A stretch of DNA of 64,000 bases from Blastomussa wellsi (taxonomy: Eukaryota > Cnidaria > Anthozoa > Scleractinia > Plerogyridae), in NCBI GenBank assembly GCA_947652115.1, contig OX393562.1, positions 28,863,289 through 28,927,288 on the forward strand. The letters run 5' to 3'. Every line of letters starts with the position of its first letter. Within the stretch, counting starts at the first letter, position 1. The notes under the pieces are model-generated. The model searched no databases, had not been told where the DNA came from, and saw only the letters and a list, made by a program, of their open reading frames with translations. Below, piece by piece: positions 1 through 64,000 of this stretch. The position numbers and the translations under genes were made by a program.

Positions 1-70
1 ATGGTGCAAGAAAGAATATTACTGACTCATGACTTATTGCACAATGTCCCTATTGTATTTTATATTTAAG

Positions 71-3000
71 GAAATTCATGGTAATGGGGACATGAACTCT
101 TTTAACTTCAATGAATTAAGTCCATGGTCTAACTACTCTGTGACTATCTGCTGCGGTTTACATATGGATTATATACCAGTAGATAATGCAGCATGCATCT
201 GTGGTGATGACTACCATCTTCCTGGAGGGCCAGTTTTCAGTTACACCTTGCCTGAAGGTACTTACTGTGAGATAATATTCTTGTAATCTCTGATATTTTG
301 AAAGTTGACCAGTGGTGGATCTATGCTAGGGGAGGGGGTACCTCCTCCCCCACCCCCTTTAAGACATAAACCCCACCTATCCAGCTCTGGTGGAAGAATG
401 GTTTGTCTGGACAGATAATTATCTATCGCAAGACAAGTTAAAACTGAGTCACTTTTTACAGCAGATATGCTGTTAGCTACATGTAGCTGTTACCATGACA
501 ACAATTTTGACTGGCATGTTGTTTTTACATACTGTGTTTTTTTAATAAAACTTACTTGGGGACACTGGAATTCCAACTGAAGATGACAGAAACAAGTTGG
601 TGGCTGCTTGATTTAAGATATGCTTATATTCTATACACCTACTCCCTGGAGTTATGGAGTGGGGTGTCTGATGATTATGACCCCCATACCAGTCATGATC
701 ATGAAAGACCTTCTGACTTGCTGGTCTGAATGTTTTTTGACAGCTTGTCCATTTTACATTGTTTTGTTAGAACCAAATGAACATCCGTTCATGGAGCCAT
801 GTGAGGCTTTGTGTGATGACACAATCTTTAGTGTGACCCTTAAATGGAAGGTAAGTGATGTGCATTACATATTGACAAGGCTGCATGCTGAATCAACTTA
901 TCAGACAACCAATGCGAAATTGATAGCAAATAATGTCTAGCTAAATCTCCTTCAAATAACAGATTCCAATAATTATTATTTTTATCCATATTGGGTTAAA
1001 CCATGTACTAATTCTGAATCAGCCATTTAAATATGCACTTATCACTGCATCTGGCCTTCTTTATAGTCTTTTGGAGAATTGGATTATTCAGTAATAAAAT
1101 AATATAATTATATTTAGAAAACTTTTTTATAAAGATGACGATACATTTGAAACTAAACTTCCAAGACATGTTTCGGTTGTTCAACGACCATCTTCAGTTG
1201 AAAGTAGAATTAATTTGAAGTTGCATTTGAATTTATAATATAATATAATGCTAAACAATGATAAATAACAAGCGTGAAATAAATTAGGAATCTAACAAAA
1301 TAGCCAAAGGTAACAAAAGAGTGTACAAAAGTAACGTGCTGATTAGAACGAGAGAGTTAAATTAACATGATATAATTGCTTGTTTAAAGAAGGTTGCTCC
1401 CAGGAAATATGCAACGCTTCTTTTATTCTTAGCTTGCACGTGACGTCATGAAATTCTAAAATCCAAAATTAAAGAGTCACCAAAGTTTTTAACCTCGTCA
1501 GGCAGAAGAGGAGCCAATTTTATATTTGTTTACAACTTTTCAGCTCAATAGCATGCTTCGTTTGGAAACCAGCGCTTTTTGAATTTCAGAGTTATGGCGG
1601 TGCATGACATAAACTTGCAATTGTGTTTGTCAAAAAATATATAATTATCTCGGGATTTTTAGCCATTTGACAAGTAAAAGCATTAGGAAAAGTGTTTATG
1701 TAATTGTTTGTATGTTCAGTACAGATAATCAGTCGTTTAGATAACCAAAGTAAGTTCCAGATATTTAAAGCATTTCCCAGCCGCCATATGTAAGTTTACA
1801 TTACTGTGGTCTACTATGAACATTAACCAAGGATGCATGCCAAGTGATGTCCGTCGTACCTCGTCATATGGGCCTGTGAGCAATGCCACTAGCCATTCCT
1901 TAACCGTGAAAAGCAAACTGCTTCGGGCTACTGGAGCTCTGCTATTATAGTTCATCAGCCAATCAGATTACAGTATTTACAGTATTTTGCACTACTACTT
2001 ATAATGTAAGTTTAATTTGTTTTGTGGCGATTTTCACTATATTCCCTTAATTTATTCAAATACTTGAAAATAATATCTTCCTTCCCCTTACTGTAAATCT
2101 CGTAGGCAAGCAACAACCTAATATGGAATGGCATTCCAACAGAGTCCATTATCAGGGTATGGAATTCGTCATCCCCTGTAACACATCAGGGAGAAAATGA
2201 GTTGGGTGCTCCTACCACAAGCTTCTCTGTTCACCTGGAGTCTAATTACAATGGCTCATTAGTTACGTTCACTATCAACCTTACCAGCCACTTGACGTAC
2301 ATTGCCAAATTGCAGTTTTGTTCAAATGGAGGATGTGGTCCGGATGCTGCGACAACATTGAGCTGCGATGTTTGTGAAGCCTTGGGAGCTCCAGGTAGTA
2401 GTAAGGTACCGAGTAAAGTGAAAATTAATCGCTTGAAAGAACCCTTGGAGAGCAAGATTCGCCGACAAACACTTGAAGACACAAACGGCTCCTTTAGGAG
2501 CCATCACTGACACTCATGAAAAAGTCAATGAACAACAGGAACACGCTCTCAGTTAGTTTCTTTTATGTTTATATGAATATTAATTAGGTTTTTGAGAACT
2601 CCAAATACAGATGTATCCGTAGATAAGCCACACCCCTGATCTTTGGCTTCAATTTTGTGAAAAAAGTGCGGCTTATACATGGACGTTTACGGTATTATTC
2701 TTATTGGCCTTTATTTTTGGAATACACCCAAAGTAATTCACCCTCAGAGACCCTGGCAGTGTTAGGGCCTGATTACATGAGCCGGGCTGGCCCGGTTTGC
2801 CGGGCTGGTTTGCTTTGTCGGCTAACCGGACTGGCCCGGTTGTCATATAATCGCGAAGCTGATTTTTGTTGCGTTTAACAGACGTGCCGAGATCTCGGCA
2901 AACTGAAACAAGCCCGGCCAACCGGGTCAGCCCGGCTCATGTAATCATGCCCTTAGTTGCCTGGGGAAAGTTGAAACTCAGTGTGGGAAAAAGAATCAGC

Positions 3001-5826
3001 AAAGAAACTGTAGATCAGAAGCGAGGAGTCCCTGGAGAAACAGTCTTACCAGGCCAGTTCTAAACAATTCTCTGAATTTAATTGCTTCCTCCTTATTGTT
3101 TATTATTGTGTCCAATCAGCAGCCGGCAGGTTTCAGTCTGTTTTGATGGTTTATACTCTGCATGCGTAGCAGTTGGCTGCTTGCATATATCAGGGTTTGT
3201 ATGGGTTCTGGAAAACCTGGAAAGTCCTGGTAAAAGATTACAGGTAAAAGTCCTGGTAAAAGATTACAGGTCTTGGAAGTCTGTTAAGCTCAAGAAATGA
3301 ATTTTTCTGAACTACCAGTAACTTTACATGTATAAGAAATATGAGGCTTACAGTTGGGAGAATTTTATTGGGATATTGGAAGAAATAGGGTTTAATGTGA
3401 ATTTTGGAGTCCTGGAAAAAGGCCTGGAAAAGTCCTGGAAATTGGTCTGTGAAGAGGGGTACGAACCCTGATATATCTGTCTGGTCCAGGCATAAAAGAA
3501 GTTATATGTGCGTGGAAAGTTTTTCGTCAAGCAATGATCAATGTTCCCATGAAAGAAGCCAACTGAGGAAATAAAGTGTAAACATCGATTTCAGTGACTT
3601 GCATGTTGCAAAAAAATATAAGCTCAAACTCACAATAGCTTGCTGAGGAAAAAGAAAAAAAAAATGGTTTGACTAGTGCCTCTCATGGTTGAAAAGGTTG
3701 CACGGTTGAATGCCTCTGCCTCTGCTAACAGATACGTCCTGTACCTCTCAGGATAGCATGATTGTAATGCGTGGTTTTGTTCTTTTTTGTAGGCACTGTA
3801 TCAGGGAAACACTCAGAGAATACAGAGTCTTATTGGCCTGCAATTGGTGCTGGAGTCTCATTCTTTGTTTTTGCTGTTGTTGCTATTATCACTGTGGTGA
3901 TAAGCAAGAAAAAGAGGTTTGCTTTTTAAAATTATATTAGAGCGAGTTTCAGTTGAGTGCCATTAAAAACTAAAACCAATTACTTTGGCCGATTGCATAG
4001 GATAGACAATCCAAAACTCGAAGTAATTACATGGAGCTGACGAGCGTTTCCCTTTGTTGGGGCTAACGCTCCAAACGTCAGCTATTGAATCTCTTTACGG
4101 TGGCCAATTCACATTATCAACCCAGTTGATAAAACCAAATTATGTTATAACCAGTTTAGACCTAGTCCAGGCCTAACCCAGGACAGATATAGCATAAAGG
4201 CATCAACTGTATTAATTATGGCATCGACTGTACCAGTTATGGCATCGACCATTAAAAATGGTGCAGACTGTTTACGAAAGGGAAATAAGCAGAGCCAACA
4301 AAAGGCGCGGGAAAGCTTGTACGCATGAGTCACAGTTGGGTTTACTTCTGATTGGTTGAAAAAGTGCCGTGAGAATTTTAATCCAATCACTAAGTGAAAC
4401 AATACAAAACCAAAGCAAAGTAACATAGAATTACACTGAAGTGAAAACCGCTCTAATTTGGTGTGTAAGAGTGTTCATCTCTGGATATGTTCAAGCACAA
4501 TATTGATTAAGCCTTTGCTCACTTCACTACTGTGAAGAACTATTGGAGACAAGGGGATGGGGTGTTGAGGTGGGGTTCCTCTGGTCTATGTAGCTACAAA
4601 ACATTATCAGCATTATTAAAGGACCTACATCACTGTTTGTGGCCTTTGAAACATTTAGACGCGTCATCATTTGCAGTCTGTCTTAATCTTCTCCATCCTT
4701 AACCATCCTTGTTCCTTTTTGCGTTACTATAATCACCTCTTTGGTGTTTTTCTTCCTTTTTAAACTATTAGTTTTACCTTTCCTAGTACGTTTTAATGGT
4801 TATTTGGTTCATTGTAAAAAATAATTCAAAATATCATGACGTATAGCTCCTTTCACAGTCCAATTTGATTTTCATTGTGTATTTAACAACCCCTATTACT
4901 GTAATTGTTTTTGTAAAAATCATTTTTTTAAGTTTCCAATTCACAGCCTTGAGTGATTATTTGTATTTTTGTTTCAGGCAAAAGAACTATCTGTCACTCC
5001 GGGATGCAATTGGAGACTTGGTACTTGTAGATTATTTTGTGATTAGCCTAGAATTGCCAATTGGACTATTCAGCAAAATTAGGAGCATATTTTCATAATA
5101 AATCTCACAGGTATTCTCACAAATCCCGACCTGAATTGGAAAAACTCGAATCCAGAATAGCGAGCTTTAGAAATCATTTGTTCATGTGTGAATTAATTTT
5201 GGGTTAACTTCAGAAATATTTGTAAAAACTTTGAGTCCTGAAGACTTCCAGTCAACTCCAGGAAGTATTCAAAGTCATTTGGGTGTACTTCGGACTTATG
5301 TCAACATTGGAAATTGGAAATCCTTCGAAAACCTTCGAATTAGCCTTAGCTTCGAGATCTTCACAAAAAATTTGGAAAAACTTTAGCTGATTTAAATCAA
5401 TTTTTGACGCTAAGGAAATGTAAGGAGTGCTCTGCAGAGTAGTAGGTACGCTTATGGAATGCGCTTTTGGGTGAATTGTACTGCTCTGATCCTATCCGAA
5501 TCAAATAATTTTTGTTGAGTGTACTGTAAATATAACCAAAGTCAACTGGTGCTGTGCTATAGCTATGGTGGCTGTGAGGGAGAGTCATATGTCGACATCA
5601 TTGTTTTGAGGTTTGTTTGCTGAATGCGTTACATAAATTTATAATCTTTGAAATCCTTGGTGATAGATGAAGCTAACCTTGTATTTATCCTTTATCATAG
5701 CAACCTGCAGTTTATGAAGAACCCGACTCTGCGTGTATGACTTCAGATGATGCGCCTTACAGTCAGGTGTATTTATCAGAATCCCAGCTGCTTCTTAACA
5801 ATAACGAAACAGCTCAGTGGGTTTAA
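71..5826 (+). CDS. Fibronectin type III single-pass membrane receptor, 5' end outside the window
   Basis: Six exons join in continuous frame: 71-257, 744-850, 2106-2394, 3793-3916, 4978-5020 and 5701-5826 (stop TAA). Each has an AG acceptor, and each except the terminal one a GT donor. The first exon ends an FN3 domain (LSPWSNYSVT). Exons 2-3 hold a second FN3 domain with the typical LKW and NGIP turns, several NxS/T glycosylation sites and cysteine pairs. Exon 4 gives a spacer and one membrane helix (about WPAIGAGVSFFVFAVVAI onward) followed by a KKKR stop-transfer patch. The cytoplasmic tail of about 55 residues carries tyrosines in YEEP, YSQV and YLSE contexts, which could be SH2-type docking sites. 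The N-terminus and signal peptide lie left of the window. Ligand unknown. FN3 adhesion or cytokine-receptor-like proteins share this plan, and I cannot assign a family. A possible ATTAAA polyadenylation signal is at 5952-5957. Confidence 0.72.
2765..2952. mobile_element. GC-rich MITE, copy 1 (possibly PIF/Harbinger-like)
   Basis: Terminal inverted repeats of about 24 bp begin GGGCCTGATTACATGAGCCG and close with the reverse complement (ending in ATGCCC). The element is flanked by the trinucleotide TTA on both sides (2762-2764 and 2953-2955), the target site PIF/Harbinger elements favour. The inside is rich in CCGG-type palindromes and has no coding capacity. It sits in intron 3 of the FN3 receptor. 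A second copy in opposite orientation is at 29888-30056. Confidence 0.75.
3191..3470. mobile_element. Short non-autonomous DNA transposon with CAGGGTT ends
   Basis: The ends CAGGGTTTGTA and TACGAACCCTG are inverted repeats, flanked on both sides by ATATAT. The body has repeated TCCTGG/CCTGGAAA phrases that can pair with one another. CAGGG ends resemble hAT elements, but a clean 8-bp target duplication is not visible. No coding sequence. It lies in intron 3 of the FN3 receptor. Confidence 0.55.
4040..4141 (+). mobile_element. Fragment of Penelope-like element 3' end
   Basis: About 95 bp matches, on the plus strand, the 3' non-coding end of the minus-strand Penelope-like element at 27594-28322. 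Shared phrases are GGGCTAACGCTC, AACGTCAGCT, TTTACGGTGGCCAATT and ATCAACCCAGTTGATAAAAC. Only the terminal part is present. It is in an intron of the FN3 receptor. Confidence 0.6.
4620..4870 (+). repeat. Interspersed repeat, family A (plus-strand copy)
   Basis: The phrases TCTTCTCCATCCT, CCATCCTTGTTCCTTTTTG and CTCTTTGGTGTTTTTCTTCC recur in reverse complement at 46127-46480. A diverged form occurs near 7920-8040 (CTGCCATCCTGAAGCATCCT). No coding capacity. The class is unknown. Confidence 0.55.
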
Positions 5827-6052
5827 AACAGTTGAGCATCGACTTCACTGTATATGTTGCTGACAGGGTAAAAGTGCAGTTACTGTATGTATACTGGTCC
5901 TTGCAACTATTTTAGTTACTGGACGTGGCTCACTCTAGCAACCGTAATAACATTAAAACGGCATGCAAATGCAGTGAAGACCTCGTGTTGATGTTTTATG
6001 TCACCAGTGTGAACGTAACAGCACTGTGCAACGACATCGTTTAATATGTACA

Positions 6053-6434
6053 TGTCGTTTTTACGCTGGTGTGAACCAGGCTTTAGTCTTAGTACTAGAT
6101 TGCCAAAATGGTTATAATGCAAGCAGAATAGAAAACACGTATCCCAAAATTTGCTTTTATTTATGTGCTCATACGAAATCTCCTTTCATTAGCTAAGAAG
6201 TACGCTGGGATAATATTTAACTTTGTCATGACGTGTGGCTATTGTTACCTTATTTTGACTTGACACGCTTGATAGAATTTTCCAAGGAATTGCTTGCATT
6301 GCAAGTGACTTATATTCTTAAATATATACTTAAATATTTAAGTATCAGTTGTTACGCGCTTTTGATCATATTTGCATGGAAAGGGCGCGTTATAAATCTT
6401 TAATTATTATCATTATTATTACTTGCTATAGATC

Positions 6435-6465
<31 letters not shown>

Positions 6466-6876
6466 AGGTGGACTAAAACAATAGACTTCCTCTCCGATCG
6501 TAACTCTATTATTATGCACATTTGGCGCAACAATGTTGTGTTGTTAGTCCACCAATATGGCCGCCTTATCGCGTGAGTGAAAACCACCTATTCTTGTGAT
6601 TTTTTTCTGAGAAGCGACAGGCTTTTTTATAGACATAAAGATACATACACTCTTATGCCGATGCTGTCATTCAAGTTTATTTTTTTTACACTTTAGTGAA
6701 TGTAGCTTTTGGGTCTTTTGTTTGACAGTGTAAATTTGTTTTGCCTAGTTGCTGTTATTTATATACCCTTAAAACTATTATTTATCAATATTTACGTTTG
6801 TTATGTGTTATTTTACAATATTTATAAGTCCTCGTGATAAACTTATTGTATTCATTCTGTTATATTACGTTTTGTA
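6053..6876. repeat. Direct segmental duplication, copy 1
   Basis: This block, from TTTTTACGCTGGTGTG to ATTACGTTTTGT, is repeated at 6956-7766 about 905 bp downstream with only scattered substitutions and indels. It contains a fold-back segment near 6432-6580 (GACGTCACGGCGGCCATGTT against AATATGGCCGCC) and an (ATT)n tail near 6400. Copy 1 keeps a stretch (GTGGACTAAAACAATAGA) that is deleted from copy 2. The short translations seen in both copies are not convincing proteins. Confidence 0.8.
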
Positions 6877-6955
6877 TAGGTAATCACATGAGGCCAAGTA
6901 CTATTAAGGATTAATTGCACGAGAGTTTTCAAAATTTTCCAAAATTGCCCGTATC
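6877..6955. repeat. Interspersed repeat fragment between the duplicated blocks
   Basis: These 79 bp begin ATAGGTAATCACATG and end near AAATTGCCCGTATC. They resemble 26364-26410 (ATAGGTAATCGCATG ... AAATTGCCCGAGTCGCG), so they belong to a repeat family rather than to the duplication. They mark its junction. Confidence 0.45.
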
Positions 6956-7307
6956 GCGTCGTTTTTTACGCTGGTGTGAACCAGGCTTTAGTCTTAGTAC
7001 TACATTGCCAAAATGGTTATAATGCAAGCAGAATAGAAAACACGTATCCCAAAATTTGCTTTTATTTATGTGCTCATACGAAATCTCCTTTCATTAACTA
7101 AGAAGTACGCTGGGATAATATTTAACTTTGTCATGACGTGTGGCTATTGTTACCTTATTTTGACTTGACACGCTTGATAGAATTTTCCAAGGAATTGCTT
7201 GCATTGCAAGTGACTTATATTCTTAAATATATACTTAAATATTTAAGTATCAGTTGTTACGCGCTTTTGATCATATTTGCATGGAAAGTGCGCGTTATAA
7301 ATCTTTA

Positions 7308-7342
<35 letters not shown>

Positions 7343-7354
7343 TTGCTATAGATC

Positions 7355-7385
<31 letters not shown>

Positions 7386-7766
7386 TTCCTCTCCGATGGT
7401 AACTCTATTATTATGCACATTTGGCGCAACAATGTTGTGTTGTTAGTCCACCAATATGGCCGCCTTATCACGTGAGTGAAAACCACCTATTCTTGTGATT
7501 TTTTTCTGAGAAGCGACAGGCTTTTTTATAGATACATATACTCTTATGCCGATGCTGTCATTCAAGGTTATTTTTTTTACACTTTAGTGAATGTAGCTTT
7601 TGGGTCTTTTGTTTGACAGTGTAAATTTGTTTTGCATAGTTGCTGTTATTTATATACCCTTAAAACTATTATTTATCAATATTTACGTTTGTTATGTGTT
7701 ATTTTACAATATTTATAAGTCCTCGTGATAAACTTATTGTATTCATTCTGTTATATTACGTTTTGT
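6956..7766. repeat. Direct segmental duplication, copy 2
   Basis: Second copy of the block at 6053-6876. It differs by single-base changes, the loss of about 18 bp inside the fold-back segment, and expansion of the (ATT)n run at about 7308-7341, which is much shorter in copy 1. The few differences suggest a fairly recent tandem duplication. Confidence 0.8.
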
Positions 7767-9130
7767 CAGTTAAATCATTAGTCTCGCTCCAGTATGTACA
7801 ACTATAGCAGGCGTGTTTGATGCTAACGCAGCAATTTTGATGTCTTTTGGAGCTACCTCGCGGTTTGTGCAACTTGAGAAATTTAGGTTGAACTTGTCAA
7901 GTTTTTCATGTGCAATCCGTGTCAATCTCTGCCATCCTGAAGCATCCTCGTTCTCTTTTGGTCTATTCTTGCCTCGCTAGTATTTGTCCACACTAGGAAA
8001 CTATTGTTATTCCTTCTATTTAAAACCGATTCTCTATGACGAGGAAATGACTGAAAATTTCGTGACGGTTGATAATCATCATGTAGTATACATTGTTACC
8101 TTCTACACGGAAATGCGTACAGTTATTTCTGAACAGACGTTCAGGAAAGTGAAATACGTTTACATGTACATCTCCGTGGGAGCTGTTAGTTTGTGTAAAT
8201 TTGTTAGTAACGTGCAATAAGTATTTATGTAGGGCTCTGTCAATATTTAGCCCTGGTTACACTTGTTGTATTTATATAATATAATTTTCATTTTCTACTT
8301 TTAGATATTTATTAGCAAGACAGTATCCAAATAACCCAGAGAAATTTATCCACTGTGCATTCTTGTAGAGTAGAGTAAGGTGTCCATTTTTTTTATAGCC
8401 TTAGTGAGTTCTTTAGAAGATAATGTAAATTAAAACACTATATTAAAAGACTTGCCAGCAACTATCAAAAATAGTTACCAGGTAAACCCATCAGCGAAAT
8501 TTTTTTTCTTGGTGTAAAATGTTTTACTTGTGTTTCCTTACATATCGTTTTAGATTTTTGTTTTCTTTGTTTTACACCATTAGTGAGTTTTACTGAATTT
8601 TACACAGAGGAAAAAATAATTAGGAACATATATTATGATTTTAATAAATTAAAATATCTGTTTTTGGGGTAAGTTTGAAACTTAAAGAACTTGGCGGCAG
8701 CCATTAAAAGTGAGTTGTAAGTAGTAAAATTGGGTGGTCGGTAATGAAATTCAATTCTTGGCCAAATTGTTAAAGTTACAATGTAAGTTTATTATAAAGC
8801 TAAAATAACTATTTTACTTTACGTTATTCAGGTGTAATAAAAAGGTGGATTATAAAATAGAATAAAATATATTCTTTATACCACATGACTAGCGTTGTTT
8901 GTAGGTGGTAGCACAGTTTTGTAAAATGGTATTGCATAGTATGCTGCTAATATAGAAAGTAGGAATCACCCCGCCCCCTTTCTTTGTGGAGTTTAAAGCG
9001 TTTACTAATTTTTCATTCGGCACGTTTAAAACTCCTACCAACGAGCACGACTACAGGGGCACTGAATTGAGCTGTGGCTTGACGCGTCTTACAAGTGTAG
9101 ATGAGAATCAAATAGTGAACTTTGCCATCT
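7767..9130. other. AT-rich intergenic stretch, no gene seen
   Basis: Apart from the diverged family A repeat near 7895-8050, I see no exon with credible splice sites or protein similarity. Short open frames overlap on both strands around 8000-8220 and have no recognisable content. Confidence 0.5.
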
Positions 9131-9262
9131 TATGTATATGTTGTGGTTTAATTTTATCTTTGGTTTAAAATATTTTAAACCAGTTTGATTTTCATTTCTC
9201 ATTGTCTTTAATCTGTTGATCAGCATAATCTGGTAATCAACATCAAACTGGTGTAAAAAAAT

Positions 9263-9298
<36 letters not shown>

Positions 9299-9300
9299 TG
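9131..9300. mobile_element. Long-arm fold-back element (MITE)
   Basis: Two arms of about 60 bp are reverse complements. The left arm contains ATGTTGTGGTTTAATTTTAT and GGTTTAAAATATTTTAAACC. The right arm contains AAATTTAAACCAAGG and TTTAAACCACAACATATAT. A loop of about 50 bp lies between them. The RNA or single strand would form an almost complete hairpin. No coding capacity. Confidence 0.7.
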
Positions 9301-9429
9301 TCTGGATTTTTCAAAACCGGATCAAAGGAAATTGTGAGCGAAACTCCTGCGAAGCGTTTTTCAGTCTCTCGCCGGCTATCTCCGAAGTCGACGAATTGGC
9401 AGTTTCGTTTTCGTTGCTCACTCTCTTAG

Positions 9430-9850
9430 TGTTAAACACGTTGTGCTCGTAAATTCGACCATTATGCTTCTTAGCGTCACCCTAAAAATGGTGCCATTAT
9501 GTCGAAAATTATGCTCGTGTCAGACCATTATGCTCGTGTGATGATGGCTGCAATTTCGCTCTTGAATCCACAGAACCACCCACGCGTGTCCCCAAAGCTT
9601 AAAACTCAGCATCTCCCTCGGGATTTGCCATGATGTGATTAATTGTTGCCTTAGAAAGGGCTGAATAATCAGAAATGATGCAAATTCGTTAGTTTTTTCT
9701 TACATTTTGACTTAAAATAGGGAAAATATTAGTTTTGTTGCATTATGCTAAAATAATGCTATAAACTTGGCCATTATGCCGGCATTATGCTCGATGCTCT
9801 GACTATGCCATTGTGCCAAAATTATGCCGGCGTAATGTGTCTAACCCTGT
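9430..9850. repeat. Dispersed ATTATGC-rich repeat
   Basis: The heptamer ATTATGC (as CATTATGCT, AATTATGCTCG, CATTATGCCGG and similar) occurs at least eight times in 400 bp, which is far above chance. The pattern is clustered, not tandem. Probably a decayed transposable element. No reading frame. Confidence 0.4.
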
Positions 9851-11005
9851 TACTCTCTTATCCTTAGTTCAGTGCTGTTATTATTATTTTTTCGGTCCGT
9901 TCTTTAGAGTACAATGTTGAAAGAGCATCATAAATTCTTTGTCCAGGCAGTTTGATAAATCCAGTTATATATACTTGAGAATGAATTCTTGTAATAGACA
10001 CGAGCACTCAACCAATTGGAAAGCCTCATTGCCCAACAGGACGCGAACGTTGATGATATTCTTAGCTTGTTTATACAACCGACGTTAATTTAGTTTAAAA
10101 GAAAAGTCGGTATAAAAAAACATCACTGTTTCTGCTGATCGCGAGTCATAGAAACACGACGTGATAAACAGAAAATTGAGTAGCAAGGAAGTATTCCCAA
10201 GGCTCTCTTGAGTTATCCTAAGCCATGACAAGGGTTTGACATTTAAATTCTCTCGCAACACTACCAATGTATGTTTCTTTTACTCTTGCTCTTCCCGCGA
10301 TGTGTGGGATGATATTAGGGATATTATTTGTGAGGTGAAAAAGCAGGCATCGAACAGAATGACAAGAATCACTTCCTCGGTTCCTTTTTCAAGATCATAA
10401 CAGGAATTCAAAGTTAAGTCACATTTTGAATCTTGTAAAGATAAAACGAGGATATTTTTATCTTTTTTTTTATTATCAAGCAAAAGCACCGTAAAAAGTA
10501 AAAGCAAATCTATAGCTTCTCCTGTTTGTAGCTTAAACTACAAATTAACTGTAAAATTACTAAAATGATCAAAACATGATCGTTACACAATTTCACAACA
10601 ACAACAAAAAAGGAATCAGAGCATTCCAAACATCAAACCAAATCAAACCTTTGGGTGTAAAAGCTAAATCAGTCGATGATAACACAACTGCTTCGAGCCA
10701 TACATCCCTTACAACTTTTGTCACCTGTTCCACTTAACGTAGCAGTTACAAAATCCATAGTAGATCAGTAAAAATCTAGTGTATCCGCCCAGTAGTTATA
10801 CCACTCACTAATTTTAACAGGTTTTCAAATCTTTTAGTACCTTATACAGGAGAGCTGGGTACCCTTTTACCCTGTATCAATTAAGCACAGCAAGTAAATC
10901 AAAAGTTATCAGATCATGCCCAGTTCAGAGTCCATCATTTCCGTATCAGCCGTGATTCAGTTCAGTCTGGAGGCATTGAAGCATCCATGACATGCGCAGT
11001 TTAAT
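9851..11005. other. Intergenic region downstream of the VWA gene
   Basis: No gene seen. This is the 3' flank of the minus-strand VWA gene. The nearest minus-strand AATAAA is at about 10469-10474, some 530 bp past the stop codon. Treat it as a weak polyadenylation candidate. Confidence 0.35.
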
Positions 11006-14000
11006 TTAGACTACCATCAGGGTAAACAGGTGATTGACACTGACTTTGGACGAACGCCCCGTGGCGGTCACCAACACGTTGTCAGCATCTCCAGTAGTAG
11101 CGGTGGATTTTGCTGTAAACAGGGCGTAGAAGAAACCGGAACGGTTCTTGTAAGCACGGACTGCAGGACGCAACACAAAAGCCTTGAACTTCGAGGAATC
11201 TTTGACCTTGAAGTCAAAAATCTCAGTCGGGCCAGTGTTGTACACGAAGAATATCACCAGTCCTCTTCCACGAAGCGGTACCGTGAATTCACTCTTGGCG
11301 TACAGAACCCTCACCAGGGCTTTACTCGGGTGGACAATGTTGGCGGAGTTACGTTCAAAGTCGTAGTTCTTCTTAGTCTTGCCTCTGAGTTTTAGCTTGA
11401 AGGGAACCGCAGGAGTGGAGAAAGAAGCCGAGAAATGCGCGCCACTTGTACCAACTGCGGTAACGGAAGTCGTGCTTAGGACTTTTTCATCTTCACTCAA
11501 GATTTCAAGGTTTAGTGATGTACCGTCGATCTTATCGCTTGCCCTGACTATCAAGATTATATATGCGGACTTTCCTGCGGTTTCAGAAACAAAAATAATA
11601 CATTAACCATATTTTAACTTGCTTCCCTTTCATATACACACTTTATTCAAAGCTGGTCTTTGCAACTACGCATCAAGCCCCTCTCCAATAAGCGCCCCCC
11701 AACCCCCGAACAAGAAAACCAGCAAAAACTACGTAACTTAACTATACTCTAAAGTTATTTATCCGCAATATTTTCTTAAAATAGTTACTAATTTTAAAAA
11801 TGTGTTAGTAACCACTCCTAAAAACATTTCTTTTGAATGAGACAGACAGATATGATTTGAAATAAGTCCCTTTCTTTTAAGCTGCCCTCAATATCTTGTT
11901 AAGACAGTATACCTCTTTTGAGGCTCTCCAGGCCTTTATAGATTGCGCTTAGGGTCAAATATATTGTACTTACTTACTTAGGGGTGCCGCTGGGGGTTTG
12001 AAACCCTGACCCTGGTTCTAGGACAAAAGGAACGTTAAACACCTACCCTGTCCAGGACAAAGGAAAACGTTTTTTGCACTATAGCGCTTATATCTAGTCC
12101 TGAAAATTATTTGATGTTAACTGATGACTGGCTAAATAAATACGGATTAACGTTTCTGATTTTGGATTGCTTAAAATTATAATTACTCACCAATAAGAGG
12201 ATGGGAAATCGGTAACGGGCTCATCCACTTACGAGGAATGACAAAGATGAAGTCAAAGTCCACGTTTTTCTTGCCGGATGCCTTAATGAGGTATGAGTGT
12301 TTGCCTGCTCCTGGTGACACAAACAACTTCCAAATTCCTGGTCTGGGGTGATCGACCTCGAATATTGCGCCTCTGGGTAAAGAAGTCTTTCCAGAGCTAG
12401 TGGATAGAGCTGCTCCCAGTGGATTTTTCAAGTTGATTATTGGCCCACTGTTTTGGGTTGTGACTGAGACAATGACCTTTTCCATGGAGTCATCAAAAGG
12501 AATTTTATACACAAAGCCACTGTAACTTCTTCTCTTTTTTCCAGGCAATCCCGAGTTGGCGCCACCTCCATCACAAGACGATGCAGCGAGCAAACCTTTT
12601 GAAATCTTCTTCATCTTAGAGAGGTCAAAGCTATTCTTGGGAAGTTCGAACATTTGACCGCAGGTTTCCTTGGCGAGAACTTCAAATGGCTTGAGTGAAT
12701 CCCTCGTACATAGTCCTACGGCATAAAAGGTGTTAAAAAAGTATACACTAGTTCTTTTTGCTTTAGCGGAGATACTCGCCATCAGTTGGTTTTCCGGAGT
12801 CGCATCTTTTGCTGTAGCGTCAGTAAAAACGTAAAGCGATGACTGTGCATCGTCTTTGGAACCTTCATTCAGAGCATCTATGATTCCACGAAAGGCCAAC
12901 TCTGGACAGTCTCCTCCCCCTCTTGGCAAAAGACTATCAATTGCCATCTCAAACTCCTTCCCTTTCCCAGCTTTCATATGTTGGACTGGTCCGGTTGCTA
13001 AATTTATAAGGAAAAGAAACATTTAATTCCTCATTACTCACTCATGCAGCTAAATCATTTTTCGTGTTTTATATTACCACAATATATGTTACATGCAGAA
13101 CTAACGTCAAAGCTTTAAGACTACGTTCTATTGAATGTGGCGACATAAAATGGTCCTGGTTAAGTAAGTAAGTAGTAAGTAGTGTTTATTGAAATCACAT
13201 TGCAGCCCATAGGCTGAATTACGCAATTGTTTACATACTAAAATTTATAAAAATATAACTAGTGGTAACCACTGTTAGAAATTGCGTGCCTAGATGGACT
13301 TAATCCCGAAAACCACCCTGGAATTCTCGTTCCGGCCAAAACCGACCGATCAATTTTAAGTGTCTCTTAAGAGGAAAATCATGTGGGAAAGGGTGCTAAA
13401 ACCTTGCTAACAAAGGAGACGTCTTTTAGCAGCCTATGGTCTTTATCGGATGCAATACTTTGAAAAAGCTTATCGCGTAATGAATCAATGTGATCAGAAA
13501 TTCCCATGCATTATTGTAGCTCGTGCCGGGCATAACAATTGAGATCGGCCGTTTTTCAATGCGAACGAGCTCGTTAATGAGATACTGCGGCAAGGCGCAC
13601 TTTTTGTGTTAAAACGATTTACAGTCACAGTTTCGTTGTCTTTGAAATTGTTTACAAACGCAGCTTTTTTAATTGGGTTTCGTTTTGTGATCATCAAACT
13701 AATTTCATTTTTGTGTCTTATAGCTTTGTGCTCGGTTTGTATTATCCGCCTCATGCAGCCTTCGGCTTAGGCGGATAACACAAACCTCGGCCTTGTTAAA
13801 TTCTCGCTATCATGCTCAACCTAATCTGACTCATCCAATAATTGTAAAATAATTTATGATTGCATATCAAATTCCATGTGCGAAACGATGATCCCCGCAG
13901 AGAAAGCGTGAAATAACGTTAGTATGATACGGATCAAGAGTCGCTCCTTCAAACTGTGTCAAGTTAAGCTCATAAAATGGAAAATCAAACGAAAACCAAA

Positions 14001-17000
14001 CTAGACAAAAACAGTAGATCTAGTAAAATCAGAGGCAATGGAGAGAATTCAAAACAAATTCGTTATTTATTTACATACTTGGGTCGTTGAAAGGCGAGAG
14101 GATGTAGTCTACTTCAGTGTCTTTTCTTGAATAGCCGTTGACTATATATTTAGCGATAGTCTTGGCAGCAGCAATCTCACCGCTCATACTTCCAGTGTCA
14201 TCAATGGCAAACATCAATGTTGCTCTCTCTTTGACGCCCATCATTCGCTCAAACTTGGAAGAGCCCACCTCTTTCTCGATGGAATCCATGTACGTCTTCA
14301 CTGCACTTACACACGGGATACAGCGCTTCTTTCTGCCAGCCTTCCTTTTCTCAGTCTCAATTGTTGTATACAAACCATGACCAAGTGACTGTTGGATGAA
14401 TCTGTTGTTGCCATGTTTTGCGGCTAATTTGATGTAATCTTTGATCTTTGCCAGTCGAAGAGCGGATTGGCTGTAATAGAGCCTCATGGCCTGGGCGTCG
14501 TAAACGGATTTTTCAATTTTATCCACAGTCCTCAGGAAGGTGTTCGATGGCGTGCCCGACGCCCCTTTGATAAACCGAAAGGAAGATCGTTAGAAAACGG
14601 GAATAGACAAGAAAATTCCGCAAGTTAGTTTGTAAAACTGAAAAATCCGTTCACTTTGAATAGAAAATTACAACATTACAAACACAGAAATTAGTGGAAA
14701 ATTACAGTTACACGTACAAGAAAATAGACATCACAAAAAGGTAAACACAATCACTAACAACGTCAGTGAGAAAGCTAAATCACTTTTTGAAAGGATGGTA
14801 GTAGCAGTAGACGGAGTAGCAGTGGCATATTCAGGATAATTAGCACTGAGAGACAGTGCACTGAGCTTGAAGAGACAGTCGGGATCATAGAGATAGTCGC
14901 GAGGGCAGAGACAGTTGAGATGGTACGTAGAGATAGGGAGTTGGAAGAGTGAGTAGAATTAGCAAAGGTGGCAACTGGTAAGGGTAATGATATAGGAAGA
15001 ATGGGAAAAATTGTAGATATGGTAGAGACAGCATACGTGGTATCAACAGTAGAGATCATAGAAATGTAAGCAGCAGGGAGATGTTGAATAAAATAGTGAT
15101 AGTAAAGATAATAGAGTTGGCTGTGATAGTAGACAGAAGACATAGAGGTGATGGTAAAACTATAAATTAGCGATCGTAACGGCAGCTGAGATGATAGAGA
15201 AAATTGAGGTGACAGAATCCGTTGGGACAGAAAAGAAAATCGTTGATAACGACTTGAGAAAAATAGTAGATTATTGAGACATTAGAATTATTAAAGGAAG
15301 TATACGTGATAGAGACAAATCAAGCACTTTTGACAGTAGAATTGATAAAGGCAGTCAAAAAGTCAAATCAAATCAAAACGCCTTTAGAGAGGCTAGAGAG
15401 GGTAGACAGCAGCAATGGAAGAAAGACCTAGGTGGAGGAGACAGTAAATATGGTAGAGGCAGAGCAGACAGTAAAGATAGTGGTAGATGCAGTAGAGATG
15501 ACATAGATAGTTGAAACATGAGAGATAGTAGAGATGAAGGATAAAGTAGAGTTGGTGGAGACATTTGGGAGATGCGACACAGAAGCGATGGTTGCTAAAG
15601 GAGAGATATATTAGAGATAAATAACGATATATTTTAAATATCGTCATTTAGAAATGACAGAGAAAATTTGAAATGATAGAACCAGCAGCAATTATGTAGG
15701 CAGTTAACACAATGGACACAATCATAGTTAATAGAGAGGAATGGTTATGAATCCCGGACAACATCAAAGGAGTAAACAAAGAGGCCAAGATTTATGTGAA
15801 AGGTCCACGACCCTACACATCCTTTGTTTTGAGTTCATACAATATGCATGAATTGCGAAACCTTAGTGTTTCTATCGGTACCTTTCTCCGACAGAAGCCA
15901 ACAACTATTGTGCTTTTCCTGGTTTTACACAGGGTCAACCTTCAAACTTGCGGACAAAATCATATGAAAAAGAATTCTATCGGGTTTTTTAACCATTTCC
16001 CTCTAAAAACCGATAGAGGCAAAGACAACAGAGATGGTAAAGAAGTAGATATATTAGCGATGGAAGGTTCACGAGAGATGTCAGAGACTGTAAAGGTTGT
16101 TGAGCTAGAGACGACATAGACCATAGAGATGTTGATATGATAGAGACAGTAGGGGTAGGGGAAGGAGGGGGGGGGGGGTGTAGAGACAGGAGAGATGGTG
16201 GAGTAAGGAGAGAAAGATAACAGAGACGCTAAAATGGTTGGCACCAGAAATAGAAGAGACAAAAGACGTAGTATCGCTGAAAAAGATTTAATAGATGGCA
16301 GATTTAGTGGAAGTGAAATACTAGGGCGCAGGCAAGAAGAAGTGGTAAAAAGAAATATGAGGAAGTAGAGAAAAATAGTAGACACGAAACAGCAGGTTTG
16401 ACTGCAGAATTGGTAAATACAGTAGAAATAATAGCGGCAGGGGAGATTTTCTAGACAGTAGTGATGGTACAAGTTAAGTTAGTAGAGATGGCAGTGGGGA
16501 TAGTGAGGACGTTTAAAATGTAGACTTGGCGATAGTAACGACAGTAGACACAGCAGCGATGGGAAAGACTAAAAAGATTGCAGATACAATACAGGTAATA
16601 AGGACAGTCGAGATAAGTGGAGATAATAGACAGAAGAAGTGGTACCTATTAAATATTAGAGATGGTAGAATTATTAGAGGCAGTAGAGATTGTGGAGACA
16701 ATTGCAATGGTAGAGGCAATGAAGGTGGCCCGGACGAAATAAATATAGTTTAGACAGTAGAAATTTTGGACAGAAAGTGTATAGTGTAGTATAGAATAGT
16801 ATGGTGTAGTGTAGTGTAGTACAGTGCGGTACAGTGCAGTGAAGTGTAGTATAGTATGGTATAGCACGTACAGTGTAGAATTGAAGTTGTAGCGAGGCAA
16901 GCAAGATGGCAAATGAAACGAGTGGCCGTAGAGATTGTAGACACACTAGAGATGGTGGGGATAGACTTGATAAAATTAATAAGGTAATATGGAAAGAGGT

Positions 17001-20000
17001 GTTTGCATCTTCGATATGCCTTAATGTGACTGCGCGATGCAGTTAAGAGCTATATGGCTATGTGTGCCTTTCATCAATTGACTGAGTAACCGCGCGATGC
17101 AGTTCCAGTCAAGACCCACATTTGACCCTTGCTCGCCATAGAGTCTCCAGTAGCTCAGTGGTTAGAGCATCCGACTAGATCACGGAGGGTCGTGGGTTCA
17201 AATCCCATCTGGGACTCGGATTTTTTCCGAGTTTCTGTTGATGCCATTTCAATGTTGATTTATTTCTTTCATTGCTCTCTTGGAGGTTGGTTGGTTGCAT
17301 CTTCGATATGCCTTAATGTGACTGCGCGATGCAGTTAAGAGCTATATGGCTATGTGTGCCTTTCATCAATTGACTGAGTAACCGCGCGATGCAGTTCCAG
17401 TCAAGACCCACATTTGACCCTTGCTCGCCATAGAGTCTCCAGTAGCTCAGTGGTTAGAGCATCCGACTAGATCACGGAGGGTCGTGGGTTCAAATCCCAT
17501 CTGGGACTCGGATTTTTTCCGAGTTTCTGTTGATGCCATTTCAATGTTGATTTATTTCTTTCATTGCTCTCTTGGAGGTTGGTTGGTTGCATCTTCGATA
17601 TGCCTTAATGTGACTGCGCGATGCAGTTAAGAGCTATATGGCTATGTGTGCCTTTCATCAATTGACTGAGTAACCGCGCGATGCAGTTCCAGTCAAGACC
17701 CACATTTGACCCTTGCTCGCCATAGAGTCTCCAGTAGCTCAGTGGTTAGAGCATCCGACTAGATCACGGAGGGTCGTGGGTTCAAATCCCATCTGGGACT
17801 CGGATTTTTTCCGAGTTTCTGTTGATGCCATTTCAATGTTGATTTATTTCTTTCATTGCTCTCTTGGAGGTTGGTTGGTTGCATCTTCGATATGCCTTAA
17901 TGTGACTGCGCGATGCAGTTAAGAGCTATATGGCTATGTGTGCCTTTCATCAATTGACTGAGTAACCGCGCGATGCAGTTCCAGTCAAGACCCACATTTG
18001 CAAGGGTCAAATCCGAGTCCCAGATGGGATTTGAACCCACGACCCTGTAGTGGCAGAGGAAAAAAGAGACTTTTAACAGTAAAATTGGAAGAGAAGGTTG
18101 GTAAAGTAGAGATGGTAGAGACAGTGTAGAGACAATGCTTAAGGCAGCAAGTATGATACAATAAGCATGAAAGATACAGTACAATTGGCAGACGTAGTCA
18201 GTAGATGCAGCATAGATTGTAGAGGTAGTAGAGAAGGTACAGATAGAAGAGATGGTACATTCAATAAGAAATGGTAGCGACAGTAGAAAGATAATGGAGG
18301 CAGTAAAAATGGTAGAGACCAGCGAGTTGGCAAAGACAGATCAGAAGTGATTGGTGCAGATAGTAGAGAAATTGTAGACACTGTAGAGATAATGCTATAC
18401 AGTAAAGATGGTACAAAACATAGAGATGGTACAGACATTAGAGATAGTACAAACATTAGAGATGATACAGACAGTAGAGAAGGTATAGAAATTGCACAGA
18501 CAGCAGGGATGGCACAGACATTAGAGATGGTACAGACATAACAGATGGAAAAGACAGTAGTGATGGTACAGACATTAGAGATGGTACAGACATTACAGAT
18601 GGAACAGACAGTAGAGATGGTACAGACACTAAAGATGGTACAGACAGTAGTGATGGTACAGACATTACAGATGGTACAGACGTTACAGATGGAACAGACA
18701 TTAGAGATGGCACAGACAGTAGAGATGGTACAGACAGTAAAGATGATACAGACAGTAAAGATGGTACAGACATTACAGATGGAACAGACAGTAGAGATGG
18801 CACAGACAGTAAAGATGGTACAGACAGTAAAGATGGTACAGACATTAGAGATGGTACAGACATTAAAGATGATACAGACAGTAAAGATGGTACAGAGAGT
18901 AAAGATGGTACAGACAGAAGAGATTGTACAGACAGTAAAAATGGCACAGACAGAAGAGATGGTACAGATGGTAAAGATGGTACAGACATTAGAGATGGTA
19001 CAGACGGTAAAAATCGTACAGACAGAAGAGATGGTACAGACAGTAAAAATGGTACAGACAGAAGAGATGGTACAGACAGTAAAAATGGTACAGACATTAG
19101 AGATGGTACAGACATTAGAGATGGCACAGACAGTAAAAATGGTACAGACAGAAGAGATGGTACAGACATTAGAGATGTTACAGACATTAGAGATGGTACA
19201 GACATTCGAGATTGTACAGACAGTAAAGATGGTACAGACATTAGAGATGGTACAGACGGTAAAGATGGTACAGACATTAGAGATGGTACAGACGGTAAAG
19301 ATGGTACAGACATTAGAGATGGTAAGGCAGTAAAGATGGTATAGACATTAGAGATGGTACAGACATTAGAGATGGTACAGACGGTAAAGATGGTACAGAC
19401 ATTAGAGATGGTAAGGCAGTAAAGATGGTACAGACATTAGAGATGGTACAGACGGTAAAGATGGTACAGACGTTACAGATGGTAAGGCAGTAAAGATGGT
19501 ACAGACATTAGAGATGGTAAGGCAGTAAAGATGGTACAGACATTAGAGATGGTACAGACGGTAAAGATGGTACAGACATTAGAGATGGTACAGACGGTAA
19601 AGATGGTACAGACATTAGAGATGGTACAGACGGTAAAGATGGTACAGACATTAGAGATGGTAAGGCAGTAAAGATGGTACAGACATTAGAGATGGTACAG
19701 ACGGTAAAGATGGTACAGACGTTACAGATGGTACAGACATTAGAGATGGTACAGACATTAGAGATGGTACAGACGGTAAAGATGGTACAGACAATAGAGA
19801 TGGTACAGACGGTAAAGATGGTACAGACATTAGAGATGGTAAGGCAGTAAAGATGGTACAGACATTAGAGATGGTAAGGCAGTAAAGATGGTGCAGACAT
19901 TACAGATGGTACAGACATTAGAGATTGTACAGACAGTAGAGATGGTACAGACAGTAAAGATGGTACAGACATTAGAGATGGTACAGACATTAGAGATGGT

Positions 20001-23000
20001 ACAGACGGTAAAGATGGTACAGACATTAGAGATGGTACAGACGGTAAAGATGATACAGACATTAGAGATGGTACAGACGGTAAAAATGGTACAGACATTA
20101 GAGATGGTACAGACGGTAAAGATAGTGCAGACATTAGAGATGGTACAGACATTAGAGATGGTACAGACGGTAAAGATGGTACAGACATTAGAGATGGTAC
20201 AGACGGTAAAGATGGTACAGACATTAGAGATGGTAAGGCAGTAAAGATGGTACAGACATTAGAGATGGTACAGACATTAGAGATGGTACAGACATTAGAG
20301 ATAGTACAGACAGTAGAGATGGTACAGACGGTAAAGATGGTACAGACATTAGATATATTAAGACAGTAAAGATGGTACAGACATTACAGATAACACAGAC
20401 ATTAGAGATTGTACAGACAGTAGAGATGGTACAGACATTAGAGATGGTACAGACATTAGAGATGGTACAGACAGTAAAGATGATACAGACAGTAAATATG
20501 GTACAGAGAGTAAAGATGGTACAGACAGAAGAGATGGTACAGACGGTAAAGATGGTGCAGACATTAGAGATGGTACAGACGATAAAAATCGTACAGACAG
20601 AAGAGATAGTACAGACAGTAAAAATGGTACAGACAGAAGAGATGGTACAGACAGTAAAAATGGTACAGACAGAAGAGATGGTGCAGACATTAGAGATGGT
20701 ACAGACAGTAAAAATGGTACAGACAGAAGAGATGGTACAGACATTAGAGATGGAACAGACAGTAAAGATGGTATAGACATTAGAGATGGTACAGACATTA
20801 GAGATGGAACAGACAGTAAAGATGGTACAGACATTAGAGATGGTACAGACATTAGAGATGGTACAGACATTAGAGATGGAACAGACAGTAAAGATGGTAC
20901 AGACATTAGAGATGGAACAGACAGTAAAGATGGTACAGACATTAGAGATGGTACAGACATTACAGATGGTACAGACATTAGAGATGGTACAGACATTAGA
21001 GATGGAACAGACAGTAAAGATGGTACAGACATTAGAGATGGTACAGACAGTAGAGATGGTACAGACAGTAAAGATGGTACAGACAGTAAAGATGGTACAG
21101 ACATTAGAGATGGTACAGACATTATAGATGGTACAGACATTAGAGATGGAACAGACAGTAAAGATGGTACAGACAGTAAAGATGGTACAGACATTAGAGA
21201 TGGTACAGACATTAGAGATTGTACAGACATTAGAGATGGAACAGACAGTAAAGATGGTACAGACAGTAAAGATGGTACAGACATTAGAGATGGTACAGAC
21301 ATTAGAGATGGTACAGACATTAGAGATGGAACAGACAGTAAAGATGGTACAGACATTAGAGATGGTACAGACAGTAAAGATGGTACAGACATTAGAGATG
21401 GTACAGACATTAGAGATGGTACAGACATTAGATATGGTACAGACATTAGAGATGGAACAGACAGTAAAGATGGTACAGACATTAGATATATTAAGACAGT
21501 AAAGATGGTACAGACATTACAGATAACACAGACATTAGAGATTGTACAGACAGTAGAGATGGTGCAGACATTAGAGATGGTACAGACAGTAAAGATGATA
21601 CAGACAGTAAATATGGTACAGAGAGTAAAGATGGTACAGACAGAAGAGATGGTACAGACGGTAAAGATGGTACAGACATTAGAGATGGTACAGACATTAT
21701 AGATGGTACAGACATTAGAGATGGTACAGACATTAGAGATGGTACAGACAGAAGAGATGGTACAGACAGTAAAAATGGTACAGACAGAAGAGATGGTACA
21801 GACAGTAAAGATGGTACAGACATTAGAGATGGTACAGACATTAGAGATGGAACAGACAGTAAAGATGGTACAGACATTAGAGATGGTATAGACGGTAAAG
21901 ATGGTACAGACATTACAGATGGTACAGACGGTAAAGATGGTACAGACATTAGAGATGGTACAGACATTAGAGATGGTACAGACGGGAGAGATGATACAGA
22001 CATTAGAGATGGTAAGGCAGTAAAGATGGTACAGACATTAGAGATGGTACAGACATTACAGATGGTACAGACATTAGAGATTGTACAGACAGTAGAGATG
22101 GTACAGACAGTAAAGATGGTACAGACATTAGAGATGGTACAGACGGTAAAGATGGTACAGACATTAGAGATGGTAAGGCAGTAAAGATGGTACAGACATT
22201 AGAGATGGTAAGGCAGTAAAGATGGTACAGACATTAGAGATGGTACAGACATTGCAGATGGTACAGACACTAGAGATTGTACAGACAGTAGAGATGGTAC
22301 AGACAGTAAAGATGGTACAGACATTAGAGATGGTACAGACGGTTAAGATGGTACAGACATTAGAGATGGTAAGGCAGTAAAGAATGTACAGACATTAGAG
22401 ATGGTAAGGCAGTAAAGATGGTGCAGACATTAGAGATGCTACTGACAGTGGAGATGTTACAGACGTTATAGGGTACAGGCAGTAAGTTTGGTAGAGAAAT
22501 TAGAGATGGTACAGACAGTAGAGATTGTACAGACAGTAAATATGCTACAGACATAAAGGCGGTACAGATTGGTCCTTGACAGAACAGAGGTTTGAAAAGG
22601 AGATGCGAGAGACAGTACTAAATGTAGAGACAGTAGTGATGGTACAGACAGTAAATATGGTACAGGCAGTAGAAATGGTACAAACATTACAGATGGAACA
22701 GACATTAAAGATGGTACAGACATTGCCGATGGAACAGATATTATAAAGGGTACAGACAGTAAGTTTGGTAGATACATTAGAGATGGTACAGACAGTAGAG
22801 ATGGCACAGACATAAGAGATGGTACAGACAGTAAAGATGGTACAGACATAAAGGCGGTACAGATTGGTCCTTTAGAGAACAGAGGTTTAAAAAAGGTTAG
22901 ATATAAGAGACAGTACTAAAAGTAGAGACAGTAGTGATGGCAGATACGATAGATATGGTGGGATTAGAAAATATAGAAGATACTTTTCAGATATCAGAGA

Positions 23001-25852
23001 AAATAGAGAGAGTAAAGAAGATAGAGATGGTGGAAACAGTTGTGACAGCAGAGAGAGTAGGGCTGTTAGAAACAGAAGACCTGGTTAAGCAAGTAGAAAT
23101 AGTAAAGGCAGATGACAACATATATTGGTGTGACAGTAGCGATGGTAAGAAAGCAGAAATGTGAGAAACAGTAAAGGTGGTAAAGGCGACAAAGATGGTA
23201 CAGACAGTAGTGATGGCAGATTCGGTAGAAATGGAACTTGAGAAAGGAAAAAATTGAAGTTTCTTTTGAGATGTTAGAGAGACGTTAGAGGGTAAATAAA
23301 AAACTGAGATAGTAGAAAAAGTTGTGATTTTAGAGACAGGAGAGGTTGAGGTGATGGTATAGATTGGTGTGACAGTTGTGATGGTAGAAGGAAAGAGATG
23401 GTAAAGGCTAGAGAGATGTTAGAGACAGTAGTGATGGCAGAAGGAAAGAGATGGTAAAGGCTAGAGAGATGTTAGAGACAGTAGTGATGGTAGAAGGAAA
23501 GAGATGGTAAAGGCTAGAGAGATGGTAGAGACAGTAGTGATGGTAGAAGGAAAGAGATGGTAAAGGCTAGAGAGATGTTAGAGACAGTAGTGATGGCAGA
23601 AGGAAAGAGGTTGTTATCATCATCATCATCATCATATCCTTTATTTAAACACGATAAAATTTAAAGCTAAAGCTTGTGGGGTCGTGTAAAAAATAGTTAC
23701 AATATGAAACGATGTTAAAAATAAAATATGGAATGGTAAAGGCTAAAATATGGTGGTGAAGGCTAGAGAGATGTTAGAGACAGTAGTGATGGCAGAAGGA
23801 AAGAGATGGTAAAGGCTAGAGAGATGTTAGAGACAGTAGTGATGGCAGATACGGCAGGTATGGTAGAGGCAGGAAAGAGTTAAGATACTTTTGAAAGTTT
23901 TGAAACAAAATAAATGTAAAGGAGATAGAAAGGATAGGAACAGTTATGCTAGTAGGAAATGTATAGATTGAGATGGTAAAAATTTAGAGATTTTAGATAT
24001 CGAAAAGGCAGTAGAGTGAGTAAACACAGCAGGGGAAATAGTGCTGGTAGAGGATGTAATGATATTAGAGACAAAAAAGACGTTAGTTGTAGTAGCGACA
24101 TCAGTAACAGTTGGGATAGTAAAGGCAGTAGAGATGATGGAGAGTACAGATGGAAAAGATAGTAACAATGACAGAGAAAGTAGTTTTGATAGAGAGAGAG
24201 TAGTTTTGGCTGAAGCTGTAGAGATAGTAGAGACAGGAAAGATTGAAGGCAATTTGGAGGTGTTAGAGAGAGCAGAGACAGCTAAAAAGATACAGATGGT
24301 AGAGACAGTTGTGATGGCAGAGAGAGTGGATATTGCAGAAACAGTAAAGAGTTCTATACAAATGATTAATACAGTAGAATAGTAAAGGCATTAGAGGGTT
24401 GTCGAGACAATAGAACTGGCAGAGACAGTAAGGATAGATGCAGTAGAAAAGGTACAGACAAGAAAAATACTAGAGACCGTATGAAGTGAGAGAAATGACG
24501 TTGGTGTTGGAAGAGCGAGAAGAGGTGGCAGAGATACGGTGACGGTAAAGACAAAAGAGATGTTGGAGGTAGTTAGAGATTTTAGAGACATCAGAGATTG
24601 TAGGGTCTACATGGGAAAATTTCATAGATAAGAGATGATAGAGACGTCAGGTGGTATAGATAGTAGTGATGGTGGAGACAGGAGGCATGGTAGAGGTAGT
24701 ACAGATGGTAGAGACAGGAGAGATGTTTGATGAAGAAGAGATGGTAGATACAGTTACAAGTGGTGAGAAAAGATAAATGATAGATTCTACAGAGAAGGCA
24801 GATGCAGCTGCGATGTCAGATGCAATGAAGATAGCAGTTGTAAAGACAGGAGAGGTTGTAGGTGAAGCTAAGATGGTGGATGCAGCAGATATGATAGATC
24901 AGTAAAAATGGAAGAAGCTAAGTAAAAATATAGGAAATACAGTAGAGCTCGAGATGGTAGGGATCCTAACTGAATGTAGAGATAGTGGACAGTGTAGAGA
25001 CAATGACAAAGATTTGTGTTCAATGATGTTAAGAGATGTTAGATGCTGCGACAGAAATATCGTGGTGATCTTTATGTGTTTATGAAGTAATTCCAGATGA
25101 TAAGTGGTATATTGCAGAAACAGTATATTTTTTGGTATAGTTTTGATTTGAAGTAGTTCTCGATGATTTGAGTAGTTCAGTACAGGAATACAAAATATGT
25201 GTTGCGTCGAATTACATTATTTTGTTGATTCATAGATTCTTGTTCAAAAGTTGGATTGCGAATTTTCACCTGCCCTAGATTTGCATCTAGGAATAAAATA
25301 GAAAAGTGCTGCTGTCGCAAGAACGGGTAAGTAGAAATGTTCCATATATTTCTGCGTCCTCGTTTGTCATTTTCCATTTTCAGTAATTAATTTTTCTGAA
25401 AACTTTCCACTACACAAGCTGATACCAATTTTTTGTTTAGTAAAACGTTGCAGGCAGTGCATAGAATCAGTAGAACCGAAAGGGATAAGTTATAGAAAGC
25501 ATGAAAAACAATAATTTTTATATTAACATGCTACTTTCTTTTTCTTTCCTTTTTTGTAAAGTTGCTCCAAATAGGATTGTTTTGAAAATTAAAATAATTC
25601 TTCAAATTCTAGTCCGAGAGAAAAGTTCGAAGATTGATTTCGCCTTAACAAGAAATGAAGACATCAAATACCTGCAGATTTCGAGGAACCAGACGAATAC
25701 GACAGTAAGGCAGTTCTTGTGTCATCCAAGGGACCGACATGGTATTTCTGAGAGGAAACCAAGCTGCTGAAGAACAGAACAAACGTCAGCCAGAAGAAGG
25801 TTTTCTTAGCACTCTCGGTACTGAAGAACAGGGTAAGAGACTGTGTCTTCAT
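11006..25852 (-). CDS. Secreted hemicentin-like von Willebrand factor A domain protein
   Basis: Four minus-strand exons join in perfect phase: 25672-25852, 14079-14564, 12191-12997 and 11006-11574, giving 680 aa. All three introns are phase 1. Exon 1 has a hydrophobic signal (FFWLTFVLFF..SLVSS) after a longer N-terminal stretch than usual. The VWA domain starts near residue 178 with the metal-site motif D182-D-T184-G-S186-M-S and continues through FNDP to GGGDCPE (D252), the version typical of hemicentin and VWA7 proteins. A CIPC motif precedes the domain. Residues after about 390 form beta-rich modules with PGIWKL and KASGKKNVDFDF, as in the hemicentin/VWA7 post-VWA region. No membrane helix or GPI signal is evident, so an extracellular matrix role is likely. 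Intron 1 (14565-25671) contains the giant minisatellite. The link from exon 1 to exon 2 rests on phase and the resulting total frame, so it is the least certain junction. Confidence 0.72.
11981..12180. repeat. Interspersed repeat family B, copy 1
   Basis: Nearly the same 200-bp sequence occurs at 56779-56970. Shared phrases are TTTGAAACCCTGACCCTG, GTTAAACACCTACC, GGAAAACGTTTT, TGGTTAAATAAATA-like and GGATTGCTTAAAA. Same orientation in both places. It is in the last intron of the VWA gene, close to exon 3. No coding sequence. Confidence 0.7.
13161..13290 (-). mobile_element. Retroposon 3' tail
   Basis: Read on the minus strand, AATAAACACTACTTACT passes into a short (TTAC)n run, the usual 3' end of LINE/SINE-type retroposons. 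The 5' part is missing. Located in intron 2 of the VWA gene. Confidence 0.45.
13291..14078. other. Intron 2 of the VWA gene, nothing further seen
   Basis: Between the retroposon tail and exon 2, I see no additional exon, RNA gene or clear repeat. Ends at the donor GTATGT (minus strand) of exon 2. Confidence 0.45.
14780..16980. repeat. Degenerate purine-biased minisatellite, proximal flank
   Basis: The plus strand is dominated by AG-rich phrases such as GTAGAGATGGTAGAGACAG and GATAGAGACAGTAG, in loose 18- to 21-bp periods. They look like decayed versions of the uniform array that starts near 18.4 kb. The long open frames on either strand come from low complexity and repeat phase. Lies inside intron 1 of the VWA gene. 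Confidence 0.65.
16770..16880. repeat. Pentanucleotide-type microsatellite (TAGTG/TAGTA)
   Basis: A run of GTGTA, GTAGT, ACAGTGCAGT and related 5-bp steps, including GTGTAGTGTAGTGTAGTA. It is distinct from the surrounding AG-rich repeat in both period and T content. Confidence 0.7.
17142..17216 (+). tRNA. tRNA-like sequence, array copy 1 (probably not a functional tRNA)
   Basis: It has an A box (TAGCTCAGTGGTTAGAGC), a B box (GGTTCAAATCC), D and T stems and an acceptor stem that pairs with one bulged base. The anticodon arm is damaged. The stem has an A-A mismatch at its base and the 7-nt loop CTAGATC would give anticodon AGA, which does not suit a short-variable-arm tRNA. CTCGGATTTTTTCCGAG immediately follows, a hairpin with a Pol III T6 stop. 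Most likely a tRNA-derived SINE head. Confidence 0.55.
17434..17508 (+). tRNA. tRNA-like sequence, array copy 2
   Basis: Identical to copy 1, 292 bp downstream, with the same damaged anticodon arm and T6 terminator hairpin. Confidence 0.55.
17726..17800 (+). tRNA. tRNA-like sequence, array copy 3
   Basis: Identical to copies 1 and 2. This is the last complete tRNA-like unit of the array. Confidence 0.55.
18001..18046 (-). repeat. Inverted fragment of the tRNA-like unit capping the array
   Basis: The reverse complement reads CAGGGTCGTGGGTTCAAATC and then the T-arm and acceptor end of the array's tRNA-like sequence, through GGGACTCGGAT. It faces the array head-on, so the array end could pair with upstream units. 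Confidence 0.75.
18055..18420. repeat. Degenerate AG-rich minisatellite between the 292-bp array and the core array
   Basis: Loose GTAGAGATGGTA and GACAGTAGAG phrases. The repeat becomes regular towards 18.42 kb. Confidence 0.6.
18420..22440. repeat. 18-bp minisatellite core, over 200 units
   Basis: The unit GATGGTACAGACATTAGA and close variants (…CAGTAAA, …CGGTAAA, …CAGAAGA, GGAACA…) repeat for about 4 kb. Because 18 is six codons and most units lack stops, both strands show long open frames with six-residue repeats (plus strand MVQTLE type, minus strand MSVPSL type, up to 374 codons). They have no signal peptide, no splice context and no sequence bias favouring one frame, so I do not call them genes. 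A 17-bp variant (GATGGTAAGGCAGTAAA) recurs about a dozen times and shifts the frame. Larger blocks repeat: 20351 onward matches 21484 onward. The array is in intron 1 of the VWA gene. Confidence 0.92.
22440..25070. repeat. Degenerate purine-biased minisatellite, distal flank
   Basis: Repeat units lose regularity away from the core but keep GTAGAGACAG and GATGGTA phrases. A local tandem at 23380-23610 has a unit of about 60 bp (AAGGAAAGAGATGGTAAAGG, then CTAGAGAGATG…) in four to five copies, recurring at about 23755-23840 beyond a retroposon tail. No credible coding sequence. Confidence 0.65.
23611..23740 (-). mobile_element. Retroposon 3' tail inserted in the minisatellite
   Basis: On the minus strand, AAATAAAGGATATGATGATG passes into a (GAT)n run, a retroposon tail. 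The local 60-bp repeat resumes on the far side, so the insertion is younger than that repeat. Confidence 0.55.
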
Positions 25853-27593
25853 CGTTAAACGGTGACCACTTTCTTGCATGTGGTTCAGAGTTTTGCTAGA
25901 ATGAAAGCATTGGTTGCAGTTTTCGTAACGTATTCATTGTTTTCCACGACTGATTGCACGAAAACTGAACATGAATTGAAAAGAAATTTTCGCATCCAAG
26001 AATAAACAAGGCTGAGTTTAATTACTTCCTTGTTGTCGTTACCCAGCTAGAAGGCTGAACTTCCGCCATAAACGATGAGGAGAACGTTGCTACCGTAACG
26101 GTTTTTAAGCGAGTATTTTGTTGGCCTGAAATGGTTCGATGATATAGTACAAATACTTCCGCACTTATACACTAACAAAGATGAATCTTAATTTTTGAAT
26201 ACTAATTGAGGTGTCTCAAGAATCATTACTGCTGTCAAATACCCTTCTTCATTTTGTGTACATAAAAATAACAAACTGATTCTCAAATGACTACTTGCAA
26301 GAATACGACAATTGTTTTTATCTGACCCGCTTCCTGACGAATTGAAGTAAGTTTATAAATTAGTATAGGTAATCGCATGGGCCGAGGAAAATTAAGGAAA
26401 TTGCCCGAGTCGCGCAGCTACGAGGGCAATTTCTGCAACTTCTAAAAACACAAGTGATATTAATCGTTAATTTTACGAGGAAACATGTGATTACTTGTTT
26501 ATGACATAGAGGGCAAAATTTTCTGGAAACCTTCAAGGCGCGTAGCTAATCTACCGAGCGGAACGAAAACATAGCTTACTAACATCACGCGGCAAAACAA
26601 CATGATCAAAAAACGTTCAAAATACGATAAAGACGACAGTTATGTAAGCTGAAATCTTAATGTAAGTCGTGAAAATAAATAAGTTATAAGTGTACACGCA
26701 ATGAGCGATGAAAACGGTAATTTTATTCACCTGTGTTTGTAAGATTTGAAGATTGCCACTGCGAACTGCTTGACATGTTAATAGACATCGATAGCGAGTC
26801 CAAGCAAACTAGTAGAGATAATTTCGCTCGTTTAGGTTAACCATCTTCCTTCTCTGAACAAACACTGTGCTCTTTACTTCGGTTGCACGTGGCAAAACCA
26901 TTTTTGACAGAAGCGAAGCGAAGAAGCGGCAAGAAGTCAGTTGGCCGCCATCGCCATGAATGATTTTCGTCGCAAACTCGCGGTGTCTTGCTGATGGAAT
27001 TCAATGGAAATATCCTTCTGTTTGCCGAGATTAAGCTTTCTCCATTTAGTTTTAAGCTACCACAAAGATTCCATTCTTTTTACAACAAATAAATCTGGAA
27101 ACTAAAGCAAATTCCGAGGCGACGCACAAGCGAGCGCTGTGGTTGAAAATTTTGTTCAAAATCCCGCCGTCATGAAGCCAACTCAGCGCAGCGCGCTGAG
27201 CCAATTAGGAACGAGAAATTTTCACGCTCGCCCAATCAGGATCAAGTAATTTTGCCCCGGGCAATTACCAAAATTAATGAAAATTGACCTTTCTCTCAGC
27301 CAATCAACATTCAGTAATTTTGCCTTCTATGTCATAAAAACTGAAATTTTCCAGTTGTAAACCAGGTGTCCACCATAAACTGAGGGGTACGTAAAGACGA
27401 ACCTTTGTTGTTCAAACATTGATTGTCAGTTGATGTCGTACCTTCGTCAGTCCTCATCGTGCCATCGGACACATGAGGCCTTAAGATGTCGCACTTAAAC
27501 TATCTTTAAGAATTTTGGACCACATATATATTGTTTGTTAAAATTAAAACGACCTATCCAAACCTCCTTCGACGACGTGTGCTTGAAATATAA
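25853..27593. other. Upstream flank of the VWA gene with a decayed repeat
   Basis: No exon seen. From 26364 there is a repeat of the ATAGGTAATCGCATG type, also found at 6877. TATGACATAGAGGGCAAAAT near 26500 is mirrored by AATTTTGCCTTCTATGTCAT near 27310, so 26.36-27.34 kb may be one decayed element with inverted ends. Confidence 0.4.
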
Positions 27594-28322
27594 TTTGGTT
27601 TTATCAACTGGGTTGATAATGTCAATTGGCCACCGTAAAAAGATTCAAGAGCTGACGTTTCGAGCGTTAGCCCTTCGTCGGAGCGAATCAAGGAATTGTG
27701 CGTCGTGTGTTTTTATATACAGAAAGATGGAGCTTCGCTATTGGCTGGTGCCTGGTAACGTGAAAACTTCGGAATAAATTAGTTGAATGAAAAGCGTTCG
27801 TTGATACCGTGAGGATTAAGAGTGTCGATTTGAAAAATAAATTTTTGTTCTAGAGTTTTACGGCTTTCCGTGTTTCCTTGGTGAAGGGAAAGGCCGCAGA
27901 CTGCCATATGTTGCTTAGAATGATTTGGGAGATTGAAGTGTCTCGCGACCGGTTTCGATGCATTGTTGTCGTCTTTCTCTACGTCACGAAGGTGTTCTCG
28001 GAATCGGTCGCCAAGTCGTCTCCCTGTTTCGCCGATGTATAACTTTTTGCAAAGAGTGCAAGTTATACAGTAGATGGCATTGGCTGAGGTACAGGTGAAA
28101 TGATCAGTGATTTTGATAGATCGCTTGGGTCCCGATATTTTGTCAACGTTGTTAATTAAAGGGCATGTTTTGCATCGTGCGCGAGCGCATTTAAAAGTTC
28201 CGGGTTGATCACTAGTTTGGAATGCACTTCTGACTAAAAAGTTACCTATGTTTTTGTCACGTTTAAATGAAATTAATGGCGGTTGGGAAAAGATTCTACC
28301 AGTTGATAAAACCAAATTATAT
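27594..28322 (-). mobile_element. Truncated Penelope-like element bounded by inverted 20-bp ends
   Basis: AATTTGGTTTTATCAACTGG at 27594-27613 and its reverse complement near 28303-28322 bound the unit. Inside, a minus-strand frame keeps the C-terminal endonuclease but no reverse transcriptase. Its 3' non-coding part is shared with 4040-4141. Penelope-like elements are known for unusual, partly inverted termini, which fits. Confidence 0.7.
27779..28315 (-). CDS. GIY-YIG endonuclease domain of a Penelope-like element (5'-truncated ORF)
   Basis: The 178-residue frame contains the GIY-YIG core (IYCITC…LYIGETGRRLGDRFREH), preceded by a cysteine-rich CARARCKTC segment and the linker SFKRDKNIGNF that normally follows the reverse transcriptase in Penelope-like elements. 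The downstream part with HFNLPNHS and LEQKFIFQ…LNPHGINE is intact. The RT portion is absent and the frame starts within the inverted end, so this is a broken retroelement ORF rather than a host gene. The domain itself has no internal stop. Confidence 0.85.
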   Translation of the reverse strand: MVLSTGRIFSQPPLISFKRDKNIGNFLVRSAFQTSDQPGTFKCARARCKTCPLINNVDKISGPKRSIKITDHFTCTSANAIYCITCTLCKKLYIGETGRRLGDRFREHLRDVEKDDNNASKPVARHFNLPNHSKQHMAVCGLSLHQGNTESRKTLEQKFIFQIDTLNPHGINERFSFN

Positions 28323-28330
28323 TGTTATTC

Positions 28331-28375
<45 letters not shown>

Positions 28376-28919
28376 CTATTCATTTGTGCTTGAAATAACC
28401 TGGCAAGATGATAACAATAAAAGTGTCGAAAAGAAGCAAATAGGCTCGTGCATAATATGCTTTTGTTCCTGCATTCGAAAATTGGCGTTATGGCTAAATA
28501 TATGATTTGTATTTTCACAATATAAAGTAAAAGGCTACAACTTGGTAAAGTTATGCTTAGCCAAGGGGCTAAATTAACGTCAATTTGGCCAGCATGTAAA
28601 AACACTTGTCATATGTTTTACTTGCTTTGGGTTTATAGCAGATATGTAGGCGTAGATTGGCAGTGCTGGATATTGATGTCATTTTGCTGAGTGCGACCGA
28701 ATACGGATGCATGTCCTGGAAATTAAGTTTTGGGACTTTAGACAGTGGTAAAAGATGGATGTGTTCTAAAATTGGTGTTTAAAATGTTGTAAAATTGGTT
28801 TTAAAAAAGTTATATAATATTTTGTTAGTAACGCATAAATAAAGCATAAATAAAGGCTAGCGTTCTTTTTCAAATATAAGTATGCAGTTTTACCTTGATT
28901 TGACTATTTTACATTTCAG

Positions 28920-28971
28920 ACCTTGCGTTCAAACATGAACAGATGAAAGTGAAGGATCGCCTTACTCTGAG
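28920..28971 (+). other. Possible orphan exon
   Basis: TTTTACATTTCAG precedes and GTATGTTC follows an open 52-bp segment that reads LAFKHEQMKVKDRLTL in one frame. No partner exon was found on either side, so this may be a chance splice-site pair. Confidence 0.2.
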
Positions 28972-29887
28972 GTATGTTCAATTCCACCGCTGGCAGCCTG
29001 TTAGCCTGTCTAGCGATATCGGCGATGTTGCTAGAAAATGTTTCTAAGAGTACGAACGTTAGACCTACCTGGCAGGGGGTAGTTCCAACCACAGTATAAA
29101 CATCAGTTCTCTGAGTAATGGAAGCTAATTTCCTAAGAAAAGTCCGAAAATTAAAAAGGGAAACTGTTTATTATCCGTTTGTACGATCGAGTAAAACGGT
29201 CGCATTTCCTCCATCACCGCTAAGCACTGGTATGTTTTCTAAATTAAATTCCAAAGAGGAACTCACTTACACAATAATATATTGAAACTCGTATTTGGCT
29301 TTGCTTTAAAATCATAATATAAAACAACACAACATAATAAAAAACACAGTCCGCAGCCGCTGTTTGAGGTAGCTTTAGGTTGGATGCATATTTCACTGTC
29401 ACATTACCCTTTCGCTACACTAGCGCTACACTGACTGCTACACCTGCAAATTGAATTAAATTAAATTTACTTCTGGTTTAACAAAAATGAATTAACTAAA
29501 ACCCGCCCACCGCGGCATTAATAGGAATATGTAATACAGCGGAGCACTCAGGGAAATGGGAAGTTCAGTCTGCTTAATAGCGGTTGGACGCTAAATAAGG
29601 GTTTGTCAGAAATTAACGTTAGGTATTTTGAAATCGTCATTCCACTGCCAAATAGTGTGGAAAGGAATCAACGTTACACGATAACGACAATTTAATTTTA
29701 TAGGTTGTAAGCTGCTATTTTACTCGCTCTTGTCTGTCATGAACTAGCTTGAGCTTGTTGAGAAGGAAGACAAAATTTCTTTATTATATTAAAGCTGACG
29801 GCTAAATAGTGGCAAAACAACAGAAGAGCGGGACGGACAAAAGGTCGCCGCGGCGGCTTATAGAGGGGCATTCTGATAACACTTTAA

Positions 29888-30056
29888 GGGCCTGATTACA
29901 TGAGCCGGGCTTGTTTCAGTTTGCCAAGTTCTCGGGACGTCTGTTAAACGCAACAAAAATTAACTTCGCGATTACATGACAACCGGGCCAGCCCGGTTAG
30001 CCGACAAAGCAAACCATCCCGGCAAACCGGGCCAGCCCGGCTCATGTAATCAGGCC
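29888..30056. mobile_element. GC-rich MITE, copy 2
   Basis: Same family as 2765-2952, inserted in the opposite internal orientation. It begins GGGCCTGATTACATGAGCCG and ends CTCATGTAATCAGGCC. No clear target duplication is left. Confidence 0.75.
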
Positions 30057-31979
30057 GTCAGTCTACTTCTAATCAGATTATCTCATTTCATTTATGAATA
30101 CTAATTTTTATTTCTCATACAAGGTGTCATTACAATGTCAAACAACCGTTTTCACTTGTATACCTAATGAATGACAAGCTGATTCTCAAATGATCACTTG
30201 TAAGAATATCGATCTGTCAGTGGCCAGGGACACTGACAATTTACTGTAGACTTCGGGTTTCGTGATCTTAAACCTCAGCTGTTCGATTCCTGAGACACAA
30301 AAGCCATCGAAACGCAGGATAGATACATTTAAGGGTTAAATTGGACACTTTTTTGTCACTAATAGAAACGACAAGCAATAAAAAAGCAAGAAAGTAAATT
30401 ATATAGATTCTTATACTAAGAAAAATAGGCTCCGAGCTTCAAATTCGCATTAATTAAATTAATTCGCAGGCCTGATTTTCACAATAAAGTACAAATAGAC
30501 GAGAAGCATAGGAAAAGTAAAAGAAAAAGGCATTTAAAATACGAAATGGTGAGAATGAGAAATGATTTGCTATCAAATGTTCGTAGAATTCGAAATCCTA
30601 ATCAAAGAAAAAAAAGATAAAGGAAACTAAAGACATTGCTTTAATTAGCAACCAGACTATGTTAAGGAATTGGTTGTTTGTAATTATTGTAAGTTAAATT
30701 TCGATGAAGAAAGGCTACGCACGCCTTTCTCAAAGATAAAGAATGAACAATTAATATCAACCAACAACGTACGACAATCGTGATGCGAGAGCACGGTCCC
30801 GACATCTGTCGCGAGACATGTTCTTTATGAGGCAAATGACTCGCTAATTAGGCATGTGAACTGTAGGATCTGAATATTTTGTTCGTTTTGACAGAAGAAA
30901 TGTTTCAAAGAACAAAGCGATCCAGACGGTTTTTTCAATTACTATTCACTTGCAGGTCCCTTATTTTAGTAACGCGAAACATCATTATAATTACTATTTG
31001 TGCCAAAAGAGGACATTGTATACTGTTCTTAAAGTAATTTATTCACAACCGAATAATCGGTATTTTTGGAATTAATTGCTTATACAGATTTGGCGTTCTG
31101 CAGTTGTGCTCTTCAGTGACTATTTCACATTTAAGAAATTCATTTTGTAAATGTAAGAAATAATGAAAGGACTGGCACTTAATTGTGAGGAAACTTTATA
31201 GAATCCATCCATTAGTGATCGATGGCGCGTGGAACATGTTTTGGAAAATCTACAAACACTGTATCGGCAGGGGTTAACAGAGAAGACAATCAGAGTCTGA
31301 ATTTCAATTCTCCCTTGCTAATACCCTGCGCGTGGTAGTCAAACCGATCGAGTTACCGGCGGTTGGACTAACCACCTGTGACGCAAGCTATGACAAACTT
31401 TGTTTATTTCCTTGGAAGGAACACTTTGAATTTTTCGCTTATATCGCGATGTTCTAATTACATGTGGTTGGCCAAGGCTTGATTCAAAGAAACAATTTGT
31501 CAATATTGTGTTGGTTCTCCTGGATAAAAAACGCAATTGACACAAAGGTGGTGCATTAATGGACTGAACGCCTTAGATCTTAATAAATACTAGCTCTTTG
31601 TAAAACTTTGAGACCTCTTCATCATTCTCCAGGAATTTTCTTTCCTTTGATAGCGATATTTCCTGTTTTCAAAAATTGACGTCACATTTCTTTTGATATT
31701 CAAATTTGCCAACCACGGAACAAAAGAAGTCATTGTTACAGCAAATTAGGTTCTGGTTGGCATATTAATAACAATGGGTGAAGCCACGAGAAACATCGCT
31801 ATTGACAGAAGTGCCTCGAGCAAGTTATTTGTCCTTTTTTTGGATTTTTTAGAAGCTTAAGGCTGCTAGAAGTATGTTTAGCCACTTGCTGCTGCTAATC
31901 TTTAAAACAACTTGGCTAGAAATTGGAATTTAAAATGCTGGAAAATAATTGCCTATGAGATGCCCGGACAGTGAAAAGC

Positions 31980-32232
31980 CGACTCATTAATCCTCTGTAT
32001 AATCGAGGAAAGTGGTTTACTTTCATTCCGTCGAATACTTATATACACCGCTTATTGGCTATATCAAAAAGTTCGAACTCAGTTGACATTTTTAAACGAC
32101 AACTTAAAAAACATCTTTTTCATTGTTCATATGTAAATTGCTGACCTGTTTTTACCATGTTTAAGCCTTTTATTTTTTAGTTATTGCTGTAAAGCGACAT
32201 TGAACCATCGGGAAATGGCGCCAAAAATATTA

Positions 32233-32268
<36 letters not shown>

Positions 32269-32291
32269 ATTATTATTATTATTATTATTAT
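31980..32291 (+). mobile_element. LINE 3' end with (ATT)n tail
   Basis: The end of a non-LTR reverse transcriptase frame, SSNSVDIFKRQLKKHLF, stops at about 32148. A short 3' UTR (TGTAAAGCGACATTGAACCA) and a long (ATT)n run at 32230-32291 follow. This is the usual terminus of L2/CR1-like elements. The remainder of the element is missing. Confidence 0.7.
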
Positions 32292-34220
32292 AGCTACACC
32301 ATGATCCATTATTGTCAACAAATGTATTTTTTATTACTTTTTGCCAACTGTCCAAATTAAAATAAATTGGACAGTTTTTGCTCAAACTGTCCAATTTAAG
32401 AAAAATTTAGATACCTTCCATCAACCAATCAATTGTCAAGAAAAACTGCGTTAATATATTTTTGGATGCTATATAGTTAATAGGTAACAGGACTACATTC
32501 TTGTCCACTTATCCAGTTATTTCCAAATTGGACAACATGTAGTCGTAAAATATTGCATATACTTATTGCAACCTTTCTAGAATCCATGGATGAAATCACT
32601 AACATATAATGGCATTCCATGCTCTTACGCTATCAAGTGCATATTGACGTACACAGAATGCTGTATATCTTTGTTTCCTTTTGTTTATGCTACATCTAAT
32701 TCTGTTTGACAAGTCACCAAGGAGATAATTGCCTCGGTCTACTTTTCAGTAGCTAGCGCTATTTGTGTTAAGTTTCTGGAACCAAATTCGATACTTTGGC
32801 ACAGTACAGTCAGAAATTTAAACTTTGGTAAGTTCTACAGTATTTAGCAACAGTAATTATTGTCTCCAACAAAAAGGGTTGGACTTTAATTTGTAAAGCA
32901 CAGATATTTATTTCCGTTACTCACTGAAAATTTGAAAGTATGACGTCCATGTAATATAATTTTATGGACCACTCTAAGCTGTTATTTTGTACCCTCCCAG
33001 GCAAAAAAGGAAATGGACATAGAACATTCTGCGCAGACAGTTATGCTTTAAATTTAAAGTATTTAACTTCTGTGGTTTCCCGTTAACAGTTTGTACGCGG
33101 AAACAAGCCGGTTTGTGTTTGCTGTGAACTAGTGATTTTTCGCTACTTTTGTGAGAGAGTTATTTAAGAATTAGACAAGATTTTTAACAAAATGGAAAGT
33201 AAGCTCGTGTTTGCCGTTTGTCGTATAACGTCATGCTTAATCTCTTTACTGAAGGATGGACTAACGGCAGACTGCAGAAGTTGAAATTTCGCCCGTTCAA
33301 GGAAAAAAAAAAACGGCATGCTTAATCTCTCCATTAACTCAATATATATGCGGAGGTAAACTAGTACTTGAAGATACATTACCAACCCTCTTCAAGATAA
33401 AGAATTGTAATTAAAGAAAGCAAGCTGAAGCGCGTTCGCTCTGAACTCAATTTGGAAATGTTCACTTCAGGTTTAAATATAGGTGAAAATAATATCAAAA
33501 ATCTAGAATAAAGGAGAACTGGAAACATCAAGGCTCGAAATGACCCATAACGACCGCTGTGGTTTTGCCATTATTTTCTTACAATGATAATGACATGTAA
33601 ATTCCTCCAATGATGCACAAGACCACAGCTACGAATGATTTGGAGCTGTCTCACAAGGTTCACTACAGTGGACAGAAAGTGACTTTACTAGTGCGCACGA
33701 ATTCTGAATTGATGTCTGGATACAAAAACAACCGCTGGCGATGTTCTCCCAGTTTGGCCTCGAGTACGCTTGGGTAATTAATCGTCATACGACTTTAGTA
33801 TTGAAAATATGCGATAAGTAAATATGTGGCCGGTAAGATATTGGACCGGTAAGGTACTCTGATTGGCTGATTTTAGTTATTGACCTTCTAAGTTGCGACA
33901 CTGAAAGACATAAAGAAAAGATCAGCTCTTTCCTTTTTCATTATGTTAATTTTATGTCATTAAAATCAGCAACGACGTACACATGCGTGTTAACACGAGC
34001 AACCTGGACTGTGAAAGGTGTAAAAAATTGTATGTAAAAATTGTGGCTGAGTATTTCACTTTTAGCTCTTATTCCTCCACAGTGGTTCCGAAAGCTCTTA
34101 TTTACCGGTAATTATTTCTTTTTTGCGTTGGAATCTTTAATATGCTTATAAACATGTTTATCTGTTTTAACATACAGAGACCGGTATTTCAGGATTCAGT
34201 TCAGTCTTTCATCGTCAAAC
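32292..34220. other. Intergenic stretch 5' of the ZP gene
   Basis: No exon or RNA gene recognised. The final few hundred bases before 34221 should contain the promoter and 5' UTR of the ZP gene, but I see no TATA box I would defend. Confidence 0.4.
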
Positions 34221-37200
34221 ATGAAGAAACTCTTTTCATTGCTGACGTTTGCCCTGATCTTCCACCTTGTAAAAGGTAACTGAAAGCATACTTTGCATTT
34301 GCATTTCCAGCTCTCATGAGTTATGATACACTGCTGTCCAGCAACTGTTGGTAACGTATCAGTCTATAACTGTTTACAAACTTCCATTGTGTCTGTTTTG
34401 TCTATAAGCCAGAGTGTGGTAGCTCTCGACCTCTCGTAATTAAGCTTGTAATTCTACTAGTTCTCTGTGTAGCAGAAGCTATTGTTGTTTGTTTCATTGC
34501 TCTCGCACCGAAAGCGAGGCGAGTCATTCATTTGAGAGCTTGTGAGAGCTGTTACCTGACGTTTTGCAGTATTCGACACTTTACATCAGTCTCGGTGTAA
34601 CTATCGTCCCATGTAACTAATGTTTAAGGTACTTCGGAAGCTGTTTCAGAACAGTACGATTGATTGTCATATACTGCAAATAACATACCGCCAATAGGGT
34701 GACTAAAGAGGTAGCATTTCTTCGCTTTACACTAAAACTCCCAGTGGAGGATCCAGGGGGGAGGGTCTAGGAGGTCCGGACCCTCCTTCTCTAACCAAAT
34801 CTTTTGTTTTACTACCTGTTTAACGCTAAAATTCTCGCATCAACAGGATCGCTTAATATCACTCACTTATTACTAGGGCTGATTACTCTATTAGATCATC
34901 AGCAGTGCTAAATTCTCTAGAGTGGTCTAACATAGAGCAGCACGGATTATTACTAGGGCTGATTACTCTATTAGATCATCAGCAGTGCTAAATTCTCTAG
35001 AGTGGGCTAACATAGAGCAGCACGGATTATTACTAGGGCTGATTACTCTGTTAGATCATCAGTAGTGCTAAATTCTCTAGAGTGCTCTAACATAGAGCAG
35101 CACGGATTATTACTAGGGCTGATTACTCTATTAGATCATCAGCAGTGCTAAATTCTCTAGAGTGGTCTAACATAGAGCAGCACGGATTATTACTAGGGCT
35201 GATTACTCTATTAGATCATCAGCAGTGCTAAATTCTCCAGAGTGGTCTAACTAAGAAGAAAGAGAGAAAAGGCACATGTTACTTATGATGTTTAAAGTAT
35301 TCAATAATAATTGTCCGACGTATCTTCAGGAGTATTTTCATAGAACCTTAGTAGTTCACAATTATAACTTGAGGGGTTCGAGATATGACTTCCAATTACC
35401 GCTACCTAAAATGAATTTTCTTAAACGTTCTTTCTCTTATCGAGATGCAAATGCTTGGAACCAACTGTCAAATCAAATACGTGAGATAGGGGATCTTGCA
35501 AGCTTTAAACGTGCGATATCCTAGGACACATTTTACATCGCTAGGGCCCATTTCTACATTGCTTCGTATTATTATATAGCAAATTATGATTGTTACTAAT
35601 TATTACTTAAATTTCCTTGATATTAAATAATATTTTAGTGCTAAGTTATACCAAGCTTATTGGTCCTTTAACATTTATATCTTGTAATTTTTGGAATTTT
35701 TAGCATTTATATCTTGTAATTCTTACACGGCATGTCTGAAAACCAGCTTGCTGAGCCATTTACCGTGTTTTAAGTTGATTGATTGATTGACTGAGCCAAA
35801 GTTTGGACCCCCCCCCCCCCCTATCAAAAATTCCTAGATCAGCCTTTGACTACTCTCATACAGTGACTTCCTGAGTTCACTCGATTACTTTGCTTTTTCC
35901 TAGGCCAGGCTAATTCTGTGGGAAACGTTTATTGTCACAGCAATCACACCGTTGATATCACTATTATCAACGTTGAAAATCTTGCAAGTTGGGACGAATC
36001 TCAATGGCGGCTAGAAGGGAAGCTCGAATGCGAGCCAACATTTTCCCTTGGCGATGGGACAGTAACCTACAGCTACCTCGTCTTACCTGACTGTGCTATG
36101 GCTGAGGAACAACTTCCCGAAAGCATAAAATACATTCTCAAAATCAACGCTCTAACCGCTGATCCAGGCGGTACAGGCCAGTTGCGCGTGTATGATCAGC
36201 TGTATTTTGTGTCGTGTGACTACGACAATCAAAACAGATCCACGGCAAGCTTTGTGCCGGTCACGAACCGCGGCGCCAACGATTCAAGTGAGTATTGATA
36301 CAACAGGGATTTATTCAGTCAAGAACCATTGTGAGTGTGCAGGGAGGGAGGGGGGGGGGGGGGAGTTGGGTAGTAGGGGTACAGGGTGTCACGCTAGTCA
36401 GTGTGATGTGATATTTGTTTTTCCGTCTATGCTAACAGACTATTATTTGATTTGTTTTCCCCCTAGGCAATGGAGTTTTTACCTTTTCGCTACAAGCTTT
36501 CTATTTCCCCAATCACACCGGTAATGTGCCTAACCCAGTTGCATTAAACCAAACTTTGTATTTCAAGGCTACAGTTGTGACTCAAAGTTCTGCATCCAAT
36601 CTTGACCTTTTCATCGAGCACTGTTGGTCATCAAAGAGCGCCAATGCTATGGTTGACGATGGTAACTTTGATTTAATAAAACACGGGTAAGAATTATTTA
36701 TAACACTACATCAATCAAAAAGGGAAACACAAAAATACGAGTCACTTAAACGCATTGAAAAGAAAAAAGAAAGCACTTTTTAGCCATCTTACCCTATCCA
36801 AAAACACCAACAGATTCCGCAGCCAGTGTATTCTAAACCTTTGCTTGGTATGACTGTGAGGCACTCAACACTGGAAGTAAATAAGAATAATTTAGGCAAA
36901 CAAACTACTTTTTGGGCGTATTATAATTCTCAACGCAATTATGGGTATTCCAGTGAATTATCGACTATTTAAAACGAATAACCTAATTAATTCTTTTTTC
37001 CTTGGTTCCTTTTTTTTATGACAACCTTATTGCAATTAGGTGTATGAATATGATACTTTGTTTGCCAGTAAATCATTAAATAATTCGTTTATCTCTTTTC
37101 ATACCAGCTGTGGTAATGACACTGTGAGTCAAGACGTGGGTAACACATTGTCCTATAGGTGCACCGATGATGATATAAAGGAAACCTTCTCGATCCGAAC

Positions 37201-38923
37201 GTACAGGTTCTTTGGGGCGGCGGAAGAAGATGCGGTTTACTTCCACTGTGATTTTAGAGTTTGCCTCCAGTCAAACGCGCCTACTGCTTGCGACTGTCCT
37301 TCTTCGCTGGAGTGTGACACTAACGCGAGGAAAAGACGTTCAGTTTATGCAGATGAATCCCAGCTGTATCATGTAACATCCGGTCCTTTCGTTTTTAAGA
37401 GGGACGAGAAGGAGGAGGGAGAAGTGAACGAAGAAAAGGGTATGTACGAAAGTATATTGGGTCATTCAAGAAACAATCAAACATGCAAAGACTTGCCCTT
37501 ATAAGGAATGAGTACACATGCACGTAATTGCCCAGTTTCATACCGTGAGGTACTGGGTCGAGTCCCGACATTCGCGATGCAAAAAACTGTAAACTTCCGA
37601 CGATATATACCGCTTGTTTGCTTGCGATGAGGACGCCTTTTCCTTCGCAATCCGCTTTATTCGCGTGGCGGCCATATTGGCCATAGACAATAGATTTTTG
37701 TACCCCGGGTCTCGAGTTGAAATGTTTAATTTGGGAACGAGTTTCCGCGTGGTAAAACAAAAGTTTTCAATCCCTAGGGACTCAACATGGCCGCCGTGAG
37801 ATTAAGACCTATGGCGAAAACCATGCTTCTTTTAATTTGTTCGCGAAAGTCCGCGGTCGACCCAGTACCTCACGGTATGAAACTAGGCAATGGGGTGTCG
37901 GTAGATGACGTCTTACATGGATTGACCATTCAGTGCCGATTCACCCACTACACTCCCGGAGCAGCCCACAACCTAAACGTACAGTGCAGAACAGCACCAT
38001 GTTCATGTTCATGACTTTTCATAGAGTTCAAGTTTACCTATCAGTTTAGAGCAGCGTGGCGGTTAAAAACGGAGACAAACCACTCCTAGTGCCCTTTCTA
38101 AACAACATTAACAACAGCAAACATACATACATACATACAAACTTTATTGAAGCATCGTAATTGAGTTTTTCAGCTACAATTTTGACAAAACAAATGCAAA
38201 TTGAAAAACTGAAAACAAATACAAATTGAGTACTACAATAGCAATAAATACATTAAATATAGAAATTCTATTTCCCATATTATAAAAAGTTTAAGGATAT
38301 AATAAATGAGAAGAGATATTTCATTTAACCTACTACAATATTATATTTACCTATTTAACAAATGAGCAAAATAGAAGACATATATAGCCAAATAGAAGAC
38401 AGATATTCAATTCAATTCAATTCAATGTTTATTCAAAGAGAAATAAGTGGTGAGGAGATTTATGATACCTTGGATTACTTGACAAGTAGGTTATTTGTTT
38501 TATTTTTGCATATTTTAATTTTTGAAAAAATGAAGAAACTTTTTTTAAAAGAAGATAAACTGGGAGAGAAGGTAACCGAAGATGGTAAAGCATTCCATAT
38601 TTTTGGCCCTTGGTAAAGTATGGTGAATCGCTTGATATTTGTTCGACAAGCGTGAGGCCGAAGTTGTGCTGAGGCTCTGGTATCATAATAATAAATTATA
38701 TTATTCTGGTATCATAATAATATATTATATATATATTAATTAAATGCTTCTTTCAGATGTACCTGACGAACGGGATGAGACCCAATCTGTCTCAATCACT
38801 TTGATCACCATTGGGGCGGTCAGCGGTGTTGCCGCCATATGCATTCTATGTGCGACAGTCTATCTTCTAGTACGCAGTCGCGTCAAGCAGCTGCAAAATG
38901 GTGCCCTGAATGTGGCCACTTAA
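34221..38923 (+). CDS. Zona pellucida (ZP) domain type I membrane protein
   Basis: Five exons join in frame: 34221-34275, 35904-36287, 36467-36686, 37108-37439 and 38757-38923, totalling 385 aa. Residues 1-18 are a signal peptide (MKKLFSLLTFALIFHLVKG). ZP-N spans about 28-140 with its cysteines at YCHSN, LECEP, LPDCAM and FVSCDY. ZP-C spans about 148-292 and contains LYFKATVV, LFIEHCWSS and VYFHCDFRVC. RKRR at 294-297 is the consensus furin site expected just after ZP-C. One membrane helix lies at about 343-368 and the cytoplasmic tail is short. Such proteins polymerise into extracellular matrices after furin cleavage. There are no EGF, CUB or other accessory modules, so this is a minimal ZP protein. 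The polyadenylation signal AATAAA is at 39053-39058. Confidence 0.86.
34862..35255 (+). repeat. 80-bp tandem satellite, five copies, in ZP intron 1
   Basis: The unit starts TTACTAGGGCTGATTACTC and includes AGCAGTGCTAAATTCTCTAG. The marker AGTGGTCTAA and its variants recur exactly every 80 bp at 34921, 35001, 35081, 35161 and 35241. Copies differ at only a few positions. The array runs straight into the LINE fragment at 35256. Confidence 0.9.
35256..35790 (+). mobile_element. 5'-truncated LINE: C-terminus of reverse transcriptase ORF, 3' UTR and (TTGA)n tail
   Basis: An open frame ending at 35524 reads through FKVFNNNCPTYLQEYF, YNLRGSRYDFQLPLPK and NAWNQLSNQIREI, the standard end of L2/CR1-like reverse transcriptases. 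A 3' UTR follows and the element ends in TTGATTGATTGATTGA at 35775-35790. The tandem 80-bp repeats upstream may be its amplified internal or 5' part. Inserted in ZP intron 1 in the sense direction. Confidence 0.8.
37526..37891. mobile_element. DNA transposon-like MITE in ZP intron 4
   Basis: Inverted ends of about 35 bp: the left has CCCAGTTTCATACCGTGAGG and the right mirrors it as CCTCACGGTATGAAACTAGG. A second nested inverted pair (GGCGGCCATATTGG against CAACATGGCCGCC) lies inside. No coding capacity. Short frames here are artefacts. Confidence 0.75.
38121..38300 (-). mobile_element. Retroposon 3' tail
   Basis: On the minus strand, TTCAATAAAGTTTGTATG runs into (TATG)n. It marks an antisense LINE-type 3' end within ZP intron 4. 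The 5' boundary is uncertain. Confidence 0.5.
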
Positions 38924-39052
38924 AAGCCAGGTTGAAAGGCTCTGCCATTTGAAGGAGCTTTATTTACACCAAGGCACGTAGATAGTTGTACAAGTAATGA
39001 ACCATCATCTGAACTTTAGTCTATGTAGGAGAGCCAATATAGTTTTTGAGTG

Positions 39053-39058
39053 AATAAA
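39053..39058 (+). terminator. Polyadenylation signal of the ZP gene
   Basis: AATAAA 130 bp after the ZP stop codon, followed by a T/G-rich stretch (TGTGTGTGCTT). Confidence 0.7.
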
Positions 39059-40045
39059 TTTTACTGCTGTGTGTGCTTACTGCTATTCATTGCTGTGTGT
39101 CATCATTTCGTAAAACGCCTTCTCCTTCAACATGGAGATGTGCTATTCATCAAGTCATAAAAAAATTTCTGCCAAGTAAAGTTATAATTTAGGAAGATTC
39201 AGAGTCCTAACCCAAGGATTGTGCGGATTGTGCAAGTTCTGTATCGAAAACACACGTCGAGTGCGAGATGAATGTAATTCAGATTGTCTTCTTTCTTTAA
39301 AGTGATGCAATAACGGACTTACAGAGAAAAACGATTTCGCTAAGTTATTTAAAATATATAGATTTAGCCAAGCCTAAAAGCGGAGCTCCGTATTTTTGAT
39401 GGTTCTTAACAGAAATTGCGTTCATTAAAACACAGGCAGCCCAAGCTCATGTTGTGATCAGGATCATATTATGTAATAGCTGTCATGGCAAAAATAAAAT
39501 AGTTTGTATGGGAAAATTTTACCTTACTTTACTGCCTTATTTTCATGTCTGAACGCTTATTCTGCCGATTCTTGGCCATTATAGGCGAGTTATCGCTTTC
39601 TGGGTTCTCCACTACAAGAAAAGAACAAGGCTGTACACTCCAGTTCGGAACGCCCGACGAGCCAAGCGAAAAATTCCAGCTTAAAATGGTCAAACGGCCT
39701 CAAATCCATCGCAAATTCCAAGAAGAGATGTTCTAGTTTCATTTTAACTCAACAACAACGCAGTCCGGGCTCTGTCATCGACGCTGAGCGGCCGTTTGCT
39801 TTAAAAAATCCAAGGCAAAAAGATCGCCATTCTGCCAGTACACTCTCGTCACGACACACGTCCGTTGAAAAGCTCCTTGGTAACCCCGCCTCGATATTCG
39901 AACAAAACTTGTTGAGAGCAATTGACGATGTGGTACTCTGGTGGGGTATAGTTCGTTAACTGACCAGAACATGGCAAAGATGTAAGCTTATGGTAGCCTT
40001 TAAAAATGTTAACCAGGTCGACCTCTCTGGACTATGGTCGCCATA

Positions 40046-40215
40046 TAGACCTTTATCATGCATTTCTTATTCTTTTGTGTTCATGCTAATCTGCCCGCCA
40101 GCCTCGTCAGCATGTACAAAGAACAAAAGAACTTGAACTCAGAAATGATTTTGGCCGTGCAGATTAGCAATGAACACAAAAGAATATCAAATCGACAAAT
40201 GCGTGATAAAGGTTT
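40046..40215. mobile_element. MITE with 50-bp inverted ends
   Basis: TAGACCTTTATCATGCATTT and TCTTTTGTGTTCATGCTAAT on the left are mirrored by AGATTAGCAATGAACACAAA and AATGCGTGATAAAGGTTTA on the right. Small interior, no coding sequence. Confidence 0.72.
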
Positions 40216-40334
40216 ATTGCGTTGAGTCATGCCGCTGGCTATTTTGACCATGAGAAATGAAAGGCATGGTTCTTCTATATTTGTACTTTGTATGCGTGCT
40301 TGGCTCTCCTATTTCTATACGTATATACGTATGG

Positions 40335-40368
40335 GGCTCCGCTCTGCGGCCCTTCGGGCCGCCGGAGC
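40335..40368. other. GC-rich perfect hairpin
   Basis: The inner stem GCGGCCC/GGGCCGC has a TTC loop (40346-40362). An outer stem GCTCCG/CGGAGC lies directly around it, with a 5-base bulge on one side. It stands out in an AT-rich stretch. It may be a cruciform or RNA hairpin remnant of a transposon. Confidence 0.5.
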
Positions 40369-40986
40369 TCCGCTATAAGTAATTCACTCCAGCTAACAGA
40401 TTAGTGATATTATAACCAGAAAAGTCGAAGTCCATTTCCGTGACAGTAGGGAACACAGTAGGGGCAAGCCATTCATTCTTAATTTCTGCGAAGTTTTGTT
40501 GCTGTTGTTCATTTTATTCCATGAAACAGTGTTTTTGCCAATGGCATTTGCAGGAAAAGCACAAAATAACTCTTTTGTGATAAAGAACAATTTTTGACAT
40601 ATGGCGTCTTGTTATAATTATTATTTCGCTATCTTTTTGGGATTTTACTTAATGAAAATCACGGCAAGTCAATATTCACCTAAGTACAAACAATTTCCGC
40701 ATTTTGTATGAGATTTTTCTAATTTTTGTAGTGGGTCAGAAAATATTGGATCAGGATGGAACAGAATACATTGATGCCAGTATAACCACGATACCCGTCG
40801 AGCGTGGCATGGAGATCTTTTGTTTATTCCACTGAATATAACCTCCATGTAATTATGGCAAAACTTTTTGTTTTCCTCCCTTCGTGACAAATTATCGTAC
40901 TGTGTTGAACAAAAAGGAGAAACATCTGCATTTTCCTTGTTTCAAGTCGTTTAAGATACATTGCTTTATCCTTTTCTGGCAAGAGG

Positions 40987-43900
40987 ATGGCTGTTACACC
41001 ACAAAGACCCAGTATTCAAATTGTCCACGAAACGCCTGACGAGCTCGAAATCACAGATGTTAACACGAAACCAAAGGAAAGTTGCCAACCTGCGCCCGAA
41101 GCGCTGAGTTCGTTCCTTGAAGGGACAACCCTACACGGGATTCGGTTTGTGTTGACTGGGAACATTTTCAGAAGATTACTTTGGGCTTTGGCTCTCGTTA
41201 CTTGCTTTGGTTACTGCAGTTATCAAGTTTACAATTCGGTGGGTAATTTCTTCCTTCGACCATTCAACACGAAAATAACCAGAAAGACGGCAGCAAACGA
41301 GATAGAAAACCTCAGTTTTCCTGCCGTGACGATCTGTAATGTCAACTACATAAACAGGAGGAGGGTTGAATACGCGCTAAACGAGACAGAATTAACCAAA
41401 GAAGAAATCGAACTTAAGCTTGCCGTTTACACAGAACTAATGGCAGGATCAACACAGATCTTCAATGAAATTGCAAAGGAAAGCCATCCTGAGTTGTTCC
41501 GTATTGATGGTATCAATTATCTCCAATTGTTTGGTAATCAAATTGACGAGATGCTCCTTCCAAGTTCAATATTTGACTCTTGTGTCATTAATAACATGAC
41601 TTGTGGATCAGAGAATTTTACCAGTTTTTTTACCTCAACGCATAGCAAGTGCTTTACGTTTAATTCTGGGCACGAAGATCGTCCTATCATTTTAGCAACA
41701 GCTGCTGGTCACCTCAACGGCCTAAGGCTTTTGCTGAATGTGGAGAGAGGCAGTTACCTTGATACCATATCAAGACCCATAGTCGGTGTCAGAGTTCTCG
41801 TGCATGATCAACATATATTTCCTTTGATAGAACAGTTTGGTTTTGCTGTCCGTCCAGGGGTTCGCACTCTATGCTCGATAAGAAGGAAAAAGGTTTGCTT
41901 TAAGGAACTCATTACACTGCGAATTTCAGCCCGGTTATCCCGATTTCACAGACCGGACTGGAAATTTCATCCCGGACTGAAGGGCTGGCTCACATGTAAT
42001 CGCATTTAGATTTCGGCACGGGCTAGGCTGAAGAGCAGCCACGAAAAGGCCGGTTCCATGGAGCTGAAACTTCTGTCAACCAGGGCGAAAAGTCAACATG
42101 TAATCGCAGCAAAAATTGCCGCCCATCACGAAGCTGAAATTTCACCCCGGGCTAAAATTCACCCTTAGTCTAGCTACTTGTTTTTTGACATTACGATTTC
42201 GTGTAAGCTTAAATCAGTTGTGTTATTATAAATAATAAAGGTGTAATAAATACTGCTGATGGTAAGTTTTCAGCTCGGTGCCGGAATAAATTAAATGATA
42301 AAGATGAAATAACCAATTATGACAACACATGCGTGGGATAAAGAATGGATTTGAACCCATGAACTCTCAGATAGCAGATGGGCGCACTAACAAGCTGCGC
42401 TACGAGAACCCTTGTTGAGCTAAGGCCATTTACTTATATGGTACGCGTCCTGCATACTGCTGGGATCAGCAATGTCGAAAGCTTCATGGGGATATGAGTG
42501 TCATAAACCAGCTGAAAGATAGTAGATTTTCACCTGCTACCGTCCTGACCAGTTCCTGTACTATCTCCTGACGATATCGTAACCACGGCAGCGTTCTAAT
42601 CTGACTTGCAATTGCGAATGTCTCTCTGAATTTAATTTGCAATTAAGCCTTTTTCATATGTAATGTCCAAGTGATCCTTATAGTCACTTCATGTCGATGC
42701 GGACGCTCTTGTCGTTATGATGACGTCAGAAGCCCAAGTTCTGGGATGTAGAAGGGTCGTGAGTTCGATTCCCGTCGGGAACTCGAGCTCATGGCAAGAG
42801 AAGACTGCCGGATTGCATACTTCATAAAATTAAACAAATTTACTTTTCATTTTTTTACTAATGCTGGCCACCTTGTTAAAATAAGGAAATAGACAGTCCG
42901 GTATTGGGTCAAATCAAGATCAGAGATTTTTAAATTTAATTCGATTGCCTGATACTATTTTTAAAAAGCCTAACTGAAACACAACGACAATCCAAGGAGG
43001 AAGTAATGTGCCAAAAATCTTTGTCTCCACAGATAATCAATTTGCCAACGCCATACCCATCCAATTGTACTGACAGAACACTGCACATGCTACAAAGCAC
43101 CGATTACACATATTCAAAGCCAGCTTGTATCACGCAGTGTCTGAGTGAATTTGTTATCAAAAGATGTGGTTGTCATCCTGTAGAATATGAAGGTAAGGCG
43201 TTTCTTTTGAACAAATACACTTATTAAAGTTAATAGCGATGAATGGTTTAAAAGCGGATTAGAGCTTCACTCTGACTCCAGTACAGGAAAGCGTAACATG
43301 ATTGCAATGCGAGTGAATAAAGAACACCATTTGCGAAGACGCAAATGATGCGCCCTCTTGTATTTGTTTTTCCACAAGTTCTGCTGTATGCTGACGATAC
43401 AGTAATGTTGTTGCCGCTAGAACTTCTACTGAGCTAGAAGCATCTCTTAACACTGACATCAATTGAATTTCAAGGTGGATGCAAGAGTATGGGCTTTTGA
43501 AAAACTTGAGTAAGGCTGAATATGTGGTCTACGGCTCACACCATGCCAAAGTGTAAAGCGGGCAGGGCAGACTTAAGAAAAAGACGAGGCAAGTTTCGAG
43601 CTCCGAGGGCGCGAGCCGCTAGGGATGTGGGGGCATGCCCCCCCCAGAAAATGTTGAAATCTAGAAGCTCAGAAATGCTTTTTTAAGCATTTTCTGTGAC
43701 ATTTTTCTTGAGAAACTGAAAGTCAATCTTGGCCAAGGATAGAAGTTCACTTTTTTATTGCTGAGCGATACTGGTGCCAAGTTAATGAGCACAAGAGTAG
43801 CCAACGTTATGGATTTTATAGTGTAGATAATTAGGAGAAATCTTGGGTAACACTTTTTTGAAGTTAGTTCTTAGATGATATCAGGAGCCCATGAGAAGGA

Positions 43901-46900
43901 GCCTCCATCTCCCATACTGACCATCTGAGTCAACCCTGTCCCATATCTTTTTATTTTTAGATGGAAGCATTTCCCACGGTGGTTTTCGCGGTATGTATAA
44001 TAGCCAATCATGGGAGAGCTCACTGTTCTAAAAATAAAAAGATACGGGACAGGGTTGACTCAAGGGCAAAGTACGAATGGAGGCTCCTTCTCATGGGCTC
44101 CTGATGATATACATAATCACGCTCACTTATCAAATATCTGTTTCTCTTGCTTATGTTCTTAACTTTGAGAGAGCTTTGTCATAATATTGCCATCTCTTAT
44201 ACTTGTACGACTAAGAAGTCACTAACTTTCACGATTAAGGGTAGTAAACTTCTTCCTTAACAGTTAGAAAAGTGAAAGATAATTTTTACGCGTCGTTTAT
44301 TCTTTACTGGAAACCGGGGATAAGCTCCGGCCTGATGGGCCACTAGGCCCGACAGCAGACTTACCTTATTCTTTACTGAAAGCTAAGGCAATCCGTCTGT
44401 GGCCAGAGGCATCCCATCTCTTTAAAACGGAACTGCTTTCAGTTTCCGTTGGTTTATGAATGTACACTAAAGCAAGCCCGTTCAGCCTCGCATTAGCCAT
44501 GCTTTTTCGGGACCAGGTCTTAAGCCTTCTCATTGAGCCAACTGGAAGGGTCAACAGAAGCTGTAAAATGGTAGATATGTTTGGATAGAATTCTTCATTA
44601 TTGCAATTAATGGCTCACTGCATGTTTCAAACTTCTTGTAACATTCAACATTCAACTTTGGTTATTTGGTTACTTCTTGCAACATATGTACACCTCATCA
44701 AAATCAAAATAATAAATAATAATAAAAAAAAAAATCAAAACGAGGCAATTAGTGTAAATAGTTTCTTTGAATTTTATTAATAAAATTATTATTATTATCA
44801 TTATCATCATTATTATTATAAAAACTTTATTCAATTATTTACAATACTATTTACAATATTATTTACCTTCATCTTAAAACACAATACTAAAATTTTATAA
44901 TGAAATATTTTTTCAGAAAAATTATATCCTTTGTGCAAACAAATAAAAGAATTATTATTATCATTATATAATTTTTCAAAAATCTAGAGGAAACCAGCGA
45001 GACGGACTGATTCGAAACAAAGAAAATAAACTTACTTATCGTGTCCATTTTTGTTTCTCTATAGATACAAAGGTACCAATTTGCGCCGCGAACGACACTC
45101 TACTTTGCATGCTTCCCATATTTTGTAAGTGTTAAGAATTCAAGACGATTATATATAAACACCCATCTCAACTAAATCAAGAGATGTGGTAGAGGCAAGT
45201 GTGACATAAAATACTTACTATTTTCAAAAAATAAATATTCTTTTAGTGCGTTTAAATAATTACCGCCGTAATATGCAATGTCGCCAGGTTTTTAGACTTT
45301 TTGGTGTCAGTTGATCTCAGTTGGTGTCGCTGCATTTAATCTGCAGCTAGCTTTCGCACAGAACATGGAACACGAATGTATACACTGTATAAAGATACCT
45401 ATTCCCATACTCTTTACATACTGAGTCCACAACTGAGCGTGTGAAGAAAAAACATTTCTTAGCCAAGGTTGGACTGACCTGAAATCTGTACTTTGTTAAG
45501 GGCAGTCACCATGGCGGTAGTACTGTAATCTCGATCCCTAAATAAAGCGTAGACCGGAACAATCTTATTTTTCGATTAATTCATTTTGTATTTTATATAC
45601 AATTAGCACAGTTTGGTGCATCACAGGAAATGGTGAGTTGCGAAGAAAGCTGCCCAGAGCCGTGCGAACACACGGACTACGAGATGTCTTTGTCATATGC
45701 CGGCCTGCAAAGGAACGTTTTCATTAGAGAACTCGATTCATTTCTGAACAAAACTGAGGACATTTCTGTTTTGGCCATCTACGATGACTTCAGATACATG
45801 TCAGATCTTGAGAAGAAGGAATATATAGAGTAAGCGAAATAGATATTTGAAAAACTTGGAAGTTTTCAAGGAAATGGTGAATGGAGATTTTGAGTTCATA
45901 GCATTTACGTACAGATAAAATTAAAATCTGAACAAACAAAAATTCCTTGTTTTGTTTCCATAGTGATAACATGGTTTCGTTGGATATCTATTTTGAAGAT
46001 TTGAGCTATGATGTCATTGAACAAATTCCGGTGTTTGAAACATGGAATCTGTTTGGTGAGTCATGTCCAATGCTAAATTAAAACAGAATTGTTAGTCGTA
46101 CGCACAACAAATATCTTTAAAGGAGACCCTACGTCACGATATTTTGAGTTATTTCTTCGACAACCTAAATTACCTTAAAATTTATGAAACCTAAAAATAA
46201 TAGTTTGCTAAGGAAGAAAAACACCAAAGGAGTGATACTAAACCAAAAAGGAACAAGGATGGCTGAGGATGGAGAAGATTGAAACGGATTGGAAATGATC
46301 AATGATTTTGAAAAATTTAGGCTAAATTTTTCAAAGTACACGATGACGTAGCTCCTTTCTGATCTACCTTCTTCTTTGGTAAGAACTTCCGTTCTCTTGT
46401 GGTAAAGAGAATGGCACAAAAACATAATTCGAGTAAACGTAATGTTCTGATCAATGTCTTGGAAGGCAGAATGAAACATGGATCACTTTAGGAATACTAT
46501 GCAGATTGAACAGTATAGTATGTTGCAGTTTGCTAAACAACTAGCTAACTTACTTAGAGTTAACTTTGAAAAATCGGATAAACGAAAGAGCGAACTGAGG
46601 AACAGATGAACGAACTAACAAGTCAATAGTTAAAAGAATTGATGGCTGGATGGCCGGATGGCAAGAGAGATGGGTGAATAGTCAAATTAATGTTAATTTT
46701 AGAGCGTGAAATTCAAAGCTTGCTGTACGTGCCTAAATGGTTTACCCGCGTCAATAAACCTAACCTGATTAGTTTAAATTTATCGGATGATGGACCGTGA
46801 ACCAATAAGCTGCAGGGCCGATGAGGAGCCATTCGCGGTCCTCAGAGCGCCTGGTTTCAAAAGACAGTCTTTCTATTTGGTCCCGTATATTGATAATAAT

Positions 46901-47060
46901 GATGATATAATGAAGCACCCTTTTGTTTATTCTAGCAAGTCTGGGAGGATATTTTGGTTTGTTTCTTGGCATGAGTACCTTGACTGTTCTAGAATTTGCT
47001 GACTTTGCCTTCAGGAGACTTTGCAGTAAGGCATCATCCAGACGTAATGGCAAGCGCTAA
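40987..47060 (+). CDS. DEG/ENaC/ASIC-family sodium channel subunit
   Basis: Six exons join in frame: 40987-41892, 43033-43192, 45065-45124, 45607-45829, 45964-46055 and 46936-47060, giving 521 aa, a normal length for the family. The start ATG has a good context (A at -3, G at +4). The conserved His-Gly gating motif is H50-G51. TM1 is about 60-82, followed by FPAVTICN (111-118). The extracellular cysteine-rich domain includes YSKPACITQCL, CGCHP and CEESCPEPCE, all family hallmarks. TM2 is about 481-503 and contains the selectivity filter G492-M-S494 (G-x-S). Trimeric, amiloride-type cation channels of this family are gated by protons, force or peptides. Which applies here cannot be read from sequence. 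Introns host a fold-back element and tRNA-derived repeats. The donor of exon 1 (GTTTGC) is weak. AATAAA is at 47269-47274. Confidence 0.9.
41893..42175. repeat. Inverted, GC-rich repeat in DEG/ENaC intron 1
   Basis: Motifs such as CAGCCCGG, CCGGACTG, GGGCTGG, CATGTAATCGC and TTTCACCCCGGGCTAAAAT occur in both orientations. The style is like the GC-rich MITE family at 2765 (including the CATGTAATC end), but the sequence is different. The open frame of the first exon runs through this repeat and should be cut at 41892. Confidence 0.45.
42341..42413 (-). repeat. tRNA-derived repeat (minus strand)
   Basis: The reverse complement has GTTCTCGTAGCGCAG (A-box-like) and CATGGGTTCAAATCC (B box) at the right spacing. 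The anticodon stem does not pair. This is probably a SINE head rather than a working tRNA. Confidence 0.5.
42709..42785 (+). repeat. tRNA-derived repeat, 3' half
   Basis: A T arm with GAGTTCGATTCCCG and an acceptor-like end CGGGAACTCGAG can be read, but the D arm is unrecognisable. Located in DEG/ENaC intron 1. Confidence 0.4.
43882..44103. mobile_element. Fold-back MITE with 7-bp target duplication in DEG/ENaC intron 2
   Basis: The ends CAGGAGCCCATGAGAAGGAG and CTCCTTCTCATGGGCTCCTG are perfect inverted repeats over 20 bp. Pairing continues through GGGTTGACTC/GAGTCAACCC and the ATCTTTTTATTTTTAG arms. The direct repeat ATGATAT flanks it at 43875-43881 and 44104-44110. No coding capacity. Confidence 0.88.
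44765..44890 (-). mobile_element. Retroposon 3' tail with (ATT/ATG)n
   Basis: On the minus strand, TTGAATAAAGTTTTTATAAT leads into an (AAT)n/(GAT)n run. An antisense retroposon end in DEG/ENaC intron 2. Confidence 0.45.
46127..46480 (-). repeat. Interspersed repeat, family A (minus-strand copy)
   Basis: The reverse complement matches 4620-4870 over CTTCTCCATCCT, CCATCCTTGTTCCTTTTTG and CTTTGGTGTTTTTCTTCC. Found in DEG/ENaC intron 5. The long minus-strand frame across it belongs to the repeat and is not a gene. Confidence 0.6.
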
Positions 47061-47268
47061 ACGGTTCCATAACAGGGACAACCAATCAGGAATAAGCATT
47101 TTTGCCCGTATTTTGTCTTTTCACCCCTGGAGGCTGGTACATGGAAGAGCCTCCTTTTTCCATTTTTTTTCCATTTTTTTCCTTTTTTGCTATATTCATA
47201 GCAATGAATTTTGTTGGGAGTTCATGAAGCTAGCCGATGAACTTAATATGTAAAATAATGGGGAGAAT

Positions 47269-47274
47269 AATAAA
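47269..47274 (+). terminator. Polyadenylation signal of the DEG/ENaC gene
   Basis: AATAAA 210 bp after the stop codon, the first such signal downstream. Confidence 0.6.
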
Positions 47275-47286
47275 ATCAACCATGCT

Positions 47287-47385
47287 CCATGTTCTTCACT
47301 CCTATAGACCAAAGAAATAACACCATAAAATGTTTTAAAACTCAAGTGCCGTCATTTCTATGGTCTATGAGAGTGTAGAACATGG
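47287..47385. mobile_element. Short MITE
   Basis: Inverted ends CCATGTTCTTCACTC.TATAGACCA and TGGTCTATGAGAG.GTAGAACATGG, 99 bp in total. No coding capacity. Confidence 0.65.
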
Positions 47386-49222
47386 AAAAGTGTGATCGAT
47401 TCGTTTCATACAACAACACTGATAATTTAGCTAGGACTCCAATCTAATCTAATCTAATCTAATCGAGTAATCTGCAAAGGGCAGATATGCAAATGTACCT
47501 GTGCGCTTGAGTAGCAGTTCTCAAGATCGCAGTTTTGGCACTTGAGGCCAACGAATATGTGGCAAATTTTGTCGCAAATGTTACAGCCGACATTTTACAG
47601 CCAACTGATTTTGGAAAAGTAATGACAAGTTCTCACGTTTTGATAAATTTGATTCAAAGTACGTTCCATGTTGCATCATTATCGTCGTCTACGCTCTCAT
47701 CGACCATAGTTCTCGACTAATGAGCGCGCGAATTTTATAAGTTATTGTATAAAATATTATACGTATATTATCATACATATAAAGGGGCCTTGACGGATGT
47801 AGATAAAAGTGACAAATGATCATAGCAGTGAAAATTGGAATAAAGAGGCCTGAAAAAAATTTGGAAATTCACTGCGATGATCATTTCTCACATTTAAAGC
47901 AGCCTTTGTTGACTGGTTTAAAAACCTCAGTCTCTAAGGTATCGATTATAACGTTAACGTCGACTTCCGTATGCCGAGAACAATTTGAACTCTTAATACC
48001 CCTTAATATACTTGAGGACTAATTATAAGGTGAATTCTGTGTGTGAGCTTATATAGTTAGTGGCCCATGAGGCTGGAGATTATGACTGTAGAATGACGCG
48101 ACTGCAACTAGCTAGGAGTATTTATACCCCCCCCCCCCCCATGGATTGGATGATGGTCCATCGTAGGGTTACCTCCCAACATTAAAGCATAGGTGTACGG
48201 GACGGGGGGGGGGGTCTGTGAGGGCTGCAGTCCCCCAATTTTTGGGCAACTCAGATTCTTTGATGAAGCTCTTCGGAACCCCTAATTTCATTGGGTCTTG
48301 ATACCACGAAGCTCTATTGTTAGCTAGGTCTATTGTTGGCTAGGTCCATTGTTACTATTGTTTATATATAACTTTCCCAGACAATCCTATGAGACGTTCG
48401 AAGAGCTTCGTGGCGACCAATTGTTTGAGCAGCAAGAGAATTTGTGCAAGGCAACTTGGGAGAATTTTTTGGGCAAATGGTTCAAAGCCCCCTAGCAAAC
48501 AATTGCCCGTATGCCTACGCATTACAGGGCCTTTGACCCGATTCTGCGCATGTGTGACGATTTGATTACTGTTCCGACGGACCAGAAATCAAAGTTAATT
48601 TATTTGATTAAAATCCACATTATTAAAATCCACATTTGTGGAAGTTTAAACGGAATATATTGCTTGAATTTTCATATGAAAATCGCAGGAAATATGATGC
48701 TCTCGGGGGTAATACATAAAGCGGCTCGGGATGAACGCTAAAACAAAGGGACGAAGCTAGACAAAGACACAAAGACGTGTTCGAGTGCACGAGAAAACTC
48801 TAAAACAATTACAGGCCACGGTCGTTCTTATAGCAGCGTGTAGTGCGCAACCTTGTCAAGTTTAATTTCTATTGGTTTAGACACTTTCTGTGCAAATTAA
48901 GGCTGCACATGCGCATTATCGTGAGAATGGCCCTTTAAAATCGCCGGGACCAATTTATGCACCTGGGTGGAGAGAGGCACTGTCTTGCCCTGTATTGTCT
49001 TTGGAATGAAAAAAGAGTTATCCGAATCATATCTATGGAAAATGTCATTGAGTTTTCAGAAAACGTTGATTGAAGCAGCTAGTGTTGGGCCCGAAAGCGG
49101 ATCATTGTGCTATACACCAATATGTTCTTTTCAAGCTAGCGAATTCGTGAAAATCCGGTTTCATTTTGAGTTTAATACCGCGACCCCTTAATTAAAACAG
49201 AAGATGTGTGTTCTTTGTAATA
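47386..49222. other. Intergenic region between the DEG/ENaC gene and RW-amide gene A
   Basis: Contains a short (CTAAT)n microsatellite at about 47440-47465 and C or G homopolymer runs at 48127-48140 and 48200-48215. Phrases such as TTTTTGGGCAACTC resemble 57880-57940 (TTTTGGGCAAATCAGA), suggesting a shared repeat. No exon recognised. Confidence 0.4.
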
Positions 49223-49228
49223 TTTATT
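49223..49228 (-). terminator. Polyadenylation signal of RW-amide gene A
   Basis: TTTATT on the plus strand reads AATAAA on the minus strand, about 320 bp after the stop codon of gene A. Confidence 0.5.
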
Positions 49229-49546
49229 ATTTCAGAAATGAGTTTACACATTTATAGTTGAATTCATCATCCATATATTGGTTAACACAATGAAGTCAAG
49301 GGTTAGTGAGATAGATCCGTTTGCATCTAAAGCAAAAATGGTCAGAAGCCTGGAATATAAAATAATGCTCGAATAACAATAAGGAACTTCGTCCATTATA
49401 CAGTAACTGTATATCCCTATACTGGAATATTGTTTCTCTGTTCATATTTTACGTTTTCTAGAGTTTTAAATAAACTTCCTTTTTTAATAAATAACTATTT
49501 CTTCTATTACTGACGACGCTCGGCTTTGTAAGGTAGTTTGACTGTC

Positions 49547-50134
49547 CTATGACAATTCCATGCCTTGAGCTTCATCTGCTGAGAGAACAGAAAGCGTCAA
49601 AGCGTACTGTGTTAACGAGAGATCGTCGAATGCGAGTCAGGTGAGGCGAGAAAGGGGCGAGCGAAGGGCTTTTAATTTCTTCTTAATGTTATTATTAACT
49701 AATGTAAACCGAAATGGCTTTAGTTGTCATGGTTTGTCTGTTTTATGAACTGGAACATAACGTAGAGCAGGTTTAATAATGTTTAGAAATGTATTATAAT
49801 TAATTAAGTTACGCTTATATACTGGCTGTATGTATGACGGAAATAAATGTTATAAAAGAAAAAACATAAACTACAACTCTGCTATATCTGTAAAACAATT
49901 GCAATTAAACTTCAGCAAACTATCGATCTTACCAGCTCGTTGATGATGATGACGAGTAATACTCTTTTTCATTAATTCCCAGAGTTCCCCCTTACTTTCT
50001 CCTCGAATGACGTCATCCTCTTGAAAACCTCTCCCCCAACGAATACCGGGAAGCTGCCCCTGAACATTTTGAAAGTACATTGACAGGAGAACGCAAGAAA
50101 TGACAAGCAGCAAAACTAACTTGTTCGAGGACAT
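49547..50134 (-). CDS. RW-amide-type neuropeptide precursor A (predicted product pQLPGIRW-amide)
   Basis: Two coding exons: 49933-50134 and 49547-49575 (or to 49578 with the neighbouring AG), giving 76 or 77 aa. An acceptor with a long pyrimidine tract ends at 50143, 8 bp before the ATG, so a 5' non-coding exon must lie upstream. I could not place it. Residues 1-26 are a strong signal peptide (MSSNKLVLLLVISCVLLSMY…NVQG). Q27 directly follows and would cyclise to pyroglutamate. Then come LPGIRW, G34 as amide donor and R35 as cleavage site. The rest (GFQEDDVIRGESKGELWELM, then MKKSITRHHHQR onward, …MELS) is a spacer with acidic and histidine-rich parts. Sea-anemone Antho-RWamides share the pQ…RW-amide form. 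Position, intron phase and layout match gene B. Single-Arg processing is less usual than KR. Confidence 0.75.
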
Positions 50135-50141
50135 GGTACCT

Positions 50142-51480
50142 TCTGAAGAAAGAATAAGAAAACACCTTAAATTAAAGCACATGCCGAACAGTTGTACTGT
50201 TTAATTAAAAATTTGACCTTTTGTTTTTTTAATTAAGGGCTCCCTACTCCCAAGAAATGAGGCGACTTAATGAATTCAGGGCTGTATTCTCTTGAATGGA
50301 AAACGAATACAAGTAGACACTTCTTTTCCTCGCTTGTGGTCTTATAGAAGCCAGGAATTACACCGACAATTTTAAACACATAAAATTATTTTCAAAAGAA
50401 AGGTTATTAGCATAGCTTAGAAATGGTTCAATATATTAAGAACAATAGTGTTGGGAATGATGTGGTTGTGCTAATTTCCGGGAACAGTTGAAAGCTAGCC
50501 GTTGAATCAAAGTGGTTTCTAATTTGAAATCATGTACGGAGTTTATGCGTCCAATGGTCCAGTAGCGTCCAAAAGTCCTTTGTCGATTGATTTTATTATG
50601 GCATATTTCACAAAACCATGGGAAAATCAAGAAAGTATCTTGAATTGGATTCAATGTAATACAAATGCAACTAGAGGCTAACAATGATAGTAGAAAACTT
50701 TGTTCCTCCTTGCCGCACATCAAAACAATAAACAGACAACTGAAAAATTTAACTCTTAATGCCACATCCTGTTGGTAACAAGGCCATGACAGTTTCTGGC
50801 TTCAACAAATAAAAATGCGAGTCCCGTTGCGCTCAGCTCTGAGAGAACTTCGATCAGGCACGATTCGAAAGTCTTCCACGATATCTTCTGTCATTTTGAT
50901 AAGTCTATCAAACTTGTCGATAATACAAATTGAAAACAAGAATACGAAAACAGCTCTTACTTCGCTCGCTTGGGAACGCTTGCTACGCAGGCTAAATTTC
51001 CATGGGCCAAACTGTAAATTTAGATGTGAAAGCACATAGTGTAAACCTTTCTTGGAAACTGTATTTGACTGGGAATTCGTATACCCTACGAGTTATGACC
51101 CTCGGAAACCCGGGGCTCGGAAATCAGTAAAATTCTGTATGGAAATCGAGTCGTCATAGTTGTATTTTTTGAAACGGTCAAAAATTGGACAAAACTATTT
51201 CACCTCGAGTAAAATATTCCTAGAATATAATTATCCAAAGGATAAATTAGAAACTGTGTAAACGTGAGACTAAGTTAATTTTACGACTTTCTGTGAGGGC
51301 GTATTAAAACTGCCATATATTTTGGGCATGTAGAAATTCATCGTTGTTATTAATTCAGTTTTCTGGCTGAATCTGGTCGCCCGTTTCCAAAATGTCTAGG
51401 TTTCGCACAATTTTAAACTCGCTGGAGCAATATTTTTTAAAACAGTTTACTACTGAAAAGGCTGTTTTTGGCAAAACAAA
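50142..51480. other. Upstream flank of RW-amide gene A
   Basis: No exon identified. Open frames on both strands around 50802-51039 overlap one another and contain repeat-like sequence. The 5' exon and promoter of gene A should be in or beyond this interval. Confidence 0.35.
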
Positions 51481-51687
51481 AGAGAATTGGAATTTTCGGA
51501 TGTGTCCAGTTGGAAGTGTTGGTTTTTGTGGAGGCAGGAAAAACCGGAGAACTCGGAGAAAAACCACCCTCGGAGCAAGGGTGACCACCAACAACAAACT
51601 CAACCAACATAGTACGCCGGGTCCGGGAATCGAACCCGGGCTACATTAGCGGAAAGTGAGCACTCTCCCCGGTGTGCCATCCCGCTC
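51480..51687 (-). mobile_element. tRNA-derived SINE
   Basis: On the minus strand the head has an A box-like TGGCACACCGGGGAGAG and a perfect T arm GGGTTCGATTCCCGG at 51610-51687. The body follows, with GGTGGTTTTTCTCCGAG and TCTCCGGTTTTTCC. Typical SINE2 layout, and the anticodon arm is not functional. Confidence 0.65.
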
Positions 51688-52276
51688 TAAATTTAATTCT
51701 TGGGTAGATGTGAACCTGTTTAGGCCCGTAGCAAGCATATGCTAGTATACCGAGAAACAAAAAGGCAAGAGAAAGAAGTCTTCAATTTTTTTAAGTTTAT
51801 CAATAAAAATTTTTCTCAATTTTCCTCATTCGAAACCATCATTGTTTCTTCTCAGTTTACAGTTGCCCCTGGTATTTTCCCAGCTGGTTAATAATTATTT
51901 CAAACCCGTTTCTTTCATTTGAAGACAATGTCACACATTTACTAAAGATGACTTCATGTTTAACTAGGCCCTTTAAAAGTGTCACTTTAAGGTCTCAAGA
52001 AGTACACTAAGACCTCTTGAAAAGGCCACTCTTAAGACTCCATAAAAGTGCCACTTGTAAGCCCCCTTAGATTACCACTTAAAAGTGCTACATGTAAAAT
52101 CCCTTAAAAGGGCCATTTAAAAGTCTACCTTAAAGCAGTTCCACCTATAAAACACTCAAAACTGCTAGCTGTAGACTCGTTATAAAAGTGCTACATGTAA
52201 AATCCCTTAAAAGGGCCATTTAAAAGTCTGCCTTAAAGCAGTTCCACCTATAAAACACTTAAAACTGCTGGCTGTA

Positions 52277-52827
52277 TAATTGAAACATTTGTTATTTGAA
52301 ACACACAATTCCAAAGTTTGAAAGCGCTACGATAAAACTTGTCGATTTTACAAGCGCCCAATTAAAGTTGTGCTTTTTCGCCTGAAAAATGGCAAATTGA
52401 ATCGCGCGGCCAAAATACCATGTGACCTCGAGTCTGACGTCAGTTTGTTTGCAAGCAGTGCAAGCAAATATGGCAGACGGTGAGAAAGTAAAGCGTAGAG
52501 GTGGACGATATTGCGTTGCTGGGGCTCCAAACAACCAAAGTTGCCAAAATACGTCTTACACCCCGAGTATTAGCATGCATCAGTTTCCATCCGATCTTTC
52601 GCGACTGGAGTCAAGCGAGCGTAAACAAATTCTTGCAAACAAACTGACGTCACACGCTTTTATCTCGCAATAAATTCGGACCCAGTCTCTTTGCCATTTT
52701 TAAAGGCAAAAAAGCGTAACTTTAAGCGCTTGTAAAATCGACAATTTTTATCGTAGCGCTTTCAAACTTTGGAATTGCTTGTTTCAAATAGTAAATTATG
52801 TAGAGAAAAATTTCGCTTCATCGGCAC
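52277..52827 (+). mobile_element. THAP-bearing DNA transposon fragment with long inverted ends
   Basis: AATTCCAAAGTTTGAAAGCG at 52307 and its reverse complement ending near 52775 start inverted arms of about 85 bp (52307-52392 and 52691-52775). The interior of about 300 bp has a short THAP-like coding exon. It sits inside the 103-bp array, which resumes on the right side, so it inserted after the array formed. THAP domains are typical of P-element-type transposases, but most of the transposase is missing. Confidence 0.6.
52470..52673 (+). CDS. THAP-like zinc-finger fragment inside the inserted element
   Basis: The 67-residue frame MADGEKVKRRGGRYC, followed by VAGAPNNQSCQNTSYTP, SISMHQFPSD and R/K-rich residues, resembles the first half of THAP domains (early cysteines, then HxFP). 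The second CxxH pair and any catalytic domain are absent. A longer reading from 52422 is possible. Probably a transposon remnant and not a host gene. Confidence 0.4.
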   Translation: MADGEKVKRRGGRYCVAGAPNNQSCQNTSYTPSISMHQFPSDLSRLESSERKQILANKLTSHAFISQ

Positions 52828-53212
52828 TTTAAAACTACACGTAAAATCCCCTAAAAGGGCCATTTAAAAGTCTGCCTTAAAGCAGTTCCACCTATAAAAC
52901 ACTTAAAACTGCAAGCTGTAAGACTCCTTAAAAGTGCTACATGTAAAATCCATTAAAAGGGCCACTTATTAAAACTACCAGCTGTAAGACTCCTTGAAAG
53001 CACCACTAGCAAATATTAGGTCTCCTTTATATAAAGGTCACCTAGCTCACTCTGTACGTCTCTAAACGTTCTCTTACTTGGGTCTAGCTGCATCAGTTTG
53101 CCAGAGAAAGTAAGGCTGGAAAAGTCTGGAAATTTGCGGTTGCTCAAATTCGATTTTATTGTGCTTAAAAGTGAAACTAAAGCTAAGCAAGCCATTCATT
53201 CATGTTCTGTAG

Positions 53213-54806
53213 GTATTCATCATTGGAAATAGGACGCCTTTGGTGGAAAACACAAAAAACAATATTCAAAGATCCAGAAGGTAAGATATCAGCAGCCTCG
53301 ATAAATAATCCTCAGACCCGCCGCTAATGGTTAAGTGTTTGAACCGTTAAATCTTCGCAAACTTACAGCATTATTACAAAAAGTAATAATTTCTCGAATG
53401 TCGTCCGTGTAAATAACACTGCTCGATATCAGAATCTCGAGGAAGCAAGGGGCTACAAACTGTCCAAAACACAGTTCAGGTCAAGAAATATATTTTTATT
53501 CGGTTTAAGGCTAGTTTCCATACGTTGGAAAAATCCCATTAGATCGGGGATTTCACTGTTTCCCGACCGACCCAGATTTTTCCGACAAATGAAAATTAGA
53601 AATCTTTAATCTCCCCGATCGCCTGGGATGGTTAGCGAGCGTTTCTATTTTGAAATTCCCTACGCGTCCCAGATTTCTGCGATGATCGGCGATCACACCC
53701 GACATATGAAAACTGAAATATCCACTGTCGGGGACGTTTCCGATGGTTTTAGCTTGTTACCAATCCTCTAGCCTCTTTTAATTGCTTGGCTCCAGTCCCA
53801 AATTCAGAATTTCGAGAAAATCTGCAACAAAACGTCTGGCGTTTCTCCGATATATCAACTAGACAAGCCTTTTGCATGCGTAATTTTGACAATTCGCCTG
53901 AAAACGTTGAATTTAAAAGCACCTAAAAGCCTTTCGTTTTTTATCTTCCTTTTTCTTAGTATAAAGCAAAAACACTGGAACCACATTTTAAAAGATTCAC
54001 GAGAGTTTCTGTCCACAGTAAAAGGAAAATTTACGCTCGGATATTCCTATTTTTTTTTCATGAGGTCAAAACAAACAATAGAAAAAAGTTTTCTACACTA
54101 GTATCCGTAAAGGTACCTTAAAATAGCAATCTTTTAAGCTCTTAAGCTTAAGTTTTCTCCAATGTATGTCTTGGGTCCTTCTTGACAATTTCACTCTCAA
54201 TTTTGGTTTGACTTTAGTTTAATGCCGGATCAATCAAATATGAATGACAGCCTTTAACAGTGAAACTGGAAGTGAGTGTCATTTTGGCGCGAGGAGGCCA
54301 TATACAACATGTTTTTCTACCCTAAATTTCAATGCACTGACATTAAGTTAATCTTACCTGACGACTGCTTGCTTTTAAGTTGTCTGTTACTTTGCCCTGT
54401 TGGCACCCCCGTGTTGTTGGGCAGTTGTTTCCTGTTCTTAAAACACTTGTCAAACCCTTGTCTCTTTCAAAGTCCTTTTATCTAAAACTGAAGCCTTCTG
54501 CATATAGCTTCATAATTATTACTGTACGGAGTCATTAATTTAATGACTTCTGTAATTCCGGTTCTGATTGAATTTTTCATTTGACCGGCCATTTTTTTTC
54601 TCTCTGTTATGATGTTTGGCGCGCTAAACCGGCGTTCAGTTTGTCGAAAGATCTCGGAGGTTTAGGTCGCAATCAATTTCGACATCACTTGTCAGCTGGC
54701 GTTTTTATATGTATATATTATTGCAAAGATAATCAAGACTTTCCGTTTTCTTTTTCAGGAAATATACAAACTTGGATCCATGTTAAGTCGGAAATTGCAA
54801 TGCGAT
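53213..54806 (+). other. Candidate pair of 3'-terminal exons of an unrecognised plus-strand gene
   Basis: 53213-53280 is preceded by CATGTTCTGTAG and followed by GTAAGAT. 54760-54806 is preceded by GTTTTCTTTTTCAG and ends in TAA. The phases agree and the joined reading is YSSLEIGRLWWKTQKTIFKD, then PEGNIQTWIHVKSEIAMR and stop. I found no earlier exon and recognise no family. The strong acceptor and phase match make it worth recording, but chance remains possible. Confidence 0.3.
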
Positions 54807-56770
54807 AAAACGGCCCACACCGCAGATAATTCGAGTGGTGAATAGTTAGTAGCAATCTTTACTCATGAAGTGGGCAAAGAAAGTTAATTCACATCGATAA
54901 GCATTTAAATTTAATTCATTGAATTTTTCCTTCCTTCGGCTCTTTGAAAATTTTAATTAATATCATAAGCAATGTGAATTCTTTAGAAGGTATCACCGAC
55001 ACTTTCCGAGAGAGGCCAAAAAAGTGGTCGATCAATAGTGATAAACATACGTTATTAATAATAATAAACTTTTAAATTGCGCGGAAGCAAGGTGTCCTCG
55101 TGAATTTGTTCTGTTGGTCAATGTTATTTTCGTCAATGCAATTCACTTCCATTTTCCATTTAAAAGTTCTAGCGATTTGTCAAATGTGTTTCAGAGCTGA
55201 TGCTTCAAGGATAAATCCCTTAATTACCTGCTACTAACCTCTGACTGACCACCATTTAGTTTCTCTTCCGCGTAAATTTCGCTTTATTAAAAAGACTTTA
55301 CTAAGACAATCGAAAAATCGAAGGGCGGACAGAAGCCTTGTTTCTATAATTAAAAAAACCTGCCTACGACTCAAGCATGTTTATACATTTTATAATCACG
55401 AGAGCTTACAATTTCGGACAAAAATGTTTTGCCTTTTTCCTGAAATGTGCTTCGTTATTTAGGTATCACAAATTGCACAAACTGTGTTTGATCGATGCGG
55501 TTTTAATGTTGATGCCAAAGTTGATTACATTTATTCGGTTTATTCTACCACCCCAAACAAATAGGCTCGATTTAGGAGCGCGGGCTCCGGTTCCCGAACA
55601 GCGGCTGGTCATCGAGCCTACAAACAAAGAAAGAGCAAAAAAGAGCGTTGGGTAACTTACAGAGACATAGAGCTCGCAGATGGTAAATATTTTCTGCTGT
55701 TTTCTGACAAAGGAGTGCATAATTGTTTATGGTACATTACAAACCTGTCGGAAAAACCCACACCGTCAAAGACAACAAGCGGGTGTTTCCGTTGCCAACT
55801 ACAACGCAAGAAAGAGATAAGTTTGAAATATATTTTCCAAACAAGCACTATGACAAGATATTAACTGTTCCGAACAGAATCAACTAGACTGGCAGTCTAG
55901 TTGATTCTGAAGAAATCGTTGCGTTCAATTTTCCGTTAACCATTCAGTGTGAAAATGTAACAATTTACTACAGCAAGCACACAGTCATTCACCCAATTCG
56001 TTTGTACTTATTCTCCTTTTTTCTGTCACCTTATTGGCATCCATTTTTGGAATTTCTGGTGGAAAATCACCTCATGATTTTGTCGATTATTATAAAAATC
56101 CTCTTAGGGAAGTAAAAATACGGCTCATGTTCGGTCTAAAACGGACAATAACATCGATCATCATCGTTTTGCTTTTGTCCTATGCATTATGAGGTAAGCT
56201 GCGCCGTTTTACATGGATCATAAACCACAAATACACTGCAAATAGCGCTTGAAGCGAGGGCAAATATCTCACGATATGTACTGCCCTTAGTATTTACTCA
56301 GCGTGAGTAAGGGAAATACTGCAAGCAGGATGCACGAACAGCGCCGATAAGCATCGCCTCCCTCTTGACACAACCAAAACGTTCGTGGTCTGATGAATAG
56401 TCGACATAGCAATCAGTCGAAGCAGTTTGTTCACGTACCAATCCCATCCTCGCAATGGCCGAAGTCTCAGCTGCTCAGATCATCGAGTCGATCAGTGATC
56501 GTATAGCAAAACGGACCACATATGAAATGCACAACAAGGCGGCCCTTTGGTACTACGGGCACAATGCAGGCACATCTCAGTGAAACAACTTAGATTAAAA
56601 TTGCTGCCTAGGTAGCAACGATAATAAACCCGGTAAAAGGAAACATTTGACAATAAGAATCCTATAAGAAATTTTAGTGTGTAGCATCGCTGAACATTTT
56701 AACTCCTCATGCATTTGTTTTTCGTTTCGCCAAAATGCTACAAGCCAGGGAGGGGGTACTTAACTTAGTT
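54807..56770. other. Intergenic, no gene seen
   Basis: It contains the perfect palindrome at 55875-55909 and an inverted pair AGGCTCGAT…ATCGAGCCT at about 55562-55619 around a GC-rich core. Otherwise AT-rich with no supported exon. Open frames at 55377-55720 overlap on both strands. Confidence 0.4.
55875..55909. repeat. Perfect 17-bp-arm palindrome
   Basis: CAGAATCAACTAGACTG, one base, then CAGTCTAGTTGATTCTG. Both arms are exact reverse complements with a single-base spacer. It is too short for a transposon end pair. Confidence 0.85.
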
Positions 56771-56778
56771 TAGGTGTA

Positions 56779-56970
56779 GGGGTGCCCCTGGGGATTTGAA
56801 ACCCTGACCCTGTTTAGTACAAAAATAGCGTTAAACACCTACCATGTTTAAGGACAAAAGGAAAACGTTTTCTTGTGCTCTAGCGGTAATATTTAGCCCT
56901 GAAAATGATTGATCTAATAACTGGTTAAATAAATAATGATCAACGTTTCTGATTTCGGATTGCTTAAAAG
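56779..56970. repeat. Interspersed repeat family B, copy 2
   Basis: Matches 11981-12180 in the same orientation over about 190 bp, with roughly 15-20 percent differences by eye. Confidence 0.7.
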
Positions 56971-57339
56971 TTGACGAAAGTCTTGATTCATACGAAAATG
57001 TGTTTTAACTGCATCTTCATTTTCATGCAAAATAAGCTCATTCCCACATGAATAGTTTCGCACTTAGTCTCGTTTTGAAACAGAGGGAAAAGGGAACTCG
57101 GAAATGGCCTATTAACCCTGTTCAGGAATGAGAGGCCAAAAACCAACGAAAAAAAAAATGGACAAGAACGAGAAATATTCTGTCTTCCCACCATTGGTTC
57201 CTAGGCGGATTCCCAGCACGTGAAGAATATTCTCGTCCCAGACTCCGAGAAAACATTTTATGAAGGAGAGAGGAACAGGTTTTTAAGGATACGTTCCTTT
57301 AAAATGCTCTACTAAGACAGCAAACTAATTTAACTCAGG

Positions 57340-57345
57340 TTTATT
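57340..57345 (-). terminator. Polyadenylation signal of RW-amide gene B
   Basis: TTTATT on the plus strand is AATAAA on the minus strand, about 127 bp after the gene B stop codon. Confidence 0.55.
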
Positions 57346-57471
57346 AGTTCAATATGCAATTTATTTCGATTTTGATCATGTTACACTCAAGCACAAGATT
57401 TACGTAAATAGTTTACAGTGATTGTATTTAGCTTTTTTCTGACGATAAAGATGGTACAATTCACTGATGCT

Positions 57472-59085
57472 TTAGCTATGGTCATATTCTGGAAGATCAC
57501 TGCGCCTATCTTGACCTGTGGAATAAAGGTGAGGAATTTAAAAACGTGAGTATTGATCTGTATAATTATTACAAAAAAATACATCATCAGCTCTTGAGGA
57601 TTTAATAGCTTTGACAGTACAAACTACGGTTTGAAAAAATGGAACACAAATTTCTAAAATGTCAAAACCTTTATATGTATTAGGTATACCATAAACTATT
57701 CCACATTTTCAGTTCTCATAGAATAGGTTAGAAACAAATGAATAATTGTTGTAAAAAAACTTCAAAAACTTTTAGAGGTGAGAGGTGGTGACCACATCAT
57801 GCTCGTACAGGGAAAGCGGTCACAATTTTATGTTTTCAGATTAGGCATACGGACCGGGGAGCAGGGGCTGTAGCTCCCCCCCCCCTCAAATTTTGGGCAA
57901 ATCAGAGTTTTTGGGCAGCACGAGAAAATTTGGGCAATAAGTAGATCTTTTCAAGACCATTTTGGTGTGAAAAACGTTTTCCAAACTTGGCCAAATTTGA
58001 ACCAAGAAGTAACATCACAGACACATAACTGCTCTCCTGTGACGAATGGTTCAAGATAAGAGGTCGACCATTTATTTAAAATAATGGGATAGTTCAAATA
58101 TATACCTGCATATTATCAAAAAGACTATTTCCCACACCAGCAGAAAGCCCCACTGTCGTCCAATTTTCTCTATTTATTTCAAATTCACTTATCCTTGTCC
58201 CTTCATCTTTTCTAAAAGATTATTAAAAATCATAGCAGGTTTGTAAGACAGCTCCCTTAGCGCCAACGCCGGAACTCGACATAAATATGCATCAGAAAAT
58301 TATTTCAAAGCGTTACCGACAATCGTTGTCTGCGGCTGTCGCCGCTCAAACGATTGCTGCCGTAATAATAAAAATTATAATATACTCAATTGACCACTCC
58401 CAAAATGAGGCCCTCCAGGGCCAATTTCGTGTGATCATAACTAACGAAAAATAAAGAAAATAAAACTTAGGTAAAAGTAACAAAAATATCTGGGACTGTT
58501 CGCGCGTGACACAGTGTGATGTTCGCGCATATTTTCAGTGTTTAAAGTAACACTGTCACGAGTATAGCTTTAACAATTCATCATCCCGTGACACCAATGA
58601 CAACAATGGAAACCTGCGAACAGTGGTCAAGTTTCGATAAAATGACAATGCCAGTGTACTGAAGCTAAATATGGATATGGACAGTGATACCATCGGGAAC
58701 TTTAGATCTCAACTTGAAAAAGTCGGCTGACTTTTTCAAGTTCTGTCCTTGTGATTTTGAGAAATTGATGAAAACTATTTGCGGTCACCCTCTCCCTTCA
58801 ATATTCTGCTTGATATTTATTTATTTATGTTTAAGGAGGAATGTCCGTGAAAGTGTCCCTTTAACAGGTGACCACGAGTACTGTAGGCTTACTGTAGAAT
58901 TCCCGCTTGTTATCCTGTTGTTGTCTCCGCCAGTCTCGAGCTTCTTCTGGAGCATATTCCTCGGAAAGCCTGTTGTTTCTTTTGCCCCAACGCAGGGCAT
59001 CCTGTTGACCCACAGCAGGTTGGATAGAGAGCAGAAGTATTGCGCATGTCACAAGTGCGAAAGTGAGCTGTGTTTTGGAAACCAT
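57472..59085 (-). CDS. RW-amide-type neuropeptide precursor B (predicted product pQQDALRW-amide)
   Basis: Two coding exons, 58893-59085 and 57472-57515, join through a phase-1 intron to give 78 aa. An AG directly precedes the ATG, so the 5' UTR is spliced. Residues 1-26 are a signal peptide (MVSKTQLTFALVTCAILLLS..PAVG). Q27 starts the predicted peptide QQDALRW, followed by G34 (amide donor) and the dibasic K35-R36. After that come an acidic, Arg-rich spacer with further basic sites (RDWRR, DNKREF) and the C-terminus SQDRRSDLPEYDHS. LRW-amide is the exact C-terminal triplet of the sea-anemone Antho-RWamides. The neuropeptide, if real, would act on secretion from neurons. A spliced, TATA-bearing upstream exon is proposed near 60384-60460. 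The terminal exon rests on splice signals and phase only. Confidence 0.78.
57820..58892. other. Intron of RW-amide gene B with low-level repeats
   Basis: Between the two coding exons (57516-58892) there is a poly-C run near 57880 and phrases TTTTGGGCAA shared with 48.2-48.5 kb. No exon of another gene is recognised. Confidence 0.4.
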
Positions 59086-59312
59086 CTGCCAGGTTAAAAA
59101 CATAACAATAATCAAGCGATGAAAATGTTAATTAAATTTCAACATACCTGGTAAATGAGAGTAAGGACAAGCAAAAAGGACGTTTATCAGGCTTGCGTCG
59201 CAGTTAGCCTCGATTATTTTGTCAAAGACCTATTCATTCTCACTGTGAAACGCACCACAGTTATGCGAACCAGCGGTAGAACCCGAAACACGTGATCATA
59301 TTTGGCCAACCC

Positions 59313-59388
59313 GGCCACAGTCGCTCAGTTGGTAGAGTATCGCACCGGTATTTCGCGGAGGTCACGGGTTCGAATCCAGTCGAAACCC
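59313..59388 (+). repeat. tRNA-derived repeat upstream of RW-amide gene B
   Basis: GTCGCTCAGTTGGTAGAG is a clear A box and CACGGGTTCGAATCC a clear B box, 75 bp overall. The acceptor stem ends do not pair well and the anticodon arm is irregular, so a SINE head is more likely than a tRNA gene. It lies in the proposed 5' UTR intron of gene B. Confidence 0.5.
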
Positions 59389-60383
59389 TGATTTTTACAG
59401 GCTTCTTCTTTCCAATTGCTTCAATTGGAAATTCACTGCGATGACCATTCTTCACTTTCAGACAAAATTTTGGAAGAAATTAAAACCTACCTATCCTATT
59501 TTCATTATTTTCTGTTGGATATGGACTTTTGTCGGAAATTGTAAACACTGTCTTAGCTCATTCTTTGATGATTAACTACTGATGAAGGAATCATCGACTG
59601 ATTAATAAACAAAGCCTGTCTTCCTCGGCTGTTGATCGAAAGCTCTCTTGTCGACAATTCATGCAAATAATTTTTTATTGCACTTGTTGGAGGCGATTTG
59701 GTATGAATATTTATATAAAGTTTTAGTAAAACTTTCGTCATAAAACAAATTAACAATTAATGCAAAAATAATGGCACTCCCGGCATCACATACTTTTAAA
59801 AGGAGCAGAACAGAGAAGCAAAGAAAACTTCTTTGATTTTCCAAGAGATTAGCAACAACAAACTATTTTGATACCTATAGCTAACCTGACTAAAATAAAA
59901 ACATTTTAACTAGATAGCAAGTGATCTTTATATTTTAGCCAGTTGAAATTCATCGCTGGGTAACTCATAAATGGTCAGTTGTTACGCTTGCTTTCCCGGC
60001 TTTGTCAAATTTTCAAAAGTGCAAAATTATGTTAACGTTTATACGCCATAGCCATTATGAACTATTGTTCAGTTATGTTTAAATTCGTAAAAGTGTAAAT
60101 GAACGCGCTCCTCTTTAAATTTGTAAAAGACTCGAAACGAAAACTTTTACATGGAAAAGTAATCACTAGCTGCTATCGTTTACAAAAAAACTAAAACGAA
60201 GTCATGCATAGTTTTAAGGCCTTCAGTAGCTGGCGTGGAAAGTATGGGAACATTAATATTGTGGTTTTCCAATGCCCTCAAAAAAATCCTCATGCTAAAA
60301 TCGAATTTTATCAATAAAACACGTTTAAGTATTTTTGCCTAAATGCTTAGCCTCTAGAAAATGCGTAATGCAAACAAACTTAC

Positions 60384-60460
60384 CGTGGAGCTTAGGAGTG
60401 AATGTTTCAAAACCTCCTGCTGCGTACGAGTAAGACGAAAACGCTGTCGATCTATATATT
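60384..60460 (-). promoter_or_regulatory. Proposed TATA promoter and 5' non-coding exon of RW-amide gene B
   Basis: On the minus strand AAATATATAGATCG (60451-60460 region) is a TATA-like box. About 30 bp downstream a start site would fall near 60425. The exon would run to 60384, where CCACG|GTAAGTTTG is an excellent splice donor. The next acceptor used would be the AG at 59086-59087, before the ATG. No CAAT or other element was identified. Confidence 0.4.
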
Positions 60461-63400
60461 TGCCTCCAGGAACTAATTTGAAGGATAGATAAAACAACTT
60501 TCAATTTAAAAACGACGCTTCAAGATAATGTGATTATCTTCAAACAATATGCTTGTCGCTTCGGGAAGCTGAACACTAATTTGCGGCATATGGCGTTTCA
60601 CATCCAAGTAGCATATCATTGCTTTTAATGAAAGCTAGAATGCATCGAACATTCAAGATCTGCATACCTCATTGTGTTGTTCTGGTCAAGAAAAGTTTTT
60701 TTCACATTTCCAGAAGATTAGTTAGTCGAAATTTCCGGGAGATATGTCTGAGCCATTAATCACGATCCTTTGAACCTCTTCGCAAGGGAATAAGGTGGAA
60801 AAAGGGATTGGGAAACGTTTTGTTTTAGAAAACCAAAACTATTTGCCGAAAAGTCGAAATTTATACCAGCGTCTTTCAGACGTCTTCACTTTATGTTTTA
60901 AACGTTTACCGAAGGGAAAACTCTTGTGACAGAAAAGAAATTGCTTCTGCAAAGTTCAAATGCGGGGATTTGAAGGCAATTTTTAGTTATTTCCTTTAGG
61001 GCAAAGAAAAATATCCATAAAGTTTCAGTTTAATAACCGCTCTTTGATCTCCTTCAGTGATAATTGGTTCGCACGAAATTAACAATATCCGTTTAAAAAT
61101 ATGCCTGTAGAATATTTTTCTTGCCAATCCAAAAAGGAGTTTTTCCTAGAAATTTAATACTACAATTTGTTCCAAGAGGTTGTTTGAAATTAGATTACCT
61201 TTGGTATTTGCATGATTGGGTGACACTACAATTGAAGCATTATGTTCTTGTGGTAGCTTGAGAAATCAAAACAATAATGACCAATAATCAAAAGAATGAA
61301 TACAAGTTCGACTAGTAAAGCGGTCTCGACTGAGGAATGTTTAGGCAGAATTCAAAGGGTTAATTTAATTTAGGATCATAATAATCGTCGAGTAGATTTA
61401 TTGACTTTTATATTTTGATAATGATTATTTTTAATATTGTTACAACAAGACGTCGTGCCTTTTAAAATCTGGTGTGCAATGACCCACCCAACTCGGTTTA
61501 AAATGTTTTATTTATGAATGACTTTCAGTTTTAACTAAGTTAGAGAACGCACTTAAGCCCAACTTCACGATTATTATTCCCAAGGCAGATTGTTTTTTCC
61601 CAAGGAAAACTGAAAAACTTTAAACTGCAATCTTAAGATTATCTCATGTTTTCCTTCGGGGTATTTTATATCACGCCTTTTTTTGCCTATGATGAAAACA
61701 TGTTCTACTGACAGCTTTCGGTTTCTTATAATTAATTCGTATTCTTTTTTATTATTTTTACAGAAAAAACGCGCATTTATTATGCATGATCTGAATCATG
61801 ATTTTAAACTTATTTTATTTTTGTTGTAAAGCACACATGCTTTCAAAATGAAGTAAAAAATAGCCAAGGTGTATTATGACGGCCTGGTTTAGTTCTTTTT
61901 CTCAATACTGAAAGAGTTTAAAAGAAAGAAGTACATATTGAAAAGAAGCAATTGGAAACACGAAAAAAGGAGAAAATAGAATTGTAGCGCAGAGTTTCGC
62001 CATCAGATCCAAGAAATATAAGAAAAAGGCCGTAAAATAAAGGATGAAGAACAACTCAATTTTGTAAATTTATTGAAAATTTTCTATAAGTGTTATTTAT
62101 CTCCAAAACATGAAAGCAAAGTCAAGTGCCAATGTGTGATAGGAATAAAACTACGAATGATCATCATGTTTTAATAAACTGATAATATCTAAGAATTTTC
62201 TTTTGAACTTTATGGGGGAAACGGCATAAAGTTCCTGACAGAGCGTTTGTAATTACTGTTAGTGTGTTCTGAAGTAATTTGAAATAAATGTGATCAGTTC
62301 GTTTTATTAATTCCGAATCAAGATGCGGTTTATAAAAATGAATGCGCATTCCTTCTTGTCAAAGCATCGTTTTTCATCTGTTACGGATTACTAATGAATT
62401 GCATTTTCTGTATTCTAAAGAAATAAAATTTATTAAGTGAAATTAATTGAAATTTAATAGTAACACCGACTGTCAAAATTTCGTATAATTTCTTCCCACT
62501 TTCTTAAAAATATAGTTCATAATATATTGTATTAATAATAACTATTAGTAGACAAAATAGTTTAATTATGTTTGTTAATAAAAATCAGTGAAAAAAGTGA
62601 ACGAGAACTAAAAAAGTAAAACTTCTATCAAAAAATAAAAATAATTAAGACTAGAAGTATGCCAGACTTGTCGGCCCTCTCATTCCTGATGGAGTTACAG
62701 GTATTTAATTTCTCTTAAAAAAGAATGGTCAACCTTTTAATGTACGTGTCACGAATGGTGTACGTGTATCTTCAAAAATGTTAGCGAAAAGTAAAATACT
62801 CTGTTACATCTCCAAATTTGTTAAGTGTTTCGTTCATAATCCATCTTTTTCTTCCTTCAGTCTGGTAATCCTTGCATGTTAGTGGCTTAATATCGTCTCT
62901 TGGTATATTTTCTGCCTTAGTAAACTGTTATTATATAAACATTTCCTTTGATTTCCTGTTTGATACTTTCTAAACGAACATACTTCTTGTAAAGTGCAAA
63001 CAGAGTATACATAAAACCAAAGTGAAGAACAAGAAAAAAGAAAGCAGAATACCATCAGTGTATATAAAGAATATCTACTATATTTACTATTTTGGGGTGT
63101 GTGGGCGTCCATACAGCCACTGAATCAGGGTCACACAATAAATGTCACTATTGCTCTTCTCGATATTTGTCATTTATTAAACGTACCTCCACTCAGTGAC
63201 GGATCTAGGAATATATATATATATTTTTTTTTTTTTTTTTGGGGGGGGGGGGTTGATACACACAATAAAAAACAGATAAATAGAAATAATCTGTTACAAA
63301 AGTAGAAAAGAAATGGATTTTTAAAATGTGAGGGGCGGCTAGCCACCCTTATCAGTTCCTGTCACTCTAACGACAAGTTGACGTTGAATTGTTTGAAATT

Positions 63401-64000
63401 AATTGTGCCTAAATTACAAATTTTACTGGAAAAGGGAGAAATAATATTTAATAGCAACAAAAAGATTTCAAAGCCCTCGCGACGCCATTTTGGATTTGAT
63501 GATGGGTAATGTTTCACACAAAAAATCCTCTGCTGGCAACCTTTACACGTCATCAAATTATGGCATTATTGCAAAAAATTAAAGTCAATTTGTCGAAAGA
63601 GTGGAGGTTCCCTTTGAAACCCAACCATAATATATTTGTAGAGGTGCATGGCTGCAGTGCCTGTTCAGTGAAAAACCACGGCCTTTAATAAGTAACGGAA
63701 AGAGTTTTTAAAATAGATTTTTTAAGAGGAACTCATGTCATCAATATAGCTTCTATTTCTTGAGAGGGACACTTTTGGCAACATCTACATCACAGTTTTT
63801 TTTGTGTCAAATCGCATAACTTAGATTCTCATTATACCTATTCTTACTTACTAGTTTCGCGAAATTAATTATTAAGGTCCCTCAAAATAAAGGAGTTTAT
63901 GCATTTTGAAAAAAATAGGGTTTACCTCGGTGTAAAAACCTGTGACTTTTTTCTTTGTTTTTGATCTATTGTTTTTCTGTTCTGTATTGTTTCAAGGTTC
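60461..64000. other. AT-rich terminal stretch, no gene seen
   Basis: Very AT-rich with no supported exon, tRNA or tandem array. Near 63193 a GTGACGGATCTAGGA phrase, followed by (AT)n, T and G homopolymers, is a typical repeat junction. A related GATCTAGGAATT is found in reverse complement at about 35826-35840. Confidence 0.45.

Follow-up and report, generated by a model that had tools for sequence, protein, structure and literature searches.

We conclude that two genes on the minus strand of the analysed DNA, a stretch of 64,000 nucleotides (the window), are preprohormone genes of the anthozoan Antho-RWamide (LRWamide) family, which would act through the peptide processing and GPCR route proposed below. 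We give this reading a probability of roughly 0.94. The two are referred to as gene A, a QLPGIRW precursor, and gene B, a QQDALRW precursor, and have the following features.

50134-49547, minus: gene A, whole coding span, 76-residue protein
49933..50134, minus: gene A, first coding exon with leader (residues 1-26), QLPGIRW-G-R and spacer; 27 type-A relatives
50036..50056, minus: gene A, predicted mature peptide pQLPGIRW-amide, codons 27-33; identical peptide published (PMC7523074)
49547..49575, minus: gene A, last exon of the 76-residue form; matched by Oculina model P0044
49488 and 49176, minus: gene A, candidate ATTAAA signals (motif only)
start 49228, minus: gene A, candidate polyadenylation signal AATAAA (motif only)
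59085-57472, minus: gene B, whole coding span, 78-residue protein
58893..59085, minus: gene B, first coding exon with leader (residues 1-26), QQDALRW-GKR and spacer; 17 type-B relatives
58987..59007, minus: gene B, predicted mature peptide pQQDALRW-amide, codons 27-33
57472..57515, minus: gene B, last exon; matched by Oculina model P0001
57345..57365, minus: gene B, candidate polyadenylation signals AATAAA, two starts (motif only)

Gene structure and shared layout

Re-derivation of the reading frames bears out the initial annotation, which had described two minus-strand genes of 76-78 amino acids. Each opens with a hydrophobic, signal-like leader of 26 residues ending in G (the signal peptides were judged from sequence pattern), followed by Gln27 and by Arg-Trp-Gly at residues 32-34. 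Residue 35 is basic, R in gene A (RWGR, where the Gly is followed by one Arg only, GR-G) and K in gene B (RWGKR). The acceptor described at or within 8 bp of the ATG is also present: an acceptor-like sequence ends 8 bases before the ATG of gene A and 0 bases before that of gene B, and a 5′ UTR intron is plausible in both. The intron after the peptide is GT..AG and phase 1 in both genes, as had been proposed. The last exon, given earlier as about 10-14 residues, is indeed very short, but the exact counts, split codon included, are 9 residues in gene A (76-residue form) and 14 in gene B.

Two overlapping acceptors (CAGCAG) stand at the last exon of gene A, one starting it at 49575 (76 residues) and the other at 49578 (77 residues). 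In pyrimidine content, the acceptor at 49578 (0.80) is level with that at 49326 for best, and the one at 49575 reaches 0.75. The 76-residue form equals the Oculina patagonica model P0044, which is annotated without a leader, in length over the C-terminal part (...HHHELAVEAQNMELS vs ...HHHQRADEAQGMELS), and the model P0001 of the same species matches the last exon of gene B (SQERRKDLPEYDYN vs SQDRRSDLPEYDHS). The C-termini of these two models match the predicted last exons of genes A and B, respectively, and support the splicing proposed at the outset.

Each gene contains the motif RWG[RK] once, and the six frames of the 64 kb contain it exactly twice. It had a mean count of 0.38 in 200 first-order Markov simulations, and two were reached in 10 of the 200, so that by itself it is unremarkable. 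When a suitably placed Met and Gln were also required, the mean was 0.015 and two were never reached, and with a hydrophobic leader required too there were 0 in 200, under rules that were set after the genes had been seen. It is unlikely that the layout arose by chance.

Relatives, conservation and family membership

Protein searches with gene B, gene A and a 14-row alignment of both types gave 9, 16 and 44 matches, respectively. The alignment search (44 matches among 6038 candidates at E up to 1) takes in all the earlier matches, and its relatives divide into 27 of type A (GIRWGR) and 17 of type B (LRWGK). RWG plus Lys/Arg is kept in all 44, as the initial annotation expected of homologues, in a search that favours such sequences; relatives lacking the RWG block could be missed because candidates were collected by shared five-residue words. 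Many of the relatives resemble, by eye, an unspliced exon 1 in which the donor is read through into the intron. Short GLRWamide precursors are known from the literature and were not reached by this profile search, so that the case for family membership is made from the layout and from an identical published peptide.

Among sequences with a full leader, the type A peptides are QLPGIRW, plus one QGKLPGIRW, and the type B peptides are QQDALRW, QKDALRW, QMDALRW, QEQALRW, QQDILRW and one (Q)QKNGLRW (P0036). In both types, the part of the relatives that is best conserved is the mature peptide, from Q to W. For type A, mean pairwise identity is 0.97 in the peptide, 0.73 in the leader and 0.56 in the following 30 residues (17 distinct sequences from 28 including gene A, the others being without a full leader or identical over the compared parts); for type B, the corresponding values are 0.85, 0.66 and 0.54 (18 distinct out of 18, gene B included).

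Type A precursors carry a second block after the peptide, about GKLWxLMKKR (49960-50026, minus), in which Q38, L51 and W52 are invariant among the 11 sequences compared, although P0027 and P0040 deviate from this pattern. It is perhaps a second, non-amidated peptide, and because it is kept, the tail of type A may have a role of its own. The block could also be taken to favour a reading in which both products are small secreted proteins with RWG inside a longer active peptide, and not cut and amidated neuropeptides. We consider this very improbable: both window proteins lack Cys beyond the leader, the conservation peak spans Q to W, and the identical peptide is already annotated as an Antho-RWamide (PMC7523074). 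The GR-G site of gene A is weaker than GKR, which counts against the neuropeptide precursor reading that we prefer, and it would suit one gene of the pair being a dying copy that gives no peptide. With the peptide and its amidation-cleavage site kept across relatives of both types, a dying copy is extremely improbable.

Antho-RWamides are reported as a single peptide directly after the signal sequence (PMC7523074). Genes A and B share this arrangement, as in both a Gly and a basic cleavage site come after RW, the peptide is present in a single copy, and Q27 comes straight after the leader (by pattern). The published peptides include pQLPGIRWamide from Discosoma sp. and Ricordea yuma, the same as the peptide of gene A, as well as pQLLGIRWamide from Acropora millepora and Montipora capitata, pQGLPGIRWamide from Pocillopora damicornis and pQQKGVLRWamide from Corynactis australis (PMC7523074), the last of which may, from its sequence, be a type-B relative. 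The fit of the layout, the conservation of the peptide and the published identity of the gene A peptide uphold the call of RW-amide-type neuropeptide precursors. The single peptide copy per gene, which the initial annotation had singled out, is correct as a count but is no special feature, since that layout was already published (PMC7523074). We do not retain its proposal of a "related but longer type" because the single-copy layout and N-terminally longer peptides, including the identical pQLPGIRWamide, are already within the published Antho-RWamide family (PMC7523074).

Family 10 of Koch and Grimmelikhuijzen 2020 (PMC7523074) resembles the present pair in having one peptide after the signal, mostly pQ, an RWamide end and often several genes per species. 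It differs in that neither DALRW nor QQDALRW, the gene B peptide with its acidic residue, appears in the main text of that paper, although they may be listed in its supplements or tables. A full-text literature search for the two peptides brought up no other paper that is, by its title, on neuropeptides. The words "intron", "exon" and "cluster" have 0 occurrences in the same main text, which does not take up linkage or exon layout. Nematostella LRWamides 1-3 (PMC11087051), whose receptors are known in Nematostella, likewise come from single-copy precursors and end in LRWamide, but differ from the peptides of genes A and B in their N-terminal parts, and the receptor tests found there do not include QLPGIRW or QQDALRW. 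The placozoan pQPPRWamide precursors (PMC9545775) share the pQ start and RWamide end; they hold many copies each (15 in Hoilungia hongkongensis) as opposed to one in genes A and B.

Paralogy and linkage

The initial annotation held that the pair was born by tandem duplication. Paralogy is the favoured reading, on the layout and on the neighbouring genes in Oculina, but a recent event is not. Genes A and B show 10 identities over 35 aligned residues, mostly in the leader and RWG, and in a blastn comparison of the flanking DNA (49.0-52.2 vs 57.0-60.8 kb) the best hit, 31 bases at E 0.01, is not convincing; we have therefore rejected a recent tandem duplication. The same observations, together with an hhalign probability of 32% (E 0.00048) between the type A and type B profiles, could be read as convergence of two unrelated genes on one layout. 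We regard this as unlikely. The genes lie on the same strand, 7.3 kb apart (gene A start to gene B stop), and have the key residues at the same positions, introns of the same phase and a tiny last exon; moreover, each type's profile finds its own gene strongly in the window and ranks the other gene second (E 0.015 and 0.0011). In six frames of the window, neither profile found anything else below E 0.75 that could be a third paralogue.

The two types also adjoin in another species. Two of the 44 relatives are named, and both are from Oculina patagonica, which suggests a coral-like animal as the source of the window. The type A member is P0044 (ACROYT_G007425) and the type B member is P0001 (ACROYT_G007426). 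Their locus tags are consecutive, the contigs for both are listed at 46,518,285, and the RWamide genes are thus neighbours there too. The same linkage is hinted at in a third genome by P0020 (type A) and P0033 (type B), for each of which the longest contig is given as 908579 bases. From what genes A and B share in strand, placement of residues, phase of the intron and shortness of the last exon, and from the Oculina neighbours, we infer that they are probably old tandem duplicates. If tandem, the duplication would be old because the relatives split into A and B types and because the literature has A-like peptides from corallimorpharians as well as from Acropora millepora and Montipora capitata. 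Among the papers listed by a literature search, we found no report of linked or tandem RWamide genes at the level of titles and abstract openings.

Proposed peptide action and the surrounding window

We suggest that the leader of both precursors would be cleaved off in the ER to free the Gln, which would cyclise to pyroglutamate. A convertase would cut after GR (gene A) or GKR (gene B), and the Gly would be converted to a C-terminal amide, giving pQLPGIRWamide (computed [M+H]+ 851.489) and pQQDALRWamide (computed [M+H]+ 898.453). Neurons would then release both peptides to act on GPCRs, with an effect on the target that is possibly neuromuscular or on gland cells. The analysis itself established the reading frames, a splice-site layout backed by the Oculina models, the conservation and the Oculina neighbours; the steps above are proposed by analogy with published relatives. 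In Nematostella, four GPCRs (R19, R213, R204 and R193) respond to the three LRWamides, with EC50 values down to 6.6E-11, and LC-MS/MS supports two Nematostella LRWamide1 precursors via non-amidated flanking peptides (PMC11087051). In a sea anemone, sphincter muscle preparations contracted in response to nanomolar Antho-RWamide-1 or -2 (PMC7523074).

A DEG/ENaC channel gene is located at 40909-47060 on the plus strand, convergent (tail to tail) with gene A and ending about 2.5 kb from its stop. The first part has a Pfam ASC match (E 5.6e-44), and near the end, with a stop at ~47.06 kb, is a pore-like GGYFGLFLGMS segment recognised by eye, which would belong to the same gene. Among solved chains, the first part matches ASIC2 and ASIC1 best (E 1.2e-27), against 3.2e-14 for the best FMRFamide-gated channel. 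One could imagine the locus as a ligand-channel cassette in which one RWamide of the pair gates this channel open in addition to the action on GPCRs. We give that very little credence, and the link is unsupported: the match is ASIC-like rather than FMRFamide-gated, and 27 Nematostella neuropeptides, which may or may not include RWamides, opened none of the tested NeNaCs (PMC9822975).

The window holds several other features. Upstream of gene B, the stretch 59290-59440 has ~72% identity over 81 bases to the tRNA-Ser copies and received no tRNA call in tRNA searches of the window; it is perhaps a tRNA-derived SINE. Three tRNA-Ser (AGA) genes lie in tandem at 17144-17801 (plus), spaced by 292 bases, and a large satellite-like region at 18139-22198 has several frames open on both strands (CTISNVCTIFTV / SVPSLLSVPSLM type translations). 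A histone 3′ UTR stem-loop match (35 bits against a threshold of 34) is found at 2482-2527 (plus), at the end of an ORF that has no Pfam match. At 12183-14589 (minus) and 37040-37504 (plus) there are ORFs that carry pieces of the VWA_4 domain and one ORF that carries a piece of the zona pellucida domain. The ORF at 27779-28324 (minus) has a GIY-YIG domain and is presumably a fragment of a Penelope-like retroelement.

The pair leaves the picture of cnidarian peptide signalling unchanged. The single-copy layout, the longer peptides and the exact peptide of gene A were known before, and the novelty is modest: the type-B peptide, and a linkage that Oculina also shows. What a known coral neuropeptide family gains is the possibly unlisted pQQDALRWamide with its variants QKDALRW, QMDALRW, QEQALRW and QQDILRW, exon structures backed by a second species in which two RWamide genes also adjoin, and masses and genes that are ready for peptidomics and receptor tests.
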